Virus record (IMG/VR): IMGVR_UViG_3300018418_000019
Location: 1-60,373 of that record
Strand: one strand, 5' to 3'
From: a virus
DNA: 60,373 nucleotides
The notes beneath the pieces are model-generated. The model worked only from the letters and a program-made list of their open reading frames with translations. It was not told where the DNA came from and ran no database searches. The position numbers and the translations under genes are program-made. Below are positions 1 to 60,373 of this stretch, in pieces; the first letter of the stretch is position 1; each line of letters begins with the position of its first letter.

Positions 1-996
1 TACACCGTCACTAACGACGAGAACTTTGCTATGGGCGTGCTAGATTCTGAAAGGCTGTATAGCGACGTTGGAAACGCTATCACAGATAGAATTAGAACCA
101 ACCCACAGATGCTGCGCCAGATGGCGTTTGAGCAGTGGAGGAGAGACAACCCAGGCAAGGACTACATGACCGAGGCTGACCAGGAGTCAGCTCTCAATAC
201 TTACAACCCGACCCTGTCTCAGATTTCTATTGATGGGGAAAGTATTAGTACTGGAAAGCTTGATGCTCAAGGGCGATTCGTATTTAATGTAACAGACGCT
301 CAGATTGATGCGAACAACGACATGAACTCTGAGCAGAAGAGGGCTATGAAACAGTGGCGTCAAGCAACATCTAAATATTACGAGGCTACTGCCCAGGGTA
401 TTGCTGGTAGAATGGAGCCTGTTGACGAAAGGGCGGCGTATGCTCGGCTCAATCAAGACAGAGCCAATGCGCGGGCGGAAGCCGAGGCAGACCAGCAGCA
501 AGCTATGAACGAAGCCCTTGGAGCCACGTATGCCGTGAGCCAAAGAGAAGGTGGATACTCTGTTTCACTACCGCCAAGGGATAACGTAAGGGTTGATATA
601 CCAGGCGGTGCGGGCAGGGTCAATGTTACAGACATTCTGTACGACCAAGGTGGCAATGTGGTTGGCTATAGAACAATGGTTCCTAACGATGTTGTCACAT
701 CTGCTCTTGAAAACGCAGACACAGAGGATGATGCAGCTAGAATAAGAGCGTTCTTTGCAAGGTTTAGAGACAGAACAATTACTTCTAACGACCCAGAGTT
801 CAGGTCAATCAGTCAGTCTGTTGTAAACGATGATAAGATTGCAGGCAGACTACAGTTTGTCCCCGCTAAGATTGTTGGTCACAGTCAGGGATTGTTTGAA
901 GACGGACTCGGTCAGACTGGCATAGACCAAAACGTACTTGTTCAACTGCAAGCAAGAGCTCAGGCAGCTGAAATGCTTCCTGAAGAACTGCGGTAA
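1..996 (+). CDS. Virion-associated protein, 5' end outside window
   Basis: The frame is open from base 1 (YTVTNDENFAMGVLDSE...), so the ATG at 31 is probably internal and the gene begins elsewhere. The visible part is 331 residues, charged and Gln/Ala-rich around residues 130-175, with no signal peptide or membrane segment. It ends 20 nt before the giant virion gene, on the same strand and at the end of the tail/connector block, so an internal virion or ejection role is inferred from position only. I do not recognise the family. If the window is circular, the start is the ATG at 60338 and the whole protein is about 343 residues. Confidence is high that it is a gene and low on function. Confidence 0.75.
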   Translation, partial: YTVTNDENFAMGVLDSERLYSDVGNAITDRIRTNPQMLRQMAFEQWRRDNPGKDYMTEADQESALNTYNPTLSQISIDGESISTGKLDAQGRFVFNVTDAQIDANNDMNSEQKRAMKQWRQATSKYYEATAQGIAGRMEPVDERAAYARLNQDRANARAEAEADQQQAMNEALGATYAVSQREGGYSVSLPPRDNVRVDIPGGAGRVNVTDILYDQGGNVVGYRTMVPNDVVTSALENADTEDDAARIRAFFARFRDRTITSNDPEFRSISQSVVNDDKIAGRLQFVPAKIVGHSQGLFEDGLGQTGIDQNVLVQLQARAQAAEMLPEELR

Positions 997-1003
997 TAAT
1001 TCA

Positions 1004-1011
1004 TATCTTTG
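1004..1011 (+). promoter_or_regulatory. TATCTTTG promoter box, near-leaderless start
   Basis: TATCTTTG matches the Bacteroidota -7 consensus TAnnTTTG. Only 5 nt (TCTCT) separate it from the ATG at 1017, so transcription should begin at or almost at the start codon and leave no room for a ribosome binding site. No clear TTG is visible at the -33 position. Confidence 0.6.
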
Positions 1012-1016
1012 TCTCT

Positions 1017-4000
1017 ATGGAGACAAAAGAGCAGTTCCTTGCACGCTACTATGCGGCTGCAGAGGCTGGCGCTTCTAAAGCCGAGCTGCAAGCAATGATT
1101 GATGAGTTCCAATCTATGGCCGCTACTGCGCCACAAGAGGACTCAAAAAAAAAAGACGAAACTTCACCCTTGGAGCCAGCTTCGGAGGTGGATTTTACGG
1201 ATTCTTCCTCAGGGCTGGCGACTCCAGCTCAGCAGGACGAGGACGACAGTGGAGCTTCGGCTTCTACGCCAGTAACATTTGACCCGTACCAGACGTACAA
1301 CTTCGGGGGACAGCAAATCCCTGGGGCTGACGCGCAACTGGTGTACGACTATGGTCAGGTATACGGCTCAGAACGTCAATCATTTATACAAAATAACTTT
1401 GACCTTGCACGCTACTACAGCGCCAACGGCATGGCTGCTGACGCCGAGCGCGTGCGGCAGCTCTCTCCAGAACAACTAGAATTAGAGCGCGGTTCTGTCC
1501 TTGACGGCATCAACAGCCTGATAGATGACGATATCAACTCTGGTTATATCGAACTAGGCAAGGGATTGGATGGGGCTCCAGACCAAGGAGAGTACAACCA
1601 GGTCAACAGCCTCCTGGCTGGTGGCGCAAAAGGTTCTCTGTACAGCGGATACGGGAAGGATGGAGGTTTGTTTGACGGATTTGTTTCTGACCCAGACCCG
1701 CTGGGGCTTTACGCCGCAGAAGACCCAAGAGATTCGATGTCCCTTGAGGAAAGAGAGGATGACTTTGCGGATAGATTTGGTGATTGGCACAAAAGAAATC
1801 TTGGTAACAAAACCTTTTCATACGTCAACAGCCAAGTAGAGCCCACCGCCTCTGAGAAGTACGCACAATTTCTTGGGCAGGAACTCAGCGTGGAACAGCG
1901 CAGGGCTATTGAGCAAAACCTATACCGCAACTACAACATCGCCGCAGACCTTACAGGTGAGGGATATGTAAATGAATCTGGAAGAGGTTGGCTTGGTGTG
2001 ACAGATGTGTTTGGCCCTGGGTTTCAGAGGGGCATGCTTCAGGCATGGGACGGAATCGCCACTAGTGTTGAGAACGTTCTCGGTGGGGACGAGGAGGACC
2101 AAGCGTACAGGCAGCAAAGGATTAAAGAGATTGGTCAAGAGATGGCCGTGGCGACCAAGAACCTTGAGCAGAAGCTTGCTGAGAACGACATCGAGGGGTA
2201 CTTCACTGATACCCTTGGACAGTTTGGTGCTTCGTTGCCCATGATGGGGGCGGCAATGATTACGGGTGCGGTGACAAGAAACCCTAGGGCTTCAATGGCA
2301 GCCGTGTCTGTGTTTGGAGCTGCCACAGTCTACTCTGAAAACAGGGAGAATGAGTGGTTTCAAAACCTGAGCTCTGCTGAGCAGGTGGGGTTTGTAGCAA
2401 GCAGCGGTATTGCAGAGGGTCTTCCAGCGATGGTGGCTGCAAACATTTTGTCTGGTGGCGGTGTGGCGGGGGCTGTTGCAAAAAGGCTTAGTGGCCGAGT
2501 AGCAAAGAATCAAGTTGCGAAATACACTTCGGGCCTGCTTACGGGTATGGGCCTTGGCGCAATAGAGGAGGGGGTTACTGAGGGTATTACTGCTGCATGG
2601 CAGTACAATGCTATGATAGACGCGAAGAGAAGAGGTGGCGAGGCTGTTGACTGGGACTACAACGAGTTTATTTCTCAAGTGAAACAAGGGGCGCTGGCTG
2701 GTATGGCTATGGGTGGGGGACTTGCGGGCGTGGGTAATGTCACTAGGACGGTGGCCACCAAGGGGCTCGATATGCTCCGAACCACAGCGAAGATTAACGA
2801 GCTCAAGAAGCAGTTTACTCAGGCTGAGTCTAAGGCTGAAAGAGCAAGCATTGGCAGGAGGATTGTTGATGCCATTGATGCGCACACCAAGCTGTTCGAT
2901 AGACGCCAACAGCTGATGGAATACTTGGCGGAAACAAATCCAGAGACTTTTCAAAGACTCGTGGACATTCACAATAAGGTGGAGATTCTTGCCGAGCAGT
3001 ATACTAGGGCTGACTCTAACGGAAGAAGAAAGATTACGAAAGAAGTCAGGGAGCTTCTGCAAGAAAGAGGCACTATTGAGGGGGAGATGGATTCTATGCT
3101 CCAGACCGATGGCAAGCTTGAGTCTCGTATCCTGGCTAAGGAGGGAAGAAAGGCTGGGAATAAGAGACGTAACTATGGAGGGTTGTTCCAGGAGGGCAGA
3201 GGAAAGGTTACTGTAACAGCGGGCAATTTAGACTCGGTATCGAAGTTAATCTCAAGGCTCACTTCTCTTGACGTACTCCCCCACACAACCCTAGATGGTG
3301 AGGGCAAGACAAAGTCTATTACTACTGGTGAACGCATTGTCAAGGGGATGCAAAACGCTATGAATGTGGTGAGGGGTCTGGCCTCCTTGGGGGATGTCGC
3401 CATTGACATGTACAGAGATTACGATACGTACATCGCCGACCTGATGGAGGAGGGTGGCATGACTAGAGAGGAAGCTGTAAATGCAGCAGGTCGCGGTATG
3501 TGGACAGGCTCGGGTCAGATTAAGCTTTTCCTCCCATCACTATTGGAGAACACGGCCTACCACGAGGGGTACCACGACTTCGTGTTGCAGACTATTGGAA
3601 CTAAGGCTGCTGTTGGGTTGGCAAAGAAGTTGTTTCAAGCCCTGCCAGACAATCTATCTAAAAGGTATTCACAGTTCTTAACAAGCTACGGGGATGGCAG
3701 AGGCAACCTCACGTCTTCACTTGATGACAAATCTCTAACAGAACAACAGAAGGTCCAGGTTGCCGACGAGTTCCTTACAGAACTTCTTGCTGATATCACA
3801 GCAGGCAATATATCTATCGACATTCAGAAGAGTGTAATTAGGCAGTTCATGGAGTTCCTTGCTCCGCACTTGGGGCGCATTGGGGTCAGAGGTATTCCTG
3901 ACGCGAAGATTGACAACGTCGTATCTGCTATCCAACAGATGACTCAAGAGTTCTCCGAGGGCCGCAGGCTTGAGGGACAGAGAAAACTGAACGAAGCAGT

Positions 4001-7000
4001 CATCCGAGCGGGGTATGCTGGCATGGCTACAAAGATTGGTATCGCTGCTGATGAGGATTCAGATGAAGGATTTGATGAGTCTAAATCACAGGCAATGGAT
4101 GCTGGTGATTCTAAGATTGAGGCCACAATCATATTCAAAGTTGGTAAGACTAGGGTGAGTGGAAGATATCCAGTTACCCGTGTGTTCAACAATGAGCAGC
4201 ACCTTGAAAACTTCATCAAGTGGATGGAGAAAAACAAAGGTTGGGAGAGCGACGAAATCTATATCAAAGAGGGTACGTATAGAGGTGTGGATTACAAGCG
4301 AAAGGACGCAGTGCAGTCGCAGCAACCAAGGCCCAGGACCAAGGTTCAGGCCACCGAGCAGGACGTGTACTCGGTTCAGGCTTGGGACTATGAAGCCTTT
4401 GCTAAGAATATGGCCAAGGCCCTTCAGCTCATGAAGGAGTCTGGGGTTAACTTAGGTATTCAGGTTACGCCTCTCACAGCAGAAGACGTAAAGAAGATTG
4501 CCGATGATGGAGGAGCCATATTTTCCACGTCAGACAACAAGGCTGGTGCCTACGTCAAGAGAGATGGCTATATGGGTGGGTTGTGGAAGAGCCCAGAGTC
4601 CTCGTTGAGCAGGGTGTCTAAGCCTCTTCAAGACAAGAGGAACAGCCTTGCTAAGAATTGGGGCATGAAGAGCGGTTTCTTCGACGCCTATGCAACAGAC
4701 CTGGAGAGACAGTACGTAGAGAACGGGTGGAAGCCTGTGGCTAGAGTTAAGTTCAACCCTGAGTTTGCCCCAGAGGGGTGGAACGAGGAGGGTTCTCCTT
4801 TAATGGAGCAGCCTGACGTAGTGTTCTTCGTTGAGGGCGAGGGTAAGGTGGGTGACGGTAAGATGTACGACGACTACATGGAGGCGTATTCTTCCGCAGA
4901 GACTATGGCCAAGGGTGAGAAGCCCAAGGCTCAGGCACTACCAAACCCAGAACTCCAAGAGAATGCCGAGGTGTCTATTGAGGAGGCATCGGGTATCACA
5001 CCGTCGCAGAGGGAACAGAGACGTACTGAGATTAAACTTCCAGAGTCTCAGAGGCAGGTAAGAAACAACGTTATTTTGGGTGTGCTCAATAAGTATGAGC
5101 TTGGGGAAATCACACAAGAGGATTACTTGCGTGCTGTCAGGGAGAACATGCCGATTAAGGCGTTCGAGGTAGTGCCAGAAATCCCAACGGTACTCGACAT
5201 TGCCTCTGCTCTTGACGCAAACAAGGTTGACAAGGGAATCATTGGCGTAAACAAAGAGGTTGAGGATGGATACTACGTTGGCCTTCGTTTAGACATCCCA
5301 GCTTACGACAATTATGACACATGGGTGGTGTCTGTACACCAGGGCAAGAAGGCGGAAGCTAGGTCTCCGTTCCTTGGTGGCAAGTCCATTGGTTATGGTC
5401 AGACCGCTGTTATTACAAACGCCACATTTGACTCTACTCCAACAGCGGCGTTGAACATCGCACGCGGTACAGCCAAGACCACAATAGCCAGGATGTTTGG
5501 AGACTGGAGAAATGAAAATCCAGAAGCCACAAGGCAGCGTGCGGTTGACATCATGAATGGTCCTGATTACAACTCTGACTACAAGGAGATTGGTAAGATG
5601 GAGGGCTGGGTTCAGGTGGGGATGAACCCGTTTAGACACAGCTGGTTCTACGACAAGAGGGATGGACGCCCGTTGGCAGAAGCCTCTGAAATTATTCAGG
5701 TTGGAGCACTTGTTCTTGCTAAGGATGCGGTTAAGATTTCAGAATCTGACCCACGCTTTGAAGCGAAAAGCAAGGTGGGGGGCAAGGCCATCAAGTTCCA
5801 GCGCCCAGGCTCTGATGTTACCGACCCCGTGTCTTTGGTCAAGTCACAGAAGATTGGAATCTTTGACCTGAAATACGCAGCAAGCACCACGCAGATGGAG
5901 GACTGGCTTAAGTCAGGCATCGTCCGTCAAGAAGACATGTCCATTCTGGAGGGGAGAGATGTACTGTCACACTCACCAGACAACATGATGGTTGGCTCGG
6001 TGTCTGTTGACGGTAGGGTACTGGTGAATAATGGAGGCGGGCTGTTTTATTCTGCCAACTCAGGTGATGTATGGGCCGTGGCTGGCGAGAGCGCTGGCAA
6101 CAACATGGCCAACGAACTTAATGAACTGCTCAAAAAGTCACCTGACGGAAAAGCCTACCTCCTGCTCATCAGCGGCAGCCGTCAGAAGCACAGAAGCTCC
6201 ACTAACGGGGTCATGTCTATGGCGTCTATTGGATTTGAGCTTGTTAACCAGGGCATCATAACTAAGACAGAACTCAAGAACGTTCTTAAGCAGACTATTG
6301 CCGAGACTGAGCAGCTGTCTGTTCAGAAACAGATAGCCGCCAACGAAGCTAGAGTAAAGAAAGGCAAAGAACCGAATCCAATTAAGAATGGGACAACAAA
6401 GCTTAGCTCTATGGGCGGGACTATCGAGGCTTTGTTTGAACGCTTCTTTGTAGAGTTTGCCTCTCCATACAAGTCTACGTTTGAACAAAGACGTGAGTTT
6501 GTAGATAAGTTCGCAACGAATATTGGCAATGCAGTGGCTGTTAAGTCAAAGGAAAGTGCTCAAGAAAAGAAGCGGATTATTGATTCGTATGAGAGGGTGT
6601 TTGGATTTAGACCCAACGCTAATCAGTTCGGCTCTACACTCAAGAATTTCTTTTTCGATTTCTTCCAAGAAAAGATTTTGCAGGGGGGGCAGGTTAATGA
6701 AATCTACGGAGCTATCGAGGTGACGTCTGAAGTCAAGCTTGAGAAAGACCCCAACCCAACAGCATCATATCCACTTAAGCTTGTCAACACAGACCCTAAC
6801 GCCCCACGCCCAAGGACTATTGTCTTTAAGACTATGCGCTCTGCTGCGGGTACGCTTGTTACCAGGGGTGTCAATCCAGCAAACCGTGGCCTAGAGATAG
6901 GTGATATGTACATCAACAGCAAGGGAGAGCGTAAGCTCATAACTCCTGCCGCATTTGAGATGATGGGTGGTATGGGTCAGGCCACATGGGGAAGGATGAC

Positions 7001-10000
7001 TGTCAAGTCACCAGTACCTATTGATACTATCACACGCGACATCCTTAACATGGATGAGAGCAAACCTATCGGTGTAAGAGCAAAGTCACAGGGTAACTTG
7101 ATGAAGCTCATAGCGGATATGGTAGACCCTTCAATTCCTACTCCAAGTGCTCGGGTCACTAAGCGAGGAAAGCTTATTATTGCGCCCTCAAAAACCGAGC
7201 TATGGAACAAGAGAAAGAAGGAGGTCGTGGACCTGCTCGTTGCCAGTGGCATGAGCAAAGAAAACGCGCAGGCTTTGTATGCCAATGCCAAGGCGTACAA
7301 GGAGGGAAGGACTGCGGGCAGGAAGCTCGCAACCAAGGAGGCTCAGAGCACACTCGGTAAGAGAAATAGAGAGCTAAGTACAGAAGCCAAGGCACTCAGG
7401 AAAGAACTCGACCAGCTCAAGAACAAAGCAAAGACTGTAGAGGAGTTCTTATCATTTGCAATCAAGCTTGTAGATGAGCGCATGAAGGGGAAGGGTCAGC
7501 AGCCATTCGGCAACGCTGATATCCAGAGGTTGCTGAAGATTGTACGTCAGGCACACAAGTCTTCTGCCAAGCGTATCGCTAAGGAGGGAGAGGCTGAGGT
7601 AATGGACACGTTCATCGAGAAGCTTATCGACATCTTTGATAAGCAGGATGCAAAGGCAGCTATGCGTGATTACCTCGCGTCTATTAGTGCGGCAAGAAAG
7701 CTACAGAAGAGGCTCAACAACATAACAAAGAAGCGCAAGAAGGGTGAGGCGCTCAAGTCTGTTGCATCCTACGCCAAGGTACTGTCTAGGCTTGCGGATA
7801 TAAACCCTGCCTTGCTTTCGCCAACAGATGTTAAAGACTTTATCAATACGCTGAACGCAGCAGTTCAGACAGTGTCTAAGGTCAAGACATCCTTCAGTAC
7901 TGAGGAGCAACGCATTGTAGCTGAGGCGCCTGCACGTCGTTCGGTAGAGACATTGAGCGCACTGGCTGACAAGTTCAAGGCCATGGAGGAACTCGGTCGC
8001 AATGCAGTCATGGTGGCTAAGGCGAAGGCCTTGGCAGAGAAGAACGGCACCACCTTTGAGGAGGAGTACTCAGCATTGCTCAAGGCAGAAGGACTTCGTA
8101 AGGTTAGCGGTACACGTAAGGCCATCCTTAAGTTCATAGAGGACAATCCAAACCTCGGCCTTGACCCAGCCAACCCAGCTGACGTAGAGTATGTGCTGCA
8201 ACAGCTGGCCGAGAACAAGGCACTGCTTGAGGAGCAATCAAAGGAGGCTATCATTACAGATGTACTTCTTCCTCAGATTGCATTCAACCTCGACAAGCTA
8301 CTTGAGGATAGACACATCGCTGAGATTCTTGGGTTGTACGATGCTGCTAAGTTCAACGTTAGCGAGCTGGTTGCTAGACTCAGCAAGCTGGACAAGATTC
8401 ACCTCGCCAACCTGGAGTTTAAGCTTGATGACTACCTGATGAACGACTCTGTCATGGGGCTTGGGTATCTAGCAGCTAGAGTAAGGGGACGTATTGAGAT
8501 GGCTGACGCAATCAAGGGTGAGCTGACCAGCAAGGGAATCAAGGCTGGGGCGAGACCCATCCTGTCTCTGCTTGATACAGCAGACTCCTTCATTAGGCTT
8601 GTGTTTAAGACAGACAACAAGACCATTGCTAAGATTAGAAGGCTCATTGGTTTTGCTGATATGGAGCGAGCGTTTGCCAAGGCGGACATGATTCACGCCA
8701 TGACGGTGGAGGCAATCAGCGAGGAGATTGATAGGATTGAAAAGGAGGGCGGCAGTGTCAAGACTGTGGCAGACAATGCCATCATGCAGCTGTTCTCTAT
8801 GGCCAGACAGATGCCAGTCCTTGAAGAGGGGGCGCCTGGTCAGAATGAAGCAGAGTGGTACCTCGCCTTGAGAGACGCAATGCGTCGCAGCATTGACCAC
8901 TACAGAGACCAGCGTGAGCTGTATTCAGATGAGGATATAGCTCAGATGGAGGCAGCGTTTGAGTATCTGTTCGCAGAGAAGAACCTGCCTGACCTAATCG
9001 CCAAGGTCCAGACAGAACGCGCCGACCTTGTTCAAATGGTTGACTTCATGACTGGGGTACACTCCACTCTTGAAGATTCGTTTGCTAATTACGTTGAGCG
9101 ATACCTCGGCAAGAACCTTACGAGGGAGAATAACTACACGCCATTCAGCGTTAAGGTGAGGGTGAAGAACGAAGCTGTTGATGAGGGGTTGCAAATGAGG
9201 CAAGCTATCATGGACAGCATGCGAAGCAGCTCCTTGTCTAACGCCAAGAAGGTTGCGGGCTCATCATACGAGAGAAACCCAAAGAGTATCACGGGCTCTG
9301 GCAACATCATTGGTCTTGACTTCATTAAGATTAACGAGCGCACACTTAGAGAGAACACCATCCTGTCGAATACTGTGGGCGAGGTGATGGCATTGCAGTC
9401 TGTATTCTCAAGCGACGAGATGTCTGAGCTTATTTCTGACGACGGAGTAAGACAACAGCTTCACAGCAAGCTGATGCAGTACATCACTCAGGATGCTGGA
9501 CGAGCACCATTTGTATTCCAGTCCAGGTTCATGATTGGCGGCAAGAAGTTTAGGAACCCCGTCAAGACCATTCGTAACGCTGTGATTGTCAAGGCTTTTG
9601 GCGGCGTGCTCACTCAGACACTGAAGCAAAGCACCGTGCTTATCAGTACCATGTTTAACTCAAAGGTTCCTACGCAGTCTATTCCATATATGATTAAGAC
9701 GGTGGGTGAGCTGTTTGCCTTTGCTGTTCGCAACGGTTTGTTTAAGGATTCTAAGATTGCTCTTGAGGCCAACGGTAGATACAAGCTTCTTCAGAACTCA
9801 CCAGTGTTCTCTCGTGACTATCAGGCGGGCAACATTGACCCGTACACGGGAGCCATTGATACTGAGACAAGCTGGTTCGTTAGAACAAGGGACAAGCTCA
9901 ATGACCTCGCTCTTCAAAACCTGAAGTCAACAGACAAGATTGCTGCGATTGCATCGTGGTTCACGTTTTACGGTGACTACCTTATCTCGGAGGGCCTGGC

Positions 10001-11333
10001 CGACAGCTTCGATGAAATCAACTGGGAGGAACAGGCCGCACGGCCCAATCTCGACGCGCTTAGTTACGCAGACTCTATGGTTACCAAAGACCAGGCGGCA
10101 TCAACACCACGTCAAGCGGCAGATATATACAAAGACACCTCTGGGACTATGAGCGCGGTGGTGGCCTTGGTGCGTAACATCATCCTTGCCTTCTCTCGAT
10201 TTGCAATCAACAAGAAGCGAAGCGTGTACTCAGACTTTGAGAAGATTCGTACAGGTACAGCGGTAAAGGAGGGGACTGTTGCTATGGCTGGCCACATGGC
10301 TGAGCTTGCCACGTTCCACGCTGTCGGAAAGATTCTTATCCCAGCAATCGCATCCATGTTTGTTGATGAGGAGGAGGAGGAATCTGAGTACAGAAAGAGT
10401 CCGTGGCTCGACATTGGGGGAGGAGTTCTTACTGACATGAATCCACTGCCACCGTTGGGATACCTTGAGGATGTGGTAAAAGAGATGACCAACAAGTATT
10501 TGTTGTTCCCAATCTCAGAGGGTATGGACGGCATCCCTTCATTCCTTGAGGGCGAAGGCTATGATGACAGATACGAAAGATGGAAGAACACATCTGCCAC
10601 CATCCCAACATACAGCAGTAACCCTGAACTCTCTGCAAGCGGATTACTTAAGGTGGCAATGGGCCCATACGGAGAGTTCGTCACCGACGCTGGCAACACA
10701 TTGAGAAACCTCATGGAAGACGGCAACAAGGTGTACTCTTCTACAGGCAAAGAATACTTTGTCAGACCAGAAGACAAGGACCAGATGGACATGTTCTTTG
10801 CTATGAAGTTCTTGATGGCTATGGGCCAGATGGCTGGGTTCTCCTCCAAGGAGATTGACATCGTCGCAAGAAGACTCGATGACCTCCCACGCGAAAGGTC
10901 ACTTGGTTCCGAAGAGGAGCTAGCTGCATACGAGATGATTGCTAAGTCTGTGTTCAAGGATGACGCAGACTTCCTTGCTACCCTTGAAGATGGCAGTGGT
11001 ATTGAAAGGTTCCAAAGAATCCTTATCGAGAAGCTGGACTACTCACCATACGACGCTGAGAAGGCGGCTTCGAAGTTCCAGAAAGGAGCTAAGGCTGCAG
11101 CTATTGAGCTGTCTATGCGAGACATGGACGGGTATGCACAACACATCCGAGACATCCGCGTTATCTTTAAGAACGCAGGCGACGCAAAGGATTACTTTGC
11201 CATGGTCAACAGAAGAAAGGACTCTATGGACGCAACTGAGTTTGCTGAGTTCAAGAATCTTGCTGACTTCTACATGGCGGGCATGCGTAGCGGAACCCTT
11301 GAAGAGAGCATGTTCTACAATCTAACAGAATGA
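1017..11333 (+). CDS. Giant multidomain virion protein (3438 aa)
   Basis: This gene takes about one sixth of the window. The N-terminal 90 residues are acidic and disordered (Asp/Ser/Glu-rich). Around residues 400-500 there are Ala/Gly-rich hydrophobic stretches. A zincin-like motif HEGYH lies at residues 849-853 within YHEGYHDFV. The central region (about 2050-2450) is Lys/Glu/Ala-rich and predicted helical or coiled coil. Near the C-terminus two hydrophobic segments (about 3043-3066 and 3096-3116) precede a Glu-rich patch. This resembles the large polyvalent proteins of phages and conjugative elements: very long, patchwork, with a metallopeptidase-like module and membrane-active parts, carried in the virion and probably ejected into the host. 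It follows the tail genes and directly precedes the lysis cassette (ATGA overlap at 11330). The start is fixed by a TATCTTTG box 5 nt upstream. No RNA polymerase signature was recognised, unlike the giant proteins of crAss-like phages. Function of individual domains is inferred. Confidence 0.85.
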   Translation: METKEQFLARYYAAAEAGASKAELQAMIDEFQSMAATAPQEDSKKKDETSPLEPASEVDFTDSSSGLATPAQQDEDDSGASASTPVTFDPYQTYNFGGQQIPGADAQLVYDYGQVYGSERQSFIQNNFDLARYYSANGMAADAERVRQLSPEQLELERGSVLDGINSLIDDDINSGYIELGKGLDGAPDQGEYNQVNSLLAGGAKGSLYSGYGKDGGLFDGFVSDPDPLGLYAAEDPRDSMSLEEREDDFADRFGDWHKRNLGNKTFSYVNSQVEPTASEKYAQFLGQELSVEQRRAIEQNLYRNYNIAADLTGEGYVNESGRGWLGVTDVFGPGFQRGMLQAWDGIATSVENVLGGDEEDQAYRQQRIKEIGQEMAVATKNLEQKLAENDIEGYFTDTLGQFGASLPMMGAAMITGAVTRNPRASMAAVSVFGAATVYSENRENEWFQNLSSAEQVGFVASSGIAEGLPAMVAANILSGGGVAGAVAKRLSGRVAKNQVAKYTSGLLTGMGLGAIEEGVTEGITAAWQYNAMIDAKRRGGEAVDWDYNEFISQVKQGALAGMAMGGGLAGVGNVTRTVATKGLDMLRTTAKINELKKQFTQAESKAERASIGRRIVDAIDAHTKLFDRRQQLMEYLAETNPETFQRLVDIHNKVEILAEQYTRADSNGRRKITKEVRELLQERGTIEGEMDSMLQTDGKLESRILAKEGRKAGNKRRNYGGLFQEGRGKVTVTAGNLDSVSKLISRLTSLDVLPHTTLDGEGKTKSITTGERIVKGMQNAMNVVRGLASLGDVAIDMYRDYDTYIADLMEEGGMTREEAVNAAGRGMWTGSGQIKLFLPSLLENTAYHEGYHDFVLQTIGTKAAVGLAKKLFQALPDNLSKRYSQFLTSYGDGRGNLTSSLDDKSLTEQQKVQVADEFLTELLADITAGNISIDIQKSVIRQFMEFLAPHLGRIGVRGIPDAKIDNVVSAIQQMTQEFSEGRRLEGQRKLNEAVIRAGYAGMATKIGIAADEDSDEGFDESKSQAMDAGDSKIEATIIFKVGKTRVSGRYPVTRVFNNEQHLENFIKWMEKNKGWESDEIYIKEGTYRGVDYKRKDAVQSQQPRPRTKVQATEQDVYSVQAWDYEAFAKNMAKALQLMKESGVNLGIQVTPLTAEDVKKIADDGGAIFSTSDNKAGAYVKRDGYMGGLWKSPESSLSRVSKPLQDKRNSLAKNWGMKSGFFDAYATDLERQYVENGWKPVARVKFNPEFAPEGWNEEGSPLMEQPDVVFFVEGEGKVGDGKMYDDYMEAYSSAETMAKGEKPKAQALPNPELQENAEVSIEEASGITPSQREQRRTEIKLPESQRQVRNNVILGVLNKYELGEITQEDYLRAVRENMPIKAFEVVPEIPTVLDIASALDANKVDKGIIGVNKEVEDGYYVGLRLDIPAYDNYDTWVVSVHQGKKAEARSPFLGGKSIGYGQTAVITNATFDSTPTAALNIARGTAKTTIARMFGDWRNENPEATRQRAVDIMNGPDYNSDYKEIGKMEGWVQVGMNPFRHSWFYDKRDGRPLAEASEIIQVGALVLAKDAVKISESDPRFEAKSKVGGKAIKFQRPGSDVTDPVSLVKSQKIGIFDLKYAASTTQMEDWLKSGIVRQEDMSILEGRDVLSHSPDNMMVGSVSVDGRVLVNNGGGLFYSANSGDVWAVAGESAGNNMANELNELLKKSPDGKAYLLLISGSRQKHRSSTNGVMSMASIGFELVNQGIITKTELKNVLKQTIAETEQLSVQKQIAANEARVKKGKEPNPIKNGTTKLSSMGGTIEALFERFFVEFASPYKSTFEQRREFVDKFATNIGNAVAVKSKESAQEKKRIIDSYERVFGFRPNANQFGSTLKNFFFDFFQEKILQGGQVNEIYGAIEVTSEVKLEKDPNPTASYPLKLVNTDPNAPRPRTIVFKTMRSAAGTLVTRGVNPANRGLEIGDMYINSKGERKLITPAAFEMMGGMGQATWGRMTVKSPVPIDTITRDILNMDESKPIGVRAKSQGNLMKLIADMVDPSIPTPSARVTKRGKLIIAPSKTELWNKRKKEVVDLLVASGMSKENAQALYANAKAYKEGRTAGRKLATKEAQSTLGKRNRELSTEAKALRKELDQLKNKAKTVEEFLSFAIKLVDERMKGKGQQPFGNADIQRLLKIVRQAHKSSAKRIAKEGEAEVMDTFIEKLIDIFDKQDAKAAMRDYLASISAARKLQKRLNNITKKRKKGEALKSVASYAKVLSRLADINPALLSPTDVKDFINTLNAAVQTVSKVKTSFSTEEQRIVAEAPARRSVETLSALADKFKAMEELGRNAVMVAKAKALAEKNGTTFEEEYSALLKAEGLRKVSGTRKAILKFIEDNPNLGLDPANPADVEYVLQQLAENKALLEEQSKEAIITDVLLPQIAFNLDKLLEDRHIAEILGLYDAAKFNVSELVARLSKLDKIHLANLEFKLDDYLMNDSVMGLGYLAARVRGRIEMADAIKGELTSKGIKAGARPILSLLDTADSFIRLVFKTDNKTIAKIRRLIGFADMERAFAKADMIHAMTVEAISEEIDRIEKEGGSVKTVADNAIMQLFSMARQMPVLEEGAPGQNEAEWYLALRDAMRRSIDHYRDQRELYSDEDIAQMEAAFEYLFAEKNLPDLIAKVQTERADLVQMVDFMTGVHSTLEDSFANYVERYLGKNLTRENNYTPFSVKVRVKNEAVDEGLQMRQAIMDSMRSSSLSNAKKVAGSSYERNPKSITGSGNIIGLDFIKINERTLRENTILSNTVGEVMALQSVFSSDEMSELISDDGVRQQLHSKLMQYITQDAGRAPFVFQSRFMIGGKKFRNPVKTIRNAVIVKAFGGVLTQTLKQSTVLISTMFNSKVPTQSIPYMIKTVGELFAFAVRNGLFKDSKIALEANGRYKLLQNSPVFSRDYQAGNIDPYTGAIDTETSWFVRTRDKLNDLALQNLKSTDKIAAIASWFTFYGDYLISEGLADSFDEINWEEQAARPNLDALSYADSMVTKDQAASTPRQAADIYKDTSGTMSAVVALVRNIILAFSRFAINKKRSVYSDFEKIRTGTAVKEGTVAMAGHMAELATFHAVGKILIPAIASMFVDEEEEESEYRKSPWLDIGGGVLTDMNPLPPLGYLEDVVKEMTNKYLLFPISEGMDGIPSFLEGEGYDDRYERWKNTSATIPTYSSNPELSASGLLKVAMGPYGEFVTDAGNTLRNLMEDGNKVYSSTGKEYFVRPEDKDQMDMFFAMKFLMAMGQMAGFSSKEIDIVARRLDDLPRERSLGSEEELAAYEMIAKSVFKDDADFLATLEDGSGIERFQRILIEKLDYSPYDAEKAASKFQKGAKAAAIELSMRDMDGYAQHIRDIRVIFKNAGDAKDYFAMVNRRKDSMDATEFAEFKNLADFYMAGMRSGTLEESMFYNLTE

Positions 11334-11797
11334 AATTAGAAGTATTAAGAATCAGCAGCCAGGGGGACTCAACCTCTGGAGTTTTGTTTGATATAACCAA
11401 CGGCAGGGAGTTCCTGTGTTACACATTAGAAGATGAAAAAAGAATTGACAAAGTTGATGGAGAAACTCGTATCCCCGCTGGAACGTATCGAGTTACGCTA
11501 CGAACAGTTGGCGGCTTTCACAGCAGATATGCCCATCGTTTTCAGGATATTCACAAAGGCATGCTCTGGGTTCGTGACGTACCTAATTTTGAGTACGTAC
11601 TTATTCATTGTGGCAATACTGATGAGCACACTGCTGGTTGCCTTCTCGTTGGCGAAACTCAGGAAAGTAATATCAAAAAGGGCGACGGGTTTATTGGACG
11701 CAGCACGCAAGCGTACTTCGAAATTTATCCAAGGATTGCGCGTGCTATTGAATCTAACCAAGAAGTAACCATAACATACATAGATTACGATGGCTGA
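11330..11797 (+). CDS. DUF5675 family protein, lysis-region
   Basis: 155 residues. The C-terminal half carries the conserved pattern of this family: LIHCGNTDEHTAGCLLVG at about residues 90-107, with His, Asn and Cys in an arrangement reminiscent of the HxG...GC active site of L,D-transpeptidase-like folds. The family is common in phages and usually lies near lysis genes. A cell-wall role is plausible, but the biochemistry is not established from this sequence. It starts by ATGA overlap with the stop of the giant virion gene and ends 8 nt past the start of the holin-like gene, so the three are translationally coupled. A 111-codon alternative-frame ORF with a membrane segment lies wholly inside it (11433-11768). 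Confidence 0.8.
   Translation: MKLEVLRISSQGDSTSGVLFDITNGREFLCYTLEDEKRIDKVDGETRIPAGTYRVTLRTVGGFHSRYAHRFQDIHKGMLWVRDVPNFEYVLIHCGNTDEHTAGCLLVGETQESNIKKGDGFIGRSTQAYFEIYPRIARAIESNQEVTITYIDYDG
11433..11768 (+). CDS. Possible nested membrane protein inside DUF5675 gene
   Basis: This open frame is +1 relative to the host gene, encodes 111 residues and begins MKKELTKLMEK. It has one strong hydrophobic segment at about residues 48-75 (FVTYLILSTYLFIVAILMST) flanked by Lys/Arg-rich helices, which would suit a holin, antiholin or spanin component. Nested lysis genes are known in phages (for example Rz1 within Rz). Against it, chance open frames of this size occur opposite or within many genes here, and no clear ribosome binding site is seen. 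Treat as unproven. Confidence 0.2.
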   Translation: MKKELTKLMEKLVSPLERIELRYEQLAAFTADMPIVFRIFTKACSGFVTYLILSTYLFIVAILMSTLLVAFSLAKLRKVISKRATGLLDAARKRTSKFIQGLRVLLNLTKK

Positions 11798-12227
11798 ATC
11801 AAGGAAGATAAGAGACACAAAGCTCGGTCTCTGGATTAAGGAGAAAGCTCCAGATGTTCTAGACACCGTAGGTGACCTGCTTCCAGACAGCGGTGGACTG
11901 GGGATTGTAAAGAATCTATTGAGCGGCATGGAGGGTATGGACCCTGCTGAGGTTCAGGCTCGCGTCGATGCCGAGATACAGTTTCAGAACAACGTAACCG
12001 AAAGGTGGAAGGCGGACATGGGTAGTGACATCAAGCTCGCAAAGTACATAAGACCAGTGACTTTGATATGTTTGATGTGCATGTTTATGGTGACCATGGT
12101 GCTTGACTCACTTGATTACCTGCCCTTTAACGTCAAAGAGAGTTACGTATCTTTGCTGGAGATACTTATGTTAACGGCGTTCGGTGCTTATTTCGCTGGC
12201 AGAACCATTGAGAAATCAAAGAAATAA
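11790..12227 (+). CDS. Holin-like membrane protein (3-TM phage holin family)
   Basis: 145 residues. The N-terminal 85 are soluble and charged. They are followed by a hydrophobic helix at about 90-108 (ITLICLMCMFMVTMVL region) and another at about 122-138 (LLEILMLTAFGAYFAGRTI), with a short basic tail EKSKK. Soluble N-terminus, KxIRPxT before the first helix and FGAYFAGRT near the end are typical of the GTA/3TM holin family. The predicted role is permeabilising the inner membrane at lysis. The gene overlaps the DUF5675 gene end and itself ends in TAATG, giving the start of the next small gene. Confidence 0.8.
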   Translation: MAESRKIRDTKLGLWIKEKAPDVLDTVGDLLPDSGGLGIVKNLLSGMEGMDPAEVQARVDAEIQFQNNVTERWKADMGSDIKLAKYIRPVTLICLMCMFMVTMVLDSLDYLPFNVKESYVSLLEILMLTAFGAYFAGRTIEKSKK

Positions 12228-12355
12228 TGGAGGAAGATTTTGACATCAGCTTTCTTGACCAAGACAAGCTCAAAAAACAAGAGCAGAAGATTGAGTCTGG
12301 TGAGGTGACATGCAACATTGAGAATCCAGAGGACTGCGAAGCATGCGGAAGCTAA
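12227..12355 (+). CDS. Small acidic Cys-containing protein (42 aa)
   Basis: The ATG overlaps the holin stop (TAATG). The product begins MEEDFDISFLDQDKLKKQEQ and ends in a short Cys-bearing tail (CNIENPEDCEACGS). Three cysteines in the last 14 residues (C..C..C) suggest metal binding or disulfides but prove nothing. Tight packing between two membrane genes and start/stop coupling support it as a real gene. Family not recognised. Confidence 0.55.
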   Translation: MEEDFDISFLDQDKLKKQEQKIESGEVTCNIENPEDCEACGS

Positions 12356-12411
12356 AACAATGGGGTAAGAAAATAATCTGGGCCTGGATAGAGTTCAGTA
12401 AAGTGTTTTGA
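12343..12411 (+). CDS. Tiny cationic amphipathic peptide (22 aa)
   Basis: The ATG lies inside the end of the previous small gene and the stop is one base before the next ATG (TGA C ATG), so it fills the gap exactly. The sequence begins MRKLKQWGKKIIWAWIEF: five lysines/arginines, three tryptophans and a hydrophobic face, the profile of a membrane-active helix. In a lysis cassette this could assist membrane disruption. It is too short for homology; the evidence is packing and composition only. Confidence 0.4.
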   Translation: MRKLKQWGKKIIWAWIEFSKVF

Positions 12412-12412
12412 C

Positions 12413-12796
12413 ATGCCACTAAGGGATAAGAAAGGACTGGCCAGAGCTAAGGCCATCATGAAGTACACTGACTCAGAAAGCAATGAGCTTATGATTGGTG
12501 TATTGCACATGTCCATCCTTCCCTTCGCCATGTTCGAGCTAGGAAAGCCATGGATGATGTTGCAGATTGCGGCTCATCTAGCTGGCGGTTTTCAGGTCTA
12601 CTGTGCTCTATGGGACGGCAGGTTATTTATGCGTAAACTTGCAGTTCAAATTGCATCCATCATTTCAATAGCCACAGTCGCTAACTACACGACGGCTGGT
12701 ATGATGCACGGCTCACATTTAGGGTGGCTCCTAATATGTGGGATGAGCATCTGGAATTTGTATCGTGTTACAAACGAAGAAATGTATAAGAGGTGA
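12413..12796 (+). CDS. Membrane protein, lysis-region, unrecognised
   Basis: 127 residues. The charged N-terminus (MPLRDKKGLARAKAIMKYTD) is followed by about three hydrophobic helices at roughly 28-58, 73-93 and 98-115. It sits between the holin-like gene and the spanin-like gene, and its stop TGA overlaps the GTG start of the next gene. A second holin, a pinholin or an antiholin would fit the location. I do not recognise the family. Confidence 0.65.
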   Translation: MPLRDKKGLARAKAIMKYTDSESNELMIGVLHMSILPFAMFELGKPWMMLQIAAHLAGGFQVYCALWDGRLFMRKLAVQIASIISIATVANYTTAGMMHGSHLGWLLICGMSIWNLYRVTNEEMYKR

Positions 12797-13092
12797 TTGA
12801 CGCCCAGACTATTATCACAATCGTAACTGTGCTAGGTTCCGCTGGTGCGTGGCAGTTCTATCAGTCGCGCATGAAGCTCAAGCATCAGGAGCGAAAAGAA
12901 GATAAGGGAGAGCAGACGCTCTTCCGCGATGATTTAAGAGAGCGCGTCGCCGTCCTTGAGCAGAAGCTTGAGGAGTCATACGAGGAAAAAGCAAAAGTGC
13001 AACGGGAACTCACAGAAGTTCTCCAGACCCTTGCAGAATACAAGGTTCGGCTGGAGTTCCTAGAGAAAGAGAACGATAGACTTCGGGGTTAA
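12793..13092 (+). CDS. Spanin-like protein: N-terminal TM plus coiled coil
   Basis: 99 residues from a GTG start that overlaps the previous stop. Residues 4-20 (AQTIITIVTVLGSAGAWQF) form a single membrane anchor. The rest is a long charged coiled coil (RVAVLEQKLEESYEEKAKVQ and onward to LEFLEKENDRL). This is the architecture of an inner-membrane spanin that bridges the periplasm at the last lysis step, although an outer-membrane partner lipoprotein was not found. It is the last gene of the rightward lysis cassette. Its TAA stop shares a TTAA with the stop of the convergent minus-strand gene. Confidence 0.6.
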   Translation: MIDAQTIITIVTVLGSAGAWQFYQSRMKLKHQERKEDKGEQTLFRDDLRERVAVLEQKLEESYEEKAKVQRELTEVLQTLAEYKVRLEFLEKENDRLRG

Positions 13093-14102
13093 CGGAACAC
13101 CGTTACGTTTCCTGCTGTATCAATCACCTTGGTGGACTCAAATGTCTTGGCCTTGAGTGCCCACGTATACACTCCGTCTGGAACAAAAGCGTCGAGACGA
13201 TTGCCTATCCACTTATCGTTAGGGTCGAAGCTCGCCCAGACGAGAGTACCCCATCTGTTGTAGATGCGAAGCTCCCATGTGAGCCAGCACTCAGGTCTAG
13301 TCACTGGTTTCCAGTAATCATTCAGGCCGTCGTTGTTGGGGCTGAAGGTGTTTGGGATGAACACGAGTGGGTCTCCACAGTCCTCACCAGCGGGTGAGTC
13401 ATAGATGCACTCCCCTTCAACCTCACAGTCTTCGCAGTAGTTAAGAGCCAGCGGGTCTTGGCACCCTTGATAGATACACGACCCGTCGTCTTGAGACGCA
13501 GCGAAGTTGTAGTTGTATGCGAACATGTCAGTACACCCGTACACGATGGGTGGTGGAGGTGGAGAGCACGCTCCGTTCAGGCTCCACATAATCCACGAGT
13601 TCATTACATCAGCGTCTGGATATGGGAAACCTCCTAGCCCAGCGTCTCCATCCAGAGCATCGGAGTCATTGATTTGCCAAACAGAAATGACCAAGCACTC
13701 CTCGTAGTACGCCCCACTCTGCATGATGTCTATCCAGCATGCAGCCGTACCGCTACCAAAGGCAGGGACTTCATCGAGTGCGAATGAAATCGTATCCCCC
13801 GTTTGAAGGATGTCGTCGCTACCCTGCCCAATGTCAAACCCAGGAAAGTCGAGAGGGAAGATAAGCAGCGCCCAGCCGTTCTCATAGATGCAAGGAAACT
13901 CACTGTCGTCCTCTAGTGCAGGATTAAAAGCCAGTCCAAGGAGGAACTCTCCGATAGAGTCGCCAGCCGCAGGAGTACAGTAGCCCCCATTGACAGCAAT
14001 CGTCATGTCAGTGGAGATAGGATTGAATCCAATAATCTCCATGTCACATATGCCCTGCCCCCAAGAAATTAGTGGGAGCAAAAACCAAATCAACCTTCTC
14101 AT
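13089..14102 (-). CDS. Secreted protein with T9SS type B sorting domain
   Basis: 337 residues. I start at the ATG at 14102, not an upstream ATG, because it begins a clean signal peptide (MRRLIWFLLPLISWGQG) and forms an ATGA overlap with the stop of the protease gene. The middle contains a Cys-rich GCTDxxAYNYxxxAxxDDGSC motif typical of Bacteroidota secreted proteins, after a proline run. The last 90 residues (248-337) are a CHU_C/T9SS type B sorting domain: FIPNTFSPNNDGLND, then ELRIYNRWGTLVW, then PDGVYTWALKAK. Such domains direct passage through the type IX secretion pore and surface attachment or release. A phage has no T9SS of its own, so the host machine would be used. The N-terminal passenger (about 20-190) is unrecognised. 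Confidence 0.8.
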   Translation of the reverse strand: MRRLIWFLLPLISWGQGICDMEIIGFNPISTDMTIAVNGGYCTPAAGDSIGEFLLGLAFNPALEDDSEFPCIYENGWALLIFPLDFPGFDIGQGSDDILQTGDTISFALDEVPAFGSGTAACWIDIMQSGAYYEECLVISVWQINDSDALDGDAGLGGFPYPDADVMNSWIMWSLNGACSPPPPPIVYGCTDMFAYNYNFAASQDDGSCIYQGCQDPLALNYCEDCEVEGECIYDSPAGEDCGDPLVFIPNTFSPNNDGLNDYWKPVTRPECWLTWELRIYNRWGTLVWASFDPNDKWIGNRLDAFVPDGVYTWALKAKTFESTKVIDTAGNVTVFR

Positions 14103-16006
14103 TGTACAAATACTTTTCTGGTTACGCGCTTCCAACGCAAGATGTATACGCCAGTAGCAAGCTGGTCAAAAGGCTTATCAATCTCCCTGCCAAGGATGTC
14201 GTAGATACGTGGTGGTCCTGATGGCCATGAGAACCCGTCGCTGTTCCCGACAACCAAGTCCTTGTATGTGCCGATACTGAAGTCCTGCTCGACTGGGCAC
14301 GCACCCTGCGATGCGAGCATTTCCAGAAGGTCAAAGACATTCACACTTCCATCGTTGTTGACGTCGTAGTCACAAACACCTTGACACCCATAGTTAGACA
14401 GCATAATGAGAACGTCGCCATTGCCTATGGTTCCGCTTCCATCGAAGTCCAATGGGCATTCGGGGAGGGTGTTGCAGAACGATGTCTCCCATACGTCGAA
14501 GCTCGCCCCAAACCCCGTCGTAAAAACCGTGTCGCTGCCTACGGTGGCCGTCATACCCTCACCGCCAAAGTCGCAGACCCCGTCGTTGCCGAAGTCAAAG
14601 GCGCAGAACCCGTCGCCATTGGAGTCTTCGATGACTACATCGTAGCAATCTTCGTAGATACAGATTTCATACTCGTAGGTGGCTACGCCAAGGGGGTAGT
14701 TGCCATCACCAATTAAGACTTCTCCCGAACTGTCGTAGATGACCCAGTCGGTCTCATTGGCCCAGTTGTCTGTTGACACTGTGATGCTCATTAGAGCCCC
14801 AGGTGTGGTCTCGATGGGCCAAGAGGCGTAGTCGTTCTCAAGATAATCGTTCTGAGCACCGACCACCTGAACCTCAAACATCTGAGCGCCATCGACATAC
14901 ACATCAGGGAAGAACACATCCTGACCAACACCAGGAACTAGGTCAAATACTGGGGCATCATACTGAATGCCGTTGCAGTACAGCTGCACATCCACCATGT
15001 CAATCATCTCGCTACCAAAGTTCTTGACCTGAATCCAGATGTCTTGGTTCGGAGTACACCACTGCTGTTGGTATGTTGCAAGCGTAGGTGCTGCGTCGTA
15101 CTGCATAGGTGGGATGCAGTTCATATTGTCTACAAGTCCAGTGCGTACAGTCTGAAGGCACTCGTGCATACGCTCTGACTGCCCCACAGTAAAGCTGTTT
15201 CTGCACGTCTCCTGTGTATAATCCATGAAGTTCTCTACCAGAGCATCAGGGCACGTAGGCAAACTACAGGATGTGTTTGACAGGGTGGGAGGGGTGTCGC
15301 AGACCTGGTCGCCCTGCGTCTCGCAGTTCGTCTCCTCGCAGTCGTCGCTGTTTGAGAAGGTGTGCCACAAGGATAGGTGGTGACCAACCTCGTGAACCCC
15401 CGTAAGCCCAAGCTCCCTTCCTGGCTTCTGTACCCCAACATTTCCTGTGGCATTGTATAGCACTACCACTCCATCACGGCAGTCTCCCGTAGGCCCGAGG
15501 TAGGCGAAGCCTTGGATGCCATTACCCCCGTTGTTGCCGTTGATTTCCGACACCACGTAGTAGTTGATGTACTCGCTAGGGTTCCAGCAACCTACAGCCT
15601 CCTTTAGGTCCTCTTGGTCCATAGCGTCAGGGTCGTTGCCATTGGAGATTCCCTCATACAAGTAGTCCTCCCAGATACTCCCGTCAAAGCGCGTGATGCC
15701 GTCGGTTGGATTGTCCCATGGGTCTCGCGCAGCCATACAGAATTGAATCTTGCTGTCGGCAAACTCTTCGTTGAGGACATCAAGCTGAGAGTATACCTGT
15801 GCGTCAGAGATGTTGTTCTCTTCTCCAGCCCCAGTGTGGACGATGTGAAACACAATAGGGATGGTCACTGTGTCTACATCAGCAAGGCTGGGATAGTCAC
15901 GCTCAACAAGGCCCATTGTTCTTACTCCGTCGGTAAGAAGAGAGCATTCTTGAGCCGTTACGTTGTTGATAATAAGCAGTGTTACTGCAAGCAAGAAGTA
16001 TCTCAT
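14099..16006 (-). CDS. Secreted M43-type metalloprotease with T9SS type A sorting domain
   Basis: 635 residues. The signal peptide is MRYFLLAVTLLIINNVTAQ. The catalytic domain spans about 45-290, with zinc motif HEVGHHLSLWH at 205-215 (H205, E206, H209, H215) and Met-turn ENFMDYT at about 259-264, as in pappalysin/cytophagalysin (M43) proteases. The usual Gly of HExxHxxGxxH is Ser212. A CARDB-like beta domain follows (about 300-400), then a dockerin-like pair of Ca-binding loops (DFDGSGTI from about 519 and DYDVNNDGSVNVFDLLEML), then a C-terminal T9SS type A sorting signal in the last ~49 residues (YDILGREI ... TGVYILRWKR ... KVFVQ). Predicted to be exported by Sec, then by the host type IX system, to act as an endopeptidase outside the cell. 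It is the first gene of a two-gene unit lying behind a terminator that ends the replication operon. Confidence 0.88.
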   Translation of the reverse strand: MRYFLLAVTLLIINNVTAQECSLLTDGVRTMGLVERDYPSLADVDTVTIPIVFHIVHTGAGEENNISDAQVYSQLDVLNEEFADSKIQFCMAARDPWDNPTDGITRFDGSIWEDYLYEGISNGNDPDAMDQEDLKEAVGCWNPSEYINYYVVSEINGNNGGNGIQGFAYLGPTGDCRDGVVVLYNATGNVGVQKPGRELGLTGVHEVGHHLSLWHTFSNSDDCEETNCETQGDQVCDTPPTLSNTSCSLPTCPDALVENFMDYTQETCRNSFTVGQSERMHECLQTVRTGLVDNMNCIPPMQYDAAPTLATYQQQWCTPNQDIWIQVKNFGSEMIDMVDVQLYCNGIQYDAPVFDLVPGVGQDVFFPDVYVDGAQMFEVQVVGAQNDYLENDYASWPIETTPGALMSITVSTDNWANETDWVIYDSSGEVLIGDGNYPLGVATYEYEICIYEDCYDVVIEDSNGDGFCAFDFGNDGVCDFGGEGMTATVGSDTVFTTGFGASFDVWETSFCNTLPECPLDFDGSGTIGNGDVLIMLSNYGCQGVCDYDVNNDGSVNVFDLLEMLASQGACPVEQDFSIGTYKDLVVGNSDGFSWPSGPPRIYDILGREIDKPFDQLATGVYILRWKRVTRKVFVQ

Positions 16007-16032
16007 TAGTCAGTTGTTTAACATTGCAAGTT

Positions 16033-16071
16033 ACGAAAAGAAAAGAGGGGCATCTTATGTAGTCGCCCCTC
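16033..16071 (-). terminator. Rho-independent terminator of replication operon
   Basis: On the minus strand a 7-bp GAGGGGC/GCCCCTC hairpin with a 13-nt loop is followed by a T-rich run (TTTTCTTTTC). It lies just after the last nuclease gene and before the protease gene. It therefore separates the replication operon from the secreted-protein cassette. Confidence 0.75.
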
Positions 16072-16099
16072 CTATCCGAACCCGAGACGTAAATAATGG

Positions 16100-16591
16100 C
16101 TACGCAGTTCTGTATTTCCAGACCCTGAAAGATTCTATTGACCTCAGGTCATCAAGATAAATCTTAGTCACCACGTCTTTCCTATTGGCCCTTGTATACT
16201 TCTTCTTGTAGGCCATGTCCTTACTGTCAACGAGCACATCAGATATGTTTTCGTTACACCATTCAAGAAGCTTGTCTCTATTGACCACGCAGAACCCCCC
16301 TTCCTCTGGCATTTCAAATGCTATGATGCTTGCTCTACCACGCATCCACCCGTCTCTTCCATGAACATTCTTGAACTCGCACCATATCTCATCTGGAAGA
16401 TTGTTTCCCTTGACATCAACAGACCATGTCTTGTTGCCCATGGTCATGTGAAAGTCTATGTGATGGTGGATGTCTGAGCCCTTCGATGATTTTGCTACGT
16501 CAAAACCCAGTGCCTCCGCAGCCCGCTTAAATCTCACCTCAGAAACCCTGCCTGTTGTACTTGAGTAGTCTCTTCTTCTGCGTGAAATCAC
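16100..16591 (-). CDS. PD-(D/E)XK-like nuclease
   Basis: 163 residues from a GTG start overlapping the upstream stop (GTGA). The Arg-rich N-terminus (MISRRRRDYSS) precedes an alpha/beta core with D-x(n)-DVK: HIDFHMTMGNKTWSVDVKG at about 43-62, where the Asp, the second Asp and the Lys fit the metal-binding triad of the restriction-endonuclease-like fold. It is the last gene of the replication operon and third in a run of such nucleases. A role in DNA repair, resolution or host DNA breakdown is possible. The specific family was not identified. Confidence 0.6.
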   Translation of the reverse strand: MISRRRRDYSSTTGRVSEVRFKRAAEALGFDVAKSSKGSDIHHHIDFHMTMGNKTWSVDVKGNNLPDEIWCEFKNVHGRDGWMRGRASIIAFEMPEEGGFCVVNRDKLLEWCNENISDVLVDSKDMAYKKKYTRANRKDVVTKIYLDDLRSIESFRVWKYRTA

Positions 16592-17121
16592 TTGTCGAAT
16601 GTTATCTTCTTTATGTATCCGTTAAACGCTTGGTCTGCTATGATGTCCCACTCAGGAGCAAGCCAGCCTTCTGCATTGTCATCACCAGATGTGCTGCATG
16701 GGGCGGTCCTGAACTTCTTGCCCTCGCACCACACAATCAGTGGCTCAAGGTAAAAGGTGTGAGCGTAATCGCCAATATGCCTACCGTCTGCATCAATGTT
16801 CTTCATGATATAGACGAAGATGTCTGCCTCTCCAAGCGAAGAGTATAGGCCACACTTCTCACCCCTTGTCTTTGACCAGTGTTCAAGGAAAAGGTTTGGG
16901 CAGTGCTGGTGCTCTTTCATGTGGTAGTAAACCCACGCCTTCTGGTCGTACTTAATCTCGAACCTAGTCCCGTTCTCAATCTCCAGGTCCCAGTACAAGT
17001 TCTTGCCCTGCCTCTGGTCGTCAGAGTTTATTACGGTGTGATTGTTGGACACGAGGTAATCCTCGAACATCATCTCACCCTCCTTGCCATACCCAAGAGC
17101 CCCCTTAAAATTCGGCTTCAT
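16588..17121 (-). CDS. PD-(D/E)XK-like nuclease
   Basis: 177 residues. Motif DLEIENGTRFEIKYDQKAW at about 45-63 gives Asp, then ExK (EIK) on the following strand, the hallmark of the PD-(D/E)XK fold; an N-terminal helix with Glu (GKEGEMMFEDYL) is also typical. It overlaps neighbours at both ends, so it is co-translated within the replication operon. It could be a Holliday-junction-type or repair nuclease. Assignment to the fold is by motif only. Confidence 0.6.
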   Translation of the reverse strand: MKPNFKGALGYGKEGEMMFEDYLVSNNHTVINSDDQRQGKNLYWDLEIENGTRFEIKYDQKAWVYYHMKEHQHCPNLFLEHWSKTRGEKCGLYSSLGEADIFVYIMKNIDADGRHIGDYAHTFYLEPLIVWCEGKKFRTAPCSTSGDDNAEGWLAPEWDIIADQAFNGYIKKITFDK

Positions 17122-17323
17122 TGTGTTCTTCGCAAGCGGTGGTTATGGTATCAAGCTCTACAGATACGGTGTTCTTGAACGAGCGTACTAGGTCAAGCAC
17201 TCGCACCCAGTTGGTGTGCGGGTTGCCGCACTCTGTATGCAGTGCTTCGTACAGCTCGGTCGCTTCCCGCTGTATGCTTGAGGTTGATGTGAAATAAATT
17301 TCACTGAGAGTTTCTAATTTCAC
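17105..17323 (-). CDS. Hypothetical protein (72 aa)
   Basis: Starts at GTG overlapping the end of the endonuclease gene and runs 17 nt into the next gene. It is a soluble, acidic, largely helical sequence (MKLETLSEIYFTSTSSIQRE start). No family recognised. Tight overlap on both sides supports a real coupled gene. Confidence 0.5.
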   Translation of the reverse strand: MKLETLSEIYFTSTSSIQREATELYEALHTECGNPHTNWVRVLDLVRSFKNTVSVELDTITTACEEHNEAEF

Positions 17324-17783
17324 GACGGATTGTTTGGATGGTTTCGTCTACTTGCTTCTTGTTCTTGGGTATGAAGAGCATGTAATCCTCCATACCATTA
17401 TCAACTAGATATTTCAAGAACATCTTCCACCTGATTGGGAAGGTGTGTTGCGATGGAACATAGCCCTTGGTTTCGATGATGAACTTGTGCTTGTGGGAAA
17501 CAAAGTCTGGCGTGTACTTCACCTGCAAGACTGCGTTGCCCGTTGCGTTCATCATGTAGTCCTTGGCCTTGGTTGACTTGTAGTATATGCCTGGGTATCT
17601 AAACCCATCCTGCACCACAAACGTCTCCCCTTCGTAAACGAAATCAATATCCGCCTCCTTCAACTGGTCGTAACAATAAGTCTCAAGGTTAGACTTTAGC
17701 TGCTTACCATCGCGTCGAAGGTTCCTAGTCTTAGCAGTCTTTTTTCTTGGTCGCGTGAGGTTCTTACGTGGCTTCCTCTGCAT
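17301..17783 (-). CDS. Endonuclease, DUF1064/T7 endonuclease I-like PD-(D/E)XK
   Basis: 160 residues. A strongly basic N-terminus (MQRKPRKNLTRPRKKTAKTR) is followed by a short core with VKYTPDFVSHKHKFIIETKG at about 108-127: Pro-Asp, then Glu-Thr-Lys on the next strand. This PD...ExK spacing is that of small phage endonucleases such as DUF1064 proteins and T7 endonuclease I, which cut branched DNA. It is immediately downstream of the primase-helicase (10 nt), consistent with processing replication or recombination intermediates. Confidence 0.75.
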   Translation of the reverse strand: MQRKPRKNLTRPRKKTAKTRNLRRDGKQLKSNLETYCYDQLKEADIDFVYEGETFVVQDGFRYPGIYYKSTKAKDYMMNATGNAVLQVKYTPDFVSHKHKFIIETKGYVPSQHTFPIRWKMFLKYLVDNGMEDYMLFIPKNKKQVDETIQTIRREIRNSQ

Positions 17784-17793
17784 ACGCTAAAGT

Positions 17794-19599
17794 TTACAAA
17801 ACATCTGGATGAAAAGCAGACTGTTCACCAACAACTTGTTCACCTAGTGGAGAAAAGAAATCCTGCACTGGCCCCTCTAAGTAGAACGCGCTGTTCGTTT
17901 GGTTGAACCTGAAGAACAGTGGCTCTGCAAACGGGGTAGGTGCTCCGCCTGTGTCCGTCTCTCTAACCTTACGAACGTGCATCTCTGTGCAGTACCTAAT
18001 GTTGGGGTCAACGTGCTGAACCTTGCGGTGCAGGGTAATAAAGCAGTCCGCTCTGTTCACCCACTTACCACCACCTTCTGTGTCCTCTGCGTATGGGGCG
18101 CGGGGATATCCGTCAGGGTCTTTCTGTCTCTGTGATTCAGTAACGCTGTGAGCGTTGACCCATATAGCTACACCCAGCCTGTTGCTAAAGGTTAGGAAGT
18201 CAGAGGCTGCCTCGTAGTGGTACTCGTGGGAGTTAAGGTGCTTACCCTTCATGCCGTCGATGCGCAAGCTGTTGTAAGGGTCGATGAACAGCCCGTCGAT
18301 AGCCTTGTTTCTGTGCAGCTTCTCTGCGTACAACAGCACGTCTGTGTAGCTAAGCACCTCATCATTTTTTATTACAACAAAGTGCTTCTTAACCCATTCG
18401 TATGCACGCTTCTGTTCTTGATACCTCATGCTGCTGACGTGCTTGTTCAAACAGAACTGCATGAGCTTCATCTTGATAGCAGCCGTACTATTCTCTGCGC
18501 TGTAGATAACCCATCGCCACCCGTGGTTCATGCTTGCGCTGACCATAAGGAACAGGGTGAATGTAGTCTTACCGATGTTGCTGTGCCCGTTAATCATAAC
18601 GAACTCCTTCTTGAACCTAAAGTTCTGGTCGACCCTAGTGTTGCCTGTGGACAGGCCAACCTCAATATTCCCCTGTCGATACTGGTCAATCCACAAGAAG
18701 TCTGCGTCGTCAGACGAGATGAATGACATGTCGCCATCCTGTAGGAGCATGTCCCTCTTAATCTTCTCCTCATCCTCAATCACCTCCTTAATGGGCATCG
18801 TCTTACCGTGGCTGATACCATCTCTGATGGTGCGTCGAGCCAACTCCATGTCCTCTAGGTCGTGCTTCTCAATCTCCCTCTCAAGTACGTAAAACGCTAC
18901 GTCCTCTTCAATCTTTCCCGCCGCTATGTATCCACCGATAAGGTGTGATGCCCTGATGAGTGTCGCGTGCTTCTCCCCGTCCGAGGCCCTGTTAATCATG
19001 CGGGCAGCGATGTTCAGCTTCTCGTAGTCAGTCTTGCTCTGAATGTCGAGGATGTAATCATCGTTGCTTCGCTCACCTATCATGCCAGTGAACACGTCGG
19101 ATGCGTCCCGCACCACGATGTCGGGGTCCGCAGATTCAAAGCAGGCACGGGATTCGTTGATGCCTGTTGAGTCTACCTCCAAACCATACTGGCTGTCGAA
19201 GTACTTCTGAAGACTACGGAAGTGGTCTCTGTGTCGTGACGGTTCGGACACCTCGACCAAGGCCTTTATGCCGTTGCCGCTAGGACTAACCCAACAGCTG
19301 CGAACATATTTGTCCGAGCCTATCACAGACTTAGCCCTGTCCACATCAACGTGGTCAAAGTCTAGGACGATAAGCCCGCTGTGTCTCTTCAGCTCGTCGT
19401 CCTTGCGGCCACTGAACTCTCCAGAGAACAGGACAATAGGCAGCTTGGTCTTCTCTTTCTTGTCACCCTCTCGGATGCGGTCAATCCTCGTTGTGTGCTT
19501 TCCCTCCTTGATGCGTTGAAGTGCTGTCTCCAAACGGATATAGGTTGGTTCCTGCACTTGATGAATGGAAGGGAAGATGGTTACGATTGGGTTGCTCAT
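17794..19599 (-). CDS. Primase-helicase (BT4734-type N-terminus, DnaB-like ATPase)
   Basis: 601 residues. Residues about 20-175 match the BT4734/VirE N-terminal primase-like domain common in Bacteroidota mobile elements (LPIVLFSGEFSGRKDDEL, GLIVLDFDHVD, VSPSGNGIKALVEV). A helical linker follows. From about 310 there is a RecA/DnaB-type ATPase with Walker A GHSNIGKTT at 338-346 and Walker B-like DGLFIDPYNSL at about 437. The N-terminal 40 residues overlap the end of the upstream DUF1599 gene by 119 nt, yet they carry conserved-looking sequence, so this start is kept. Predicted to prime and unwind phage DNA for a host polymerase, since no phage DNA polymerase is visible. Confidence 0.85.
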   Translation of the reverse strand: MSNPIVTIFPSIHQVQEPTYIRLETALQRIKEGKHTTRIDRIREGDKKEKTKLPIVLFSGEFSGRKDDELKRHSGLIVLDFDHVDVDRAKSVIGSDKYVRSCWVSPSGNGIKALVEVSEPSRHRDHFRSLQKYFDSQYGLEVDSTGINESRACFESADPDIVVRDASDVFTGMIGERSNDDYILDIQSKTDYEKLNIAARMINRASDGEKHATLIRASHLIGGYIAAGKIEEDVAFYVLEREIEKHDLEDMELARRTIRDGISHGKTMPIKEVIEDEEKIKRDMLLQDGDMSFISSDDADFLWIDQYRQGNIEVGLSTGNTRVDQNFRFKKEFVMINGHSNIGKTTFTLFLMVSASMNHGWRWVIYSAENSTAAIKMKLMQFCLNKHVSSMRYQEQKRAYEWVKKHFVVIKNDEVLSYTDVLLYAEKLHRNKAIDGLFIDPYNSLRIDGMKGKHLNSHEYHYEAASDFLTFSNRLGVAIWVNAHSVTESQRQKDPDGYPRAPYAEDTEGGGKWVNRADCFITLHRKVQHVDPNIRYCTEMHVRKVRETDTGGAPTPFAEPLFFRFNQTNSAFYLEGPVQDFFSPLGEQVVGEQSAFHPDVL

Positions 19600-19858
19600 C
19601 TTGTATTGCTAGTTCTAGTAGTATTAAGTATCCAATTAAATCTCTGATGACGTCCTCATCTTCAGTCGCTGAGTCGTAGTTCCTCATGCGCTTGAGCTTA
19701 TCGTCGATGCGCCCAAGCAGTCCCTCGACAGGGGTTGCCTTGCTGAAGATGTTCAGTGGTTCTAACGCTGAGTCTCCGTACTTATTGTTCTTGCTTATCA
19801 AGAACTCTGCGATACTGTCGCACTGAGCTTTGATTCTTTTTGATGCGTTCTCTGACAT
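19481..19858 (-). CDS. DUF1599/Nmad1 (nucleotide modification associated) protein
   Basis: 125 residues. KNNKYGDSALEPLNIFSK at about 23-40, LLGRIDDKLKRM, and EDVIRDLIGYLILLELAI at about 72-89 form the conserved core of the DUF1599/Nmad1 family, an all-helical MazG-like group found in phages that is linked to modified nucleotides. The substrate is unknown. The C-terminal 39 residues, rich in Ser/Pro/His, overlap the primase-helicase start by 119 nt, which is unusually long for this compact genome. It overlaps the DnaA-like gene upstream by 77 nt. Confidence 0.7.
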   Translation of the reverse strand: MSENASKRIKAQCDSIAEFLISKNNKYGDSALEPLNIFSKATPVEGLLGRIDDKLKRMRNYDSATEDEDVIRDLIGYLILLELAIQDEQPNRNHLPFHSSSAGTNLYPFGDSTSTHQGGKAHNED

Positions 19859-20282
19859 TGTCGATGGTTGATTGAATGTTGTTGAGTGTGCGTTGCAAAA
19901 CCTCTAGTTCTGATTCGCTATTGATGTAGTGTCTGTATCTCCCGATGGGGTGCATGTTCATTTCGTTGGCCACCTCCGCGACAATACGAGTACCCTTTTC
20001 GTAGCACTCACCGTAGTGCCCGCTGTAGCCTAGGTACATCTCATGATTTTTAATTGCGTGGAGTACCGTGGCGTGGTCCTTGCCGAACATGGAGGCGCAC
20101 TCAACCCTACCAACGAATGGAGCGATAGCATTAAAGAGTGCGGCGCGGGCCTCTACATTGGGCCGCTTCCTGTTCTTCATCCACCTGCTCTTAGAAGTTC
20201 TGCTCAGATGGCCAATGCCAATCTCTTCAAAGTACCTATCTCTTACCTGAGATACAAAGGGGTTTGTATTAATTTTTTTCAT
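19782..20282 (-). CDS. DnaA domain IV-like DNA-binding protein
   Basis: 166 residues from the ATG at 20282 (MKKINTNPFVSQVRD). The longer upstream open frame would run through tRNA-like sequence and is rejected. Residues about 43-76 (VEARAALFNAIAPFVGRVEC, then MFGKDHATVLHA at 65-76) resemble the DNA-contacting helix-turn-helix of DnaA domain IV, whose signature is GRDHTTVLHA. The C-terminus is a coiled coil with basic residues. There is no ATPase domain. The likely role is origin or operator recognition at the head of the replication operon, just upstream of the primase-helicase. Identification of the motif is fairly sure; the biological role is inferred. Confidence 0.7.
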   Translation of the reverse strand: MKKINTNPFVSQVRDRYFEEIGIGHLSRTSKSRWMKNRKRPNVEARAALFNAIAPFVGRVECASMFGKDHATVLHAIKNHEMYLGYSGHYGECYEKGTRIVAEVANEMNMHPIGRYRHYINSESELEVLQRTLNNIQSTIDNVRERIKKNQSSVRQYRRVLDKQEQ

Positions 20283-20296
20283 GGCTCTATTGTGTT

Positions 20297-20339
20297 GAGG
20301 GCGGAGGGGAATCGAACACCTCCGAGCACCATGCGCCCT
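20297..20339 (-). other. Minimal tRNA-like element (acceptor + T arm only)
   Basis: On the minus strand AGGGCGC near the 5' end pairs 6 of 7 with CCGCCCT near the 3' end, and between them lies a T-arm with loop TTCGATT in a 5-bp stem (one mismatch). Only 11 nt replace the D and anticodon arms. It is a tRNA remnant or a deliberate tRNA mimic lying in the 5' leader of the DnaA-like gene. Confidence 0.35.
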
Positions 20340-20345
20340 GATTCG

Positions 20346-20422
20346 TTCGGAAGGCGGGACTTGAACCCACATGTGACCAGTTACTCTTTCTACAAGGTAT
20401 AAGCTTGAGGAGATACTTCCGA
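20346..20422 (-). tRNA. Non-canonical tRNA or tRNA-like element
   Basis: The acceptor stem TCGGAAG/CTTCCGA is perfect over 7 bp, and the T arm (GTGGG-TTCAAGT-CCCGC) directly abuts it as in a real tRNA. The total of 77 nt is normal. The middle 45 nt do not fold into a standard D arm. The best anticodon arm is TCAAG-CTTATAC-CTTGT (TAT in the loop, 4 bp), leaving only 7 nt where the D arm should be and a 21-nt variable region containing the D-loop-like word AACTGGT. It is either a decayed tRNA or an aberrant one. Confidence 0.4.
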
Positions 20423-20624
20423 TAATTGGCCTGTCTTTCCAAGCTGTCAGTCTTTGATATCCATAACGGGCAATGAGTCATCAACCTTGTACCCCGACTT
20501 AATCATTCCAAACATCATCTAATCCAATACCATTCATTCGAACAGATGGCTGGCTGACTGGATATCCCACCTCACCCGACAAGGTAGAGTTCTATTGCGC
20601 ACAAGGGCTAGAATAAATGGGATG
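20423..20624. other. Non-coding spacer between tRNA elements
   Basis: About 200 nt without a supported gene. It contains a TTCTA...TAGAA inverted pair (20589-20613 region) and two GATATCC words, but no convincing tRNA or terminator. It may hold further decayed tRNA sequence; I could not fold one. Confidence 0.4.
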
Positions 20625-20698
20625 TACCCCCGACAGGACTCGAACCTGTAACCGTTTGCTTAGAAGGCAAATGCTCTATCCTGTTGAGCTACGAGGGC
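20625..20698 (-). tRNA. tRNA-Arg (anticodon TCT)
   Basis: Full cloverleaf on the minus strand: acceptor GCCCTCG/CGGGGGT, D arm GCTC...GAGC with loop AACAGGATA, anticodon arm TTTGC-CTTCTAA-GCAAA with TCT in the loop, T arm ACAGG-TTCGAGT-CCTGT. Length is 74 nt and CCA is not encoded. It decodes AGA, a common arginine codon in this window. It lies between the SSB-like gene and the DnaA-like gene within the early transcript. Confidence 0.93.
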
Positions 20699-20702
20699 AT
20701 AG

Positions 20703-20780
20703 GTAGGGTGGCTTTGTTTCCTAAGGCCCAATACTTAGGCCCGTTGCAGGCTCTCCCTGCACACCATGCACCACCCTAGG
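20703..20780 (-). ncRNA. Structured three-way-junction RNA element
   Basis: An 8-bp closing stem (TAGGGTGG/CCACCCTA) encloses two perfect hairpins, TGCAGG-N5-CCTGCA and CCTAAG-N8-CTTAGG. It lies directly between the stop of the SSB-like gene and tRNA-Arg. There is no T-loop consensus, so it is not a tRNA, and no U-tract follows, so it is not a simple terminator. It could be an RNA-processing signal or an unrecognised small RNA. Confidence 0.4.
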
Positions 20781-20781
20781 G

Positions 20782-21036
20782 TCAGAACGGCATGCCGTCA
20801 GCTGACGTTTCAGCTGGGTTTTGAGACTTCCAGGACGCAGGGTCCTCGATAACAGCCCAGGCATTGCCTTTGTTGTTCTGCTCCTTGTTCTTGGTGATGT
20901 TCACCTTGATGTAAACGTTGCCCTTCTCAGTGGCGAACTGCTTCATCTGTTCCAACTCAGACAAGCTGAACTTGACCTTGAGTGAGACGTGTGGTTCTAC
21001 GTATCCTACGTAGTTGTTGTTTGTGTCTTTCGACAT
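20782..21036 (-). CDS. Small protein with SSB-like acidic tail
   Basis: 84 residues. It has a beta-rich N-terminal part (VSLKVKFSLSELEQMKQFA) and a C-terminal tail ending ADGMPF, resembling the DDIPF-type tail by which single-strand-binding proteins recruit partners. It is too short for a full OB-fold SSB as I read it. It lies downstream of the recombination genes ERF and exonuclease, which fits a ssDNA-associated role, but the function is inferred from tail and context only. Confidence 0.5.
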   Translation of the reverse strand: MSKDTNNNYVGYVEPHVSLKVKFSLSELEQMKQFATEKGNVYIKVNITKNKEQNNKGNAWAVIEDPASWKSQNPAETSADGMPF

Positions 21037-21046
21037 GGCTAAAAAA

Positions 21047-21319
21047 TTAAGGGTTTAGTGTATTAACGAAGTCGTTGTACTGATTTCTGAACGCAGGAAT
21101 CATCATCTTATTGTCCCCATGTACTCGCAAGAACCAAAGCTCATTGCTTGTGCAGTTGAGCGGGGCATGAAGCTCGGTGTAAGGAACGTTCTTGTCGGCG
21201 ACGAGGTACCTAACCACACTGCACTTGGCATCCCATAGTGGTGTCTGAAACTTAGTGGCCTTGGTCACGTCAGTACCGAAGTACTTGTTGGCTTGCTTGA
21301 TGATGTCCTCTGTACTCAT
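21047..21319 (-). CDS. Hypothetical protein (90 aa)
   Basis: Starts by ATGA overlap with the exonuclease stop. Soluble protein with mixed alpha/beta character (MSTEDIIKQANKYFGTDVTK start; VVRYLVADKNVPYTEL). Family not recognised. Co-transcribed with the recombination module. Confidence 0.65.
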   Translation of the reverse strand: MSTEDIIKQANKYFGTDVTKATKFQTPLWDAKCSVVRYLVADKNVPYTELHAPLNCTSNELWFLRVHGDNKMMIPAFRNQYNDFVNTLNP

Positions 21320-22101
21320 ATCTCTTGGTAATTGTAGTATGCGTCGGAGATAAGTGTGCCGTCAAGGTACTCCTTAATCTTCTCCACTGCTGTGTTAAAC
21401 TTTCTTTCTCCTGATTCTAATGTTTGTGGAGATGCCTTGTACACACCGACAGCGTAAGGGAAAACCTTTTCTTGGACAACCCAGTAGTACTCATCCACAT
21501 CAAAGACTCGGCAGTAGATGTAAGCTTGGATGTCGTATCCAAACTTGAATACATCGTACTTGAATCCACTCATGCGTTGGGTGGTCTTGCTGTCGGAGAT
21601 GTACCCATCCCCCTTGCAGTCTAGGAATCCTCGGACGGGGATGTCATCCCCTTGGATACCCTCGATGAAGTTGTTGAACTCTACTTGGTAGTCCCCGCTC
21701 AGGAACTCCTTGCGGACAGGCGTTCTGTCTAGGCGTTCAATCATCTCAATCGCTTGCTTGTAGTCGTTGTCGTTGACAACAACCTTCCCGTCAGTGGTAG
21801 CTTGGATAGTTCTCTCCTTCAACCAGTCCTTGTACTTCTTCGTAGCTCTCGGAGATTTACCCCCAATCTCTGCCACAATCTTGTCGTCGTTCATGATAAC
21901 GAACTCGTCTGCAAATAATTGTGGTTCAAACAAAAGCTTATCGTAGATGGAGCCGAAGCGAAGGGCGTCGCTGTCCTTGCGGATTCGTCCCTGCATGTAC
22001 ATCTCCCATAGCTTGATGTCCTTGAGGGCCTCCTTGCAGGAGGAGTAGGACAAGTATCCCTTGCCCACTCGCTCCGCAAGTTTGTTAGCAAACTCCATCA
22101 T
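21316..22101 (-). CDS. RecE-like PD-(D/E)XK exonuclease
   Basis: 261 residues. I start at the ATG at 22101, which forms TGATG with the stop of the ERF gene; an upstream TTG is unnecessary. The region around residues 150-205 has the catalytic pattern of exodeoxyribonuclease VIII-type nucleases: RGFLDCKGDGYISDSKTTQR (Asp, then Asp-Ser-Lys), then FGYDIQAYIYC, the helix carrying Gln and Tyr. The N-terminal YSSCKEALKD region is also typical. Paired with an ERF annealing protein it should resect double-strand ends for single-strand annealing recombination. Confidence 0.8.
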   Translation of the reverse strand: MMEFANKLAERVGKGYLSYSSCKEALKDIKLWEMYMQGRIRKDSDALRFGSIYDKLLFEPQLFADEFVIMNDDKIVAEIGGKSPRATKKYKDWLKERTIQATTDGKVVVNDNDYKQAIEMIERLDRTPVRKEFLSGDYQVEFNNFIEGIQGDDIPVRGFLDCKGDGYISDSKTTQRMSGFKYDVFKFGYDIQAYIYCRVFDVDEYYWVVQEKVFPYAVGVYKASPQTLESGERKFNTAVEKIKEYLDGTLISDAYYNYQEI

Positions 22102-22727
22102 CAACAAACAGACTTGAGGTAGTCGTTCTGCTTGATGGACATGCGCTTACCATGCTTCTCGTCAACAGCTTGGAATGCCGCCAATCTGTTCTTGCTGTTA
22201 CGGATATAGTTCTCTAGCTGTTCCATCTCCTCGTCACTCAGACCCGATGACTCTGCCTTCTTTACTGGAGGCTTTGGGGCAGGAGCGGACTTGGCTGTTG
22301 GGGCAGTGCGCCCATGGTTGTTGGTTGCATCGCTGTCCTTAGTATCGTCAATGCAGAACAATCCATTGAGGGCATACTTGCGAGCATAGCTAGAAGCTGA
22401 ACCTGTAATCTGCGATGAGTCCATGCCCTTCTTGTTCTCTTCCTCACGAGCAAACCCCGTGGTCTGAATTGAATGGCCGTCCTTGTTATGCACAACTGCT
22501 GTTGCCTTAACGTACACCCGACCACCAACCTCGGTAATCTCATCGGTGATGGTGAGCACAAGGCTATGGCTTTGAAGGTGTGGCTTCACTGCTTCGAGGA
22601 TGTCCTCGCATGAGCGGTACTTGTATCCTCCGAATTTATTTGTCTGTCCCTTGGGTGCTTTGAGGGAAGACTGAATGGTTGCCATTGATTCTACGATGGC
22701 CGCTGGTGTTGTTGTCTGTTCTGACAT
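22101..22727 (-). CDS. ERF-family single-strand annealing protein
   Basis: 208 residues. Residues about 28-135 are the ERF core: FGGYKYRSCEDILEAVKPHL, VYVKATAVV, then GMDSSQITGSASSYARKYAL and LFCIDDTKDSDA, all strongly characteristic. An Ala/Pro/Lys-rich linker (about 140-165) leads to a helical C-terminus. Such proteins anneal complementary single strands and work with a partner exonuclease, which is the next gene. This is a complete phage recombination module. Confidence 0.9.
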   Translation of the reverse strand: MSEQTTTPAAIVESMATIQSSLKAPKGQTNKFGGYKYRSCEDILEAVKPHLQSHSLVLTITDEITEVGGRVYVKATAVVHNKDGHSIQTTGFAREEENKKGMDSSQITGSASSYARKYALNGLFCIDDTKDSDATNNHGRTAPTAKSAPAPKPPVKKAESSGLSDEEMEQLENYIRNSKNRLAAFQAVDEKHGKRMSIKQNDYLKSVC

Positions 22728-22752
22728 GATTAATTAATTTGAGATTCTAATT

Positions 22753-22917
22753 TTATTCCTTGGGTAGGTCTATCTTAAGACCCAATGCCTTCTCGCTTGC
22801 TTCGCTTGCTACCATGAGGCTGTGTATGAATACATTTCTTATGATGTACATTGGCAGCCACATTAGAAGACTTACGAGTAGTGCTGTTATGAGTACAATC
22901 CAATGCAGTATCTTCAT
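22753..22917 (-). CDS. Small membrane protein (54 aa)
   Basis: The ATG overlaps the preceding stop (ATGA). The sequence begins MKILHWIVLITALLVSLLMW, one strong membrane helix with possible extension, and ends in a charged segment GLKIDLPKE. An overlapping 85-codon frame across the same DNA is rejected because this one has start/stop coupling and a coherent membrane segment. It may be an early membrane-acting protein; no family recognised. Confidence 0.65.
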   Translation of the reverse strand: MKILHWIVLITALLVSLLMWLPMYIIRNVFIHSLMVASEASEKALGLKIDLPKE

Positions 22918-23105
22918 TGAGTTTGGTTTTTAGTGATTGAATCAACAGCTGCTCCTGCTTCTTGATGGAGCGAAGCAGTATCGCTTGGTTGATTTGTTTT
23001 ACAAAGTTCGGAAGTATTTTGTTGAAAAGCAAGGATGTGTCTGTTAATTTTGTTTAACACGGGGAGGATGACCTGTTGAAACCCCATGTGGTCAAAGGAA
23101 TCCAT
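22914..23105 (-). CDS. Hypothetical protein (63 aa)
   Basis: Begins MDSFDHMGFQQVILPVLNKI, overlaps the upstream gene by 14 nt and ends in ATGA with the membrane gene. Helical and soluble. No family recognised. Confidence 0.5.
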   Translation of the reverse strand: MDSFDHMGFQQVILPVLNKINRHILAFQQNTSELCKTNQPSDTASLHQEAGAAVDSITKNQTQ

Positions 23106-23289
23106 AACGTTCTGCGTCTCTCATAATTTTTGTGACTTGAATCATGAATCGGTTTGAGATTGCCTGTCCGTTGGTGTTGGACTGCTTCATCAGGTCTATC
23201 TTAATCTTGTGGTAGCGCACAATCTTGTCAAACAATCGCGCCTTGTCTTCGAGTGTCATGATGACCTCGTGTGGCAGTTGACCATTCAT
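23092..23289 (-). CDS. Hypothetical helical protein (65 aa)
   Basis: MNGQLPHEVIMTLEDKARLF start, mostly charged helices. It starts where the 358-residue gene stops, indicating coupling. No family recognised. Confidence 0.6.
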   Translation of the reverse strand: MNGQLPHEVIMTLEDKARLFDKIVRYHKIKIDLMKQSNTNGQAISNRFMIQVTKIMRDAERYGFL

Positions 23290-24365
23290 TACTGCTGATT
23301 TGTTTTAGTTAAACACTTGTTTATTTCAATTACAACGTCGTCAGGGATGCTGTTATTGCTCAGGAAGTGGTCGAGGTTGCGGGCCTGACTATTGTACTCC
23401 AAATCAGATTTCTCTACACTATTCTCTGCCTCAGCAAGCTTATCTCGGAGCGCCTTGAGACTCTTGCGTGAGCTCTCAGCGGACGCGCGAGAAAAGATGA
23501 GTCGCTGAATACGATTGTACATCTCTTTAGCGAGCATGAACGTCATCCCGCTACCCACAACCTTCCACAGAGAACCCAACTCGGATGCCTTTTTGTCAGG
23601 TACAACCTGAAGTGATTGGAACTCGGTGTACCCCCTGTACACAACAGAGAATTTCAGCTCTTCAACACTCATCGTCTTGTCCAAAATCTCCTTGAAGGTT
23701 TCGTCGGTGATGAACCACTTGTTGTATACTACCTTGTTGGAAGACAGTTGTCCACGCTCACGAAGATGCGTCAGCTCACGCTCGCACCGCTCCACATTGA
23801 GGTTGATGAGGTATGGGAATCCGAGGGCAATTTCCTTGAGTGAATCAGCATTTGTAACGTACTCGTAGTCGTCCACCTTCATTCCGAAGTTGTCACCGAG
23901 TTCACCCTTGAGGACTGCCAGCTGGAAGTATCCATCGAACTTAAGGACGTATGCGTTGCGGACGGGGCAGTTCAACACTCGTCGCACCCCCTGCGTGCCA
24001 ACGACATCGAACTTCTTGCCAAAGCTGTCAGCCAAGCGGTAGTCAGCGAGCGTCTTGTCAAGGCTGTCTTGAATAATGTCTGCAACCTCTTGGATATAAC
24101 GACGAAACCGCAAACCAACGTCAGTATTCATCAGCTTCTCTTGCCATTGCGCATCACGCGCGATACCATATGCCTCCTCTCCGATAATATCTCTTACCAT
24201 ATCATCTGCTTTGGAGCGGAACCTCCACCCGTTGTGCTCCTTGTAGCAGTACAGGTAGAACTTGTAGTCGTCAGACTGAATGTACTTGGTGGCTAGACGA
24301 TTGGCAGAGGGGAGCTTGTCGACAGCAACCTCGGCTTGTTTGATTTGTTCTTTTGTGTATTCCAT
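23289..24365 (-). CDS. Unrecognised early protein (358 aa) with C-terminal coiled coil
   Basis: Largest unassigned early protein. No signal peptide or membrane segment. Residues about 1-240 appear globular (NGWRFRSKADDMVRDIIGEE; VRRVLNCPVRNAYVLKFDGY). Residues about 275-330 are a charged coiled coil (SSRKSLKALRDKLAEAENSV). It is preceded by an early promoter module and followed by three small coupled genes before the ERF gene. I cannot name a family. Confidence 0.75.
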   Translation of the reverse strand: MEYTKEQIKQAEVAVDKLPSANRLATKYIQSDDYKFYLYCYKEHNGWRFRSKADDMVRDIIGEEAYGIARDAQWQEKLMNTDVGLRFRRYIQEVADIIQDSLDKTLADYRLADSFGKKFDVVGTQGVRRVLNCPVRNAYVLKFDGYFQLAVLKGELGDNFGMKVDDYEYVTNADSLKEIALGFPYLINLNVERCERELTHLRERGQLSSNKVVYNKWFITDETFKEILDKTMSVEELKFSVVYRGYTEFQSLQVVPDKKASELGSLWKVVGSGMTFMLAKEMYNRIQRLIFSRASAESSRKSLKALRDKLAEAENSVEKSDLEYNSQARNLDHFLSNNSIPDDVVIEINKCLTKTNQQ

Positions 24366-24393
24366 TGTGCGTTGTATTGTGTTCTGTTATTAG

Positions 24394-24419
24394 AACGGAT
24401 TAGTGTTTGGGATATTGTG
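24394..24419 (-). promoter_or_regulatory. Early promoter module A (CACAATAA-N14-CGTT type)
   Basis: Minus strand CACAATAT-N14-CGTT, 29 nt upstream of the ATG at 24365. It is accompanied by the palindrome GTTCTGTTATTAGAAC (24381-24396) and by two TTAA words 10 bp apart (24420 and 24430). One of eight copies with identical 14-nt spacing. Confidence 0.65.
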
Positions 24420-24429
24420 TTAACGGATG

Positions 24430-24597
24430 TTAAGACATCATCTCTGTTACTTTTACTCGGATGACCATGCTCGATGGTCTTCCATCGTTGAATACCATCC
24501 AAGTGCGTGCCTCATCCTTTCGGGTGAACAGGGGCGTGCCATCGTAGATTCGGTCGTCTATCTCGTTGTAGACAGTCCAGTAGGTGTCAGTCTTCAT
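24430..24597 (-). CDS. Small early protein (55 aa)
   Basis: MKTDTYWTVYNEIDDRIYDG start; overlaps the upstream gene end by 11 nt. A compact, probably beta-rich protein (TYWTVYNE, SSMVIRVKV) ending at the module A boundary. No family recognised. Confidence 0.55.
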   Translation of the reverse strand: MKTDTYWTVYNEIDDRIYDGTPLFTRKDEARTWMVFNDGRPSSMVIRVKVTEMMS

Positions 24598-24832
24598 CGC
24601 TCACGGTTTGAAATTCAACGCCATCGAGCTGATTCTCTGCCTCCGACACGACCTCATCGAGGCACTCTACGAAGTATCGTAGTTCGGTCAGCATATCCTC
24701 GGTGGACATTACACGGACGCAGTTCTTAATCTCATAGAACAGGTGGCCGAATTCATCGACAACACGGGCTGTCTCTCGGAGAGATGGGGCGCAGTCCCAT
24801 CCGTCCTCTGTTGTTTTCTTGATAGTACTCAT
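24587..24832 (-). CDS. Small acidic early protein (81 aa)
   Basis: MSTIKKTTEDGWDCAPSLRE start, then an acidic helical C-terminus (YFVECLDEVVSEAENQL). ATGA coupling with the preceding gene. No family recognised. Confidence 0.6.
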   Translation of the reverse strand: MSTIKKTTEDGWDCAPSLRETARVVDEFGHLFYEIKNCVRVMSTEDMLTELRYFVECLDEVVSEAENQLDGVEFQTVSDED

Positions 24833-25020
24833 TGTTCTGAAAGGTTTAATTTCGTTTTATTGCAGAGGTAGTTAAGGTCTGTGCATAGGTCGTGTAGTGC
24901 CTGACGTGGGTCAAAGTTGGGGTTGTCACGCTGACACTCTTGGTAGTACTGCATGATTTTCAAGAACTGACCACCGCATGCGGCCAACTCAATCATGGTT
25001 GCTGTATCTGACTTAGGCAT
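24829..25020 (-). CDS. Small early protein (63 aa)
   Basis: MPKSDTATMIELAACGGQFL start, helical, three Cys. The leader (CCCCAATACACAATG) resembles the shared early leader but lacks the bipartite promoter box, so it is read from an upstream promoter. No family recognised. Confidence 0.6.
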   Translation of the reverse strand: MPKSDTATMIELAACGGQFLKIMQYYQECQRDNPNFDPRQALHDLCTDLNYLCNKTKLNLSEQ

Positions 25021-25041
25021 TGTGTATTGGGGTTAGGGGGT

Positions 25042-25218
25042 TTATCTTTCTTCGGTGTAGATGACTTCCATCCACGCTCTGTACGAACCTGCGTCTCTGA
25101 TGTCCGAGATGGCTGTTTGAAGGGCGCTGATAACCTCATCTGTTGGGATGTCGGACTTGTCGTCGTGGTGTACGTGCGTAACCAATTCTAACGTGCTGAT
25201 GTACTTGGGTCGGGGCAT
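25042..25218 (-). CDS. Small early protein (58 aa)
   Basis: MPRPKYISTLELVTHVHHDD start with a His-rich patch (THVHHDD), ending EVIYTEER. It follows the shared AAACCCTTAAACCCAATACACTATG-type leader and early promoter module J. No family recognised. Confidence 0.55.
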   Translation of the reverse strand: MPRPKYISTLELVTHVHHDDKSDIPTDEVISALQTAISDIRDAGSYRAWMEVIYTEER

Positions 25219-25250
25219 AGTGTATTGGGTTTAAGGGTTTCTACTTATTC

Positions 25251-25276
25251 AACGTGGGAGGTGTCAGTTTATTGTT
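25251..25276 (-). promoter_or_regulatory. Early promoter module J
   Basis: Minus strand AACAATAA-N14-CGTT located 33 nt upstream of the ATG at 25218. The upstream box overlaps the end of the preceding 54-codon gene. Confidence 0.6.
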
Positions 25277-25428
25277 TTGCCTTCGTAGTTGTCAGAGATT
25301 ACTGAGTGCTCTGCTCGCAAGGCGAGTTCTCGTGCCTCTTCGAGGCTGTTGGTGCCGATGCACTGGTCTGGTGCTTCGCCTCCGTGGTACAGGTACACTG
25401 CGTACCTCATGTATTGATGCTCTTTCAT
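25264..25428 (-). CDS. Small early protein (54 aa)
   Basis: MKEHQYMRYAVYLYHGGEAP start. Compact pattern of strand, Glu/Ala-rich helix (SLEEARELALRAEHSV), strand, like small phage-encoded regulators. Preceded by module B. No family recognised. Confidence 0.6.
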   Translation of the reverse strand: MKEHQYMRYAVYLYHGGEAPDQCIGTNSLEEARELALRAEHSVISDNYEGKTIN

Positions 25429-25459
25429 TGCGCTTGTGTTTAAGGGTTTCTAGTATTAG

Positions 25460-25485
25460 AACGTATGTGTTCTCGGTTTATTGTG
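25460..25485 (-). promoter_or_regulatory. Early promoter module B
   Basis: Minus strand CACAATAA-N14-CGTT, 32 nt upstream of the ATG at 25428. It carries the palindrome TTCTA-GTAT-TAGAA (25448-25461) and an AGAAC...GTTCT pair that shares one arm with it. Confidence 0.65.
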
Positions 25486-25495
25486 TGAATGAATG

Positions 25496-25711
25496 TTAAA
25501 TTCCTAGTTCGTACTTCATGTCAGGGATATCCACAAAGTCTGCCCAAATGGACGCGATGGAGCGTGCTACAAAGTCTGCGAACTCGTCACCCCTATCACC
25601 GAGCTCACGATAGTGTGCGTATACGTCGGGTACAACGGATTCGTGGAGCAGGTTGCACGTATCAATGGCAAGCTGTCGGCCACGGATTACTTCTTTGATG
25701 GTCAGGCTCAT
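25496..25711 (-). CDS. Small early protein (71 aa)
   Basis: MSLTIKEVIRGRQLAIDTCN start, helical. ATGA overlap with the upstream gene. No family recognised. Confidence 0.6.
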   Translation of the reverse strand: MSLTIKEVIRGRQLAIDTCNLLHESVVPDVYAHYRELGDRGDEFADFVARSIASIWADFVDIPDMKYELGI

Positions 25712-25932
25712 ACGTAGTCAAGATTGCAGGTGATGTCACCTTGGTTGTTGAGGTATCCTTGGAGGACGAGGTTACGTGCGCCACGTCCGTAGCTTCCTTG
25801 GAGTTGATTCACGAGGCCCGTCTTGATGAGGTTGGAGAACAACACGATGGTGTCTGCGTTGCTCAACTCACCTGACTCAAAGGCCACGATGGTGGTGACG
25901 AGGTCACCTTTGGTCTGCTTTCTCTTATTCAT
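25708..25932 (-). CDS. Small conserved phage protein, DUF7417-like
   Basis: 74 residues. The core VAFESGELSNADTIVLFSNL, then GLVNQLQGSYGR and a C-terminal GYL/GxI segment resemble a small family widespread in phage early regions. I recall it as DUF7417, without a known function. Coupled to the following gene by ATGA. Confidence 0.6.
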   Translation of the reverse strand: MNKRKQTKGDLVTTIVAFESGELSNADTIVLFSNLIKTGLVNQLQGSYGRGARNLVLQGYLNNQGDITCNLDYV

Positions 25933-26185
25933 TGTCTTCGATTTGTGTTTGTGATTCCTCGATGATTCGGAGTATGTCTCCGAGGTTGTGAAACGGAACG
26001 CTGTCCCCTATCACGTCAGTTATCTTTCCCTTGTGGTGCTTGACGAGAGCCATCTCCTGCATCCCGTCACAAATCTCGACCAAGGATATCGCCAAGCTGT
26101 CAGACAGGTGCAGTTTTATTTGGCCGCGTTGCGTACCCACAAGGTGGGTCAGGACAACACCAATGCTGTGTGGGTCAAAGGTCAT
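25925..26185 (-). CDS. Small early protein (86 aa)
   Basis: MTFDPHSIGVVLTHLVGTQR start, mixed alpha/beta, acidic C-terminus (ESQTQIEDNE). Coupled by ATGA to the upstream 48-codon gene and overlapping the next by 8 nt. No family recognised. Confidence 0.6.
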   Translation of the reverse strand: MTFDPHSIGVVLTHLVGTQRGQIKLHLSDSLAISLVEICDGMQEMALVKHHKGKITDVIGDSVPFHNLGDILRIIEESQTQIEDNE

Positions 26186-26328
26186 GACTTGTTCTTTGAG
26201 AGGTTGAACGTGGATGGCTTGGCGGTCTTGGACAACTGCTCCGCGAGAGACTTGTTGTGTGCCTTGATAGCCGCGTCCTGCATCTTGGCGAGGTCAACGA
26301 CGATGTTGAAGATGTCTTTGCTGTTCAT
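26182..26328 (-). CDS. Small early protein (48 aa)
   Basis: MNSKDIFNIVVDLAKMQDAA start, amphipathic helix with a basic Ser/Lys tail (NLSKNKS). First gene behind promoter module C. ATGA with the next gene. No family recognised. Confidence 0.55.
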   Translation of the reverse strand: MNSKDIFNIVVDLAKMQDAAIKAHNKSLAEQLSKTAKPSTFNLSKNKS

Positions 26329-26360
26329 AGCGTATTGTGTTTAAGGGTTTCTAGTAGTAG

Positions 26361-26386
26361 AACGCTATCGTTCTTGAGTTATTGTG
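26361..26386 (-). promoter_or_regulatory. Early promoter module C
   Basis: Minus strand CACAATAA-N14-CGTT, 33 nt upstream of the ATG at 26328. Two overlapping inverted repeats, AGAACG-CTAT-CGTTCT (26359-26374) and TTCTA-GTAG-TAGAA (26349-26362), share an arm and so cannot form together. Confidence 0.65.
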
Positions 26387-26405
26387 TCTGAATTGTAAAA
26401 AAGTG

Positions 26406-26651
26406 TTAACGCTTTGGTCTTCCGTATAGACGTTCGAGCATCAGGAACTCACGTCCCAACCACCCCTTGGATGGAGGTCTCCCGTCCTCGTAGTGAACGA
26501 TGTTCTTCCACACCTGAACGAAAGGATAGGCATCTTTCGGGTCTCCCTGCGCAATGTGCTTGTGGATGGCAGAGCACGCGCTGTCGTAGCTTGTGTAGAG
26601 TCCGAGCACCTCGTCTCCGTCCTCAATCAAGAATACATGGTTGTATGGCAT
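26406..26651 (-). CDS. Small early protein (81 aa)
   Basis: The ATG at 26651 is chosen because it forms TGATG with the upstream stop; a GTG one codon earlier also exists. The sequence begins MPYNHVFLIEDGDEVLGLYT, then an Ala/His helix, and ends in a basic tail (YGRPKR). The plan (strand, helix, strand) resembles other small early proteins here. No family recognised. Confidence 0.6.
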   Translation of the reverse strand: MPYNHVFLIEDGDEVLGLYTSYDSACSAIHKHIAQGDPKDAYPFVQVWKNIVHYEDGRPPSKGWLGREFLMLERLYGRPKR

Positions 26652-26815
26652 CACTTCTTCTTTTCTTGTTGTAAAAATTCTCGAATCCGCACAGGGTCAA
26701 TCGTTCCGTACTGCTTCATCAATCTTGCTTCGCGCTCTCGTCGAGCCGCGTCAACCTGAACCTGAAGGTTCGTTGATAGGGTTGTCCCCTTTGGGTATCT
26801 ATCCCATATGTTCAT
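26651..26815 (-). CDS. Small basic early protein (54 aa)
   Basis: The ATG at 26815 follows the shared TTAAACCCAATACACATG leader; the longer in-frame extension upstream is out of frame with the real gene there and is rejected. The sequence begins MNIWDRYPKGTTLSTNLQVQ, with a charged helix and a poly-basic end (QQEKKK). No family recognised. Confidence 0.55.
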   Translation of the reverse strand: MNIWDRYPKGTTLSTNLQVQVDAARREREARLMKQYGTIDPVRIREFLQQEKKK

Positions 26816-26834
26816 GTGTATTGGGTTTAAGGGT

Positions 26835-27125
26835 TTAGTATTCTCCGTAAAAGTATTCGATAGTCCCGTCCATGTTGACCAATCCTCGACGCGGTGCGTC
26901 GTCGGGGTCCACAGCGATTCCGAATTGCGTGTCCTCCTGCGCCATCTTCTTTGCCTCCATGAGGAGTTGGACACAGGCATCGCGGAGTTCGCTATCGGCC
27001 ATCTGACGGATGTGGTAGCAGAAATCGTTGACCATGACGTGGGTGGTGTCGCCCATCGTGCTGATGTGCTTGGTGTAGCCATCGCTCGTGACGATGGTCT
27101 TGCTAATTTTTGGGAGCATGCTCAT
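26835..27125 (-). CDS. Small early protein (96 aa)
   Basis: MSMLPKISKTIVTSDGYTKH start, mixed alpha/beta, C-terminus GTIEYFYGEY. Uses the shared early leader but has no own bipartite box, so it is probably co-transcribed from module D. No family recognised. Confidence 0.65.
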   Translation of the reverse strand: MSMLPKISKTIVTSDGYTKHISTMGDTTHVMVNDFCYHIRQMADSELRDACVQLLMEAKKMAQEDTQFGIAVDPDDAPRRGLVNMDGTIEYFYGEY

Positions 27126-27156
27126 TGCATTGGGTTTAAGGGGTTTGTAGTTAGTC

Positions 27157-27219
27157 TTACTTGGTGCCGCCGCTCTCGCTCTTGATGCAGTAGCGTTTAG
27201 TGAACCAGTAGTTGCTCAT
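27157..27219 (-). CDS. Tiny early ORF (20 aa)
   Basis: Encodes MSNYWFTKRYCIKSESGGTK. The support is positional: it is the first start codon behind module D, has the standard early leader and is followed at normal distance by the next gene. It could be a leader peptide. Confidence 0.35.
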   Translation of the reverse strand: MSNYWFTKRYCIKSESGGTK

Positions 27220-27251
27220 AGTGTGTTGTGTTTAAGGGTTTCTAGTACTAT

Positions 27252-27277
27252 AACGTGGTGGGGAGAACCTTATTGCC
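27252..27277 (-). promoter_or_regulatory. Early promoter module D with nested hairpin
   Basis: Minus strand GGCAATAA-N14-CGTT, 33 nt upstream of the ATG at 27219. A GGGGAG...CTCCCC hairpin (27260-27283) overlaps it directly after the ArdC stop, and TTAA words lie 10 bp apart at 27289 and 27299. The outer box differs from consensus only where the hairpin overlaps. Confidence 0.55.
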
Positions 27278-27297
27278 CTCCCCGTTGTTAACGAACG

Positions 27298-28188
27298 TTA
27301 ATCTCCGAGGATGCAGTCGACAGCTTTCATGGCCTGTGTGCATGCGCTCACGAGGAACTTCTTGTCGTTGCCAATCTTGCTAATCCATCCATTGATGTAG
27401 GCCTGTGAGTTCGTGTGGTCAGACTTGGGTTGGATGCCCACGATACCTGTCAGGAACTGCGCACCAACCTCTGCCACCAACTCCTCCTTGCTGTAGTCCT
27501 CGTCACCGAACGAGTTCATGTCCACCAAGGTCTTGCGGTTCAACAGCGTCTCGTGACCTGTGCTGTGCGTCAACTCGTGGAAGAGCACCTTGTAGTAGTC
27601 GTCAGGTGACACGAAGGACTCCATCTTCGGCATCTGCACATGGTGCTTCGCAGGCATGTAGTAGGCGCGGTCTCCTCCCTGCTTCAGGGTTGGACGTCCG
27701 TTGAACTGCTCGTAGATGGCCTCGGCTCGCTCGATAGGCGTTCCATCGTTTCCTGCCTCGACAGACTTCCGCAATGGCTCGATGTCGTCGCATTGGGCAA
27801 TGTTGAACACGTTGTAGGAGCGCAGGGAGAACAGCTTCTCGTAGGGCATGCCCACAGGAATCTCAGACTCCTTCTTGTACAGCTTGCCGTCCTCTCCCTT
27901 GAAGAAGATGTTCCAAAAGATGACCAAGGCAGACTTCTCTCCCTTGCGCACCTGACCACCAAGCTTCTCTGCCTGCTTGTAGGTCAGCCATTCGTTGTGC
28001 TCGTATCCTTTCTCCTCCATCTCTGCGAAGAGGAAGAACACGTTCATGCCCTTGTACGGACGGCCCGTCACTCGGTTGATAGGCGACAGCCCACCGCTAC
28101 CTTCCCATGGTCGGAACCATGCCATGCCTTTGGCCTTCAATCCATCGAGCACGCGCTCGGTCACCTTGTCATATACGTCTTGCTTCAT
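27298..28188 (-). CDS. ardC: ArdC-type antirestriction protein
   Basis: 296 residues from the ATG at 28188, which overlaps the stop of the small gene before it (ATGA); a longer frame upstream is rejected. Residues about 1-125 match the ArdC N-terminal ssDNA-binding domain (AWFRPWEGSGGLSPINRVTG, YKGMNVFFL, GGQVRKGEKSALVIFW). Residues about 150-290 are the zincin-like peptidase domain with HELTH at 204-208 and a downstream Glu (SKEELVAEVGAQFL). Proteins of this family protect incoming single-stranded or phage DNA from host restriction enzymes. Its early position fits rapid deployment after injection. Confidence 0.88.
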   Translation of the reverse strand: MKQDVYDKVTERVLDGLKAKGMAWFRPWEGSGGLSPINRVTGRPYKGMNVFFLFAEMEEKGYEHNEWLTYKQAEKLGGQVRKGEKSALVIFWNIFFKGEDGKLYKKESEIPVGMPYEKLFSLRSYNVFNIAQCDDIEPLRKSVEAGNDGTPIERAEAIYEQFNGRPTLKQGGDRAYYMPAKHHVQMPKMESFVSPDDYYKVLFHELTHSTGHETLLNRKTLVDMNSFGDEDYSKEELVAEVGAQFLTGIVGIQPKSDHTNSQAYINGWISKIGNDKKFLVSACTQAMKAVDCILGD

Positions 28189-28307
28189 TGTGTTTGAGTT
28201 TCTAGGTAGTCTAACGTCATGTTGAGTCCGATTCGTATGCAGGAGAGCACCAAACTCCAACCTGCGTACATGCCCAAGATGTGGGCGAAGATGTCCATGC
28301 TAGTCAT
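28185..28307 (-). CDS. Small membrane protein coupled to ArdC (40 aa)
   Basis: The start overlaps the previous stop (TGATG) and the end overlaps the ArdC start (ATGA). It begins MTSMDIFAHILGMYAGWSLV and continues as one hydrophobic helix (to IRIGL), with an acidic tail. Translational coupling on both sides argues it is real. No family recognised. Confidence 0.55.
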   Translation of the reverse strand: MTSMDIFAHILGMYAGWSLVLSCIRIGLNMTLDYLETQTQ

Positions 28308-28597
28308 CACCCTTCGATTCGTGCCTTGTAGTCGTTGTACAGGTCAGTCAGCATGTCGATGCATGTCTCCTTAGCTCCTCCATTCGGGTTGGGGACGAAC
28401 CCGTCCTGCACGTTGCAGATGAATCGAGCCATGGACTTGACAGCGCTTGGGCGAACTCCCGCCACGAAGTTCAGCATGGGCAGGAACTTGCTTGGGTTGC
28501 CGAGGTAGGAGTTCACGATGAGAACTGCGCTACCAACAGGTTGGGCGGAGATGCGAGCATTGCGCTCGTTGCGGATGTTTGCTTGCTCTTGGGTCAT
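28307..28597 (-). CDS. Small early protein (96 aa)
   Basis: MTQEQANIRNERNARISAQP start, then a hydrophobic stretch (GSAVLIVNSYL) and a helical C-terminus. First gene of the ArdC unit behind module F. No family recognised. Confidence 0.65.
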   Translation of the reverse strand: MTQEQANIRNERNARISAQPVGSAVLIVNSYLGNPSKFLPMLNFVAGVRPSAVKSMARFICNVQDGFVPNPNGGAKETCIDMLTDLYNDYKARIEG

Positions 28598-28613
28598 TGT
28601 GGTTGGGGTTTGT

Positions 28614-28635
28614 GGGGAGACGGAGTTGCCTCCCC
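28614..28635. terminator. GGGGAG/CTCCCC hairpin between early genes
   Basis: Inverted repeat GGGGAG-N10-CTCCCC in the leader between module F and the 28597 start codon. There is no U-tract on the minus strand. It could be an attenuator or an RNA stability element; a similar hairpin follows ArdC. Confidence 0.35.
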
Positions 28636-28648
28636 TTGTTGATAGTGT

Positions 28649-28674
28649 AACGTTGTCGGTCTCGGGTTATTGTG
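28649..28674 (-). promoter_or_regulatory. Early promoter module F
   Basis: Minus strand CACAATAA-N14-CGTT, 52 nt upstream of the ATG at 28597. The upstream box includes the TAA stop of the preceding gene. Confidence 0.6.
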
Positions 28675-28984
28675 CCTTGGCTCTCTCGACCATGTCCTCC
28701 AAGTGAGATGCCTCCTTTCTGGCTGTGGCGTACATGCGCTTCATGCGCTCGCACTCTGCGCGTTCGATAGCCAACTGCTCGGCCATGGTGCGAACCAAGT
28801 TCTGCAACTCGGTTGCTACTTCCTTGATGCTTCTCTGCGTCATGCGCTGAACGTCAGCGATGGTGCAAACGCCATCCTCGTAGCGTTGTTCGTTGCCAAT
28901 TACGTTGGCCATGTTGCGCAAACGTTGCGCTGAAACGCCTGCCTTCTCGTTGCAGATGTCGATGTACTTTTGCATTTCGCTCAT
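28667..28984 (-). CDS. First early protein (105 aa), helical
   Basis: Starts at the ATG at 28984 (MSEMQKYIDICNEKAGVSAQ); a frame extending into the hub is rejected. Predominantly helical, with a coiled-coil C-terminus (EQLAIERAECERMKRMYATA, ASHLEDMVERAKAQ). It is the first gene leftward from the divergent hub and thus probably the earliest expressed. No family recognised. Confidence 0.7.
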   Translation of the reverse strand: MSEMQKYIDICNEKAGVSAQRLRNMANVIGNEQRYEDGVCTIADVQRMTQRSIKEVATELQNLVRTMAEQLAIERAECERMKRMYATARKEASHLEDMVERAKAQ

Positions 28985-29040
28985 AATGAGTAAGTTATGT
29001 GGTTTGTGGCTAGGAATCAGCTCCCGCCTTCTGATACCTA

Positions 29041-29066
29041 TACGTTCTCGTGCTTGGTTTGTTGTG
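29041..29066 (-). promoter_or_regulatory. Early promoter module H
   Basis: Minus strand CACAACAA-N14-CGTA, 57 nt upstream of the ATG at 28984. The most diverged copy of the early element, at the head of the early block. Confidence 0.45.
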
Positions 29067-29361
29067 TGCCAAATGCAAAAAAAAGCCAACGTGTCTCGTG
29101 CCCCACGTTTGGGGTTTTCCCCTAGACAAGTGAATTGGGGTGAGGGATTGTGCCTGTGGCCTGTGGGTCTCGTCTCTCGTTCGGTTGTTCGGGCTGTGTT
29201 GTGTGTGCCTGCAGGAAAGCCAAAAGGCAAAGTCAAAACCTGAAATCCAAAAGCAGGAATCGAAGACCCCCTGGGGTTCGGGATTCGGTTTCGGTTCGGG
29301 TTGCCGCTGCATCCTGTATACGTATAATCCCCTGGGTGCGTGGAGCTGACCCATTTTCACG

Positions 29362-29369
29362 TAGCTTTG
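29362..29369 (+). promoter_or_regulatory. TAGCTTTG promoter box
   Basis: Matches TAnnTTTG, 22 nt before a 24-codon ORF. No good TTG at -33. Possible minor rightward promoter in the hub. Confidence 0.3.
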
Positions 29370-29391
29370 CATAAAAATTATACGCCCTAAT

Positions 29392-29466
29392 ATGTGTTAC
29401 GCTCTTCTTGCTGTCACCCTTCTTGCCATTGTATTGCATCACCTGTATCCCAACAAGAACTACTAG
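29392..29466 (+). CDS. Possible tiny hydrophobic peptide (24 aa)
   Basis: Encodes MCYALLAVTLLAIVLHHLYP plus a short polar tail. It resembles a single membrane helix or a signal peptide without cargo. It lies in the hub downstream of a TAGCTTTG box. Evidence is weak. Confidence 0.25.
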   Translation: MCYALLAVTLLAIVLHHLYPNKNY

Positions 29467-29467
29467 T

Positions 29468-29487
29468 CGTTAACACTCGTTAACACT
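29468..29487 (+). repeat. Tandem 10-bp repeat CGTTAACACT x2
   Basis: Two exact copies in direct tandem, each containing the palindrome GTTAAC, placed 11 bp upstream of the -33 TTG of the late promoter. The 10-bp period puts both on the same DNA face, as expected for an operator. Similar TTAA pairs 10 bp apart occur beside early modules A and D. Confidence 0.6.
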
Positions 29488-29497
29488 TATAGAGTAC

Positions 29498-29528
29498 TTG
29501 ACTTTTCAAAAAAAAAGTAGTACCTTTG
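29498..29528 (+). promoter_or_regulatory. Strong Bacteroidota-type promoter (TTG-N20-TACCTTTG)
   Basis: TTG at 29498-29500, a 20-nt A-rich spacer and TACCTTTG at 29521-29528 match the Bacteroidota sigma consensus at both boxes. It fires rightward into the late block from the divergent hub. Confidence 0.75.
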
Positions 29529-29651
29529 CTACATCCTTGAGCGGCAGTCTTAGGGTTACGGACCTTGGGGGTCCTCACCCAGTCAGACTTTTGGGACCAT
29601 ACAGGATACCAAGTCCGCTTAAAGAAAAAAGTATCAAGGGTTAGCTGTATC

Positions 29652-29813
29652 ATGGAAATTAATCCCCACCTGGCCCTTCTTATGGCCGCCACCAACAACA
29701 CCAGAGGTCAACACACGGCCAGAGGTAGACGCAGAGCTATGGCGAGAGCTATAGATAAGCTGAGCAATAAAGTATCTCCCCCTTCGTTAGATGAGAATGA
29801 AGGAACCGATTAA
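29652..29813 (+). CDS. Small basic protein (53 aa)
   Basis: Starts at MEINPHLALLMAATNNTRGQ, with an Arg-rich centre (TARGRRRAMARAIDKL) and an acidic tail. First gene of the late block. Possibly nucleic-acid binding. No family recognised. Confidence 0.5.
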   Translation: MEINPHLALLMAATNNTRGQHTARGRRRAMARAIDKLSNKVSPPSLDENEGTD

Positions 29814-30063
29814 CATGTGTGACGTCGTCCTGTATGACGGGAAGACTAAGAGGGAGTACAAGCTGTTCGATGCAATCCTTGTGGGCAACAGCAAAGAGCT
29901 AATCTGGAAGAACGAGTATTTCAGGGACAAGCTCATACGGGATATCTTTAGGACGAAGGCCCGCATAGCCACACAACAGCAGAACCTACACCTTATATGT
30001 AGGGACATTAAGTTTAAGAAGCTGATAAGCTACTCCACCGTAAAGTGGGGTTGTACTAAATAA
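29791..30063 (+). CDS. Hypothetical protein (90 aa)
   Basis: Overlaps the previous gene by 23 nt; the start may be the ATG at 29791 or 29797 (MKEPINMCDVV). Basic, mixed alpha/beta (YDGKTKREYKLFDAILVG). No family recognised. Confidence 0.55.
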   Translation: MRMKEPINMCDVVLYDGKTKREYKLFDAILVGNSKELIWKNEYFRDKLIRDIFRTKARIATQQQNLHLICRDIKFKKLISYSTVKWGCTK

Positions 30064-30064
30064 G

Positions 30065-30072
30065 TATATTTG
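30065..30072 (+). promoter_or_regulatory. TATATTTG promoter box, near-leaderless start
   Basis: TAnnTTTG ending 4 nt before the ATG at 30077. Predicts a leaderless transcript for the chain of small basic proteins. Confidence 0.6.
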
Positions 30073-30076
30073 CTGT

Positions 30077-30322
30077 ATGCTCGTATCAAAGAAACCTAAA
30101 GGCACACCAGGTACCAGCCGCACGGCGGTAACCAAGCTGTCGTCATCTGCCGTATCTGAGGGAGCGAAGAGAGAAGTGGAGGAGGTTCGCAACTACCTTA
30201 TGAAGGCTGTACCCGATGCAACACTCGATGAGGACTTCCTCGTTAAGGTTGCCTCCACATGGTCACTGTCGCGTAAGAACCCAACGGTTCTCGATGCCGC
30301 TGTTAAGCACCTGCAGAAATGA
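30077..30322 (+). CDS. Small basic protein (81 aa)
   Basis: MLVSKKPKGTPGTSRTAVTK start, then a helical C-terminus (VEEVRNYLMKAVPDATLDED). It shares the VSKKP N-terminal word with the next gene. No family recognised. Confidence 0.6.
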   Translation: MLVSKKPKGTPGTSRTAVTKLSSSAVSEGAKREVEEVRNYLMKAVPDATLDEDFLVKVASTWSLSRKNPTVLDAAVKHLQK

Positions 30323-30501
30323 AAGTATCTAAGAAGCCATCGGGTGTTAGACACCTACTCAGTTATCTCGAAAATCACAAAGGCCCACGTCCAGACTCAT
30401 CTGTTAAGTCAGAGAAGGAGCTTTTGCTGAAGGAGTACAAAGCTGGCATCATCACTATTGATGAGTACAATAAGGCCCTTGAAAAACTTTCGATGCAGTG
30501 A
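30319..30501 (+). CDS. Small basic protein (60 aa)
   Basis: MKVSKKPSGVRHLLSYLENH start; ATGA overlap with the previous gene. The C-terminus (LLKEYKAGIITIDEYNKALE) resembles the short helical SHOCT-like motif found at protein ends. No firm family. Confidence 0.55.
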   Translation: MKVSKKPSGVRHLLSYLENHKGPRPDSSVKSEKELLLKEYKAGIITIDEYNKALEKLSMQ

Positions 30502-30683
30502 AGACATCTAAGCGCAAAGACAGAGGTAAGCTCAGCGTATCCGAAAAGAAAATTTCGGTCGCGCCTCCAGCGGGGTATCATTGGATGGAGGAGCGGGGTC
30601 GGTTCTACCTTATGAAGGGAGACTACAAACCTCACCCTGGCGCTATGAAGGAGGCGGAGTTTAGAGTAGCTTCGCACTCATGA
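30498..30683 (+). CDS. Small basic protein (61 aa)
   Basis: GTG start overlapping the previous stop (MKTSKRKDRGKLSVSEKKIS). Contains PPAGYHWMEERGRFYLMKGD, a short aromatic module seen in small phage structural or packaging proteins. Function unknown. Confidence 0.55.
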   Translation: MKTSKRKDRGKLSVSEKKISVAPPAGYHWMEERGRFYLMKGDYKPHPGAMKEAEFRVASHS

Positions 30684-30808
30684 AGAAACAAGTATCTGTT
30701 TATGTCAGCAACACCGCAAAGAGAAAGGGTGTTCACGCCAAGACAAAGTCATCCAAGAACAAGCGTAGCAAGCTCTATAAGAAGCGCAACGTGGGTCAGG
30801 GCAGGTGA
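30680..30808 (+). CDS. Very basic small protein (42 aa)
   Basis: ATGA overlap with the previous gene. The sequence begins MKKQVSVYVSNTAKRKGVHA and over a third of the residues are Lys/Arg. The SNTxKRKGVHAKTKSSK pattern recurs, as I recall, in small proteins of Bacteroidota phages. A nucleic-acid-binding or virion DNA role is plausible. Confidence 0.6.
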   Translation: MKKQVSVYVSNTAKRKGVHAKTKSSKNKRSKLYKKRNVGQGR

Positions 30809-30831
30809 CGGAGTCGTTAGTGATAAATAAC

Positions 30832-30839
30832 TATCTTTG
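30832..30839 (+). promoter_or_regulatory. TATCTTTG promoter box, near-leaderless start
   Basis: TAnnTTTG ending 4 nt (AGCC) before the ATG at 30844. Predicts a leaderless mRNA. Confidence 0.6.
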
Positions 30840-30843
30840 AGCC

Positions 30844-31989
30844 ATGCCAGGATATCACAACAGAAAGAAGAAGCTCTACAATATGGGTGGGGCGGTCGAG
30901 GAACCTCGCCCGATGGATAAGATTATTTCGTACCTGAAGGTTGGTGGTGGCCACAGATACCCTCGTGAGTTTGAGCAGAAGATGCTGAGAATACAAGAAC
31001 TATTCGATGCTGGTGAGATTAACGGGTCTCAGATGGCCGAAATGGTTAAATCCGCCAGTCAAGACATCGAGGAGTACACTGGCTCAGATGGCCGCTTACG
31101 TGGCTCTTTTATTGAGAACTCAGCGAAGAGAAAGGCGTTGGATGGCCGCGAGCTTATGACAAACAAGATGGGCGATGGAGGCGTCATAAAATATGATGAT
31201 GGTGGATTGCTCGAAGCACTGAAGAGAGCTAACGCAGCAGGCCGCGATACCGACCCTGGGTTTTTGAGACAAGGTCCAAATCAAACTCCAGTAACCACCG
31301 AAGAGGGATTCTTGATTAAGGGCGACCCAAACCCTAACATCAGCAAGCTCAAGGATGTTGTGATGGCGTCTGAAACAACCAATAGGCTTGGGGGCGTGGA
31401 GCCTCAGGTTGGATATGTGAAATACGTTAATCCTGGAAAGATGTCCATGGAAAAGCGTGAGCTCCCACGAGAAGAGCCAACAGAAAAGCCTAAGCCAATA
31501 CTCATCCCACCAGAAAAACCAACCACTCCTCCCAAAGAGATTCCACCAGAAGTTAACTTCAACATGGATACCGACGGGCTTGAAACGTCAGCACTGTTTG
31601 ACAGAGGTATCGCTCAGTCTGGTGTGCGAGGAGAGGGTACGACTGGAGGGTTCAGAGGTGTGCGTAGCGACATCACTAATAACGGACGTCTGATAGAGAG
31701 GGGAGAAACAACCAGTGTGGAGGACTTGCCCGAGTACATCAGGGAAGACCCCACCTTTAAGAACCTGCTCGCACAGGCCAACGAGACCAAGTACATGCAG
31801 GATATCGGAAGAAGAGAGGGTAAGTACAGCGCCCCAGGTGGGCAGGCAGCCCAAGACCTAGCCGATATCTTGAGCGGCAGGATTACGCTCGATGCGTATA
31901 AGGAGCGACAGAACAGAGCGTCTGCCTCGTTTGGATACGGAGGTAAGATGAAGTTCGGAGTAAGTAAGAAAAGAAGAGGGGGCCGCTAA
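30844..31989 (+). CDS. Unrecognised late protein (381 aa), Pro-rich linker
   Basis: The basic N-terminus (MPGYHNRKKKLYNMGG) is followed by a helical part (EFEQKMLRIQELFDAGEING). The middle is low-complexity Pro/Lys/Glu-rich (residues about 207-240, KPILIPPEKPTTPPKEIPPE), and the C-terminus is basic Gly-rich (GYGGKMKFGVSKKRRGGR). Disorder and basic ends suggest a virion or packaging-associated protein. It is alone behind its own promoter and ends in a terminator. Family unknown. Confidence 0.65.
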   Translation: MPGYHNRKKKLYNMGGAVEEPRPMDKIISYLKVGGGHRYPREFEQKMLRIQELFDAGEINGSQMAEMVKSASQDIEEYTGSDGRLRGSFIENSAKRKALDGRELMTNKMGDGGVIKYDDGGLLEALKRANAAGRDTDPGFLRQGPNQTPVTTEEGFLIKGDPNPNISKLKDVVMASETTNRLGGVEPQVGYVKYVNPGKMSMEKRELPREEPTEKPKPILIPPEKPTTPPKEIPPEVNFNMDTDGLETSALFDRGIAQSGVRGEGTTGGFRGVRSDITNNGRLIERGETTSVEDLPEYIREDPTFKNLLAQANETKYMQDIGRREGKYSAPGGQAAQDLADILSGRITLDAYKERQNRASASFGYGGKMKFGVSKKRRGGR

Positions 31990-32004
31990 GCCCCCTTCTT
32001 TTTT
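31975..32004 (+). terminator. Rho-independent terminator
   Basis: AGGGGGC-N6-GCCCCCT hairpin whose loop contains the TAA stop of the 30844 gene, followed by TCTTTTTT. It separates this unit from the convergent minus-strand exported-protein gene and may work both ways. Confidence 0.8.
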
Positions 32005-32245
32005 ATTGCTGCCCTGCCCGAGCTCGGACTAGTGGCCGAACATAAGGCGCCCGCATAATCTGGTTGCCAGCGGGTTGCTTCAGATTGAAGCCAGGGTCGT
32101 TCCATGGCAGCGGTCGACCGAGCGCAACAGCAGTACCAACTGGAACTGAACTTCTGCTAAGGCGTCGTGCCTTTCTTTCTGCCGTGTCTACGAAAGGTGC
32201 CCCGATAAGGACGATTGCCAAGAGGCGGATAATGAACTTCTTCAT
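32003..32245 (-). CDS. Small exported protein (80 aa)
   Basis: Starts at the ATG at 32245 with a signal peptide (MKKFIIRLLAIVLIGAPFVD). The mature part is short, basic and Pro/Arg-rich (ERKARRLSRSSVPVGTAVAL). It is on the minus strand inside the rightward late block and has early promoter module G, so it should be expressed early. Possible envelope-acting protein such as an exclusion factor. No family recognised. Confidence 0.65.
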   Translation of the reverse strand: MKKFIIRLLAIVLIGAPFVDTAERKARRLSRSSVPVGTAVALGRPLPWNDPGFNLKQPAGNQIMRAPYVRPLVRARAGQQ

Positions 32246-32287
32246 GAGTATGAATTTATTAGATTTGTGGTGTGTTTCTGTCTCTAT

Positions 32288-32313
32288 AACGGAACACATT
32301 TCTGGTTATTGTG
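32288..32313 (-). promoter_or_regulatory. Early promoter module G
   Basis: Minus strand CACAATAA-N14-CGTT, 43 nt upstream of the ATG at 32245. It is a copy of the early element outside the main early block, with an ATAAC...GTTAT inverted pair spanning it. Confidence 0.6.
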
Positions 32314-32328
32314 TAAACGAAAGTTAAA

Positions 32329-32985
32329 ATGGTTCCAAAGAAAAAAGACAAGTCGGACAGCGGAAGGTACTACTTCTTTGGCGCATATCCAGAACAAGCT
32401 GTGGCACCCAAGGGGTATGAGTACAACGAGGGACTTAACTTGGTGCCAGAGGGCTGGGATGAATACCACGAGGAGCAAGACAGCATAGACTTGAACCGTA
32501 TGATTGACCGACAGATGGCAGTAGAGTCATCGTACCTACCAGGCCGCACGTCAAGTGCGGGGGCCACGGGCCTCGGTCAATTCAGACCCATAGCGCAGAA
32601 AGAAGTTGTAAGACTTGGTATCATGCCAGAGGGTTGGGACCCTAACGACCCTCAGCAAGCTAGGGATGCTATGTATGGTTACATGGAGAATCTCTACGAT
32701 AGGGAGTGGGTGCATGCTGGTGATAGCGACCCTATGGTTGCGTATGCTAAGGCAGCCTTCGCGTATAACGCGGGGGAAGGTACGGCTGTCAGCGAGCTCA
32801 ACCGACTCAAGAAAGAGGGCTACGATATATACAACAGCCTAGACTGGATTAAAGAGATTAACAAAGAGAGCAGAGAGTATATCGAGCAGCTTGCTGGTAT
32901 GGATACCGAGAAGGGTCGACAGTTCGAGGAGAACTGGCCTACGTTTGATTCTCGCCGCCAGAGGATTTTCGGGGAGCAATCTTAA
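32329..32985 (+). CDS. Lytic transglycosylase (SLT domain)
   Basis: 218 residues. The SLT-type goose-lysozyme-like domain spans about 55-160: catalytic Glu66 in RQMAVESSYL, then SSAGATGLGQFRP and AFAYNAGEGTA, the three signature motifs. It cleaves the glycan backbone of peptidoglycan, either as endolysin or as a virion-borne enzyme aiding DNA entry. No signal peptide is present. Its 3' end overlaps the convergent winged-helix gene by 47 nt. It is far from the holin cassette unless the genome is circular. Confidence 0.87.
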   Translation: MVPKKKDKSDSGRYYFFGAYPEQAVAPKGYEYNEGLNLVPEGWDEYHEEQDSIDLNRMIDRQMAVESSYLPGRTSSAGATGLGQFRPIAQKEVVRLGIMPEGWDPNDPQQARDAMYGYMENLYDREWVHAGDSDPMVAYAKAAFAYNAGEGTAVSELNRLKKEGYDIYNSLDWIKEINKESREYIEQLAGMDTEKGRQFEENWPTFDSRRQRIFGEQS

Positions 32986-33412
32986 TTACCTCTTCTCCGT
33001 GTAGCTTGCGGTAGAACCGCTGGATGATTAGTCTAGCTTTTTGAGTGAGCTGATATCTGGCCTTATATGTGTTCTTGTCATACTTAAGGAATGCCAGCTG
33101 TTCCATTGTAACCTTCTCTAGGTCTGTCCTGTAGTATATGCGCTCAATCATATTCCTCTGGCACAAAGGGTTTATGACTCTCTCGTAAAATTTCTTAGGA
33201 CTCTGATGCAGAGCCTTGGCTATATGGTTCTTTGTAAAGAACTCATAGTCATACATGAACAGCATGGACTCTAGCTCGTTCTCTGTTATGTCGTGCCTAC
33301 TGCATATATCCCTCTTCGCTAGCTTGTAGTACTTGAGGTAGTTGTGATTCACGTACCTCTCATTAAGCATAGAGAACTCTCGAAACTTCCTGCCCGTATG
33401 TGTTCTGCTCAT
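32939..33412 (-). CDS. Winged-helix (MarR-like) DNA-binding regulator
   Basis: 157 residues. Helices with ITENELESMLFMYDYEFFTK (about 42-61), HIAKALHQSPKKFYERVINP and a beta wing (MIERIYYRTD...YQLTQKAR) match a MarR-type winged helix with a final helix LIIQRFYRKL. It is on the minus strand between late units and is divergent from the fibre gene at 33444, whose promoter lies in the 31-nt gap. A role in switching early to late transcription is inferred. Confidence 0.65.
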   Translation of the reverse strand: MSRTHTGRKFREFSMLNERYVNHNYLKYYKLAKRDICSRHDITENELESMLFMYDYEFFTKNHIAKALHQSPKKFYERVINPLCQRNMIERIYYRTDLEKVTMEQLAFLKYDKNTYKARYQLTQKARLIIQRFYRKLHGEEVIKIAPRKSSGGENQT

Positions 33413-33417
33413 TGAAG

Positions 33418-33425
33418 TATATTTG
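33418..33425 (+). promoter_or_regulatory. TATATTTG promoter box
   Basis: TAnnTTTG, 18 nt before the ATG at 33444, in the short divergent gap. An A-rich sequence (TAAAATTAAAG) lies between box and start and may help initiation. Confidence 0.6.
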
Positions 33426-33443
33426 TGATGTAAAATTAAAGAT

Positions 33444-34379
33444 ATGGCTTCACTTAGCGGAACTCAGATTAAGAACACATACACTGGCTTGTTGAAGACA
33501 GAGCTCAATACGGCTATCAGCGCAGCTGACCAAGTAGTAACCGATGGAGCTGGAGGCACTACTGGGTTGTCGCTTTCGTCATCTTCTGTAAAGGCGGCGT
33601 CTCTAAAGATTACATCCGTATCTCAAAATCAATCCAGAACAAAGTTCCTGAACTGGGACGCGACCGATGGCGTCATTGGATTCTACGATTTCACAGATAC
33701 GGACCCAGAGGTTACCGTTTCTAATACAGCGACTAGCGCTACCGTAACTATTGGTACTAACGCCCTCAATGATTTCACCATTGCGAATGGTACGAATACT
33801 ACGGTAAACCTTAGTGGCACAACTATTACGATTGACGCTGAACTTACCAGAGCATACTTTGGTGAGAAAATTGACCCAACCTCACCTGGAACAAACTACT
33901 CTAAATCAATTTCTTCAGACGACTCAGGCAAGATGTTTACGCTGGCAAATACCAGCCAGGAGGTTGGTCAAGTGCTTTTGCCAGCTGCTGAGGTTGGATT
34001 GAGATACAAGTTTGTCGTGGTGAGCGATAACCTGGGTACTTTTGATATTGACACAGACGGTACAGATATTTATTCTGGTGGCATCTTGCTCACCAACTCG
34101 GCTACCGACAGAACGGGCAGTTCGTCAATATCCATCCCATACTCTATGCTTAGCCCAGCTGGTACGAATAAGAACCGCATAAGGCTTACTGCAAATACCT
34201 CAACTAGTGGAAACAAAGCTGGAACCTGGGTCGAGTTGCATTGTTACGCCACAAACAGGTGGGTAGTTACTGGCAACGCCTATTGCGATGAGACCTATTC
34301 ATACTTTGCTCCAGGCGGAACTGGCTTGCCTGGCTCTCCGTCGACAACGGATTTCCCAGCTATCTTCACTACGAAGTAA
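33444..34379 (+). CDS. Fibre-like virion protein (311 aa)
   Basis: The N-terminus MASLSGTQIKNTYTGLLKTE is followed by Thr/Ser/Gly-rich beta repeats (about 70-130, with TSATVTIGTNALNDFTIANG) and a globular C-terminus (WVELHCYATNRWVVTGNAYC). Low-complexity beta composition is typical of trimeric fibres. It stands apart from the main fibre cluster, upstream of the chaperonin and terminase genes. A head or tail fibre is inferred. Confidence 0.65.
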   Translation: MASLSGTQIKNTYTGLLKTELNTAISAADQVVTDGAGGTTGLSLSSSSVKAASLKITSVSQNQSRTKFLNWDATDGVIGFYDFTDTDPEVTVSNTATSATVTIGTNALNDFTIANGTNTTVNLSGTTITIDAELTRAYFGEKIDPTSPGTNYSKSISSDDSGKMFTLANTSQEVGQVLLPAAEVGLRYKFVVVSDNLGTFDIDTDGTDIYSGGILLTNSATDRTGSSSISIPYSMLSPAGTNKNRIRLTANTSTSGNKAGTWVELHCYATNRWVVTGNAYCDETYSYFAPGGTGLPGSPSTTDFPAIFTTK

Positions 34380-34397
34380 TTGTCGTAACTTGATAAC

Positions 34398-34679
34398 ATG
34401 GACAGTATTCTAAAGAAGACCATGTTCGAGGAGATTGATTCTTGCTTCGAGCAGATTGAGGAGATAGTGGCTAAGTACAATATGTCAGACAACATAGTGT
34501 ACATGGGTTGCGTGGGGGTATGTGAAGAAGCCTCAGAGGATGTCCATGAGTGGCAGGTTAAGTACACCTGGAATGTAAAAGACGTTAACGAGCTAGACGA
34601 GGTGATTCAGCTTCAGGTTGAGGCATTTGCTAAGACACAGGAGCCAGACGACCCCCTCGACTATCTCTTTATGAATTAA
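34398..34679 (+). CDS. Hypothetical acidic protein (93 aa)
   Basis: MDSILKKTMFEEIDSCFEQI start, helical, then YMGCVGVCEEASEDVHEWQV, and an acidic tail. Between the fibre and the GroES-like gene. No family recognised. Confidence 0.6.
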   Translation: MDSILKKTMFEEIDSCFEQIEEIVAKYNMSDNIVYMGCVGVCEEASEDVHEWQVKYTWNVKDVNELDEVIQLQVEAFAKTQEPDDPLDYLFMN

Positions 34680-34680
34680 C

Positions 34681-34917
34681 ATGAACCTAATTAGAAAGAT
34701 TGTCGTTGGGCCAAATCCCAAGGACGCAATGGCCTATTATGTGGGCATGAGGGCTGGTAAGGGAAAAGTATCAGCCATAGTCGAAGACGAACGAGCTATG
34801 TTTAATCACAGCATTCGGAGATACAACGTATTCATCGAGGACGAAGATTCTACCTATATTTGGAAAACGGTTGAGAATCAACCCGTCTTAGTTGAATACG
34901 ATTGTAATTTTGAATGA
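34681..34917 (+). CDS. Hypothetical protein (78 aa)
   Basis: MNLIRKIVVGPNPKDAMAYY start, mixed alpha/beta. It follows the previous gene by one base and overlaps the next by ATGA. No family recognised. Confidence 0.6.
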   Translation: MNLIRKIVVGPNPKDAMAYYVGMRAGKGKVSAIVEDERAMFNHSIRRYNVFIEDEDSTYIWKTVENQPVLVEYDCNFE

Positions 34918-35495
34918 AGTCTCTAAACGACTTTATCGTAAGGGTAGAAAAAGCCTTTAACGATACGCTCAACCTCGGCGATAAGGAGATATACCTCGAC
35001 TCAAAGTGGAATGAGTTTGAGAACAGAATATGTTATGGCGAAATAGTTTGCGCTCCATCAAGGTTTGATACTGGAGCCAAGCCTGGCGACACACTATTCT
35101 TTCATCACCACGTAACCACCACCGAGTATTACAAGTTAGACGAAGACCTTTATGTGTCTAGCTTTGGTAGCTTCAGGCCAAACTCGATAGCGTACCGAAG
35201 AAAGGAAGACAACGAGATTGTCATGCTTGGTAACTGGCTTTTTGTAGAGCCGTGGGAGGTCGATAAGACAGATAAGGTTACGGATTCTGGAATCATAACT
35301 CAGCTCGGTATAAACGTGAAGGACAGGGACGTAGCCAAGGTCGTTACCCCTACAAGCTACCTCAAGGAGCAGGGTGTTGTTAAGGGGTCTATCGTGGGCT
35401 TTTCAGCGGATGCCGACTACAAGATGATTCTTGATGACGGTTCCGTTGTTTATAGAATGACTGAAGACCACCTGCTCTATGTCGAAGAAGGCTAA
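34914..35495 (+). CDS. GroES-like co-chaperonin, tandem domains
   Basis: 193 residues holding two GroES-like halves. The first (about 1-108) has YGEIVCAPSRFDTGAKPGDT and FFHHHV. The second (about 105-193) has NWLFVEPWEVDKTDKVTDSG, IVGFSADADYKMILDDGSVV and the C-terminal RMTEDHLLYVEE, which matches the GroES end pattern. GroES-type proteins cap GroEL and help fold large substrates; phages use such proteins (T4 gp31) for capsid protein folding. No GroEL partner is encoded, so host GroEL would be used. The double-domain form is unusual. Confidence 0.75.
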   Translation: MKSLNDFIVRVEKAFNDTLNLGDKEIYLDSKWNEFENRICYGEIVCAPSRFDTGAKPGDTLFFHHHVTTTEYYKLDEDLYVSSFGSFRPNSIAYRRKEDNEIVMLGNWLFVEPWEVDKTDKVTDSGIITQLGINVKDRDVAKVVTPTSYLKEQGVVKGSIVGFSADADYKMILDDGSVVYRMTEDHLLYVEEG

Positions 35496-35772
35496 CTTCA
35501 CAACCATTGAAGCCTCGATTAGGCTCATGGAGTCTATGGAGGTTGCAATCAACAACATGATTCAGGAGATTAAGAAGCCTGTCGACCCAGAAGTTAGCGG
35601 TAGTGCTAGGAAGGCTGAGCTTCAATCCATTAAACAGACTGCGGTTGATTGTAAGGAACTTATTGTAGAACGGCAAAGGCTAGAGCAGATGGTTAAGGAC
35701 CTGAAGCAGAACGGTGAGATTGAAGCTAACAAGGACTACTCTGGCGGATTTGCAGAACGCTTCAGTAAATAA
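35479..35772 (+). CDS. Coiled-coil protein, possible small terminase
   Basis: 97 residues, nearly all helical (TIEASIRLMESMEVAINNMI; LIVERQRLEQMVKDLKQNGE). It directly precedes the large terminase and ends on the base where that gene starts. Position and size would suit a small terminase subunit, but no helix-turn-helix is evident, so this is a guess. Confidence 0.45.
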   Translation: MSKKANFTTIEASIRLMESMEVAINNMIQEIKKPVDPEVSGSARKAELQSIKQTAVDCKELIVERQRLEQMVKDLKQNGEIEANKDYSGGFAERFSK

Positions 35773-37886
35773 TGTCACTGGTATACAGAGAGAATGAAGA
35801 GGCTCTTATCTCAATTTGCCCCAACGGTACGAAGGGAGAGGTTGTTGAACTTGCGGGGTTATTCATTCTTCTTCCCGCTCAGCCTCCCAAGAAGGAGATT
35901 CTTGGATATGAAAAACCAGACGACCTGCAGCTGTGGCAAAGGATTCCTATGCCAGCAGAGTTGTCTAGGATTAAGTCTATGGATGAGTGGTCAGAGATGC
36001 CCAAGGAGTTTAGAGAAAAGTTTCATCCATATATCGAAGAGGAGTTTCGCCGTAGGCGTGAGGGTCTTTGGTTTTTCAATAAAGGTATTCCTACATATAT
36101 TACGGGCAGGCACTACATGATGCTTCAATGGACTAAGCTAGATGTCGGGTATCCTGACTACTTAGCTTTCCAGAGAGACATATTCTTGCACATGGCGGCA
36201 TGTGAGTCAGACCCTCGTTGTATGGGTCAGCTGTATACTAAGTGTCGGCGTAGTGGCTACACAAATATCTGTTCATCGGTACTCTTAGATGAGGCCACTC
36301 AGATAAAAGACAAGCTTCTGGGTATCCAATCCAAAACTGGTAAGGACGCGCAGGAGAACATATTCATGAAGAAGGTGGTGTACATGTTCCGACACTACCC
36401 CTTCTTCTTTAAGCCCATTCAGGATGGTACCACTAACCCACGCATGGAGTTGGCTTTTCGCGAGCCGAGTAAGAGAATCACGAAGAACAATAAGACTTCG
36501 CAGAAGGGCGAGGCTCTTAATACGGTAATCAACTGGAAGAACACAACCAACAACGCATACGACGGTGAGAAACTCCACATGCTTTACCTCGATGAGGCTG
36601 GCAAGTGGGAGAAGCCAACGGATATACGTGAGGCTTGGCGCATTGAAAGAACGTGCCTTATTGTTGGTAGGAAGATTATCGGAAAGGCTTTGGTGGGTTC
36701 TACCGTGAACCCTATGGATAAGGGTGGCAGTCAGTTCAAGCAGCTGTGGGATGATTCCGACGTTGCTAAAAGGAATGCTAACGGGAGGACTACGTCTGGC
36801 TTGTACCGCATATTTGTCCCCGCATTTGATGCGCTTGAGGGATTCTTCGACAAGTACGGAAACCCCATTGTCGATACGGATAAACCCGTTGAGGCTATGG
36901 ATGGTGAGTATATGCAGTTTGGTTCTAAGCAGTTCCTTAAGAACGAACGTGACGCAATGAAGCACGACGCAAGAGAGCTAAATGAATTTATTCGTCAATT
37001 CCCATTCACCACCGACGAGGCCTTTAGGGATTCTATTGAAGGAAGTCTATTCAACATAGGTAAGATTTACGAGCAGATAGAACACAACGACACCCTGTTC
37101 CCCGACCCAGTGGTTCGAGGCAACTTTGTTTGGGCAGGTGGCGTACAAGACACCAAGGTTATATTCAATCCATCTTCACAGGGCAGGTGGTATATATCGT
37201 GGATGCCAGACCCAGACAAGAGGAGTGTTCTGCGCGAGGAGCGAGGAAGGAAGGTACCGCCAAATTCAAGTCTTGGTTGCGGGGGTGTTGACTCCTATGA
37301 CATCGACGCGACGGTAGACTCAAGTAGAGGTTCTAAGGGTGCGTGCCACATATACAACAAGTTCAACATTGACGGAGCTAGTAACATGTTTGTTGCTGAG
37401 TATGCCAGCCGCCCACCACTCGCTAAGATATTTTACGAGGACGTCCTTATGGCCGCAGTGTTTTACGGATATCCATTGCTCATAGAGAACAACAAGTACG
37501 GTATAGTTAGATACTTTGAGTCTAGGGGATATGATGGCTATGTCATGGATAGACCAGAGCACCTTAGAAACAACACGTCGTCTTCAAATGTTAAAACCAA
37601 GGGGATACCATCAAACTCACAGGATGTTATACACGCCCACGCCCAGGCAATAGAAGACTACATACATAACCACGTCGGTTTAGATGAAGAGGGCAACATG
37701 GGCAGCATGTACTTTAATAGAACATTGGAGGATTGGATTGGCTTTAAGATTGACAACAGGACAAAGTATGACTTGACAATCAGCGCTGGCTTGGCTTTGC
37801 TTGCCGCTCAAAAGTCAAATCCTAAGAAAGCTCCATCTAACTTCGAGGACAAGGTGTTTTTCAGGAGGTACCCCGTCCGCCAATAA
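35772..37886 (+). CDS. terL: Terminase large subunit
   Basis: 704 residues. A deviant Walker A, TKCRRSGYT, lies at 156-164 and Walker B LYLDE at 271-275, in the packaging ATPase. The C-terminal RNase H-like nuclease contains GGVDSYDIDATVD with Asp507. The N-terminal part (FFNKGIPTYITGRHYMMLQW) is like crAss-like terminases. The enzyme pumps DNA into the prohead and cuts it. It is followed 46 nt later by the portal gene, with a promoter between. Confidence 0.9.
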   Translation: MSLVYRENEEALISICPNGTKGEVVELAGLFILLPAQPPKKEILGYEKPDDLQLWQRIPMPAELSRIKSMDEWSEMPKEFREKFHPYIEEEFRRRREGLWFFNKGIPTYITGRHYMMLQWTKLDVGYPDYLAFQRDIFLHMAACESDPRCMGQLYTKCRRSGYTNICSSVLLDEATQIKDKLLGIQSKTGKDAQENIFMKKVVYMFRHYPFFFKPIQDGTTNPRMELAFREPSKRITKNNKTSQKGEALNTVINWKNTTNNAYDGEKLHMLYLDEAGKWEKPTDIREAWRIERTCLIVGRKIIGKALVGSTVNPMDKGGSQFKQLWDDSDVAKRNANGRTTSGLYRIFVPAFDALEGFFDKYGNPIVDTDKPVEAMDGEYMQFGSKQFLKNERDAMKHDARELNEFIRQFPFTTDEAFRDSIEGSLFNIGKIYEQIEHNDTLFPDPVVRGNFVWAGGVQDTKVIFNPSSQGRWYISWMPDPDKRSVLREERGRKVPPNSSLGCGGVDSYDIDATVDSSRGSKGACHIYNKFNIDGASNMFVAEYASRPPLAKIFYEDVLMAAVFYGYPLLIENNKYGIVRYFESRGYDGYVMDRPEHLRNNTSSSNVKTKGIPSNSQDVIHAHAQAIEDYIHNHVGLDEEGNMGSMYFNRTLEDWIGFKIDNRTKYDLTISAGLALLAAQKSNPKKAPSNFEDKVFFRRYPVRQ

Positions 37887-37903
37887 GTCATTTCTAGTAT
37901 TGC

Positions 37904-37911
37904 TATATTTG
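37904..37911 (+). promoter_or_regulatory. TATATTTG promoter box
   Basis: TAnnTTTG, 21 nt before the portal ATG, in the 46-nt gap after the terminase gene. Allows portal and fibre expression independent of terminase. Confidence 0.6.
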
Positions 37912-37932
37912 CGTGAGCCCAAATAGCAATCA

Positions 37933-40377
37933 ATGACCTCAGGCAACAGAAATCAAAGCAAGTTCCCAAACCCATTAGCACCTCAAGAGGAGAAGGCTAC
38001 GGACGATTACGGACTGAGATATGCCAAGGCCATCGAAGGTCAATGGGGTAGTGCCGACGACGTAAGCTCTGTTGTAGGGGGGAGGCAGCGTGACTTCGAG
38101 AGAAATCGTGACTACGCCAATGGAACGCAAGACACGTCTATCTACAAGCAGATTCTAAACTCTCTCGACCCTAATAACGGCGACGGCACCCTGCTTAATC
38201 TCGACTGGAGTCCAGTTCCTATCGTACCTAAGTTCGTTAAGGTTGTCGTAAACAAGGTTCTTTCCCGCAAACCATACCCTTCAGTAGAGGCTATTGACCC
38301 AGTTTCGAAAGGTGAGAAGGACGAGAAGAAGGCCCTTATAGAGTCGTCCATAGAAAATAAGTCTATACTTCAGGAGGCTAGAACGATAGGTCTTAAGACA
38401 GAGCTAGACCCTTCCGAATTACCAGACTCTACGGAAGAAGCAGAAATCTTTATGGAGCAAAACATAAAGACGAATGCGGAGATTGCTGCTCAGATTGGAA
38501 CGTCCCTGACCTTAGATTGGAATGATTTCGATGACGGCGTATACAGGCGTTGTGTTGAAGACTTGGTGGTGTGCGGCATGGGTGTTGCCAAAAGAACCAA
38601 CGACCCAAACTACGGCATCACCATTGAGTATGTGGACCCAGCTAAGTTTGTTCACAGCTACACGGAAGACCCTAATATGTCCGACATCGTATACGGTGGT
38701 CACATAAGGCACGTAAGTATTGGTGAGCTCAAGAGACTTGCTGGCGATTCGTTCACGGAAAAAGAGTACGAAGAGATTGCTAACAAGGCTAAGTCCAAGT
38801 CATTCAATGACAGCTCGAACTTTAGTTCAAGAACCTTTGACAAGGTGTCTGGTTCTATGCGGTATGGCTATGATGACTACCTTATTGAAATCCTTGACTT
38901 TGAGTTTGTTTCCGTTGACTGCGTGTATTACGAGAGCAAGGAATCTAGATTCGGTAACGTAGGTTTTTACTACAAGGGTTTTGATTACAAGACTCCAACG
39001 GAATCTGTTTACAATAGGGAGCCTTTTAAGATGGAGGTGGAGACCGTGTATGGTGGAAGCTACCTTATTGGTGCTAACAAAATATTTAATTACGGTGTCA
39101 AGAAAAATGTTCCCAAGAACGTTCACGACTTAACTAAAGCTCGCCTATCGTACAGTGTTGCATGTACCAACCTGCGTCGCATGCGGCCCAAATCTATGGT
39201 TGGTTCTATTATAGGGTTTGCCGACCAGCTCCAGCTCACACACCTTAAGATTCAACAGGCCATAGCTAAGGCTAAGCCAGACGGAGTTATCGTTGACATT
39301 GAGGGATTGGAGAATGTCCAGCTTGGCCGTGGGGGTGAGCTTCAGCCACTGCAGATTCAAGACATCTATGAGCAGACGGGTGTGTTTTACTACAGAAGTA
39401 AGAACCCTGACGGCACGGGTCAGCAGCCACCCATCCGCCCAATCGACAATACCATCAGGAACATCCAGCAATACGTCATGCTATACAACCACTACCTGAC
39501 AATGATTCGGGACGCTAGTGGCGTTAATGAGGTTATGGATGCAAGCACACCAAAGGGAGATGCCTTGGTTGGTGTTCGGCAGCAAGCGCTTGCCGCTGGC
39601 AACAATGCGTTGTACGACATCACCAACGCCTCGCTTGTTCTTTACAAGAGGGTTTGTCAGGATGTAGTAAAGTGCCTTCAGATTATACCAACTGATTCTG
39701 TCTTGTATCGAGTATACGAGAAGGCTATCGGTAAGTACAACATGGAGACGCTGGCCTCATTCCAAGAGCTGCCTATGTACAACTTTGGCGTGCGTGTTGT
39801 TAAGGAGATGAGCGATGAAGACAGAGTGTTTCTTGAGCAAAACATACAGCAGTCACTGGCTCAAAAGGAGATTGACCTTGAGGACGCATTAGCTGTCAGA
39901 CAGATTAAAGACATAGACCAAGCTCAAAGACTTCTCGTTGTTAGACGAAAGCGTCGTATGGCTGCCGCTAGTAAGGCGCAGCAGCAGAACATGCAGATGC
40001 AGCAGCAAATGAATGCTCAGAACCAGCAGATGGCTATGCAGATGCGTAGTCAACAAATACAGATGGAGGCTCAGGTCGAGGCCCAGAAAATCCAGCTTAA
40101 GGGGCAGACGGAGATTCAAGTCGCTCAAGCTCTTCATTCATTGAGAAGAGAGATTGAGATGATTCGCGCACAAGCGACCGTGGGTATGCGTTCTACAGAG
40201 CAGGAGTTTAGAGAAAAGATTGATATCCTTAAAGAGGATAGAAAGGACTCAAGGGTTGATAAGCAAGCTGCTGCTCAATCAAAGCTTATAGCTCAGCGAA
40301 AGGGAGAGCGCCCTGTAATGGATGAGGCGCCCGATGCTCAGGACGATATTATTTCTCAAATTTTGAACAATGGCTAA
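37933..40377 (+). CDS. Portal protein
   Basis: 814 residues. The N-terminal and core regions have features of crAss-like/podoviral portals (NLDWSPVPIVPKFVKVVVNK, PKSMVGSIIGFADQLQLTHL, MIRDASGVNEVMDASTPKGD). The last 150 residues are a Gln/Met-rich coiled coil (MQMQQQMNAQNQQMAMQMRS) ending in a charged tail, a common barrel/crown extension. The protein forms the dodecameric DNA gate at the head vertex. It lies between the terminase and the fibre cluster. Confidence 0.85.
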   Translation: MTSGNRNQSKFPNPLAPQEEKATDDYGLRYAKAIEGQWGSADDVSSVVGGRQRDFERNRDYANGTQDTSIYKQILNSLDPNNGDGTLLNLDWSPVPIVPKFVKVVVNKVLSRKPYPSVEAIDPVSKGEKDEKKALIESSIENKSILQEARTIGLKTELDPSELPDSTEEAEIFMEQNIKTNAEIAAQIGTSLTLDWNDFDDGVYRRCVEDLVVCGMGVAKRTNDPNYGITIEYVDPAKFVHSYTEDPNMSDIVYGGHIRHVSIGELKRLAGDSFTEKEYEEIANKAKSKSFNDSSNFSSRTFDKVSGSMRYGYDDYLIEILDFEFVSVDCVYYESKESRFGNVGFYYKGFDYKTPTESVYNREPFKMEVETVYGGSYLIGANKIFNYGVKKNVPKNVHDLTKARLSYSVACTNLRRMRPKSMVGSIIGFADQLQLTHLKIQQAIAKAKPDGVIVDIEGLENVQLGRGGELQPLQIQDIYEQTGVFYYRSKNPDGTGQQPPIRPIDNTIRNIQQYVMLYNHYLTMIRDASGVNEVMDASTPKGDALVGVRQQALAAGNNALYDITNASLVLYKRVCQDVVKCLQIIPTDSVLYRVYEKAIGKYNMETLASFQELPMYNFGVRVVKEMSDEDRVFLEQNIQQSLAQKEIDLEDALAVRQIKDIDQAQRLLVVRRKRRMAAASKAQQQNMQMQQQMNAQNQQMAMQMRSQQIQMEAQVEAQKIQLKGQTEIQVAQALHSLRREIEMIRAQATVGMRSTEQEFREKIDILKEDRKDSRVDKQAAAQSKLIAQRKGERPVMDEAPDAQDDIISQILNNG

Positions 40378-40723
40378 TTCGGTAAATCTTGATACATCAA
40401 GTAGGCTTGATATAACGTGCAGGAAGGGAGACACGTTTCGGCTTATACTCACACTTACCGACGCCGCAGGAGCAGCCCTGGATGCCACCACCTATGACTT
40501 TAAGATGGAAGTGAGGGACAGTGATACTGCTGCATCTACCGTTGTAGCAGACACCGACGTAACCTACATAAAGGCTAGTGGTCAGCTCACGGTTGTTATA
40601 GACGAAGCCAACATGGATATGGATGGCGGCTTATATGTATACGACATCCAGGCATCTAAGAGTGGTGATGTTCAGACATGGCTTCATGGTTTGTTTAAGG
40701 TCAATGAAGATGTCACGGTATGA
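40370..40723 (+). CDS. Fibre/baseplate-type N-terminal domain protein (117 aa)
   Basis: All-beta Ig-like sequence (ITCRKGDTFRLILTLTDAAG; YVYDIQASKSGDVQTWLHGL) resembling BppU-type N-terminal domains that attach receptor-binding parts to virions. It overlaps the portal end by 8 nt and the next fibre by ATGA. Possible head-fibre anchor. Confidence 0.6.
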   Translation: MANSVNLDTSSRLDITCRKGDTFRLILTLTDAAGAALDATTYDFKMEVRDSDTAASTVVADTDVTYIKASGQLTVVIDEANMDMDGGLYVYDIQASKSGDVQTWLHGLFKVNEDVTV

Positions 40724-42261
40724 GCGATATTCAAATATCCATAAGGGATACGGCGAATATCTCCGTTGAGGTTCAGGCACGCCCTGGCGGTGTAAGCGCT
40801 GTAAACGTACCGTCTGTCCCAGCCATTGATGTTATTCAGAATGGCATCGTAACCTTTACATCTAGTGGTGGCGAGGGAGGGGCGGAGGTTCTAAACGACC
40901 TCACTGATGTTAACGCAGGCTCGGGGGGTAAGCAGGGAAACATTCTGTACTACAACACAGCGACGGCTCAGTGGGAAAAGGGAGACTATGATGACATAAG
41001 GGGTATACCAACCCTTGCAGCTGTAGCCACCTCTGGAAGCTATAATGACCTTACTGATGTTCCAGCCTCAAGTGATTTTAGCGGGGACTACAACGACCTG
41101 ACCAACACCCCCGAGCTATTCGATGGAGACTACAACAGTCTGACCAACACGCCTACCATCCCAACGGAACTCAACGACCTTACGGATGTTGACTTTTCTG
41201 GCGTCGCGCCAGCTCACGGTCAGATTCTTAAATACGATAGCGGGTCAGGCACATTCAAACCAGCTGACGATGAGTCTTCGCAGGTGACGGGCGGGGAGGG
41301 TACTATTGATGAGCTTGACGATATCGGTGACGTCTCCACCGCGACGGCTGGACAGTACGACTACCTTATGTATAACGGCCTTGACTGGATTAACGCTCAC
41401 CCAAAGATTGACCAGCAGATTGTTGTAAGCAACTCGGACGGGGCTCTTGGCAACGCGGTAGGGCAGACCTATCCTGCGGGGACTGACATCATGACTATCC
41501 TGCAGGACATCCTCACGGACTACTACCCCACCAATATAACTCTTACCAATCTCAAGATTCAGTTGCAGGGTACAGATGGTAGTTATGGTTCTACGACAAC
41601 CACGACTGGTACAACTCAGGAGGTGGGTAGAGGTGTTAAGGTGGTGGGATTCAATTTCACTATCGGTGATAACACGCAGACAGAGGACAACTCTGTAGAA
41701 TTTCAAACGTCTTCGGGTACGGTAATTGAGTCTGGTCTTTCTGACAGTAGCTTTTCCCCAGACCTTCAAGTAGGAAATATTCAAACTGTCGACCCCACAT
41801 CTGTAAGCACATCAGTGTCATCAAGTTACAGGGTTACAGTAAACGATAACGGCAGCGGCACTGACAACACAAGGACTTCTGGAAACAGAACCATAACCCA
41901 TCAGTGGTTGTACAAGATGTTTGCTTCTTCTACATCGTCTGTCTCTGACAATGCGGCGGCCCAGACGCTTTATGATTCAACCGCCGAGATTTCAGCTTTA
42001 GGTACAAACACAACTAAAACAATAACCTGTACCGCCAACAATAATTCAGGAACGAACTACACTTGGATTGTCTACCCATCAAGTTGGACTGAGATTACAT
42101 CAATCCTTCAGGACGGTTCTCTTTCCGTGCTTAGTGCATTTCAATCTCCTGTGACTAGGACGATAACGAATCAATACGGGGTATCTAAGGATTACTATTT
42201 TTATAGAAGCAATGACCCTGGGGCTTTTGCTGCAGATGTTCAACTCCAAGTATCCTTCTGA
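40720..42261 (+). CDS. Fibre protein (513 aa) with YNDLT repeats
   Basis: The N-terminal domain (MSDIQISIRDTANISVEVQA) is followed by repeats of the type GDYNDLTNTP at about 105-150 (SGSYNDLTDVP, SGDYNDLTNTP, DGDYNSLTNTP), then LNDLTDVDFSG...GQILKYDS, then a long Thr/Ser-rich beta region. These are standard building blocks of trimeric phage fibres. The C-terminal domain (QYGVSKDYYFYRSNDPGAFA) is probably the distal tip or a carbohydrate-binding unit. Confidence 0.75.
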   Translation: MSDIQISIRDTANISVEVQARPGGVSAVNVPSVPAIDVIQNGIVTFTSSGGEGGAEVLNDLTDVNAGSGGKQGNILYYNTATAQWEKGDYDDIRGIPTLAAVATSGSYNDLTDVPASSDFSGDYNDLTNTPELFDGDYNSLTNTPTIPTELNDLTDVDFSGVAPAHGQILKYDSGSGTFKPADDESSQVTGGEGTIDELDDIGDVSTATAGQYDYLMYNGLDWINAHPKIDQQIVVSNSDGALGNAVGQTYPAGTDIMTILQDILTDYYPTNITLTNLKIQLQGTDGSYGSTTTTTGTTQEVGRGVKVVGFNFTIGDNTQTEDNSVEFQTSSGTVIESGLSDSSFSPDLQVGNIQTVDPTSVSTSVSSSYRVTVNDNGSGTDNTRTSGNRTITHQWLYKMFASSTSSVSDNAAAQTLYDSTAEISALGTNTTKTITCTANNNSGTNYTWIVYPSSWTEITSILQDGSLSVLSAFQSPVTRTITNQYGVSKDYYFYRSNDPGAFAADVQLQVSF

Positions 42262-42962
42262 TGGCAGTACTGTTTCCAGACAATCTAAAGCACAACAACG
42301 ATAACAGGCCAATACTTGATGTAAGCAATAATCAAGTCAAGGGCCTTGGCATTTTTGCTTCTGTATCGGATAGGAATGCTCTTGATTCTACAATACAGAC
42401 TGACGGATTTTTGGCGCTCACCAATGATGGCGGCAGCTACAAAGCTTTCGTCTTTACTGGGAGCACATGGAGTAGTGAATCGGACTGGACTGAGGTTGGG
42501 GGTGATGCCCTGCCCGCTGGTTCAAACTACTCCGTGTTGGTTCGAGGTGGCGACAATGCTATATCGTTCAACACCACCCCTAGGATTAGTGCGGTAGAGG
42601 TATTTAACAGCTCGGGGGCTTCCGCACCGAACATCATGTTCACAAGGACATCTGATGATAGCGGAGCGGCGCAAGCCACGGGCAACGGAGACTCCTTGGG
42701 TCAGATTACTTTCAGGGGACACAATAGTTCGGACTCTGTGACTGATGCTGGTCTGATAAAGTTTACTCAGGTTGGGGCTGCGGGTTCATCAGTCAGCTCT
42801 AAGATGGAGCTTAGTGTCGGAACAAGCTCTGGCTCACAGGTTGCACTAACCGTTAATGAAGAAAGAGTTTTGTCTATACCGCGCTTGACGGCTACACCAA
42901 CCGCCGTGGCTGGAGGGTTGTACGCCGACAACTCAGACAATATCTATTTCGGTGTGTTGTAA
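42261..42962 (+). CDS. Fibre-like protein (233 aa)
   Basis: MAVLFPDNLKHNNDNRPILD start, an interaction domain (FLALTNDGGSYKAFVFTGST), then low-complexity beta sequence. Start overlaps the previous stop. A virion appendage component is inferred. Confidence 0.6.
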   Translation: MAVLFPDNLKHNNDNRPILDVSNNQVKGLGIFASVSDRNALDSTIQTDGFLALTNDGGSYKAFVFTGSTWSSESDWTEVGGDALPAGSNYSVLVRGGDNAISFNTTPRISAVEVFNSSGASAPNIMFTRTSDDSGAAQATGNGDSLGQITFRGHNSSDSVTDAGLIKFTQVGAAGSSVSSKMELSVGTSSGSQVALTVNEERVLSIPRLTATPTAVAGGLYADNSDNIYFGVL

Positions 42963-42969
42963 ATAAGTT

Positions 42970-42977
42970 ATATTTGT
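42970..42977 (+). promoter_or_regulatory. TATATTTG promoter box
   Basis: TAnnTTTG about 18 nt before the ATG at 42995, just after the stop of the previous fibre gene. Confidence 0.55.
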
Positions 42978-42994
42978 TCCGAATAATTTGAAGC

Positions 42995-44062
42995 ATGGCA
43001 ACTTGGAAAAGACTTCTTACTAGTGGTGACGTAGCTACGGGCACGGGCGCGGCTGGTATTGTTAACGACGGAAACGACCTGGTTACTCAGGACCACGTAT
43101 ATGAATACGTAACTCAAACAATTACCAATCTCGGTGCTGGCTCTGTAAATACGGTAAGATTTACCATGGATAGCGGCAGCGTCGACACTTCGAATGACGC
43201 AACAGTAGAGTTCAACATCCTTGGAGGTACAGGTATAACCACAGGAACTGGTACACCGCAAGCTAACTATGACGGAGCCATCACGATTGACGCCGATATT
43301 GCCAACTCGACCAATGTTGGTGTAGCATCTTTTTCCTCATCGCAGTTTAATGTGTCAGGGCAGGGGGCTGTTACTGTATCAAACACCGTCACATTTGAAT
43401 CTGGGAACCAGACTCTTGCTACAAACGGCGGTACACTAAGGCTCGATGCAGACGGAGCCCTTCAGCTTGGATTCTCTGTTGGTCAGGCTATTGCCTTTCA
43501 AACTGATGGCACCACGTTTGCTGTCATGGGCTATGACCAAGTCGACTCCACTTTGTCCCTCAATGTGGGAACAAGCGAGGGAACTCACTTCTTGCTTGAC
43601 AACTTGGGTAATGGTTCAATAGCTGGAGACTGGACTGTCGGTGGAGACCTTGTTGTTTCTGGAAACACAACGACGCTAAACACGGAGCAGCTTACCGTTG
43701 AAGACCCGCTCATTCAGATTGGCGACACCTCCGTAACCACCGCCGTTTATGAAAGCACTCTTGGGGGCGAGGGCGGAATTAAGCTTTCTGTAGGTACCGT
43801 TGATGCTACGACGCACTACGCTCAGTTTATTCATGACGAGTCTGATTCACGCCTTACTGGATGGAAGGCAAAACCTTCAGAGGCTACTGAGTCCACAAGA
43901 AGCTATGCAACGTCACCAGCCCAAAGCCAGGGCAACGTTATGATTATGGATGTTGCTGACCAAGAGTCTGTGCCTGGCGCTAGTGACAATGGAGCTGGTA
44001 TTGGCACATTGGTATGGGTTCCTCAACCAGGAGGTGCTGAGTTCTACATAAGAACGGCATAA
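42995..44062 (+). CDS. Fibre protein (355 aa)
   Basis: The N-terminus MATWKRLLTSGDVATGTG is closely similar to that of the fibre gene at 44418, suggesting a shared attachment motif. The centre holds VGGDLVVSGNTTTLNTEQLT followed by VEDPLIQIG, a module very common in marine phage fibres. Low-complexity beta composition throughout. Confidence 0.75.
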   Translation: MATWKRLLTSGDVATGTGAAGIVNDGNDLVTQDHVYEYVTQTITNLGAGSVNTVRFTMDSGSVDTSNDATVEFNILGGTGITTGTGTPQANYDGAITIDADIANSTNVGVASFSSSQFNVSGQGAVTVSNTVTFESGNQTLATNGGTLRLDADGALQLGFSVGQAIAFQTDGTTFAVMGYDQVDSTLSLNVGTSEGTHFLLDNLGNGSIAGDWTVGGDLVVSGNTTTLNTEQLTVEDPLIQIGDTSVTTAVYESTLGGEGGIKLSVGTVDATTHYAQFIHDESDSRLTGWKAKPSEATESTRSYATSPAQSQGNVMIMDVADQESVPGASDNGAGIGTLVWVPQPGGAEFYIRTA

Positions 44063-44066
44063 CGCT

Positions 44067-44249
44067 ATGAGTTTCTTGGATAAGATTAAGCCTAGTATGG
44101 CTGACAGCAGCGTGCTCTCTGATGACGAGCTTAGGTACATACTTATGATGATAGCCGAGTCTACGTTCTCTGGAAAGGACGTACTCGTAGTTTCAGAAAT
44201 AGTAAATAAAATTCAAAAGAAGTTAGATGGAACACCTAACAAAAGATGA
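44067..44249 (+). CDS. Small helical protein, paralogue 1 (60 aa)
   Basis: MSFLDKIKPSMADSSVLSDD start. The helix-loop-helix (DDELRYILMMIAESTFSGKD, then VVSEIVNKIQKKL) is matched by the next gene. It overlaps that gene by 23 nt. Possibly an accessory of fibre assembly. No family recognised. Confidence 0.6.
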   Translation: MSFLDKIKPSMADSSVLSDDELRYILMMIAESTFSGKDVLVVSEIVNKIQKKLDGTPNKR

Positions 44250-44418
44250 AATCGTATTCCTGCTTCAGGCAGTTGCGATGACGCCAATCAAGGCTGGTGA
44301 CGCTAAGGCCGTCATCGTTCTTGTAGACAAACTCAACAGTATCGCTGAGTCACTATCTTTGTCTGAGACTGAAGCAGAGCCCGACAAGGCTAAGCCCAGT
44401 CCCAGAACGAAGAAGTAA
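44227..44418 (+). CDS. Small helical protein, paralogue 2 (63 aa)
   Basis: MEHLTKDEIVFLLQAVAMTP start. The pattern L(T/S)xDE(I/L)xxLL...G(D/K)...V..(L)V(D/N)KL matches the previous gene, so the pair looks like a tandem duplication. Basic Pro/Ser/Lys tail. Its stop shares a base with the next start. Confidence 0.6.
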   Translation: MEHLTKDEIVFLLQAVAMTPIKAGDAKAVIVLVDKLNSIAESLSLSETEAEPDKAKPSPRTKK

Positions 44419-45761
44419 TGGCTACCTGGCAAAGAATACTTACTACAGCAGACCTTGGTGACGGCTCAGTAACCGACACAAGTCTCGCTACCCACAATCA
44501 GAACCTTAGCGGTAACAGAATCATTGGGGCCCAGAACTCTACCAACCTTACAATAAAGGGTGATAGCGGGTCGCTTGATGGTTCATCACCTCTTATTGCT
44601 AGATTCTCTGCCGTAGGTGGAGACTCTACATCAGTAACCGAATTGTTCGGGTCGGTACAACTTAGACCATTTCAAAGCGGGGGGAGTACATTTAACCAGG
44701 GAGCCCTGTCTTTCTATGAGGCGGGGAGTAATGGTGAGAATTTTATCTCAGTATTTGCTCCTACGTCGCTTTCGAGTAGCCATAGCTTTGCTCTACCAAT
44801 AGGGCCAGCAGACCTTGACAACAATGGATATTTCCTTACACTTGAGGATTCACCCAGTGAACCGTACACAAGCAAGTGGGTTTGGAAAACCATAATTGAC
44901 ACGCCAGAGATTGAGGGCGGGGCAGGGGAGCCAGCTGGCAGTGTTGTCGGTAACGCCGACCCCGACAAATTCTACATGCTGGTTCATGATGCTGACAGCG
45001 ATTCGTTAAAGCACATGGACATTCAGGAGCTCTATGGCGCTATAACGACATCGTTGTTTCAGGCTTTGATAGACTCTGGTTACGGAAGTACAGAAGCTTA
45101 TACTGGAACCAGTGGACTTCTTGGCGACATCAACAACGACGGCGACGTTGGTACGGCTGACTTGCTCGAATTTTTGACGCAGTTTGGTCAAGTAGAAACG
45201 GCCTCACCAACCACGGTTACGATTACATCTACCCCGCCAACTTCGGGACCATTCGATTTGGGTCAGGTGCTTGACATCGGCGCAGGCGACGCCGCTGTAA
45301 ACTCGGGAGACTTCGCCACAACGGTTAATGTTGCTCAGGACTGGTTTACTATTGATGAGGGCCTTAATAATGCCCTTACTCAATACCCAAACAAAACCAT
45401 CGTTGTTGAGCCAGCCAGTGGATACACGAACAACGCACTGTTTGTTCAGGTTAATACGATTGTTACAGAGTCCGTCACGTTCTCAATAAGAGTGCAGTCA
45501 TACAATGATGCGGGGGATGAGCTGTCAGACGAGGAATACATCCTCCATACATTTAATACGACAGGTGTCCCAGGAGATAATTATTACGGGTTCCCCTTGG
45601 TGTCTATACCAGGGGACCAACTAGGAATTAACGGACCCAACAACCCTGCTGGTAGTGGCGTAGCTAGTATAAAAGTCAGGTTCCTTATTAAGGATGAATC
45701 TGGTTATGTGGGTAGTGCAGGAATAAACGGAATCAAGTTCTCACTTACAGTAACACCTTGA
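44418..45761 (+). CDS. Fibre protein with dockerin-like Ca-binding motif (447 aa)
   Basis: N-terminus MATWQRILTTADLGDGSV is like that of the fibre at 42995. Residues 237-258 read DINNDGDVGTADLLEFLTQF, a Ca-binding dockerin-type loop plus helix, almost the same as the one in the secreted protease (DVNNDGSVNVFDLLEMLASQ). Beyond it lies a beta-sandwich C-terminus (about 265-447). The module may bind calcium or mediate attachment. Confidence 0.7.
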   Translation: MATWQRILTTADLGDGSVTDTSLATHNQNLSGNRIIGAQNSTNLTIKGDSGSLDGSSPLIARFSAVGGDSTSVTELFGSVQLRPFQSGGSTFNQGALSFYEAGSNGENFISVFAPTSLSSSHSFALPIGPADLDNNGYFLTLEDSPSEPYTSKWVWKTIIDTPEIEGGAGEPAGSVVGNADPDKFYMLVHDADSDSLKHMDIQELYGAITTSLFQALIDSGYGSTEAYTGTSGLLGDINNDGDVGTADLLEFLTQFGQVETASPTTVTITSTPPTSGPFDLGQVLDIGAGDAAVNSGDFATTVNVAQDWFTIDEGLNNALTQYPNKTIVVEPASGYTNNALFVQVNTIVTESVTFSIRVQSYNDAGDELSDEEYILHTFNTTGVPGDNYYGFPLVSIPGDQLGINGPNNPAGSGVASIKVRFLIKDESGYVGSAGINGIKFSLTVTP

Positions 45762-45762
45762 T

Positions 45763-47952
45763 ATGCCTCTAATTAAAGTTAGACTTAAGGACAACAATGT
45801 TGCGCTCACGTTCGTTGGCTCATCTACCGTCGTTCGAGTAGATAATGACAGTGAGCTTATAGCCACAGCAAACACGAGTGATGTTAATGCTGTAGATGTT
45901 AAGTACGCTGTTGATAATGCCCCAGTGATTTTGAGCTGGCCGTTTGGAGATTTCAGAGAGGTCACTGACTTAGCTGGAAATACATCCATATCTATGGGGG
46001 CTACCAGAGACCAAGTTGTTACTAGGCTTAATGAGATATTTGATTCTGGTTCTGGTGACTACGGCAGCCTAAAGAATATAGACGGCATCAGCATAACCTC
46101 TCCTCAAAACGGAGACGTGCTGGTGTTTAACAGTGGCACCAAAGAGTTCGAGAACGACAGCCAGAGGCACACCACAACAACTGGCTTGTCTCTTGACGGC
46201 GCGGGTGTGCTGACTTTGACTCAGACGAACGAGAAGAGCCAGGACTCTACTGTGACTGTTGACCTATCGACACTTGGCGGTGGCTCTAGCGACAACATGG
46301 CTACTGCAGACCTTACTGTGTCGTCAGCAAGAAACCACACGCTTAACGCTGGCCTTGATTTCGTTGTTGCTCAGGGCGGTGACTTCACCGTAAGAACCTC
46401 TGGTGGCTCAGACCGCATAGTGGCTCTGGGCAATGGGGTTAAGATTAACAACATCACCTACCCGTCGTCTGACGGGACAAGCGGTCAGTTCCTTTCGACC
46501 AACGGTTCTGGCACGATTTCATTTCAGTCCCTCGTTAGTGGTAATGATAACGCAACGGTTTCCGTAGATAATGGTGACCTTAAGATAGAGGTTAACCCAA
46601 AGTATATCACGGAGACTGTTAAGAATGTTAGTGGCGCAACTCTTGCGAAAGGAACTCCAGTTCACGTCACTGGCTCTTCTGGCAACACTGCTGAGGTTAT
46701 CGCTGCAGATGCAGCCACAAACTACCCAGCTCATTTTGTCTTGAATGAAGACATTGCGGACGATGTAGAGGGAGATGCTATTGCCGTTGGTTTCATAAAC
46801 AACGTAAGCGTTCCTAACGCCTCCATATATACAGAGGGACAGACAGTTTACCTGGGCTCTAGTGGTGGGTGGACGACAACTAAGCCAACTGGAACTAATG
46901 CCATTCAGAACCTTGGTGTCATCATCAATGTTAACACAACTTCCAACACCGTGTCTGGTATTGTTATGGGTGCTGGTAGGTCTAATGATGTTCCCAATAT
47001 CCCCAATGGTCAGACGTGGATTGGAAACGCCTCTGGCGTAGCCACGCCCACTACTCTGGCCGATGTAGCTACTAGCGGAGCATACGCTGACTTGAGCGGT
47101 ACCCCATCTATTCCAGTGTCGGGCGTAGACTTTGACCCTGTCGGTACAGATAACTCCACTGATGTAACTCTTGCAGGAGCCTATAACTACTTGACGCTTT
47201 CTGGTCAGCAGATTACTCTCGGACAGGTAGACTACACGACAGACATATCTAACACCCCTACAATTCCAACCTCAGGGGTTGATTTCGACCCTGTAGGTAC
47301 GGACAACAGTACGGATGTATCTGTAAACGCTAATGCTACGGACGTTCTGCGAATGAATCCAGGGCAAATTCTTGGCTCACAAGACGCAGGGGCTGATAAG
47401 CTCGTCTTCTGGGATGACTCTGAAGGCAAGCTTACTTACGCTACGATTGGCACTAACCTGACTATGACGGCTGACACTCTCAGCGCGTCAGGAGGCGGAG
47501 GAGGAAGTGCAAACATGTCTCAGACATTTAGTGCTCCCACAAACACAGGCGAGTTCCAAGACGGGGCTAGGCTTGTGACTGACGCCTATGGCACAGCTCC
47601 ATCTGCTACGGCTGGTACGCTGGTGAGCTTTGGGGCTACAAACGTTGCGGCTGTTGGCGCTACGTCTAATGCTGCTGCTGCCACAGGTATGATTACTGTT
47701 GTCACAGACGCAGCTAGTGGCGACGAACTTCTGGTGGAGGGGGTGATTAAGTTGTCTACGGCAACTACCACTACGCTGCTTCCCACAACAACTAAGAAAG
47801 GCACTGCTGTGTACATGAGCACAACTGATGGGGCTGTCACAAGCACGGCCCCGAGCACAGCTGGTGAATTTGTTAGAGTCGTAGGCCACGTAGTGGACGC
47901 GACAAATAGAACCATCTACTTCAAACCTGACAATACTTGGCTTGAGCTATGA
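45763..47952 (+). CDS. Large fibre protein (729 aa)
   Basis: MPLIKVRLKDNNVALTFVGS start. The central module (VKNVSGATLAKGTPVHVTGS; YTEGQTVYLGSSGGWTTTKP) is a widespread fibre domain. A repeated block SGVDFDPVGTDNSTDV occurs twice (about 445-460 and 504-519), flanked by LSGTPSIP/ISNTPTIP words. The C-terminal Gly-rich SGGGGGSANMSQ hinge leads to a final beta domain. It lies next to the RCC1-type gene, which may be its tip. Confidence 0.7.
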   Translation: MPLIKVRLKDNNVALTFVGSSTVVRVDNDSELIATANTSDVNAVDVKYAVDNAPVILSWPFGDFREVTDLAGNTSISMGATRDQVVTRLNEIFDSGSGDYGSLKNIDGISITSPQNGDVLVFNSGTKEFENDSQRHTTTTGLSLDGAGVLTLTQTNEKSQDSTVTVDLSTLGGGSSDNMATADLTVSSARNHTLNAGLDFVVAQGGDFTVRTSGGSDRIVALGNGVKINNITYPSSDGTSGQFLSTNGSGTISFQSLVSGNDNATVSVDNGDLKIEVNPKYITETVKNVSGATLAKGTPVHVTGSSGNTAEVIAADAATNYPAHFVLNEDIADDVEGDAIAVGFINNVSVPNASIYTEGQTVYLGSSGGWTTTKPTGTNAIQNLGVIINVNTTSNTVSGIVMGAGRSNDVPNIPNGQTWIGNASGVATPTTLADVATSGAYADLSGTPSIPVSGVDFDPVGTDNSTDVTLAGAYNYLTLSGQQITLGQVDYTTDISNTPTIPTSGVDFDPVGTDNSTDVSVNANATDVLRMNPGQILGSQDAGADKLVFWDDSEGKLTYATIGTNLTMTADTLSASGGGGGSANMSQTFSAPTNTGEFQDGARLVTDAYGTAPSATAGTLVSFGATNVAAVGATSNAAAATGMITVVTDAASGDELLVEGVIKLSTATTTTLLPTTTKKGTAVYMSTTDGAVTSTAPSTAGEFVRVVGHVVDATNRTIYFKPDNTWLEL

Positions 47953-49238
47953 GTAAGATTATCGGAGTTGATACAGCGAACATCGACAACATCTCTGGTC
48001 TCGGTACTGGAGGTGGTGGAGGCGGCATCACCCCTGCCCCTGTAACCACAGATTCAGGCGTAGTGGTATGCCCTTACAACCTCATTCCTTACGGGCCGTT
48101 TCCCACGGCGGAAGCTTCAAGCTATACGAACCTTATCAACATGCTGAAGGTTTCCGACATCACGGGTGTTCAGAAACTATCGGCAAACTGGTATAATTAT
48201 GCAGCCCTAAAAACCAATGGTGATTTGTACGTTGGTGGCTGGTCCCTCACCAACTCAATGGGGCTGAATTCCACTGATAGTAACGACGCTGGCAACAACG
48301 GGGGCATGTTCCTGACCCTTACTGGGGTGTCTAAGGTGGCTCACCACAATGGCGGTATGTGGGCTGTTAAAACAAACGGCACCTTGTGGTGGTCTGGAAA
48401 CAGCGGCCAATACCTCAACACCGCAGGCACAGGAGCGAGCTATACCAACTCACAGTACAAGTGGACTCAAGTAGGCACTGATACAGACTGGGTGGATATT
48501 TCGTCAGAGTGGAACTACCCTTATACGGCCATAGCCATCAAGGGCTCTTCGGGTTCTCAGTACCTATACAGCTGCGGATACAATCAAAGCTATGGTACTG
48601 GTTTGGGAATAACTGGCGGCACGACCTTACAGTTCACTCGTGTCAAGTCAGACGCCTCTACCGACCTTGCTGAGAGCTTCTCAGAAATCTACATCAGCTA
48701 CTCTTCTTGTTTGGCTATCACCGAAAGCGGCAAGCTGTTTTCGTGGGGTGAGAATCAGTATGGAGTTCTGGGTGACGGCACCACAACTGACAAGCCTTAT
48801 GCCACGCAAGTTGGAACTGATACCGACTGGTCTAAGGTTTGGGTGAATCGCTATGGAGGTTTTGCCATGAAGACTAACGGCGCGATGTACATGAGTACAT
48901 CTCGAAGTAGCTGGAGAATAGAGCCAAACCTGAATAAAGTGTTCACGCAAATTGGAACCGATACGGATTACGAAGACCTTGCCGTATTCCAAGGAGGCAA
49001 CTCATATAATTACCTCGTATTTGCGAAAAAGAACGGGGTGTGGTACGTTTCTTCTGGGCAGACAAACGACGGTGGAAGCTGGGTTGGAGATACAGCTCAA
49101 ACTGCCACCACTGCGGATTCTTGGGTATCTCTAAGCTCGTATATGCAAAATGCACCTACTGGCACGGTTGACTACTTGTACCCCATTCAAAGCTACTCAG
49201 CACAAGCAGAACCAAGCTTAATCTTTGCTTTGTCATGA
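47949..49238 (+). CDS. RCC1 beta-propeller virion protein, likely receptor binding
   Basis: 429 residues. A Gly-rich N-terminus (SGLGTGGGGGG) precedes RCC1-type blades: WYNYAALKTNGDLYVGGWS, YLYSCGYNQSYGTGLGI, CLAITESGKLFSWGENQYGV, GDGTTTDKPYATQVG and GGFAMKTNGAMYMSTS. RCC1 repeats form seven-bladed propellers used for protein or glycan binding. Placement at the end of the fibre cluster suggests an adhesin tip. Assignment of fold is good; the ligand is unknown. Confidence 0.75.
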   Translation: MSKIIGVDTANIDNISGLGTGGGGGGITPAPVTTDSGVVVCPYNLIPYGPFPTAEASSYTNLINMLKVSDITGVQKLSANWYNYAALKTNGDLYVGGWSLTNSMGLNSTDSNDAGNNGGMFLTLTGVSKVAHHNGGMWAVKTNGTLWWSGNSGQYLNTAGTGASYTNSQYKWTQVGTDTDWVDISSEWNYPYTAIAIKGSSGSQYLYSCGYNQSYGTGLGITGGTTLQFTRVKSDASTDLAESFSEIYISYSSCLAITESGKLFSWGENQYGVLGDGTTTDKPYATQVGTDTDWSKVWVNRYGGFAMKTNGAMYMSTSRSSWRIEPNLNKVFTQIGTDTDYEDLAVFQGGNSYNYLVFAKKNGVWYVSSGQTNDGGSWVGDTAQTATTADSWVSLSSYMQNAPTGTVDYLYPIQSYSAQAEPSLIFALS

Positions 49239-49489
49239 AACGTACAATAACCATCTCAACACAATCGGACCTCCAGCAGACATGGACACACGCTAACTGC
49301 CCCAACATGGCGTGGGGCTTTAACGAGCAAACCCTAGAAGAGTGCCTGCAAGAAGACGGAACATACGTCGCCACCTACGAAACGCTAGAGATACCAGAGG
49401 GTGAGACCATGTGTTTCACGTACCTGACTGGCTCTGGAGAAACAACTTATCATCTTCAGGCTGGTGAATATGGGGTAAAACCAGAGTAA
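49235..49489 (+). CDS. Hypothetical protein after RCC1 gene (84 aa)
   Basis: MKRTITISTQSDLQQTWTHA start, acidic, beta-rich, three Cys. ATGA overlap with the propeller gene. A fibre-assembly helper is possible. No family recognised. Confidence 0.55.
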   Translation: MKRTITISTQSDLQQTWTHANCPNMAWGFNEQTLEECLQEDGTYVATYETLEIPEGETMCFTYLTGSGETTYHLQAGEYGVKPE

Positions 49490-49490
49490 T

Positions 49491-49498
49491 TATATTTG
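49491..49498 (+). promoter_or_regulatory. TATATTTG promoter box, near-leaderless start
   Basis: TAnnTTTG ending 4 nt before the ATG at 49503, directly after the preceding stop. Predicts a leaderless transcript leading to scaffold and capsid genes. Confidence 0.65.
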
Positions 49499-49502
49499 CA
49501 TT

Positions 49503-49793
49503 ATGAGTTCTGATGGAAGGATAAAGAATCTTCTAAAGAAGCACGGGCTTTCTGGTGTTAACAAACCCAAAAGAACGCCCAAGCATCCTAAGAAATCTCA
49601 CCTTGTCCTAGCTAAGGTCGGCGAGGCAGTTCGTCTTATCCGTTTCGGGGAGCAGGGTGCAGACACAGTGACGGAGTCTAATCCTTCTGGTGCCAGAAAA
49701 AAGAAGCAGGATTCATTTAAGGCTCGCCATGCAAAGAATATAGCCAAGGGAAAGATGAGCGCGGCGTACTGGGCCAATAAAGTAAAGTGGTAA
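49503..49793 (+). CDS. Small basic protein (96 aa), conserved phage type
   Basis: Lys-rich N-terminus (GVNKPKRTPKHPKKSH), then VGEAVRLIRFGEQGAD and the end pattern KKKQDSFKARHAKNIAKGK...YWANKVKW. The RFG...ARH...YWxxxxxW pattern recurs in small phage head-region proteins. It lies just before the scaffold and capsid genes. Function unknown. Confidence 0.6.
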   Translation: MSSDGRIKNLLKKHGLSGVNKPKRTPKHPKKSHLVLAKVGEAVRLIRFGEQGADTVTESNPSGARKKKQDSFKARHAKNIAKGKMSAAYWANKVKW

Positions 49794-49808
49794 AATAATT
49801 TAATAGAC

Positions 49809-50951
49809 ATGAAAGATTTAGCAACAGCGATGCAGGACGCTGGGTTTTCAATTAGTGATACCCCCCCTGCTCAAGAAACAACTCAACAAGATGTTCAGCA
49901 AACTGAAGCACCAGTTGAACAAGCTGCTCCTCCTGTTGAGGAACCAGTTTCTCAACCTCAAAGTGAACCTACTCCAGAGTATAAGCTGGTGGATGAGCCG
50001 CCAGTCCAACAAGCTCAGGAAGAAGTTGTTACGCAACAAGAGGTAACGCAACAAGAGGTAACTCAACAACAGAATGACTTCTCTCAGGAGGAAGTAGATT
50101 CTGAAGTTCTGAGATACATGAGCGAAAAGCTCGGTATTCAGTTCGACAGTTTCGACTCAATTCAGGAGAGATTCAATACAGCCCCGACGGAAATCGACGA
50201 GCGGGTAGCTGCTATTAACAACTTCGTTCGTGAGACGGGGCGGAGTCCAGAGGATTGGTATACGTATCAGCGGTTGAATACATCCGAAATGGATGACCTT
50301 ACTGCCGTGCGTAACCAGATGAAGATGCAACACAGCAACCTCAACTCGGAAGAGATTGATATGCTGTTGAGCAACAAGTACCGACTGGACCCAGACCTGA
50401 ATACCGAGCAAGATGTTAAGATGTCGCAGCTCCAACTTAAGATGGATGCGGAGCAGGCGCGCCGCGACATAGAGGGGATTCGTTCCAAGTACGAGTCTCC
50501 AGAAATTAATAGCGAAGCGCCAGAATCCTTCATCACCGACGAGTGGGTTTCCTCAATGAGACGTGAGGTTCAAGACCTCGATGGGCTAGTCTTTGGATTG
50601 CCTAGCGGTCAGCAGTTCACGTATGGTCTTGACAACAAGTACAAGGCCACCCTTATTGAGAAAAATGCAAAACTCGACCAGTACTTCGATGACTATATCA
50701 CCGACTCTGGTAGCTGGGACTTTGATAAGCTCAGCTCACACAGGGCTTTGATTGATAACATCGACGAGATTGTAGCTTCAGTGTACCGTCAGGGCATGAG
50801 CGATGGACAACGAAAGGTTGTACAAAGCGCTGGCAATGTTTCTACGAACACAGCCCCAAGGCAGAACACTGAACCAAGCACCTCGACAAAACTGGAAGAG
50901 CAGCTTAGAAACGCATTCGGAGAAAGAGGGGGGATGACTTTTAAGTATTAA
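49809..50951 (+). CDS. Probable scaffolding protein
   Basis: 380 residues. The N-terminal 90 are Gln/Pro/Glu-rich and disordered, with a short tandem repeat VTQQE three times (about 75-90). The remainder is acidic and helical (QLKMDAEQARRDIEGIRSKY). A disordered acidic helical protein immediately upstream of the major capsid gene is the classic layout for a capsid scaffold. Assigned from composition and position. Confidence 0.65.
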   Translation: MKDLATAMQDAGFSISDTPPAQETTQQDVQQTEAPVEQAAPPVEEPVSQPQSEPTPEYKLVDEPPVQQAQEEVVTQQEVTQQEVTQQQNDFSQEEVDSEVLRYMSEKLGIQFDSFDSIQERFNTAPTEIDERVAAINNFVRETGRSPEDWYTYQRLNTSEMDDLTAVRNQMKMQHSNLNSEEIDMLLSNKYRLDPDLNTEQDVKMSQLQLKMDAEQARRDIEGIRSKYESPEINSEAPESFITDEWVSSMRREVQDLDGLVFGLPSGQQFTYGLDNKYKATLIEKNAKLDQYFDDYITDSGSWDFDKLSSHRALIDNIDEIVASVYRQGMSDGQRKVVQSAGNVSTNTAPRQNTEPSTSTKLEEQLRNAFGERGGMTFKY

Positions 50952-50970
50952 CGCCTAAAAAAAAATTATC

Positions 50971-52416
50971 ATGGCATCAATTTCTTTGAGCCAGAGTGGG
51001 ACCACTCCTGTAGGGACGGGTCCAGTTGGAATCAACAACTCTGTATTTAATCAGCTCGACCCGACGAAATACACGTCGCTGTTCGACTTTATTAACGAGG
51101 TAAACGCACCAGACGTTCGTGCCAACCTCATCAAGACCTTTGGGGACCAAGGTATCACGGGCTTCTTGAAGCTCACGGGTGCCGTTAACAACGCAGGTAC
51201 TGCCGACGAGGTTACGTACTGGGAGGAGGCTCGCCTCCACCAGAGACAAACTGGTCTCGTTGTAGCGACCGTTGCTGCCACGGGTAAGTCTTTCCAAATC
51301 GACGGCGTAACCGCTCACGGTGGAAGTGCATACAACGAGCAAGCTGAGGATGCCAGCGTTAAGGCGCTCGTTGCTCGTGAAGGTGATATCCTTCTCGTCA
51401 ACGGCTCGGACAGATGTATCGTTACCGATATAACTATTAACTCGTCTACTGGAGCCGCTGTGATTACCCTTCACACGCTCTCTAACAGTGGACTGTCTGT
51501 TGGTGTTACAACCGATGCTGCTGTTGATTTGCCTATCGTTGGTAACATGTTCGAGCAGGGTTCGGACCAGCCAGGTCGTTTCCTTGAGTCTAACGTGATT
51601 AAGAGAACCAACCCGTACAGCATCATCAAGGAGACGTACAAGGTTAGCGGGTCTCAGGCCACTAACATCGGATACGTAGACCTCGGTAACGGTGACTACA
51701 GATGGTACATCAAGGGTGAGCAAGACACTCGTCAGCGCTTTATGGATAAGCGTGAGATGACCTTGTTGCTCGGTGAGAAGGCAACCACGGACCAAGCGGC
51801 AGTTACTGTCAGCGGTTCTGAGGGCTACTTCGCTGCCTTGGAGAACAGAGGCTTGGTTACTAGCGGTCAGATTGGTAGCGGCTCCACCACGGATTTTGGT
51901 GACATCGACGCAATCATTACGCAACTCGACAAGCAGGGGGCTCCTTCGGAGTACGCTATCTACGCAAACACTGGACAGATGTTGTTGTTGGATAACATGT
52001 TGGCTAATGGTGGTACGGCGTCTACCTCTGGCTTGAGCGTTAACTACGGTGCGTTCAACAACGACAAAGACATGGCTGTCAACCTCGGTTTCCAATCGTT
52101 TGCTCGTGGTGGATACACCTTCCACAAGCACAGCTGGAAGCTCTTGAACGACCCAACGTTGTTGGACGGTTCTGATTACAAGGGTGTTATGATTCCTCTC
52201 GCTAACGTCGTCGACGCAAAGACTGGAAACAGAGCGCCTGCTTTGGAGATGAACTACAAGGCTGCTGGCGGTTACAGCAGAGAGATGGAGCACTGGGTGA
52301 CTGGTGGTGGCGTCCTCGGTTTCACTACCGATACAAAGGATGTTGCTCAGTTCAACTACCGCTCTGAGTGCAACTTGATTACTCGCGCTGCAAACCAGCA
52401 CGTTTTGATTAAGTAA
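50971..52416 (+). CDS. Major capsid protein
   Basis: 481 residues beginning MASISLSQSGTTPVGTGPVG. Sequence character (VRANLIKTFGDQGITGFLKL; YWEEARLHQRQTGLVV; GDYRWYIKGEQDTRQRFMDK; YAIYANTGQMLLLDNML) and position between scaffold and connector genes match HK97-fold capsid proteins of crAss-like phages. An A-rich region (AAAAAAAAATTATC) before the ATG is a typical Bacteroidota translation enhancer. A 474-codon antisense frame is a composition artefact. Confidence 0.82.
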   Translation: MASISLSQSGTTPVGTGPVGINNSVFNQLDPTKYTSLFDFINEVNAPDVRANLIKTFGDQGITGFLKLTGAVNNAGTADEVTYWEEARLHQRQTGLVVATVAATGKSFQIDGVTAHGGSAYNEQAEDASVKALVAREGDILLVNGSDRCIVTDITINSSTGAAVITLHTLSNSGLSVGVTTDAAVDLPIVGNMFEQGSDQPGRFLESNVIKRTNPYSIIKETYKVSGSQATNIGYVDLGNGDYRWYIKGEQDTRQRFMDKREMTLLLGEKATTDQAAVTVSGSEGYFAALENRGLVTSGQIGSGSTTDFGDIDAIITQLDKQGAPSEYAIYANTGQMLLLDNMLANGGTASTSGLSVNYGAFNNDKDMAVNLGFQSFARGGYTFHKHSWKLLNDPTLLDGSDYKGVMIPLANVVDAKTGNRAPALEMNYKAAGGYSREMEHWVTGGGVLGFTTDTKDVAQFNYRSECNLITRAANQHVLIK

Positions 52417-52433
52417 TAATCTTAACTGGTAAT

Positions 52434-52462
52434 AGGGAGGGGGAACTGCCTCCTCCCCTTTA
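52434..52462 (+). terminator. Weak terminator after capsid gene
   Basis: Hairpin GGGAGG(GGG)-AACTG-(CC)TCCTCCC with one bulge, then CCTTTACTTC. The short U-run suggests partial termination, which would raise capsid mRNA relative to downstream genes. Confidence 0.5.
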
Positions 52463-52483
52463 CTTCAAATAACATTTACTATC

Positions 52484-53323
52484 ATGGAAAACGCAGTTAA
52501 AAGAGGTCGCCCTGCGAAGGCGGCACCCAAGGTGGCGGTAGAGACCACCGAACAGCCCCCAGCAAAGAAGTCGGTTGCTGTAAAAAGAAACATACCGAAC
52601 CCCTTGGCAATGCCAACCACATATGTCACAGTTAATGGCAAGGGTGGTATTGTGTTGAAGATTAGAAACTCGGGGCTTCAGTATTACGACAAAGAAACGG
52701 GAAACGTTAGGCAGCTTAGATACGCTCCTATGGAATCATCTGTGTTTGCAGATGAGCAATCTGACAATCCCGTGTTGGAGCAGGTATTCTTCTATGACAA
52801 AATGATTGTTGTACCTGTCAACAAACCAAACCTTAAGAAGTTTTTGGATTACCATCCTGACAACCAGGCCAATGGCGGGAAGGAGTTTAAGGCCCTCAAC
52901 CTCAACGAAAATAGAGAGGCCGAGATTCAGGATGAGTTCCTTGTTCACGATGCAATAAGCATCATTAAGAGCAAGAGTATCTCTGACCTCATTCCTTTGG
53001 CTATGGCTCTTATGATTAACATAGACCAAGACGACCTTTCGGTTAAGAGAGCCCTTGTGAGATACGCAAGGAGCAATCCTCAGAAGTTCTTGGACATGAC
53101 CACCAACCCGCTGGTTGAAATTCGTAGCTCAGTTTCGCAGGCATTTGACTTTAACATTGTAAGGTACAATGGTGGCGCGGTCGTATGGTACGACACAAAC
53201 AAAGTCATCACGTCTGTACCTACTGGTCAGGATGCTAAGGAAACACTGTCTCGGTTCTGCATGACAGATAGCGGAGCTTCGGTGTTGTCCGAAATAGAAA
53301 AGCAGCTTGCAGAGATAGCCTGA
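52484..53323 (+). CDS. Capsid-region protein (279 aa)
   Basis: The basic Ala/Lys/Pro-rich N-terminus (VKRGRPAKAAPKVAVETT) is followed by a globular domain (TTYVTVNGKGGIVLKIRNSG; DAISIIKSKSISDLIPLAMA). Similar genes follow the capsid gene in crAss-like phages and may be head completion or auxiliary capsid proteins. I cannot assign a proven function. Confidence 0.6.
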   Translation: MENAVKRGRPAKAAPKVAVETTEQPPAKKSVAVKRNIPNPLAMPTTYVTVNGKGGIVLKIRNSGLQYYDKETGNVRQLRYAPMESSVFADEQSDNPVLEQVFFYDKMIVVPVNKPNLKKFLDYHPDNQANGGKEFKALNLNENREAEIQDEFLVHDAISIIKSKSISDLIPLAMALMINIDQDDLSVKRALVRYARSNPQKFLDMTTNPLVEIRSSVSQAFDFNIVRYNGGAVVWYDTNKVITSVPTGQDAKETLSRFCMTDSGASVLSEIEKQLAEIA

Positions 53324-53342
53324 CACTGCGTGTGAGGCAGCA

Positions 53343-53375
53343 AGGGGGAGTGGCCAGAAGGCCCTCCCCTTTTTC
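53343..53375 (+). terminator. Rho-independent terminator
   Basis: GGGGAG-(T)GGCC-AGAA-GGCC-CTCCCC hairpin followed by TTTTTC. Ends the capsid unit just before the promoter of the connector genes. Confidence 0.85.
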
Positions 53376-53377
53376 TT

Positions 53378-53385
53378 TATATTTG
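53378..53385 (+). promoter_or_regulatory. TATATTTG promoter box
   Basis: TAnnTTTG, 21 nt before the ATG at 53407 and immediately after the terminator U-run. Starts the connector/tail unit. Confidence 0.65.
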
Positions 53386-53406
53386 CTGTAGCCGAAAACA
53401 GCAGAT

Positions 53407-54123
53407 ATGATAAGCGTTAAGAGAGTATATGAGGTATTGAAAGACCTTGCTAATAAGGAGCAGAGAGGTTTTGTTAGCCCATCAGAGTTTAACACCATGG
53501 CTCCTGTAGCTCAAACCGCTGTATACAACAAAATGTGGGCTGAGGTTTTGGCGGCAGAAACCGTAAGGCTTAGAAACATGGATGGTCAAAGGGCCATGTC
53601 TAAGGCCAATGACGTAAGAGAGGAGCTCTCCATGTACATGAAGTCCTCTACGATAGAGCGGCAAAGCGACCTCAAGTACAACTATCCAGACGACTGCTAT
53701 AAGCTTGCGTCAGCGAAAACTTACGGCAAGGTGCTTATGGGCGTAACAACGTCTACACCTGTTGAGTTGGTATACGACATCCACAAGATTGACTACATGC
53801 TTCAAAGCACACTCTCTGCGCCAAGTATAGGCAAGCCAGTCATGCTTGTAGCGGATTCTCTGGAGGTATACCCCAACTCAATCAAGAAGATTGACATCAG
53901 GTATTACAAGGTTCCCGAGGGTGTCACCACTGCTGGAGCACAAACCACATCTCAACCAGAGTACGGGTTCTCTACCGTAGCTGGTGATGAGGTATACAAC
54001 GCATCATCCAGTGTTGACTTCGAGCTGCCAGAAGACAGGGAGGTAGAGCTTATTGTTGAGCTGGCTGGTATGATAGGCACATCTATAAGAGATGCTGCAC
54101 TGACTAATTACGGAAGACAGTAA
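53407..54123 (+). CDS. Probable head-tail connector/ring protein (238 aa)
   Basis: MISVKRVYEVLKDLANKEQR start, then FVSPSEFNTMAPVAQTAVYN, a beta-rich middle and an acidic C-terminal helix (EDREVELIVELAGMIGTSIR). Matches the character of the first ring/adaptor protein encoded after the capsid genes in crAss-like podoviruses. Function from position and resemblance. Confidence 0.6.
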   Translation: MISVKRVYEVLKDLANKEQRGFVSPSEFNTMAPVAQTAVYNKMWAEVLAAETVRLRNMDGQRAMSKANDVREELSMYMKSSTIERQSDLKYNYPDDCYKLASAKTYGKVLMGVTTSTPVELVYDIHKIDYMLQSTLSAPSIGKPVMLVADSLEVYPNSIKKIDIRYYKVPEGVTTAGAQTTSQPEYGFSTVAGDEVYNASSSVDFELPEDREVELIVELAGMIGTSIRDAALTNYGRQ

Positions 54124-54125
54124 CA

Positions 54126-54932
54126 ATGGCACGCAACCTAACAACAGTTTCAGAAGTTGTTAGCGACTTCATCATGTCGCTTGACGGCGATGACTTCGCT
54201 AAAAATGTATCAGACACTCTGGTCCACAACTATGCCCTAAGGGGTATCAGAGAGATGGGCTTTGATATGATGCAGCGCATCCGCTCGATAAAGCTTTCGG
54301 TTAACAGCAACGACACCGTCGACTTGCCTGACGACTTTGTCTCCATGAGTAAGATAGGTGTTGTCGGAACCGACGGTCTAGTGTATGTGCTCACGCCAAA
54401 CAGCAACATCAATATTTCTCAGAAGTACGCCACCACATCTTCGGGCAACTTGCTCGATTCAGATGGCGACGGAGTGTATGACAGGGTTGACGACAAGACT
54501 CCAGTTCAGGCTGGGGTGTTCGGGCAGGATGACCACGTTGTATTCAGCAACTACATCTACCAAAACAATGTTGGCCAGGTGTATGGCTTTGGCGGCGGAC
54601 AGTACAGAGGTGAGTACAGACTCAACCATGACCAAAACAGAATAGAGCTTGCTTTAAGCAGTGATGTTAACGAGGTTGTGATTGAGTATGTTGCTGATGA
54701 GGCACGGAGTGAAAACCCCACTGTACACGTCATGGCGGAGGAGGCTTTGCGTGCATACATCTACTACAAGATTATAGAGCGAAAGAGCGTTGTTCCTGCG
54801 GGCGAGAAGGCAAGGGCTAGGGCTGAGTACTTTAACGAGCTTAGACGGGCTAATTCGCGCCTTAAGTCCTTTAGCAAGGAGGATGCGCTACAGGTAATTC
54901 GCAAGAACTTCAAACAAGCTCCTAAGTACTAA
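54126..54932 (+). CDS. Probable connector/ring protein (268 aa)
   Basis: Helical N-terminus (VSEVVSDFIMSLDGDDFAKN, LRGIREMGFDMMQRI), a beta domain (IKLSVNSNDTVDLPDDFVSM), a Ca-binding-type DSDGDGVYDRVDD at about 116-128 and a helical C-terminus (ARARAEYFNELRRANSRLKS). The arrangement is typical of podoviral tail adaptors like the crAss ring proteins. It overlaps the next gene by one base. Confidence 0.65.
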   Translation: MARNLTTVSEVVSDFIMSLDGDDFAKNVSDTLVHNYALRGIREMGFDMMQRIRSIKLSVNSNDTVDLPDDFVSMSKIGVVGTDGLVYVLTPNSNINISQKYATTSSGNLLDSDGDGVYDRVDDKTPVQAGVFGQDDHVVFSNYIYQNNVGQVYGFGGGQYRGEYRLNHDQNRIELALSSDVNEVVIEYVADEARSENPTVHVMAEEALRAYIYYKIIERKSVVPAGEKARARAEYFNELRRANSRLKSFSKEDALQVIRKNFKQAPKY

Positions 54933-57900
54933 TGGCTATTGATAAGCTAATCCCACAATATCTCAACAGGGACGACGACGAGAGAATCCTCAAGTCATAT
55001 GAGATGGTTGACGCCCTGAATGTTCGCATCTCACACGAGGAGGATGGTGATGCTGGAGTCATTAAGAATGTAGAGGGCAACCAGAGCGTCGCTGCAAAGT
55101 CGGCGTCAGACACGATTCCAGCCACGGGTCTTAACAAGGTTATAGGTGCTGTAAGTTCTGAAGCTCACAAGTGCATCTACTTCTTTTTGTATAACGGCAA
55201 CGGCAATCACGGTATCTACAAGTACACTGCACTTCCAGGAACAGAGGATAGTGATGTGTATCAAAAGGTGTACGAGTCAAGCTCACTCAACTTTAACCTC
55301 CAAGGGTATGTGTCAGCTGACTTGATTGTAAATCAAAACGGCGAGCACCTTTTGTACTTTACCGACAACAGGAATGAGCCAAGAAAGATTAATGCAACAA
55401 AAGCAGTTTCTGGAGCTTACTCAGACTTGATTAACAACGGCACTGATGACGAAAAAGAGCTGTTCTTGAGCGTATGTAAACAGCCACCTCTTAAGCCACC
55501 AACCTTCGTCTTTAATAGCAACAGCGCGCTTGCTCGCAATCAGCTGAACGACAAGGTATTTCAGTTTGCATACCAATATGTTTATGACGATGGTGAGGTG
55601 AGTGCGCTATCACCATACTCTAAGCTGGCTATAAGCTCAAATCACCTGGCGTTTAATAACGCTCAGCGCGCCATCTATGACGGGCTCAACAATGAGATTG
55701 AGATTACTGTAGATAACAATAAGGGCCCAGTTAAGAAGATTAGGCTCTACGCTCGTAAGGGAAATGGGGGTTATTTTGTTAAGGTCGCAGAAGTAAACAA
55801 CATCCCTGATGTTGACACTCAATCGGTAGTGTTTAGGAACGATGGACTGTACAATCAGTTGGATGAGAATACGGCCAACAAGCCGTTTGACTCAGTGCCT
55901 CGCCTTGCTGGGGCTCAGACATTTTCAAACAACAGGTTGTTTTACGGAAATTATGTAGAAGGATTTGATAACATCCAGACCGAAACGCTAACATTTCCAG
56001 TGTATTACGACGTCACCCAGGGCGCCGACATCTCGGTAGACAGGGGTGATGTTCAAACACTCCAGCAGAACGAAGGGAATTTGTACTACAGGGCCGCTCT
56101 TGCGCTTGGTAGTAGGTACGACAATATGGAGGCAGAGGCTATTGTATTTCCCCATGACCCTCTAAACAATTTTCAAATGCGAGGGACTGGGAAACCAATC
56201 TCTTTTGGGGTTGATATATCTAACATAAACTCAAATGGAATTGCTGATGATGCAACGCTGGCTATAAATATTGGCTTAAATGGTGACGCCATTGGTATTG
56301 TCAACATATCCGCGCCTGAGTTTTCAGAAATTGGAGAGCCGCCTGACTTCACTTACGATTATCAGTATAAAGCCTTTGATATTCCGATTACGCTTTTTGA
56401 CGACGGGGCTCAAGTTGACCACGAGGGCACGGCGGGGGATGGCGGAAAGATTCTCTTTATGTCCCCGCACAGATACGCATCTCGTGATTTAGGAGATGGC
56501 TTTACAGAGTACAACTATCACAGGCACCACTCTTTGAACAACCTTCAGATGCTGAGTGCTATTGAGTTGAATGAGCTTATTGAGGTTAGCGCTGGCACCA
56601 CGAGGGATGAGATTGGTCAGATTATAGTGGATAGGGTTAATGGCTCAACGGCCACGGTTGCTGTGGCTTCTAAAATGGTGGGGCCAGATGTGGACCGCGC
56701 AGCCCTGAATGCTATTGGCGGTATTAAGTCTCAGGCCATTAAAGATGAAGTGAACTTTTCAGAACAAATTTTCTCTGAAAACGTCTATATTAATCCAGGG
56801 CTGGAGGATGTATACGAGTATGATAGAGGCTTTATTTGGATTGAATGGAAGGGTGAGTTTACCTTTAGTGTAGACGCCAGTTATGACGAGACAACATCCC
56901 AGGTTTCATTCGTTTATAGACTGGAGGATGTAAACATAGAGGCTGAGTCTGCAAAGACTTGGAATAGCACTTACCTCCCAAACAGTAAGTATAATGGCTC
57001 CGCCGTGACGGGTCACTCCTACTCTAACGGTGAGGTTGTATGCTCGGTAAAGACAACACAGAACTTTGCAAACAATGGAGGCGGGGCCCTCAAGGATGGT
57101 CCAGATTACGCCTGTGGAATTAGGGATGTTGCTGTCTTTGGGTCAGCGCAGCTTGTTTCTGGCACGAATGATACCGATAAGAATAGGTCCTTTAAGTCTG
57201 GGGCTTCTCATGAATTTGGGATAGTTTATTTTGATGACAGGAATAGGTCTGGTGGGGTTCAAAAACTTGGGGCCCTTCAGGTTGCGCCTATTGGTTCGCC
57301 AAGAAGGAATGGAAGAAACGGGCGGTCTGAGATAGACATTCGATTGATGCACGACCCACCCGACTGGGCTGTGCGTTGGGCTCCCGTGTATTCTAAGAAT
57401 ACCACTTACGAAAAGTTTCTTCAGTTTACCGTTGCCGAAGCAATGCTTCCAAACCTCAATCTGTTTAGGGACATCCTCTCGCCTGTAGACACGGAGGGAG
57501 ACGACAGCCTAAAGAACAGTAGGAAGATTAACTCGGCTCTTGGAGATGATGTACGCTCTGCGATATTTCTCTCGATGAGAACTCTTGAGGGTAAGAACAG
57601 TTCATATAAGGAGTTCAAGGGAGGTAACGTTAACTATCAATATACCGAGGGTGACATCCTTCGGGTGGTGTCTTACGTGTCTAAGAACGGAACTAGGGTT
57701 TACCCAAACAACGTAGAGTTCACTATCACTGGATACACCTTTTTTAATGACGATGAGAATAACCCGCTTGTGGTTTCTCAGACATCCACCGACATCAGTT
57801 CCGATGAAGAGGCCTCGGAAAAGGACAATGCCTACAGAAGAACTGGATGGTTCCTTAGCATACGAGACAACTCCATTTCTGGTTTCGACAGAAGCTCAGT

Positions 57901-60328
57901 GCAGCGAGCCAAAGACTACTTTAGTCAGGGTTGTGTTGTAGAAATTATGACACCTAAGAAGTCGGCTGAGTCTCAGGTGTACTATGAGATTGGTGAATCG
58001 TTTCCTATTGTTACTGCTAACGGGAAAAGAACTCACGGTGGCTCAAGGGGCAACACGTCACAGGGCAACATAGACATGACGGTTACGTCAGAGAGCTTCT
58101 TCGTTTCTTCTAAGCGCTTGTACCTTGGCGACAAGGTTCTTGTTGCCACTCCTTTTGATGGCGTCGCCGCCAACGCAAGCGGATTTGTATTTGTTTCAGG
58201 AGTTGCTCCAGTCCCCAACGGTTACAGATATTTCGTAGACCCAAGCAATAATTTTGTCAGCGCCGCCGTGGGTGAGTCCTATACAGGGACAGTGCCCTCT
58301 CAATATGGAAACAGCAACTCAGCTCACTATGGTGTTGTTACGCTTAGAGACGGTGATGTATACTACAGAAGTAGGGAGATGCTCGTCAACGCCAAGCAGG
58401 ATTTTTCTCCAGCCTTGTCTCCAGGTGATACATTTAAGTACAACCCGACGGCTCCAAGGAAGCAGGATTACGAAAGGTTTGATATTGAGGACGCCTCCGT
58501 TAGTGACTTTTTTGAATCAAACTCATACTCCACTGGACGTCCACATATAGAGACACCAGAGCAGGCGAGAATGAGGCGCACCACGTCAATTACGTATAGC
58601 GACCCATTTGCTTTTGATTCAACTCAGCTAAATCTTTCATCATTCAACCCGAGCTTGTTCCCGTATCATGACATGCCGTCTAAGCATGGTGATATAGCAG
58701 CGCTTATAGATGGCAATGAGTCGCTCACGGTTTTGCAGGAAAGCAAGGTGTCCTTATTGCCCATTGACAGGAACGTTGTTGAGCTTGGTGGTGACAGCAA
58801 CATGGTTGCGTCAACGAATGTTATTGGCACACCTACATTTATGTCTGGTTCTTATGGACCAGGTAACTCACCCGAGGGTGTCATTGAGAGATTCGGTCAG
58901 GTATATTTCTCCGACGCAAGAAGCGGTGTGGTGTGCAGGATTGATGGGGGCGGTATTGTGCCTATTAGCTCAGAAAAGATGGAGTCATATTTTGAGGGTC
59001 TCTTTGGAGGCGTCAACAATGCCGTTGCCCGACCAAGAATCCCAAGCGGCTTTGACCCAGAGAACGGTGAGTACATAATTACTACAGAGCCTATTGACTT
59101 TAAGAAGTTTGTGATAAACCAGTCTACTGTTGGGTACGCTGCCGCCGCCCCAGATAACGCTACATATACAGACATTAAGGTTCAGCCCAAGTTTGCAACA
59201 GACTTGCTGTTGTCCTGGGACACGGAGAAGCTTGACTGGGATGAGGCAGATTGGGCGACGAGCACCTGCATCCCCAAGTGGGATGACATGCACCAAGGAA
59301 TTATATTTTTGGATAGAGTGAACGAGACTAGCGGTGTGTACATTGACCCTGTGTATGAAACGTCTGGAGCTAGCATCAGGATTGACACCATGGTAGAGGG
59401 CCAGCTGTATCGCGGCAGTGCCCACATTTCATTACAAGACTTTACCGTAGAGTTTTGTCAGACCCTCATTCAGACTAGTGGGGCCTCGGCAACTCAGTAT
59501 ATGGATATCCTACCTGCTGTAGACCCAGAGCAGGCTACGATTGCTTGGTCGCCTGCGGCGCAGAAGTGGTTGACATTCTACTCCTTCATACCAGACTTGT
59601 ACGTCAACGTACAGAATAGATTCTTTTCCTTTAAGGATGGGCAGATGTGGTATCACAACAAGCTGTCTACAAGGAATAGCTTCTACGGAGATACATACCG
59701 CTCAGAGCTTGAGCTCATCTCCAAGGGTAACCCTAGCAGCATTAAATTCTACAAGGCCATGAGCCTAGAGGGTAACGCGAATTGGAAGACCACGCTTTCT
59801 AATGAGAAGCAGCAGGCCGCTGTGATAGAGACTAGTCACTGGAATGAGAAGGAGGGTCTCAGATATGCAAACATCCCAAGGGTTATTGACGAAGACCCTA
59901 ACCCAGAGATAACTACTCTGCCGTCATCTGCCTACAGGGTTGTGGGTACAGTAGATTCTGTTGATGGTACGTCGGTTACGTTTACATCTAACGTAAACAA
60001 GTCACCTGTCATCACTGGTCCTTCCGCTAAAGTTTACAGACACCGCAGTGGCGTTGACGCTGGATGGGTGCAGGTCACTGGAAAGATATCTGCTCTGTCA
60101 AATAAGAACACGGTTTCCTTCACATCGGACCCAAGTGCGGACGTTCAGGCTGGCGACATCATTGCCAACGTATACTCTGGCGGTGTAAACGGAGACACCC
60201 TAAGAAGCTACTACACAAAGGTTAAGCTCGAAAACGAAGACTCAGAAGCCAGGGAGTTGTATGCAGTAAATCTCGTGTATGAGTCATCAACTCTACACAA
60301 CGATGGTGGCCAACCTAATAATCAGTAA
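54932..60328 (+). CDS. Large tail hub/muzzle-like protein (1798 aa)
   Basis: N-terminus MAIDKLIPQYLNRDDDERIL, followed by a long beta-propeller-like/hub region (IYFFLYNGNGNHGIYKYTAL; LLYFTDNRNEPRKINATKAV; FQFAYQYVYDDGEVSALSPY), a pattern seen in large tail hub or stabilisation proteins of crAss-like and P22-like phages. No membrane segment. The C-terminus has small beta repeats (VDGTSVTFTSNVNKSPVITG). It forms the end of the connector/tail unit, and the gene after it starts within the last 36 bases. Confidence 0.7.
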   Translation: MAIDKLIPQYLNRDDDERILKSYEMVDALNVRISHEEDGDAGVIKNVEGNQSVAAKSASDTIPATGLNKVIGAVSSEAHKCIYFFLYNGNGNHGIYKYTALPGTEDSDVYQKVYESSSLNFNLQGYVSADLIVNQNGEHLLYFTDNRNEPRKINATKAVSGAYSDLINNGTDDEKELFLSVCKQPPLKPPTFVFNSNSALARNQLNDKVFQFAYQYVYDDGEVSALSPYSKLAISSNHLAFNNAQRAIYDGLNNEIEITVDNNKGPVKKIRLYARKGNGGYFVKVAEVNNIPDVDTQSVVFRNDGLYNQLDENTANKPFDSVPRLAGAQTFSNNRLFYGNYVEGFDNIQTETLTFPVYYDVTQGADISVDRGDVQTLQQNEGNLYYRAALALGSRYDNMEAEAIVFPHDPLNNFQMRGTGKPISFGVDISNINSNGIADDATLAINIGLNGDAIGIVNISAPEFSEIGEPPDFTYDYQYKAFDIPITLFDDGAQVDHEGTAGDGGKILFMSPHRYASRDLGDGFTEYNYHRHHSLNNLQMLSAIELNELIEVSAGTTRDEIGQIIVDRVNGSTATVAVASKMVGPDVDRAALNAIGGIKSQAIKDEVNFSEQIFSENVYINPGLEDVYEYDRGFIWIEWKGEFTFSVDASYDETTSQVSFVYRLEDVNIEAESAKTWNSTYLPNSKYNGSAVTGHSYSNGEVVCSVKTTQNFANNGGGALKDGPDYACGIRDVAVFGSAQLVSGTNDTDKNRSFKSGASHEFGIVYFDDRNRSGGVQKLGALQVAPIGSPRRNGRNGRSEIDIRLMHDPPDWAVRWAPVYSKNTTYEKFLQFTVAEAMLPNLNLFRDILSPVDTEGDDSLKNSRKINSALGDDVRSAIFLSMRTLEGKNSSYKEFKGGNVNYQYTEGDILRVVSYVSKNGTRVYPNNVEFTITGYTFFNDDENNPLVVSQTSTDISSDEEASEKDNAYRRTGWFLSIRDNSISGFDRSSVQRAKDYFSQGCVVEIMTPKKSAESQVYYEIGESFPIVTANGKRTHGGSRGNTSQGNIDMTVTSESFFVSSKRLYLGDKVLVATPFDGVAANASGFVFVSGVAPVPNGYRYFVDPSNNFVSAAVGESYTGTVPSQYGNSNSAHYGVVTLRDGDVYYRSREMLVNAKQDFSPALSPGDTFKYNPTAPRKQDYERFDIEDASVSDFFESNSYSTGRPHIETPEQARMRRTTSITYSDPFAFDSTQLNLSSFNPSLFPYHDMPSKHGDIAALIDGNESLTVLQESKVSLLPIDRNVVELGGDSNMVASTNVIGTPTFMSGSYGPGNSPEGVIERFGQVYFSDARSGVVCRIDGGGIVPISSEKMESYFEGLFGGVNNAVARPRIPSGFDPENGEYIITTEPIDFKKFVINQSTVGYAAAAPDNATYTDIKVQPKFATDLLLSWDTEKLDWDEADWATSTCIPKWDDMHQGIIFLDRVNETSGVYIDPVYETSGASIRIDTMVEGQLYRGSAHISLQDFTVEFCQTLIQTSGASATQYMDILPAVDPEQATIAWSPAAQKWLTFYSFIPDLYVNVQNRFFSFKDGQMWYHNKLSTRNSFYGDTYRSELELISKGNPSSIKFYKAMSLEGNANWKTTLSNEKQQAAVIETSHWNEKEGLRYANIPRVIDEDPNPEITTLPSSAYRVVGTVDSVDGTSVTFTSNVNKSPVITGPSAKVYRHRSGVDAGWVQVTGKISALSNKNTVSFTSDPSADVQAGDIIANVYSGGVNGDTLRSYYTKVKLENEDSEARELYAVNLVYESSTLHNDGGQPNNQ

Positions 60329-60337
60329 ATTAGCAAC

Positions 60338-60373
60338 ATGTTTGACGAGTACGGAAACCCAATTCAGATAGGA
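60338..60373 (+). CDS. Start of virion gene, truncated by window end
   Basis: ATG 9 nt after the tail hub stop; 12 codons (MFDEYGNPIQIG) are visible and open to the edge. The frame matches the open frame at base 1, so this may be the missing start of the gene that ends at 996 if the genome is circular. Confidence 0.65.
   Translation, partial: MFDEYGNPIQIG

Follow-up and report, generated by a model that had tools for sequence, protein, structure and literature searches.

A two-part sequence element recurs upstream of minus-strand genes in a virus record of 60,373 nucleotides (IMGVR_UViG_3300018418_000019; "the window" below, meaning the whole stretch of DNA analyzed), raising the question of which transcription machinery might recognize it. 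The initial annotation had described eight rigidly spaced copies and suggested that they mark a distinct early sigma factor or an activator. Direct reading of the sequence found all eight on the minus strand at the positions described and within the two differences allowed: the match is exact at 25460, 26361, 28649 and 32288, carries one mismatch at 24394 and 25251 and two at 27252 and 29041. The distance from CGTT to a start codon is likewise 29-57 nt at all eight sites.

Element copies and their architecture

The form CACAATAA-N14-CGTT occupies 25460..25485 (predicted +1 at 25451; gene start at 25428), 26361..26386 (predicted +1 at 26352; gene start at 26328), 28649..28674 (predicted +1 at 28640; gene 28307-28597, upstream of ardC) and 32288..32313 (predicted +1 at 32279; a small secreted-like gene, 32003-32245). 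The copy at 24394..24419, CACAATAT-N14-CGTT with a predicted +1 at 24385, is placed to drive the 358-aa gene 23289-24365 and likely also the recombination and replication genes beyond it. At 25251..25276, AACAATAA-N14-CGTT (predicted +1 at 25242) precedes gene 25040-25218, and the homologous site in relative L032 (G008) reads CACAATAA. The copy at 27252..27277, GGCAATAA-N14-CGTT with a predicted +1 at 27243, sits within a GGGGAG/CTCCCC inverted repeat and occurs in an N15 version in G008; the first ATG after its CGTT opens an ORF of just 20 codons, which is followed by gene 26835-27125. The weakest copy is the degenerate CACAACAA-N14-CGTA at 29041..29066 (predicted +1 at 29032; gene 28667-28984), in which the second box is CGTA.

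A scan of the whole window allowing at most one mismatch returned nine minus-strand sites, no plus-strand site and none with a reversed-pattern control, against a mean of 0.1 site per genome (maximum 1) in 60 simulated genomes. With three mismatches the pattern is uninformative (49 sites vs 47 by chance). Four further sites probably belong to the set. One of them, AGCAATAA-N15-CGTT at 23334..23360 on the minus strand, sits where gene 23289-24365 ends, 45 nt ahead of gene 23092-23289, and has homologous sites in G004 and G007. On the plus strand, AGCAATAA-N14-CGTT at 29763..29788 is followed by an ATG (29797) exactly 8 nt past CGTT, an arrangement repeated in four relatives (G004, G007, G008 and G009), with CACAATAA as the box in G004. 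The remaining two lie inside genes on the minus strand: GACAATAA-N14-CGTT at 21090..21115, 53 nt before gene 20782-21036, where G005 retains CGTT despite an Ala to Ser change, and AACAATAA-N14-CGTT at 19764..19789, upstream of the primase-helicase gene 17794-19599, where the GCG TT(A/G) codons are kept in all relatives. Both in-gene copies are located at gene ends. Another candidate, at 21898, was rejected; its first box varies among relatives and it looks like a coding coincidence.

The element is kept in four to five related phages, with approximately no sites in the reversed control; three distant phages (G020, G022 and G024) yielded no convincing sites. The proposed spacing of exactly 14 nt holds for all eight sites in the window, but the true range is 14-15, as N15 copies occur in relatives: across six phage records, CACAATAW-N(k)-CGTT was found 22 times at k=14, three times at k=15 and at no other k from 6 to 29. 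Alignment of the sites revealed a longer conserved element, CACAATAW-mCnrA..C..-CGTT-nTAnTAnYAGAAA with TTAAC upstream, in which the second box is CGTT at 28 of 30 phage sites (the exceptions being one CGTA and one TGTT). Judged by its sequence, the element is a full sigma-type promoter, with CACAATAW at -34 to -27, CGTT at -12 to -9 and a predicted start at the A of YAGAAA. We infer that this A, 9 nt past CGTT, is the start base; in three genes of distant relatives the ATG falls exactly on the predicted +1 A, as in leaderless transcripts. The -30/-10 geometry of the boxes and the nearly fixed spacer, with CACAAT-N16/17-CGTT as the sole spacing, fit an ECF (group IV) promoter, as does a -10 box with a CGT core.

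Bacteroidota sigma-A (sigma-ABfr) promoters carry TTTG or TAnnTTTG, and this class is also present in the phage. TAnnTTTG occurs 29 times on the plus strand, including before plus-strand genes, and four times on the minus strand, and a canonical host sigma-A promoter, TTGAC-N20-TACCTTTG, lies at 29498..29528 on the plus strand, divergent from the element-driven region. By contrast, TAnnTTTG is missing from all eight minus-strand element promoters, and their alignment lacks TTGACA / TATAAT, so that the earlier distinction of the element from both TAnnTTTG late promoters and sigma-70 promoters is borne out. A structured RNA at 29528 has no match in Rfam. The element-driven region includes an ardC-like antirestriction gene (27298..28188, minus strand), for which G004 has a separate N15 element, together with small orphan genes, and it is plausible that these genes are expressed early in infection.

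A matching promoter beside a Bacteroidota ECF sigma gene

The initial annotation had also suggested searching bacteria for a sigma factor of this preference. The search found the same boxes and spacing directly downstream of an ECF gene, whose product is thus a candidate reader: ACAATAW-N14/15-CGTT lies just past the stop codon in orthologs of one particular single-copy ECF sigma factor of ~194 aa, which has nth and bcp as neighbors in the genomes where it was first encountered and is present in 156 of 198 and 118 of 120 genomes of two Bacteroidota orders. At the 3' end of this gene, ACAATAW/ATACTAW-N14/15-CGTT was found in 29 of 30 close and 16 of 19 distant Flavobacteriales and in 16 of 30 genomes of a second order, compared with a shuffled mean of 0.135 of 30; the strict form adjoins 15/30, 6/19 and 5/30 orthologs, respectively, and appears nowhere else in 211 kb. 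Only G375, G103 and G177 served for discovery, the remaining genomes constituting the test. The site is kept across two orders although the spacer sequence has wholly changed, and a small gene adjoining the ECF gene carries the same promoter. When a profile built from the bacterial sites alone was applied to the window, its top six hits were noted sites and seven of the eight ranked in the top nine, with 25460 as joint top match and 29041 missed. Genome-wide, the strict pattern showed no excess over the reversed control in any of 396 sampled Bacteroidota genomes, and the full phage element profile (53 positions) gave chance-level scores only in the same genomes. The bacterial signal lay in the position of matches, not in their number. 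As a pointer to the host, the M43 peptidase of the phage was uninformative, with one match (25%), in Saprospiraceae.

Type IX secretion genes provide a second bacterial context. With at most one mismatch, the element form occurs upstream of porU in 14 of 30 genomes (vs 0.46 shuffled and 1 reversed) and upstream of gldN in 3 of 17 (vs 0.16), while the strict form was found once in each set (1/30 and 1/17); at these sites the first box mostly differs from the phage form by one base. According to a 5'-end RNA-seq study of Flavobacterium psychrophilum, porU and gldN have ECF-type promoters of class SM6 (PMC9723704). Like the phage element, SM6 promoters have a CGT box in the -10 region, but they are known from bacterial genes, not from a phage, and the likeness is one of CGT box and of placement at porU/gldN (PMC9723704). 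Porphyromonas gingivalis SigP (PGN_0274), an ECF sigma of 193 aa that controls por/T9SS genes, resembles the 194-aa candidate, whose promoter form precedes porU, in size and target genes; however, the SigP motif derived from gel-shift probes is a single block, unlike the two-box phage element (PMC4800418). The alpha-proteobacterial EcfG promoter, GGAAC-N16-CGTT, shares the CGTT -10 box and is spaced equally to phage CACAAT-N16/17-CGTT, but its -35 box is GGAAC rather than CACAATAW and it belongs to another phylum (PMC7083833). Motif 2 of Bacteroides thetaiotaomicron, linked in two reports to the ECF sigmas SigW-1/SigH-1, has -30/-10 elements with TGTT at -10; its likeness to the phage element is one of layout and -10 box (PMC7366714, PMC12596196).

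Candidate readers of the element

On sequence grounds, the element quite probably constitutes a whole promoter that is recognized by an ECF-type (group IV) sigma factor encoded by a Bacteroidota host. The ECF holoenzyme would read CACAATAW (-35) and CGTT (-10, then nTAnTA), 14-15 nt apart, and begin transcription 9 nt past CGTT, at the A in YAGAAA, yielding mRNAs that mostly have ~24-nt A-rich leaders with no Shine-Dalgarno sequence or are leaderless. The ~194-aa ECF sigma described above, near-universal and present in single copy, would be the prime candidate reader, and the element class may be that of the 'CGT-box' SM6 promoters found at type IX secretion genes. We infer that this nth-adjacent sigma reads the elements in infected cells and that these act early. 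Minus-strand operons (antirestriction, small orphans, recombination, replication) would thereby be placed under a host ECF regulator, and TAnnTTTG promoters of the host sigma-A-like kind would serve the plus-strand structural genes; if early, the element-driven starts at 25451, 26352 and 28640 would precede TATATTTG starts.

Since the targets of the numerous Bacteroidota ECFs overlap, another ECF, or several of them, may act as the reader. A refinement in which the reader is a different host ECF sigma of the SM6 class, or several, and not specifically the nth-adjacent ortholog, draws on F. psychrophilum, for which the RNA-seq study describes seven ECFs and considers SM6 possibly read by several (PMC9723704). 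Conservation of the site downstream of the nth-adjacent gene across two orders, in spite of the replaced spacer, makes this refinement rather unlikely.

It is improbable that a phage-encoded or virion-delivered apparatus, such as a divergent sigma factor or RNA polymerase acting in a crAss-like manner, reads the element. The phage does carry a crAss-type muzzle protein, a 3438-aa protein of unknown function and many conserved unannotated small genes. However, Pfam and PHROGs scans found no recognizable sigma factor or RNA polymerase in the phage, two sigma-domain searches of the phages gave no match to sigma region 2 or 4 even at E 10, and no DxDGD-type RNA polymerase catalytic motif was found in the giant protein. 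The two best DNA-binding candidates were predicted to fold as a MarR-like protein of 157 aa and a DnaA-domain-IV-like protein of 196 aa, neither of which is a sigma fold, and both gave chance matches only in PDB profile searches. A phage apparatus would also leave unexplained why a bacterial ECF gene is flanked by the same promoter.

Both proteins are conserved in related phages and could bind DNA, so the element might instead be an activator or repressor site acting on sigma-A holoenzyme. The host -10 box is retained in promoters that depend on an activator, for example the middle promoters of T4. The elements, unlike these, are missing the TAnnTTTG box, their two boxes have -35/-10 geometry and they have a matching bacterial promoter next to an ECF gene, making such a site very unlikely. 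Even less credible are iterons or replication-protein sites: the phage encodes the DnaA-domain-IV-like protein and the element complement is TTATTGTG, but the sites are single and directional, are each paired with CGTT and keep a fixed distance to the gene start, and true DnaA boxes in the phage are not clustered. Of the two readers first envisaged, the evidence thus points to a separate sigma factor and not to an activator; because no sigma factor or RNA polymerase was recognized in the phage and matching promoters lie downstream of a host ECF gene, a host ECF is the likeliest.

Implications for infection and host regulation

Phages usually begin infection via the host housekeeping sigma factor or bring their own machinery. 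The match between the two-part signal and that beside a Bacteroidota ECF sigma gene suggests that this phage borrows a host regulator, not the usual housekeeping sigma, for at least eight small genes. A by-product of the comparison is a consensus at base level, ACAATAW-N14/15-CGTT, together with one definite gene to which an alternative sigma regulon can be attached. This regulon is near-universal in the sampled Bacteroidota orders, apparently lacks an assignment in the literature and is now directly testable. A tentative but real possibility is that a lytic Bacteroidota phage family has placed its early program under a host ECF of the type IX secretion/low-nutrient response, gating infection by host physiology, and that the conserved structured RNA of its strongest sigma-A promoter may restrain sigma-A holoenzyme, this last role being pure speculation. 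If true, the success of infection would be linked to an envelope/nutrient-response regulator of the host, through gene-entry promoters that are copies of ECF sigma promoters.

The two-part element and its predicted start site

The eight minus-strand copies of the two-part promoter signal CACAATAW-N14/15-CGTT that the initial annotation had placed at 24394, 25251, 25460, 26361, 27252, 28649, 29041, and 32288 were all confirmed by reading the window, a complete virus record of 60,373 bases. Allowing up to one mismatch gave nine sites on the minus strand and none on the plus strand or with a reversed control pattern, and simulated genomes of the same dinucleotide content contained a mean of 0.1 sites and a maximum of 1. 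At three mismatches the pattern occurs in the window at chance level, which leaves the strict form as the informative one.

The window carries a crAss-type muzzle protein, its terminase and portal have relatives in Flavobacterium and Cellulophaga phages, and it is a member of a podovirus-like phage group of Bacteroidota. The element is present again in all five related phage records that were examined in full or partially (G001, G004, G007, G008, and G009); its ACAATAW form occurred 44 times in five records vs once in reversed sequence. Ungapped alignment of 30 sites gave the consensus CACAATA(A/T), spacer, CGTT, and then nTAnTAnYAGAAA, with a TTAAC block often upstream and a spacer that is not random (mCnrA preference, C at position 16). 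The spacer had been described as exactly 14 nt, which stands for the main class and not as an exclusive rule: across six records CACAATAW and CGTT are separated by 14 nt in 22 cases and by 15 nt in three, ACAATAW and CGTT by 14 nt in 37 and by 15 nt in 10, and neither form was found at any other spacing from 6 to 29. Several N15 sites lie immediately 5' of genes. The element is real, well defined, and conserved.

Taking as +1 the A that is conserved in YAGAAA, 9 nt past CGTT, puts the CACAATAW box at -34 to -27, the CGTT box at -12 to -9, and the length of most leaders at about 24 nt. In two more distant phages, G021 and G023, whose terminase is about 75% identical, the ATG of three genes coincides exactly with the predicted +1 base, and plus-strand site 29763 is followed by an ATG exactly 8 nt after CGTT in five phages; these putatively leaderless genes point to a start at the A of YAGAAA. 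The A-rich AAACCCTTAAACACAATAC stretch in the leader also precedes operon-internal genes that lack the element, marking it as a translation feature outside the promoter.

Two promoter classes and the genes around them

The minus-strand operons served by the element encode small orphan proteins, ArdC antirestriction, recombination functions (ERF, exonuclease), and a primase-helicase, a gene content suggesting early expression. There are 29 plus-strand and four minus-strand copies of TAnnTTTG, which is the sigma-A housekeeping box in Bacteroidota (PMC7366714, PMC6847099), compared with 10 and 12 in the reversed controls; the copies often take the form TATATTTG, 12–29 nt 5' of plus-strand genes. 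Judged by sequence, such TATATTTG/TATCTTTG boxes (e.g., 30065, 30832, 33418, 37904, 42969, 49491, and 53378, all plus strand, 12–29 nt before genes) are putative late promoters that have the sigma-A -7 box and no clear -33 box, some so near genes that the predicted transcripts are almost leaderless. Relatives retain one strong promoter, TTGAC-N20-TACCTTTG at 29498 (plus).

Directly 3' of 29498, the only conserved canonical sigma-A promoter, lies a conserved structured RNA of about 120 nt (29528-29654, plus), with an outer stem GCUA..CCUUGA/UCAAGG..UAGC and an inner stem showing compensated changes (e.g., AGCGG/CCGCU to GAGGAC/GUCCUC). It is apparently also present in the divergent relative G034, and an Rfam search returned no match; because it ends 7 nt 5' of a small basic-protein gene, it would be a leader element or small RNA. 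A GGGGAG/CTCCCC inverted repeat overlaps the -35 box of site 27252 (27260-27283), lies inside the leader of site 28649 (28614-28635), and recurs at an intergenic junction (53345-53369).

Several other genes were noted. The predicted fold of the 19782-20372 (minus) product, which carries a DHATVLHA signature, matches DnaA domain IV (TM 0.64-0.65 to 3pvp and 1j1v), and it is possibly an origin-binding protein without ATPase. A conserved 157-aa protein of predicted MarR-like fold (32939-33412), the sole minus-strand gene between plus-strand genes, is a possible late regulator. The M43 metallopeptidase and CHU_C type IX secretion-signal genes at 13089-16006 (minus), present in G008 and variable among other relatives, are secreted host-like cargo. 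A 3438-aa protein (1017-11333, plus) with an HEGYH motif and no family match, whose gene would lie close to that of the muzzle protein on a circular genome, may be ejected. One tRNA-Arg (TCT) gene is at 20624-20698 (minus).

A candidate host ECF sigma factor

Of the distinct sigma factor that had been proposed to read the element, a phage-encoded form finds no support, sigma-domain searches and Pfam scans having detected no sigma domain in the phage and a motif search no multisubunit-type RNAP motif; a host ECF sigma fits, a form of the element adjoining the stop codon of ECF orthologs. Across 396 Bacteroidota genomes, ACAATAW-N14/15-CGTTNTA was not evidently commoner than the reversed control; in three of them an ECF sigma gene had a match at its stop codon, and this position was then tested on orthologs. 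The candidate ECF is present in 156/198 genomes of the Flavobacteriales (E 1e-40) and 118/120 of the order to which a Saprospiraceae genome belongs (E 1e-30), nearly always in single copy in both orders; tandem copies occur in some genomes (G165, G169, G217, and G269).

From -5 to +90 nt of the stop codon, loose sites (ACAATAW with one mismatch, or ATACTAW; spacers 13-16; CGTT) were found in 29/30 close orthologs, all N14, in 16/19 distant orthologs, and, mostly as N15, in 16/30 of the second order, while shuffled sequence gave 0.135 of 30 at N14/15. The ATACTAW box was admitted after the alignments had been seen, and significance rests on the strict counts: 15 of 30, 6 of 19, and 5 of 30, respectively; outside this position, 211 kb from those loci held no strict site. 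From one ortholog to the next, the boxes and the distance between them are retained and the intervening spacers have nothing in common in sequence, which is the hallmark of a functional promoter. It precedes a small, fast-evolving gene (loci L201-L230 and L231-L260) of about 47 aa in Flavobacteriales and about 80 aa in the second order. ECF sigma factors usually drive their own regulator; the 80-aa product resembles, by eye only, a short cytoplasmic anti-sigma factor, and the small gene possibly encodes a minimal anti-sigma.

Both window strands were searched with a weight matrix whose only input was 44 bacterial ECF-adjacent sites. Its six best matches are sites from the initial annotation, and seven of those eight lie within the best nine, scoring 17-20 (best controls 17.1, 12.9, and 11.6); 29041 was not recovered. 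Other near-top matches are 23334 (N15), 29763 (plus), 21090, and 19764. At the last two, which are in-gene, box codons were identical in 6/9 cases vs 22/91 elsewhere (p = 0.014), and CGTT at 21090 is intact in the related record G005 despite an Ala-to-Ser change.

Comparison with measured promoters

The SM6 motif, defined by 5'-end RNA-seq of Flavobacterium psychrophilum and ascribed to ECF sigma factors, carries a CGT box conserved at -10, is induced under low-nutrient conditions such as freshwater, and precedes type IX secretion genes, porU and gldN among them (PMC9723704). A form of the phage element is also found 5' of both genes: an A(C/T/A)AATAW-type box with N14/15-CGTT precedes porU in 14/30 genomes (0.46 expected, 1 reversed) and gldN in 3/17 (0.16 expected), loose counts that allow one first-box mismatch and include a single strict site per set. 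CGTT is an established ECF -10 box for EcfG (PMC7083833), and in Bacteroides thetaiotaomicron ECF sigmas are linked to a class of non-canonical promoters with -30/-10 elements (PMC7366714, PMC12596196). On these grounds the element is best classed as a Bacteroidota ECF-type promoter, occurring here in a phage. Within our incomplete coverage of the literature, no phage was described whose gene-entry promoters are read by a host ECF sigma. Bacteroidota carry many ECFs, and the one described here is a candidate reader; the element itself is most likely a host ECF-type promoter that the phage has copied many times.
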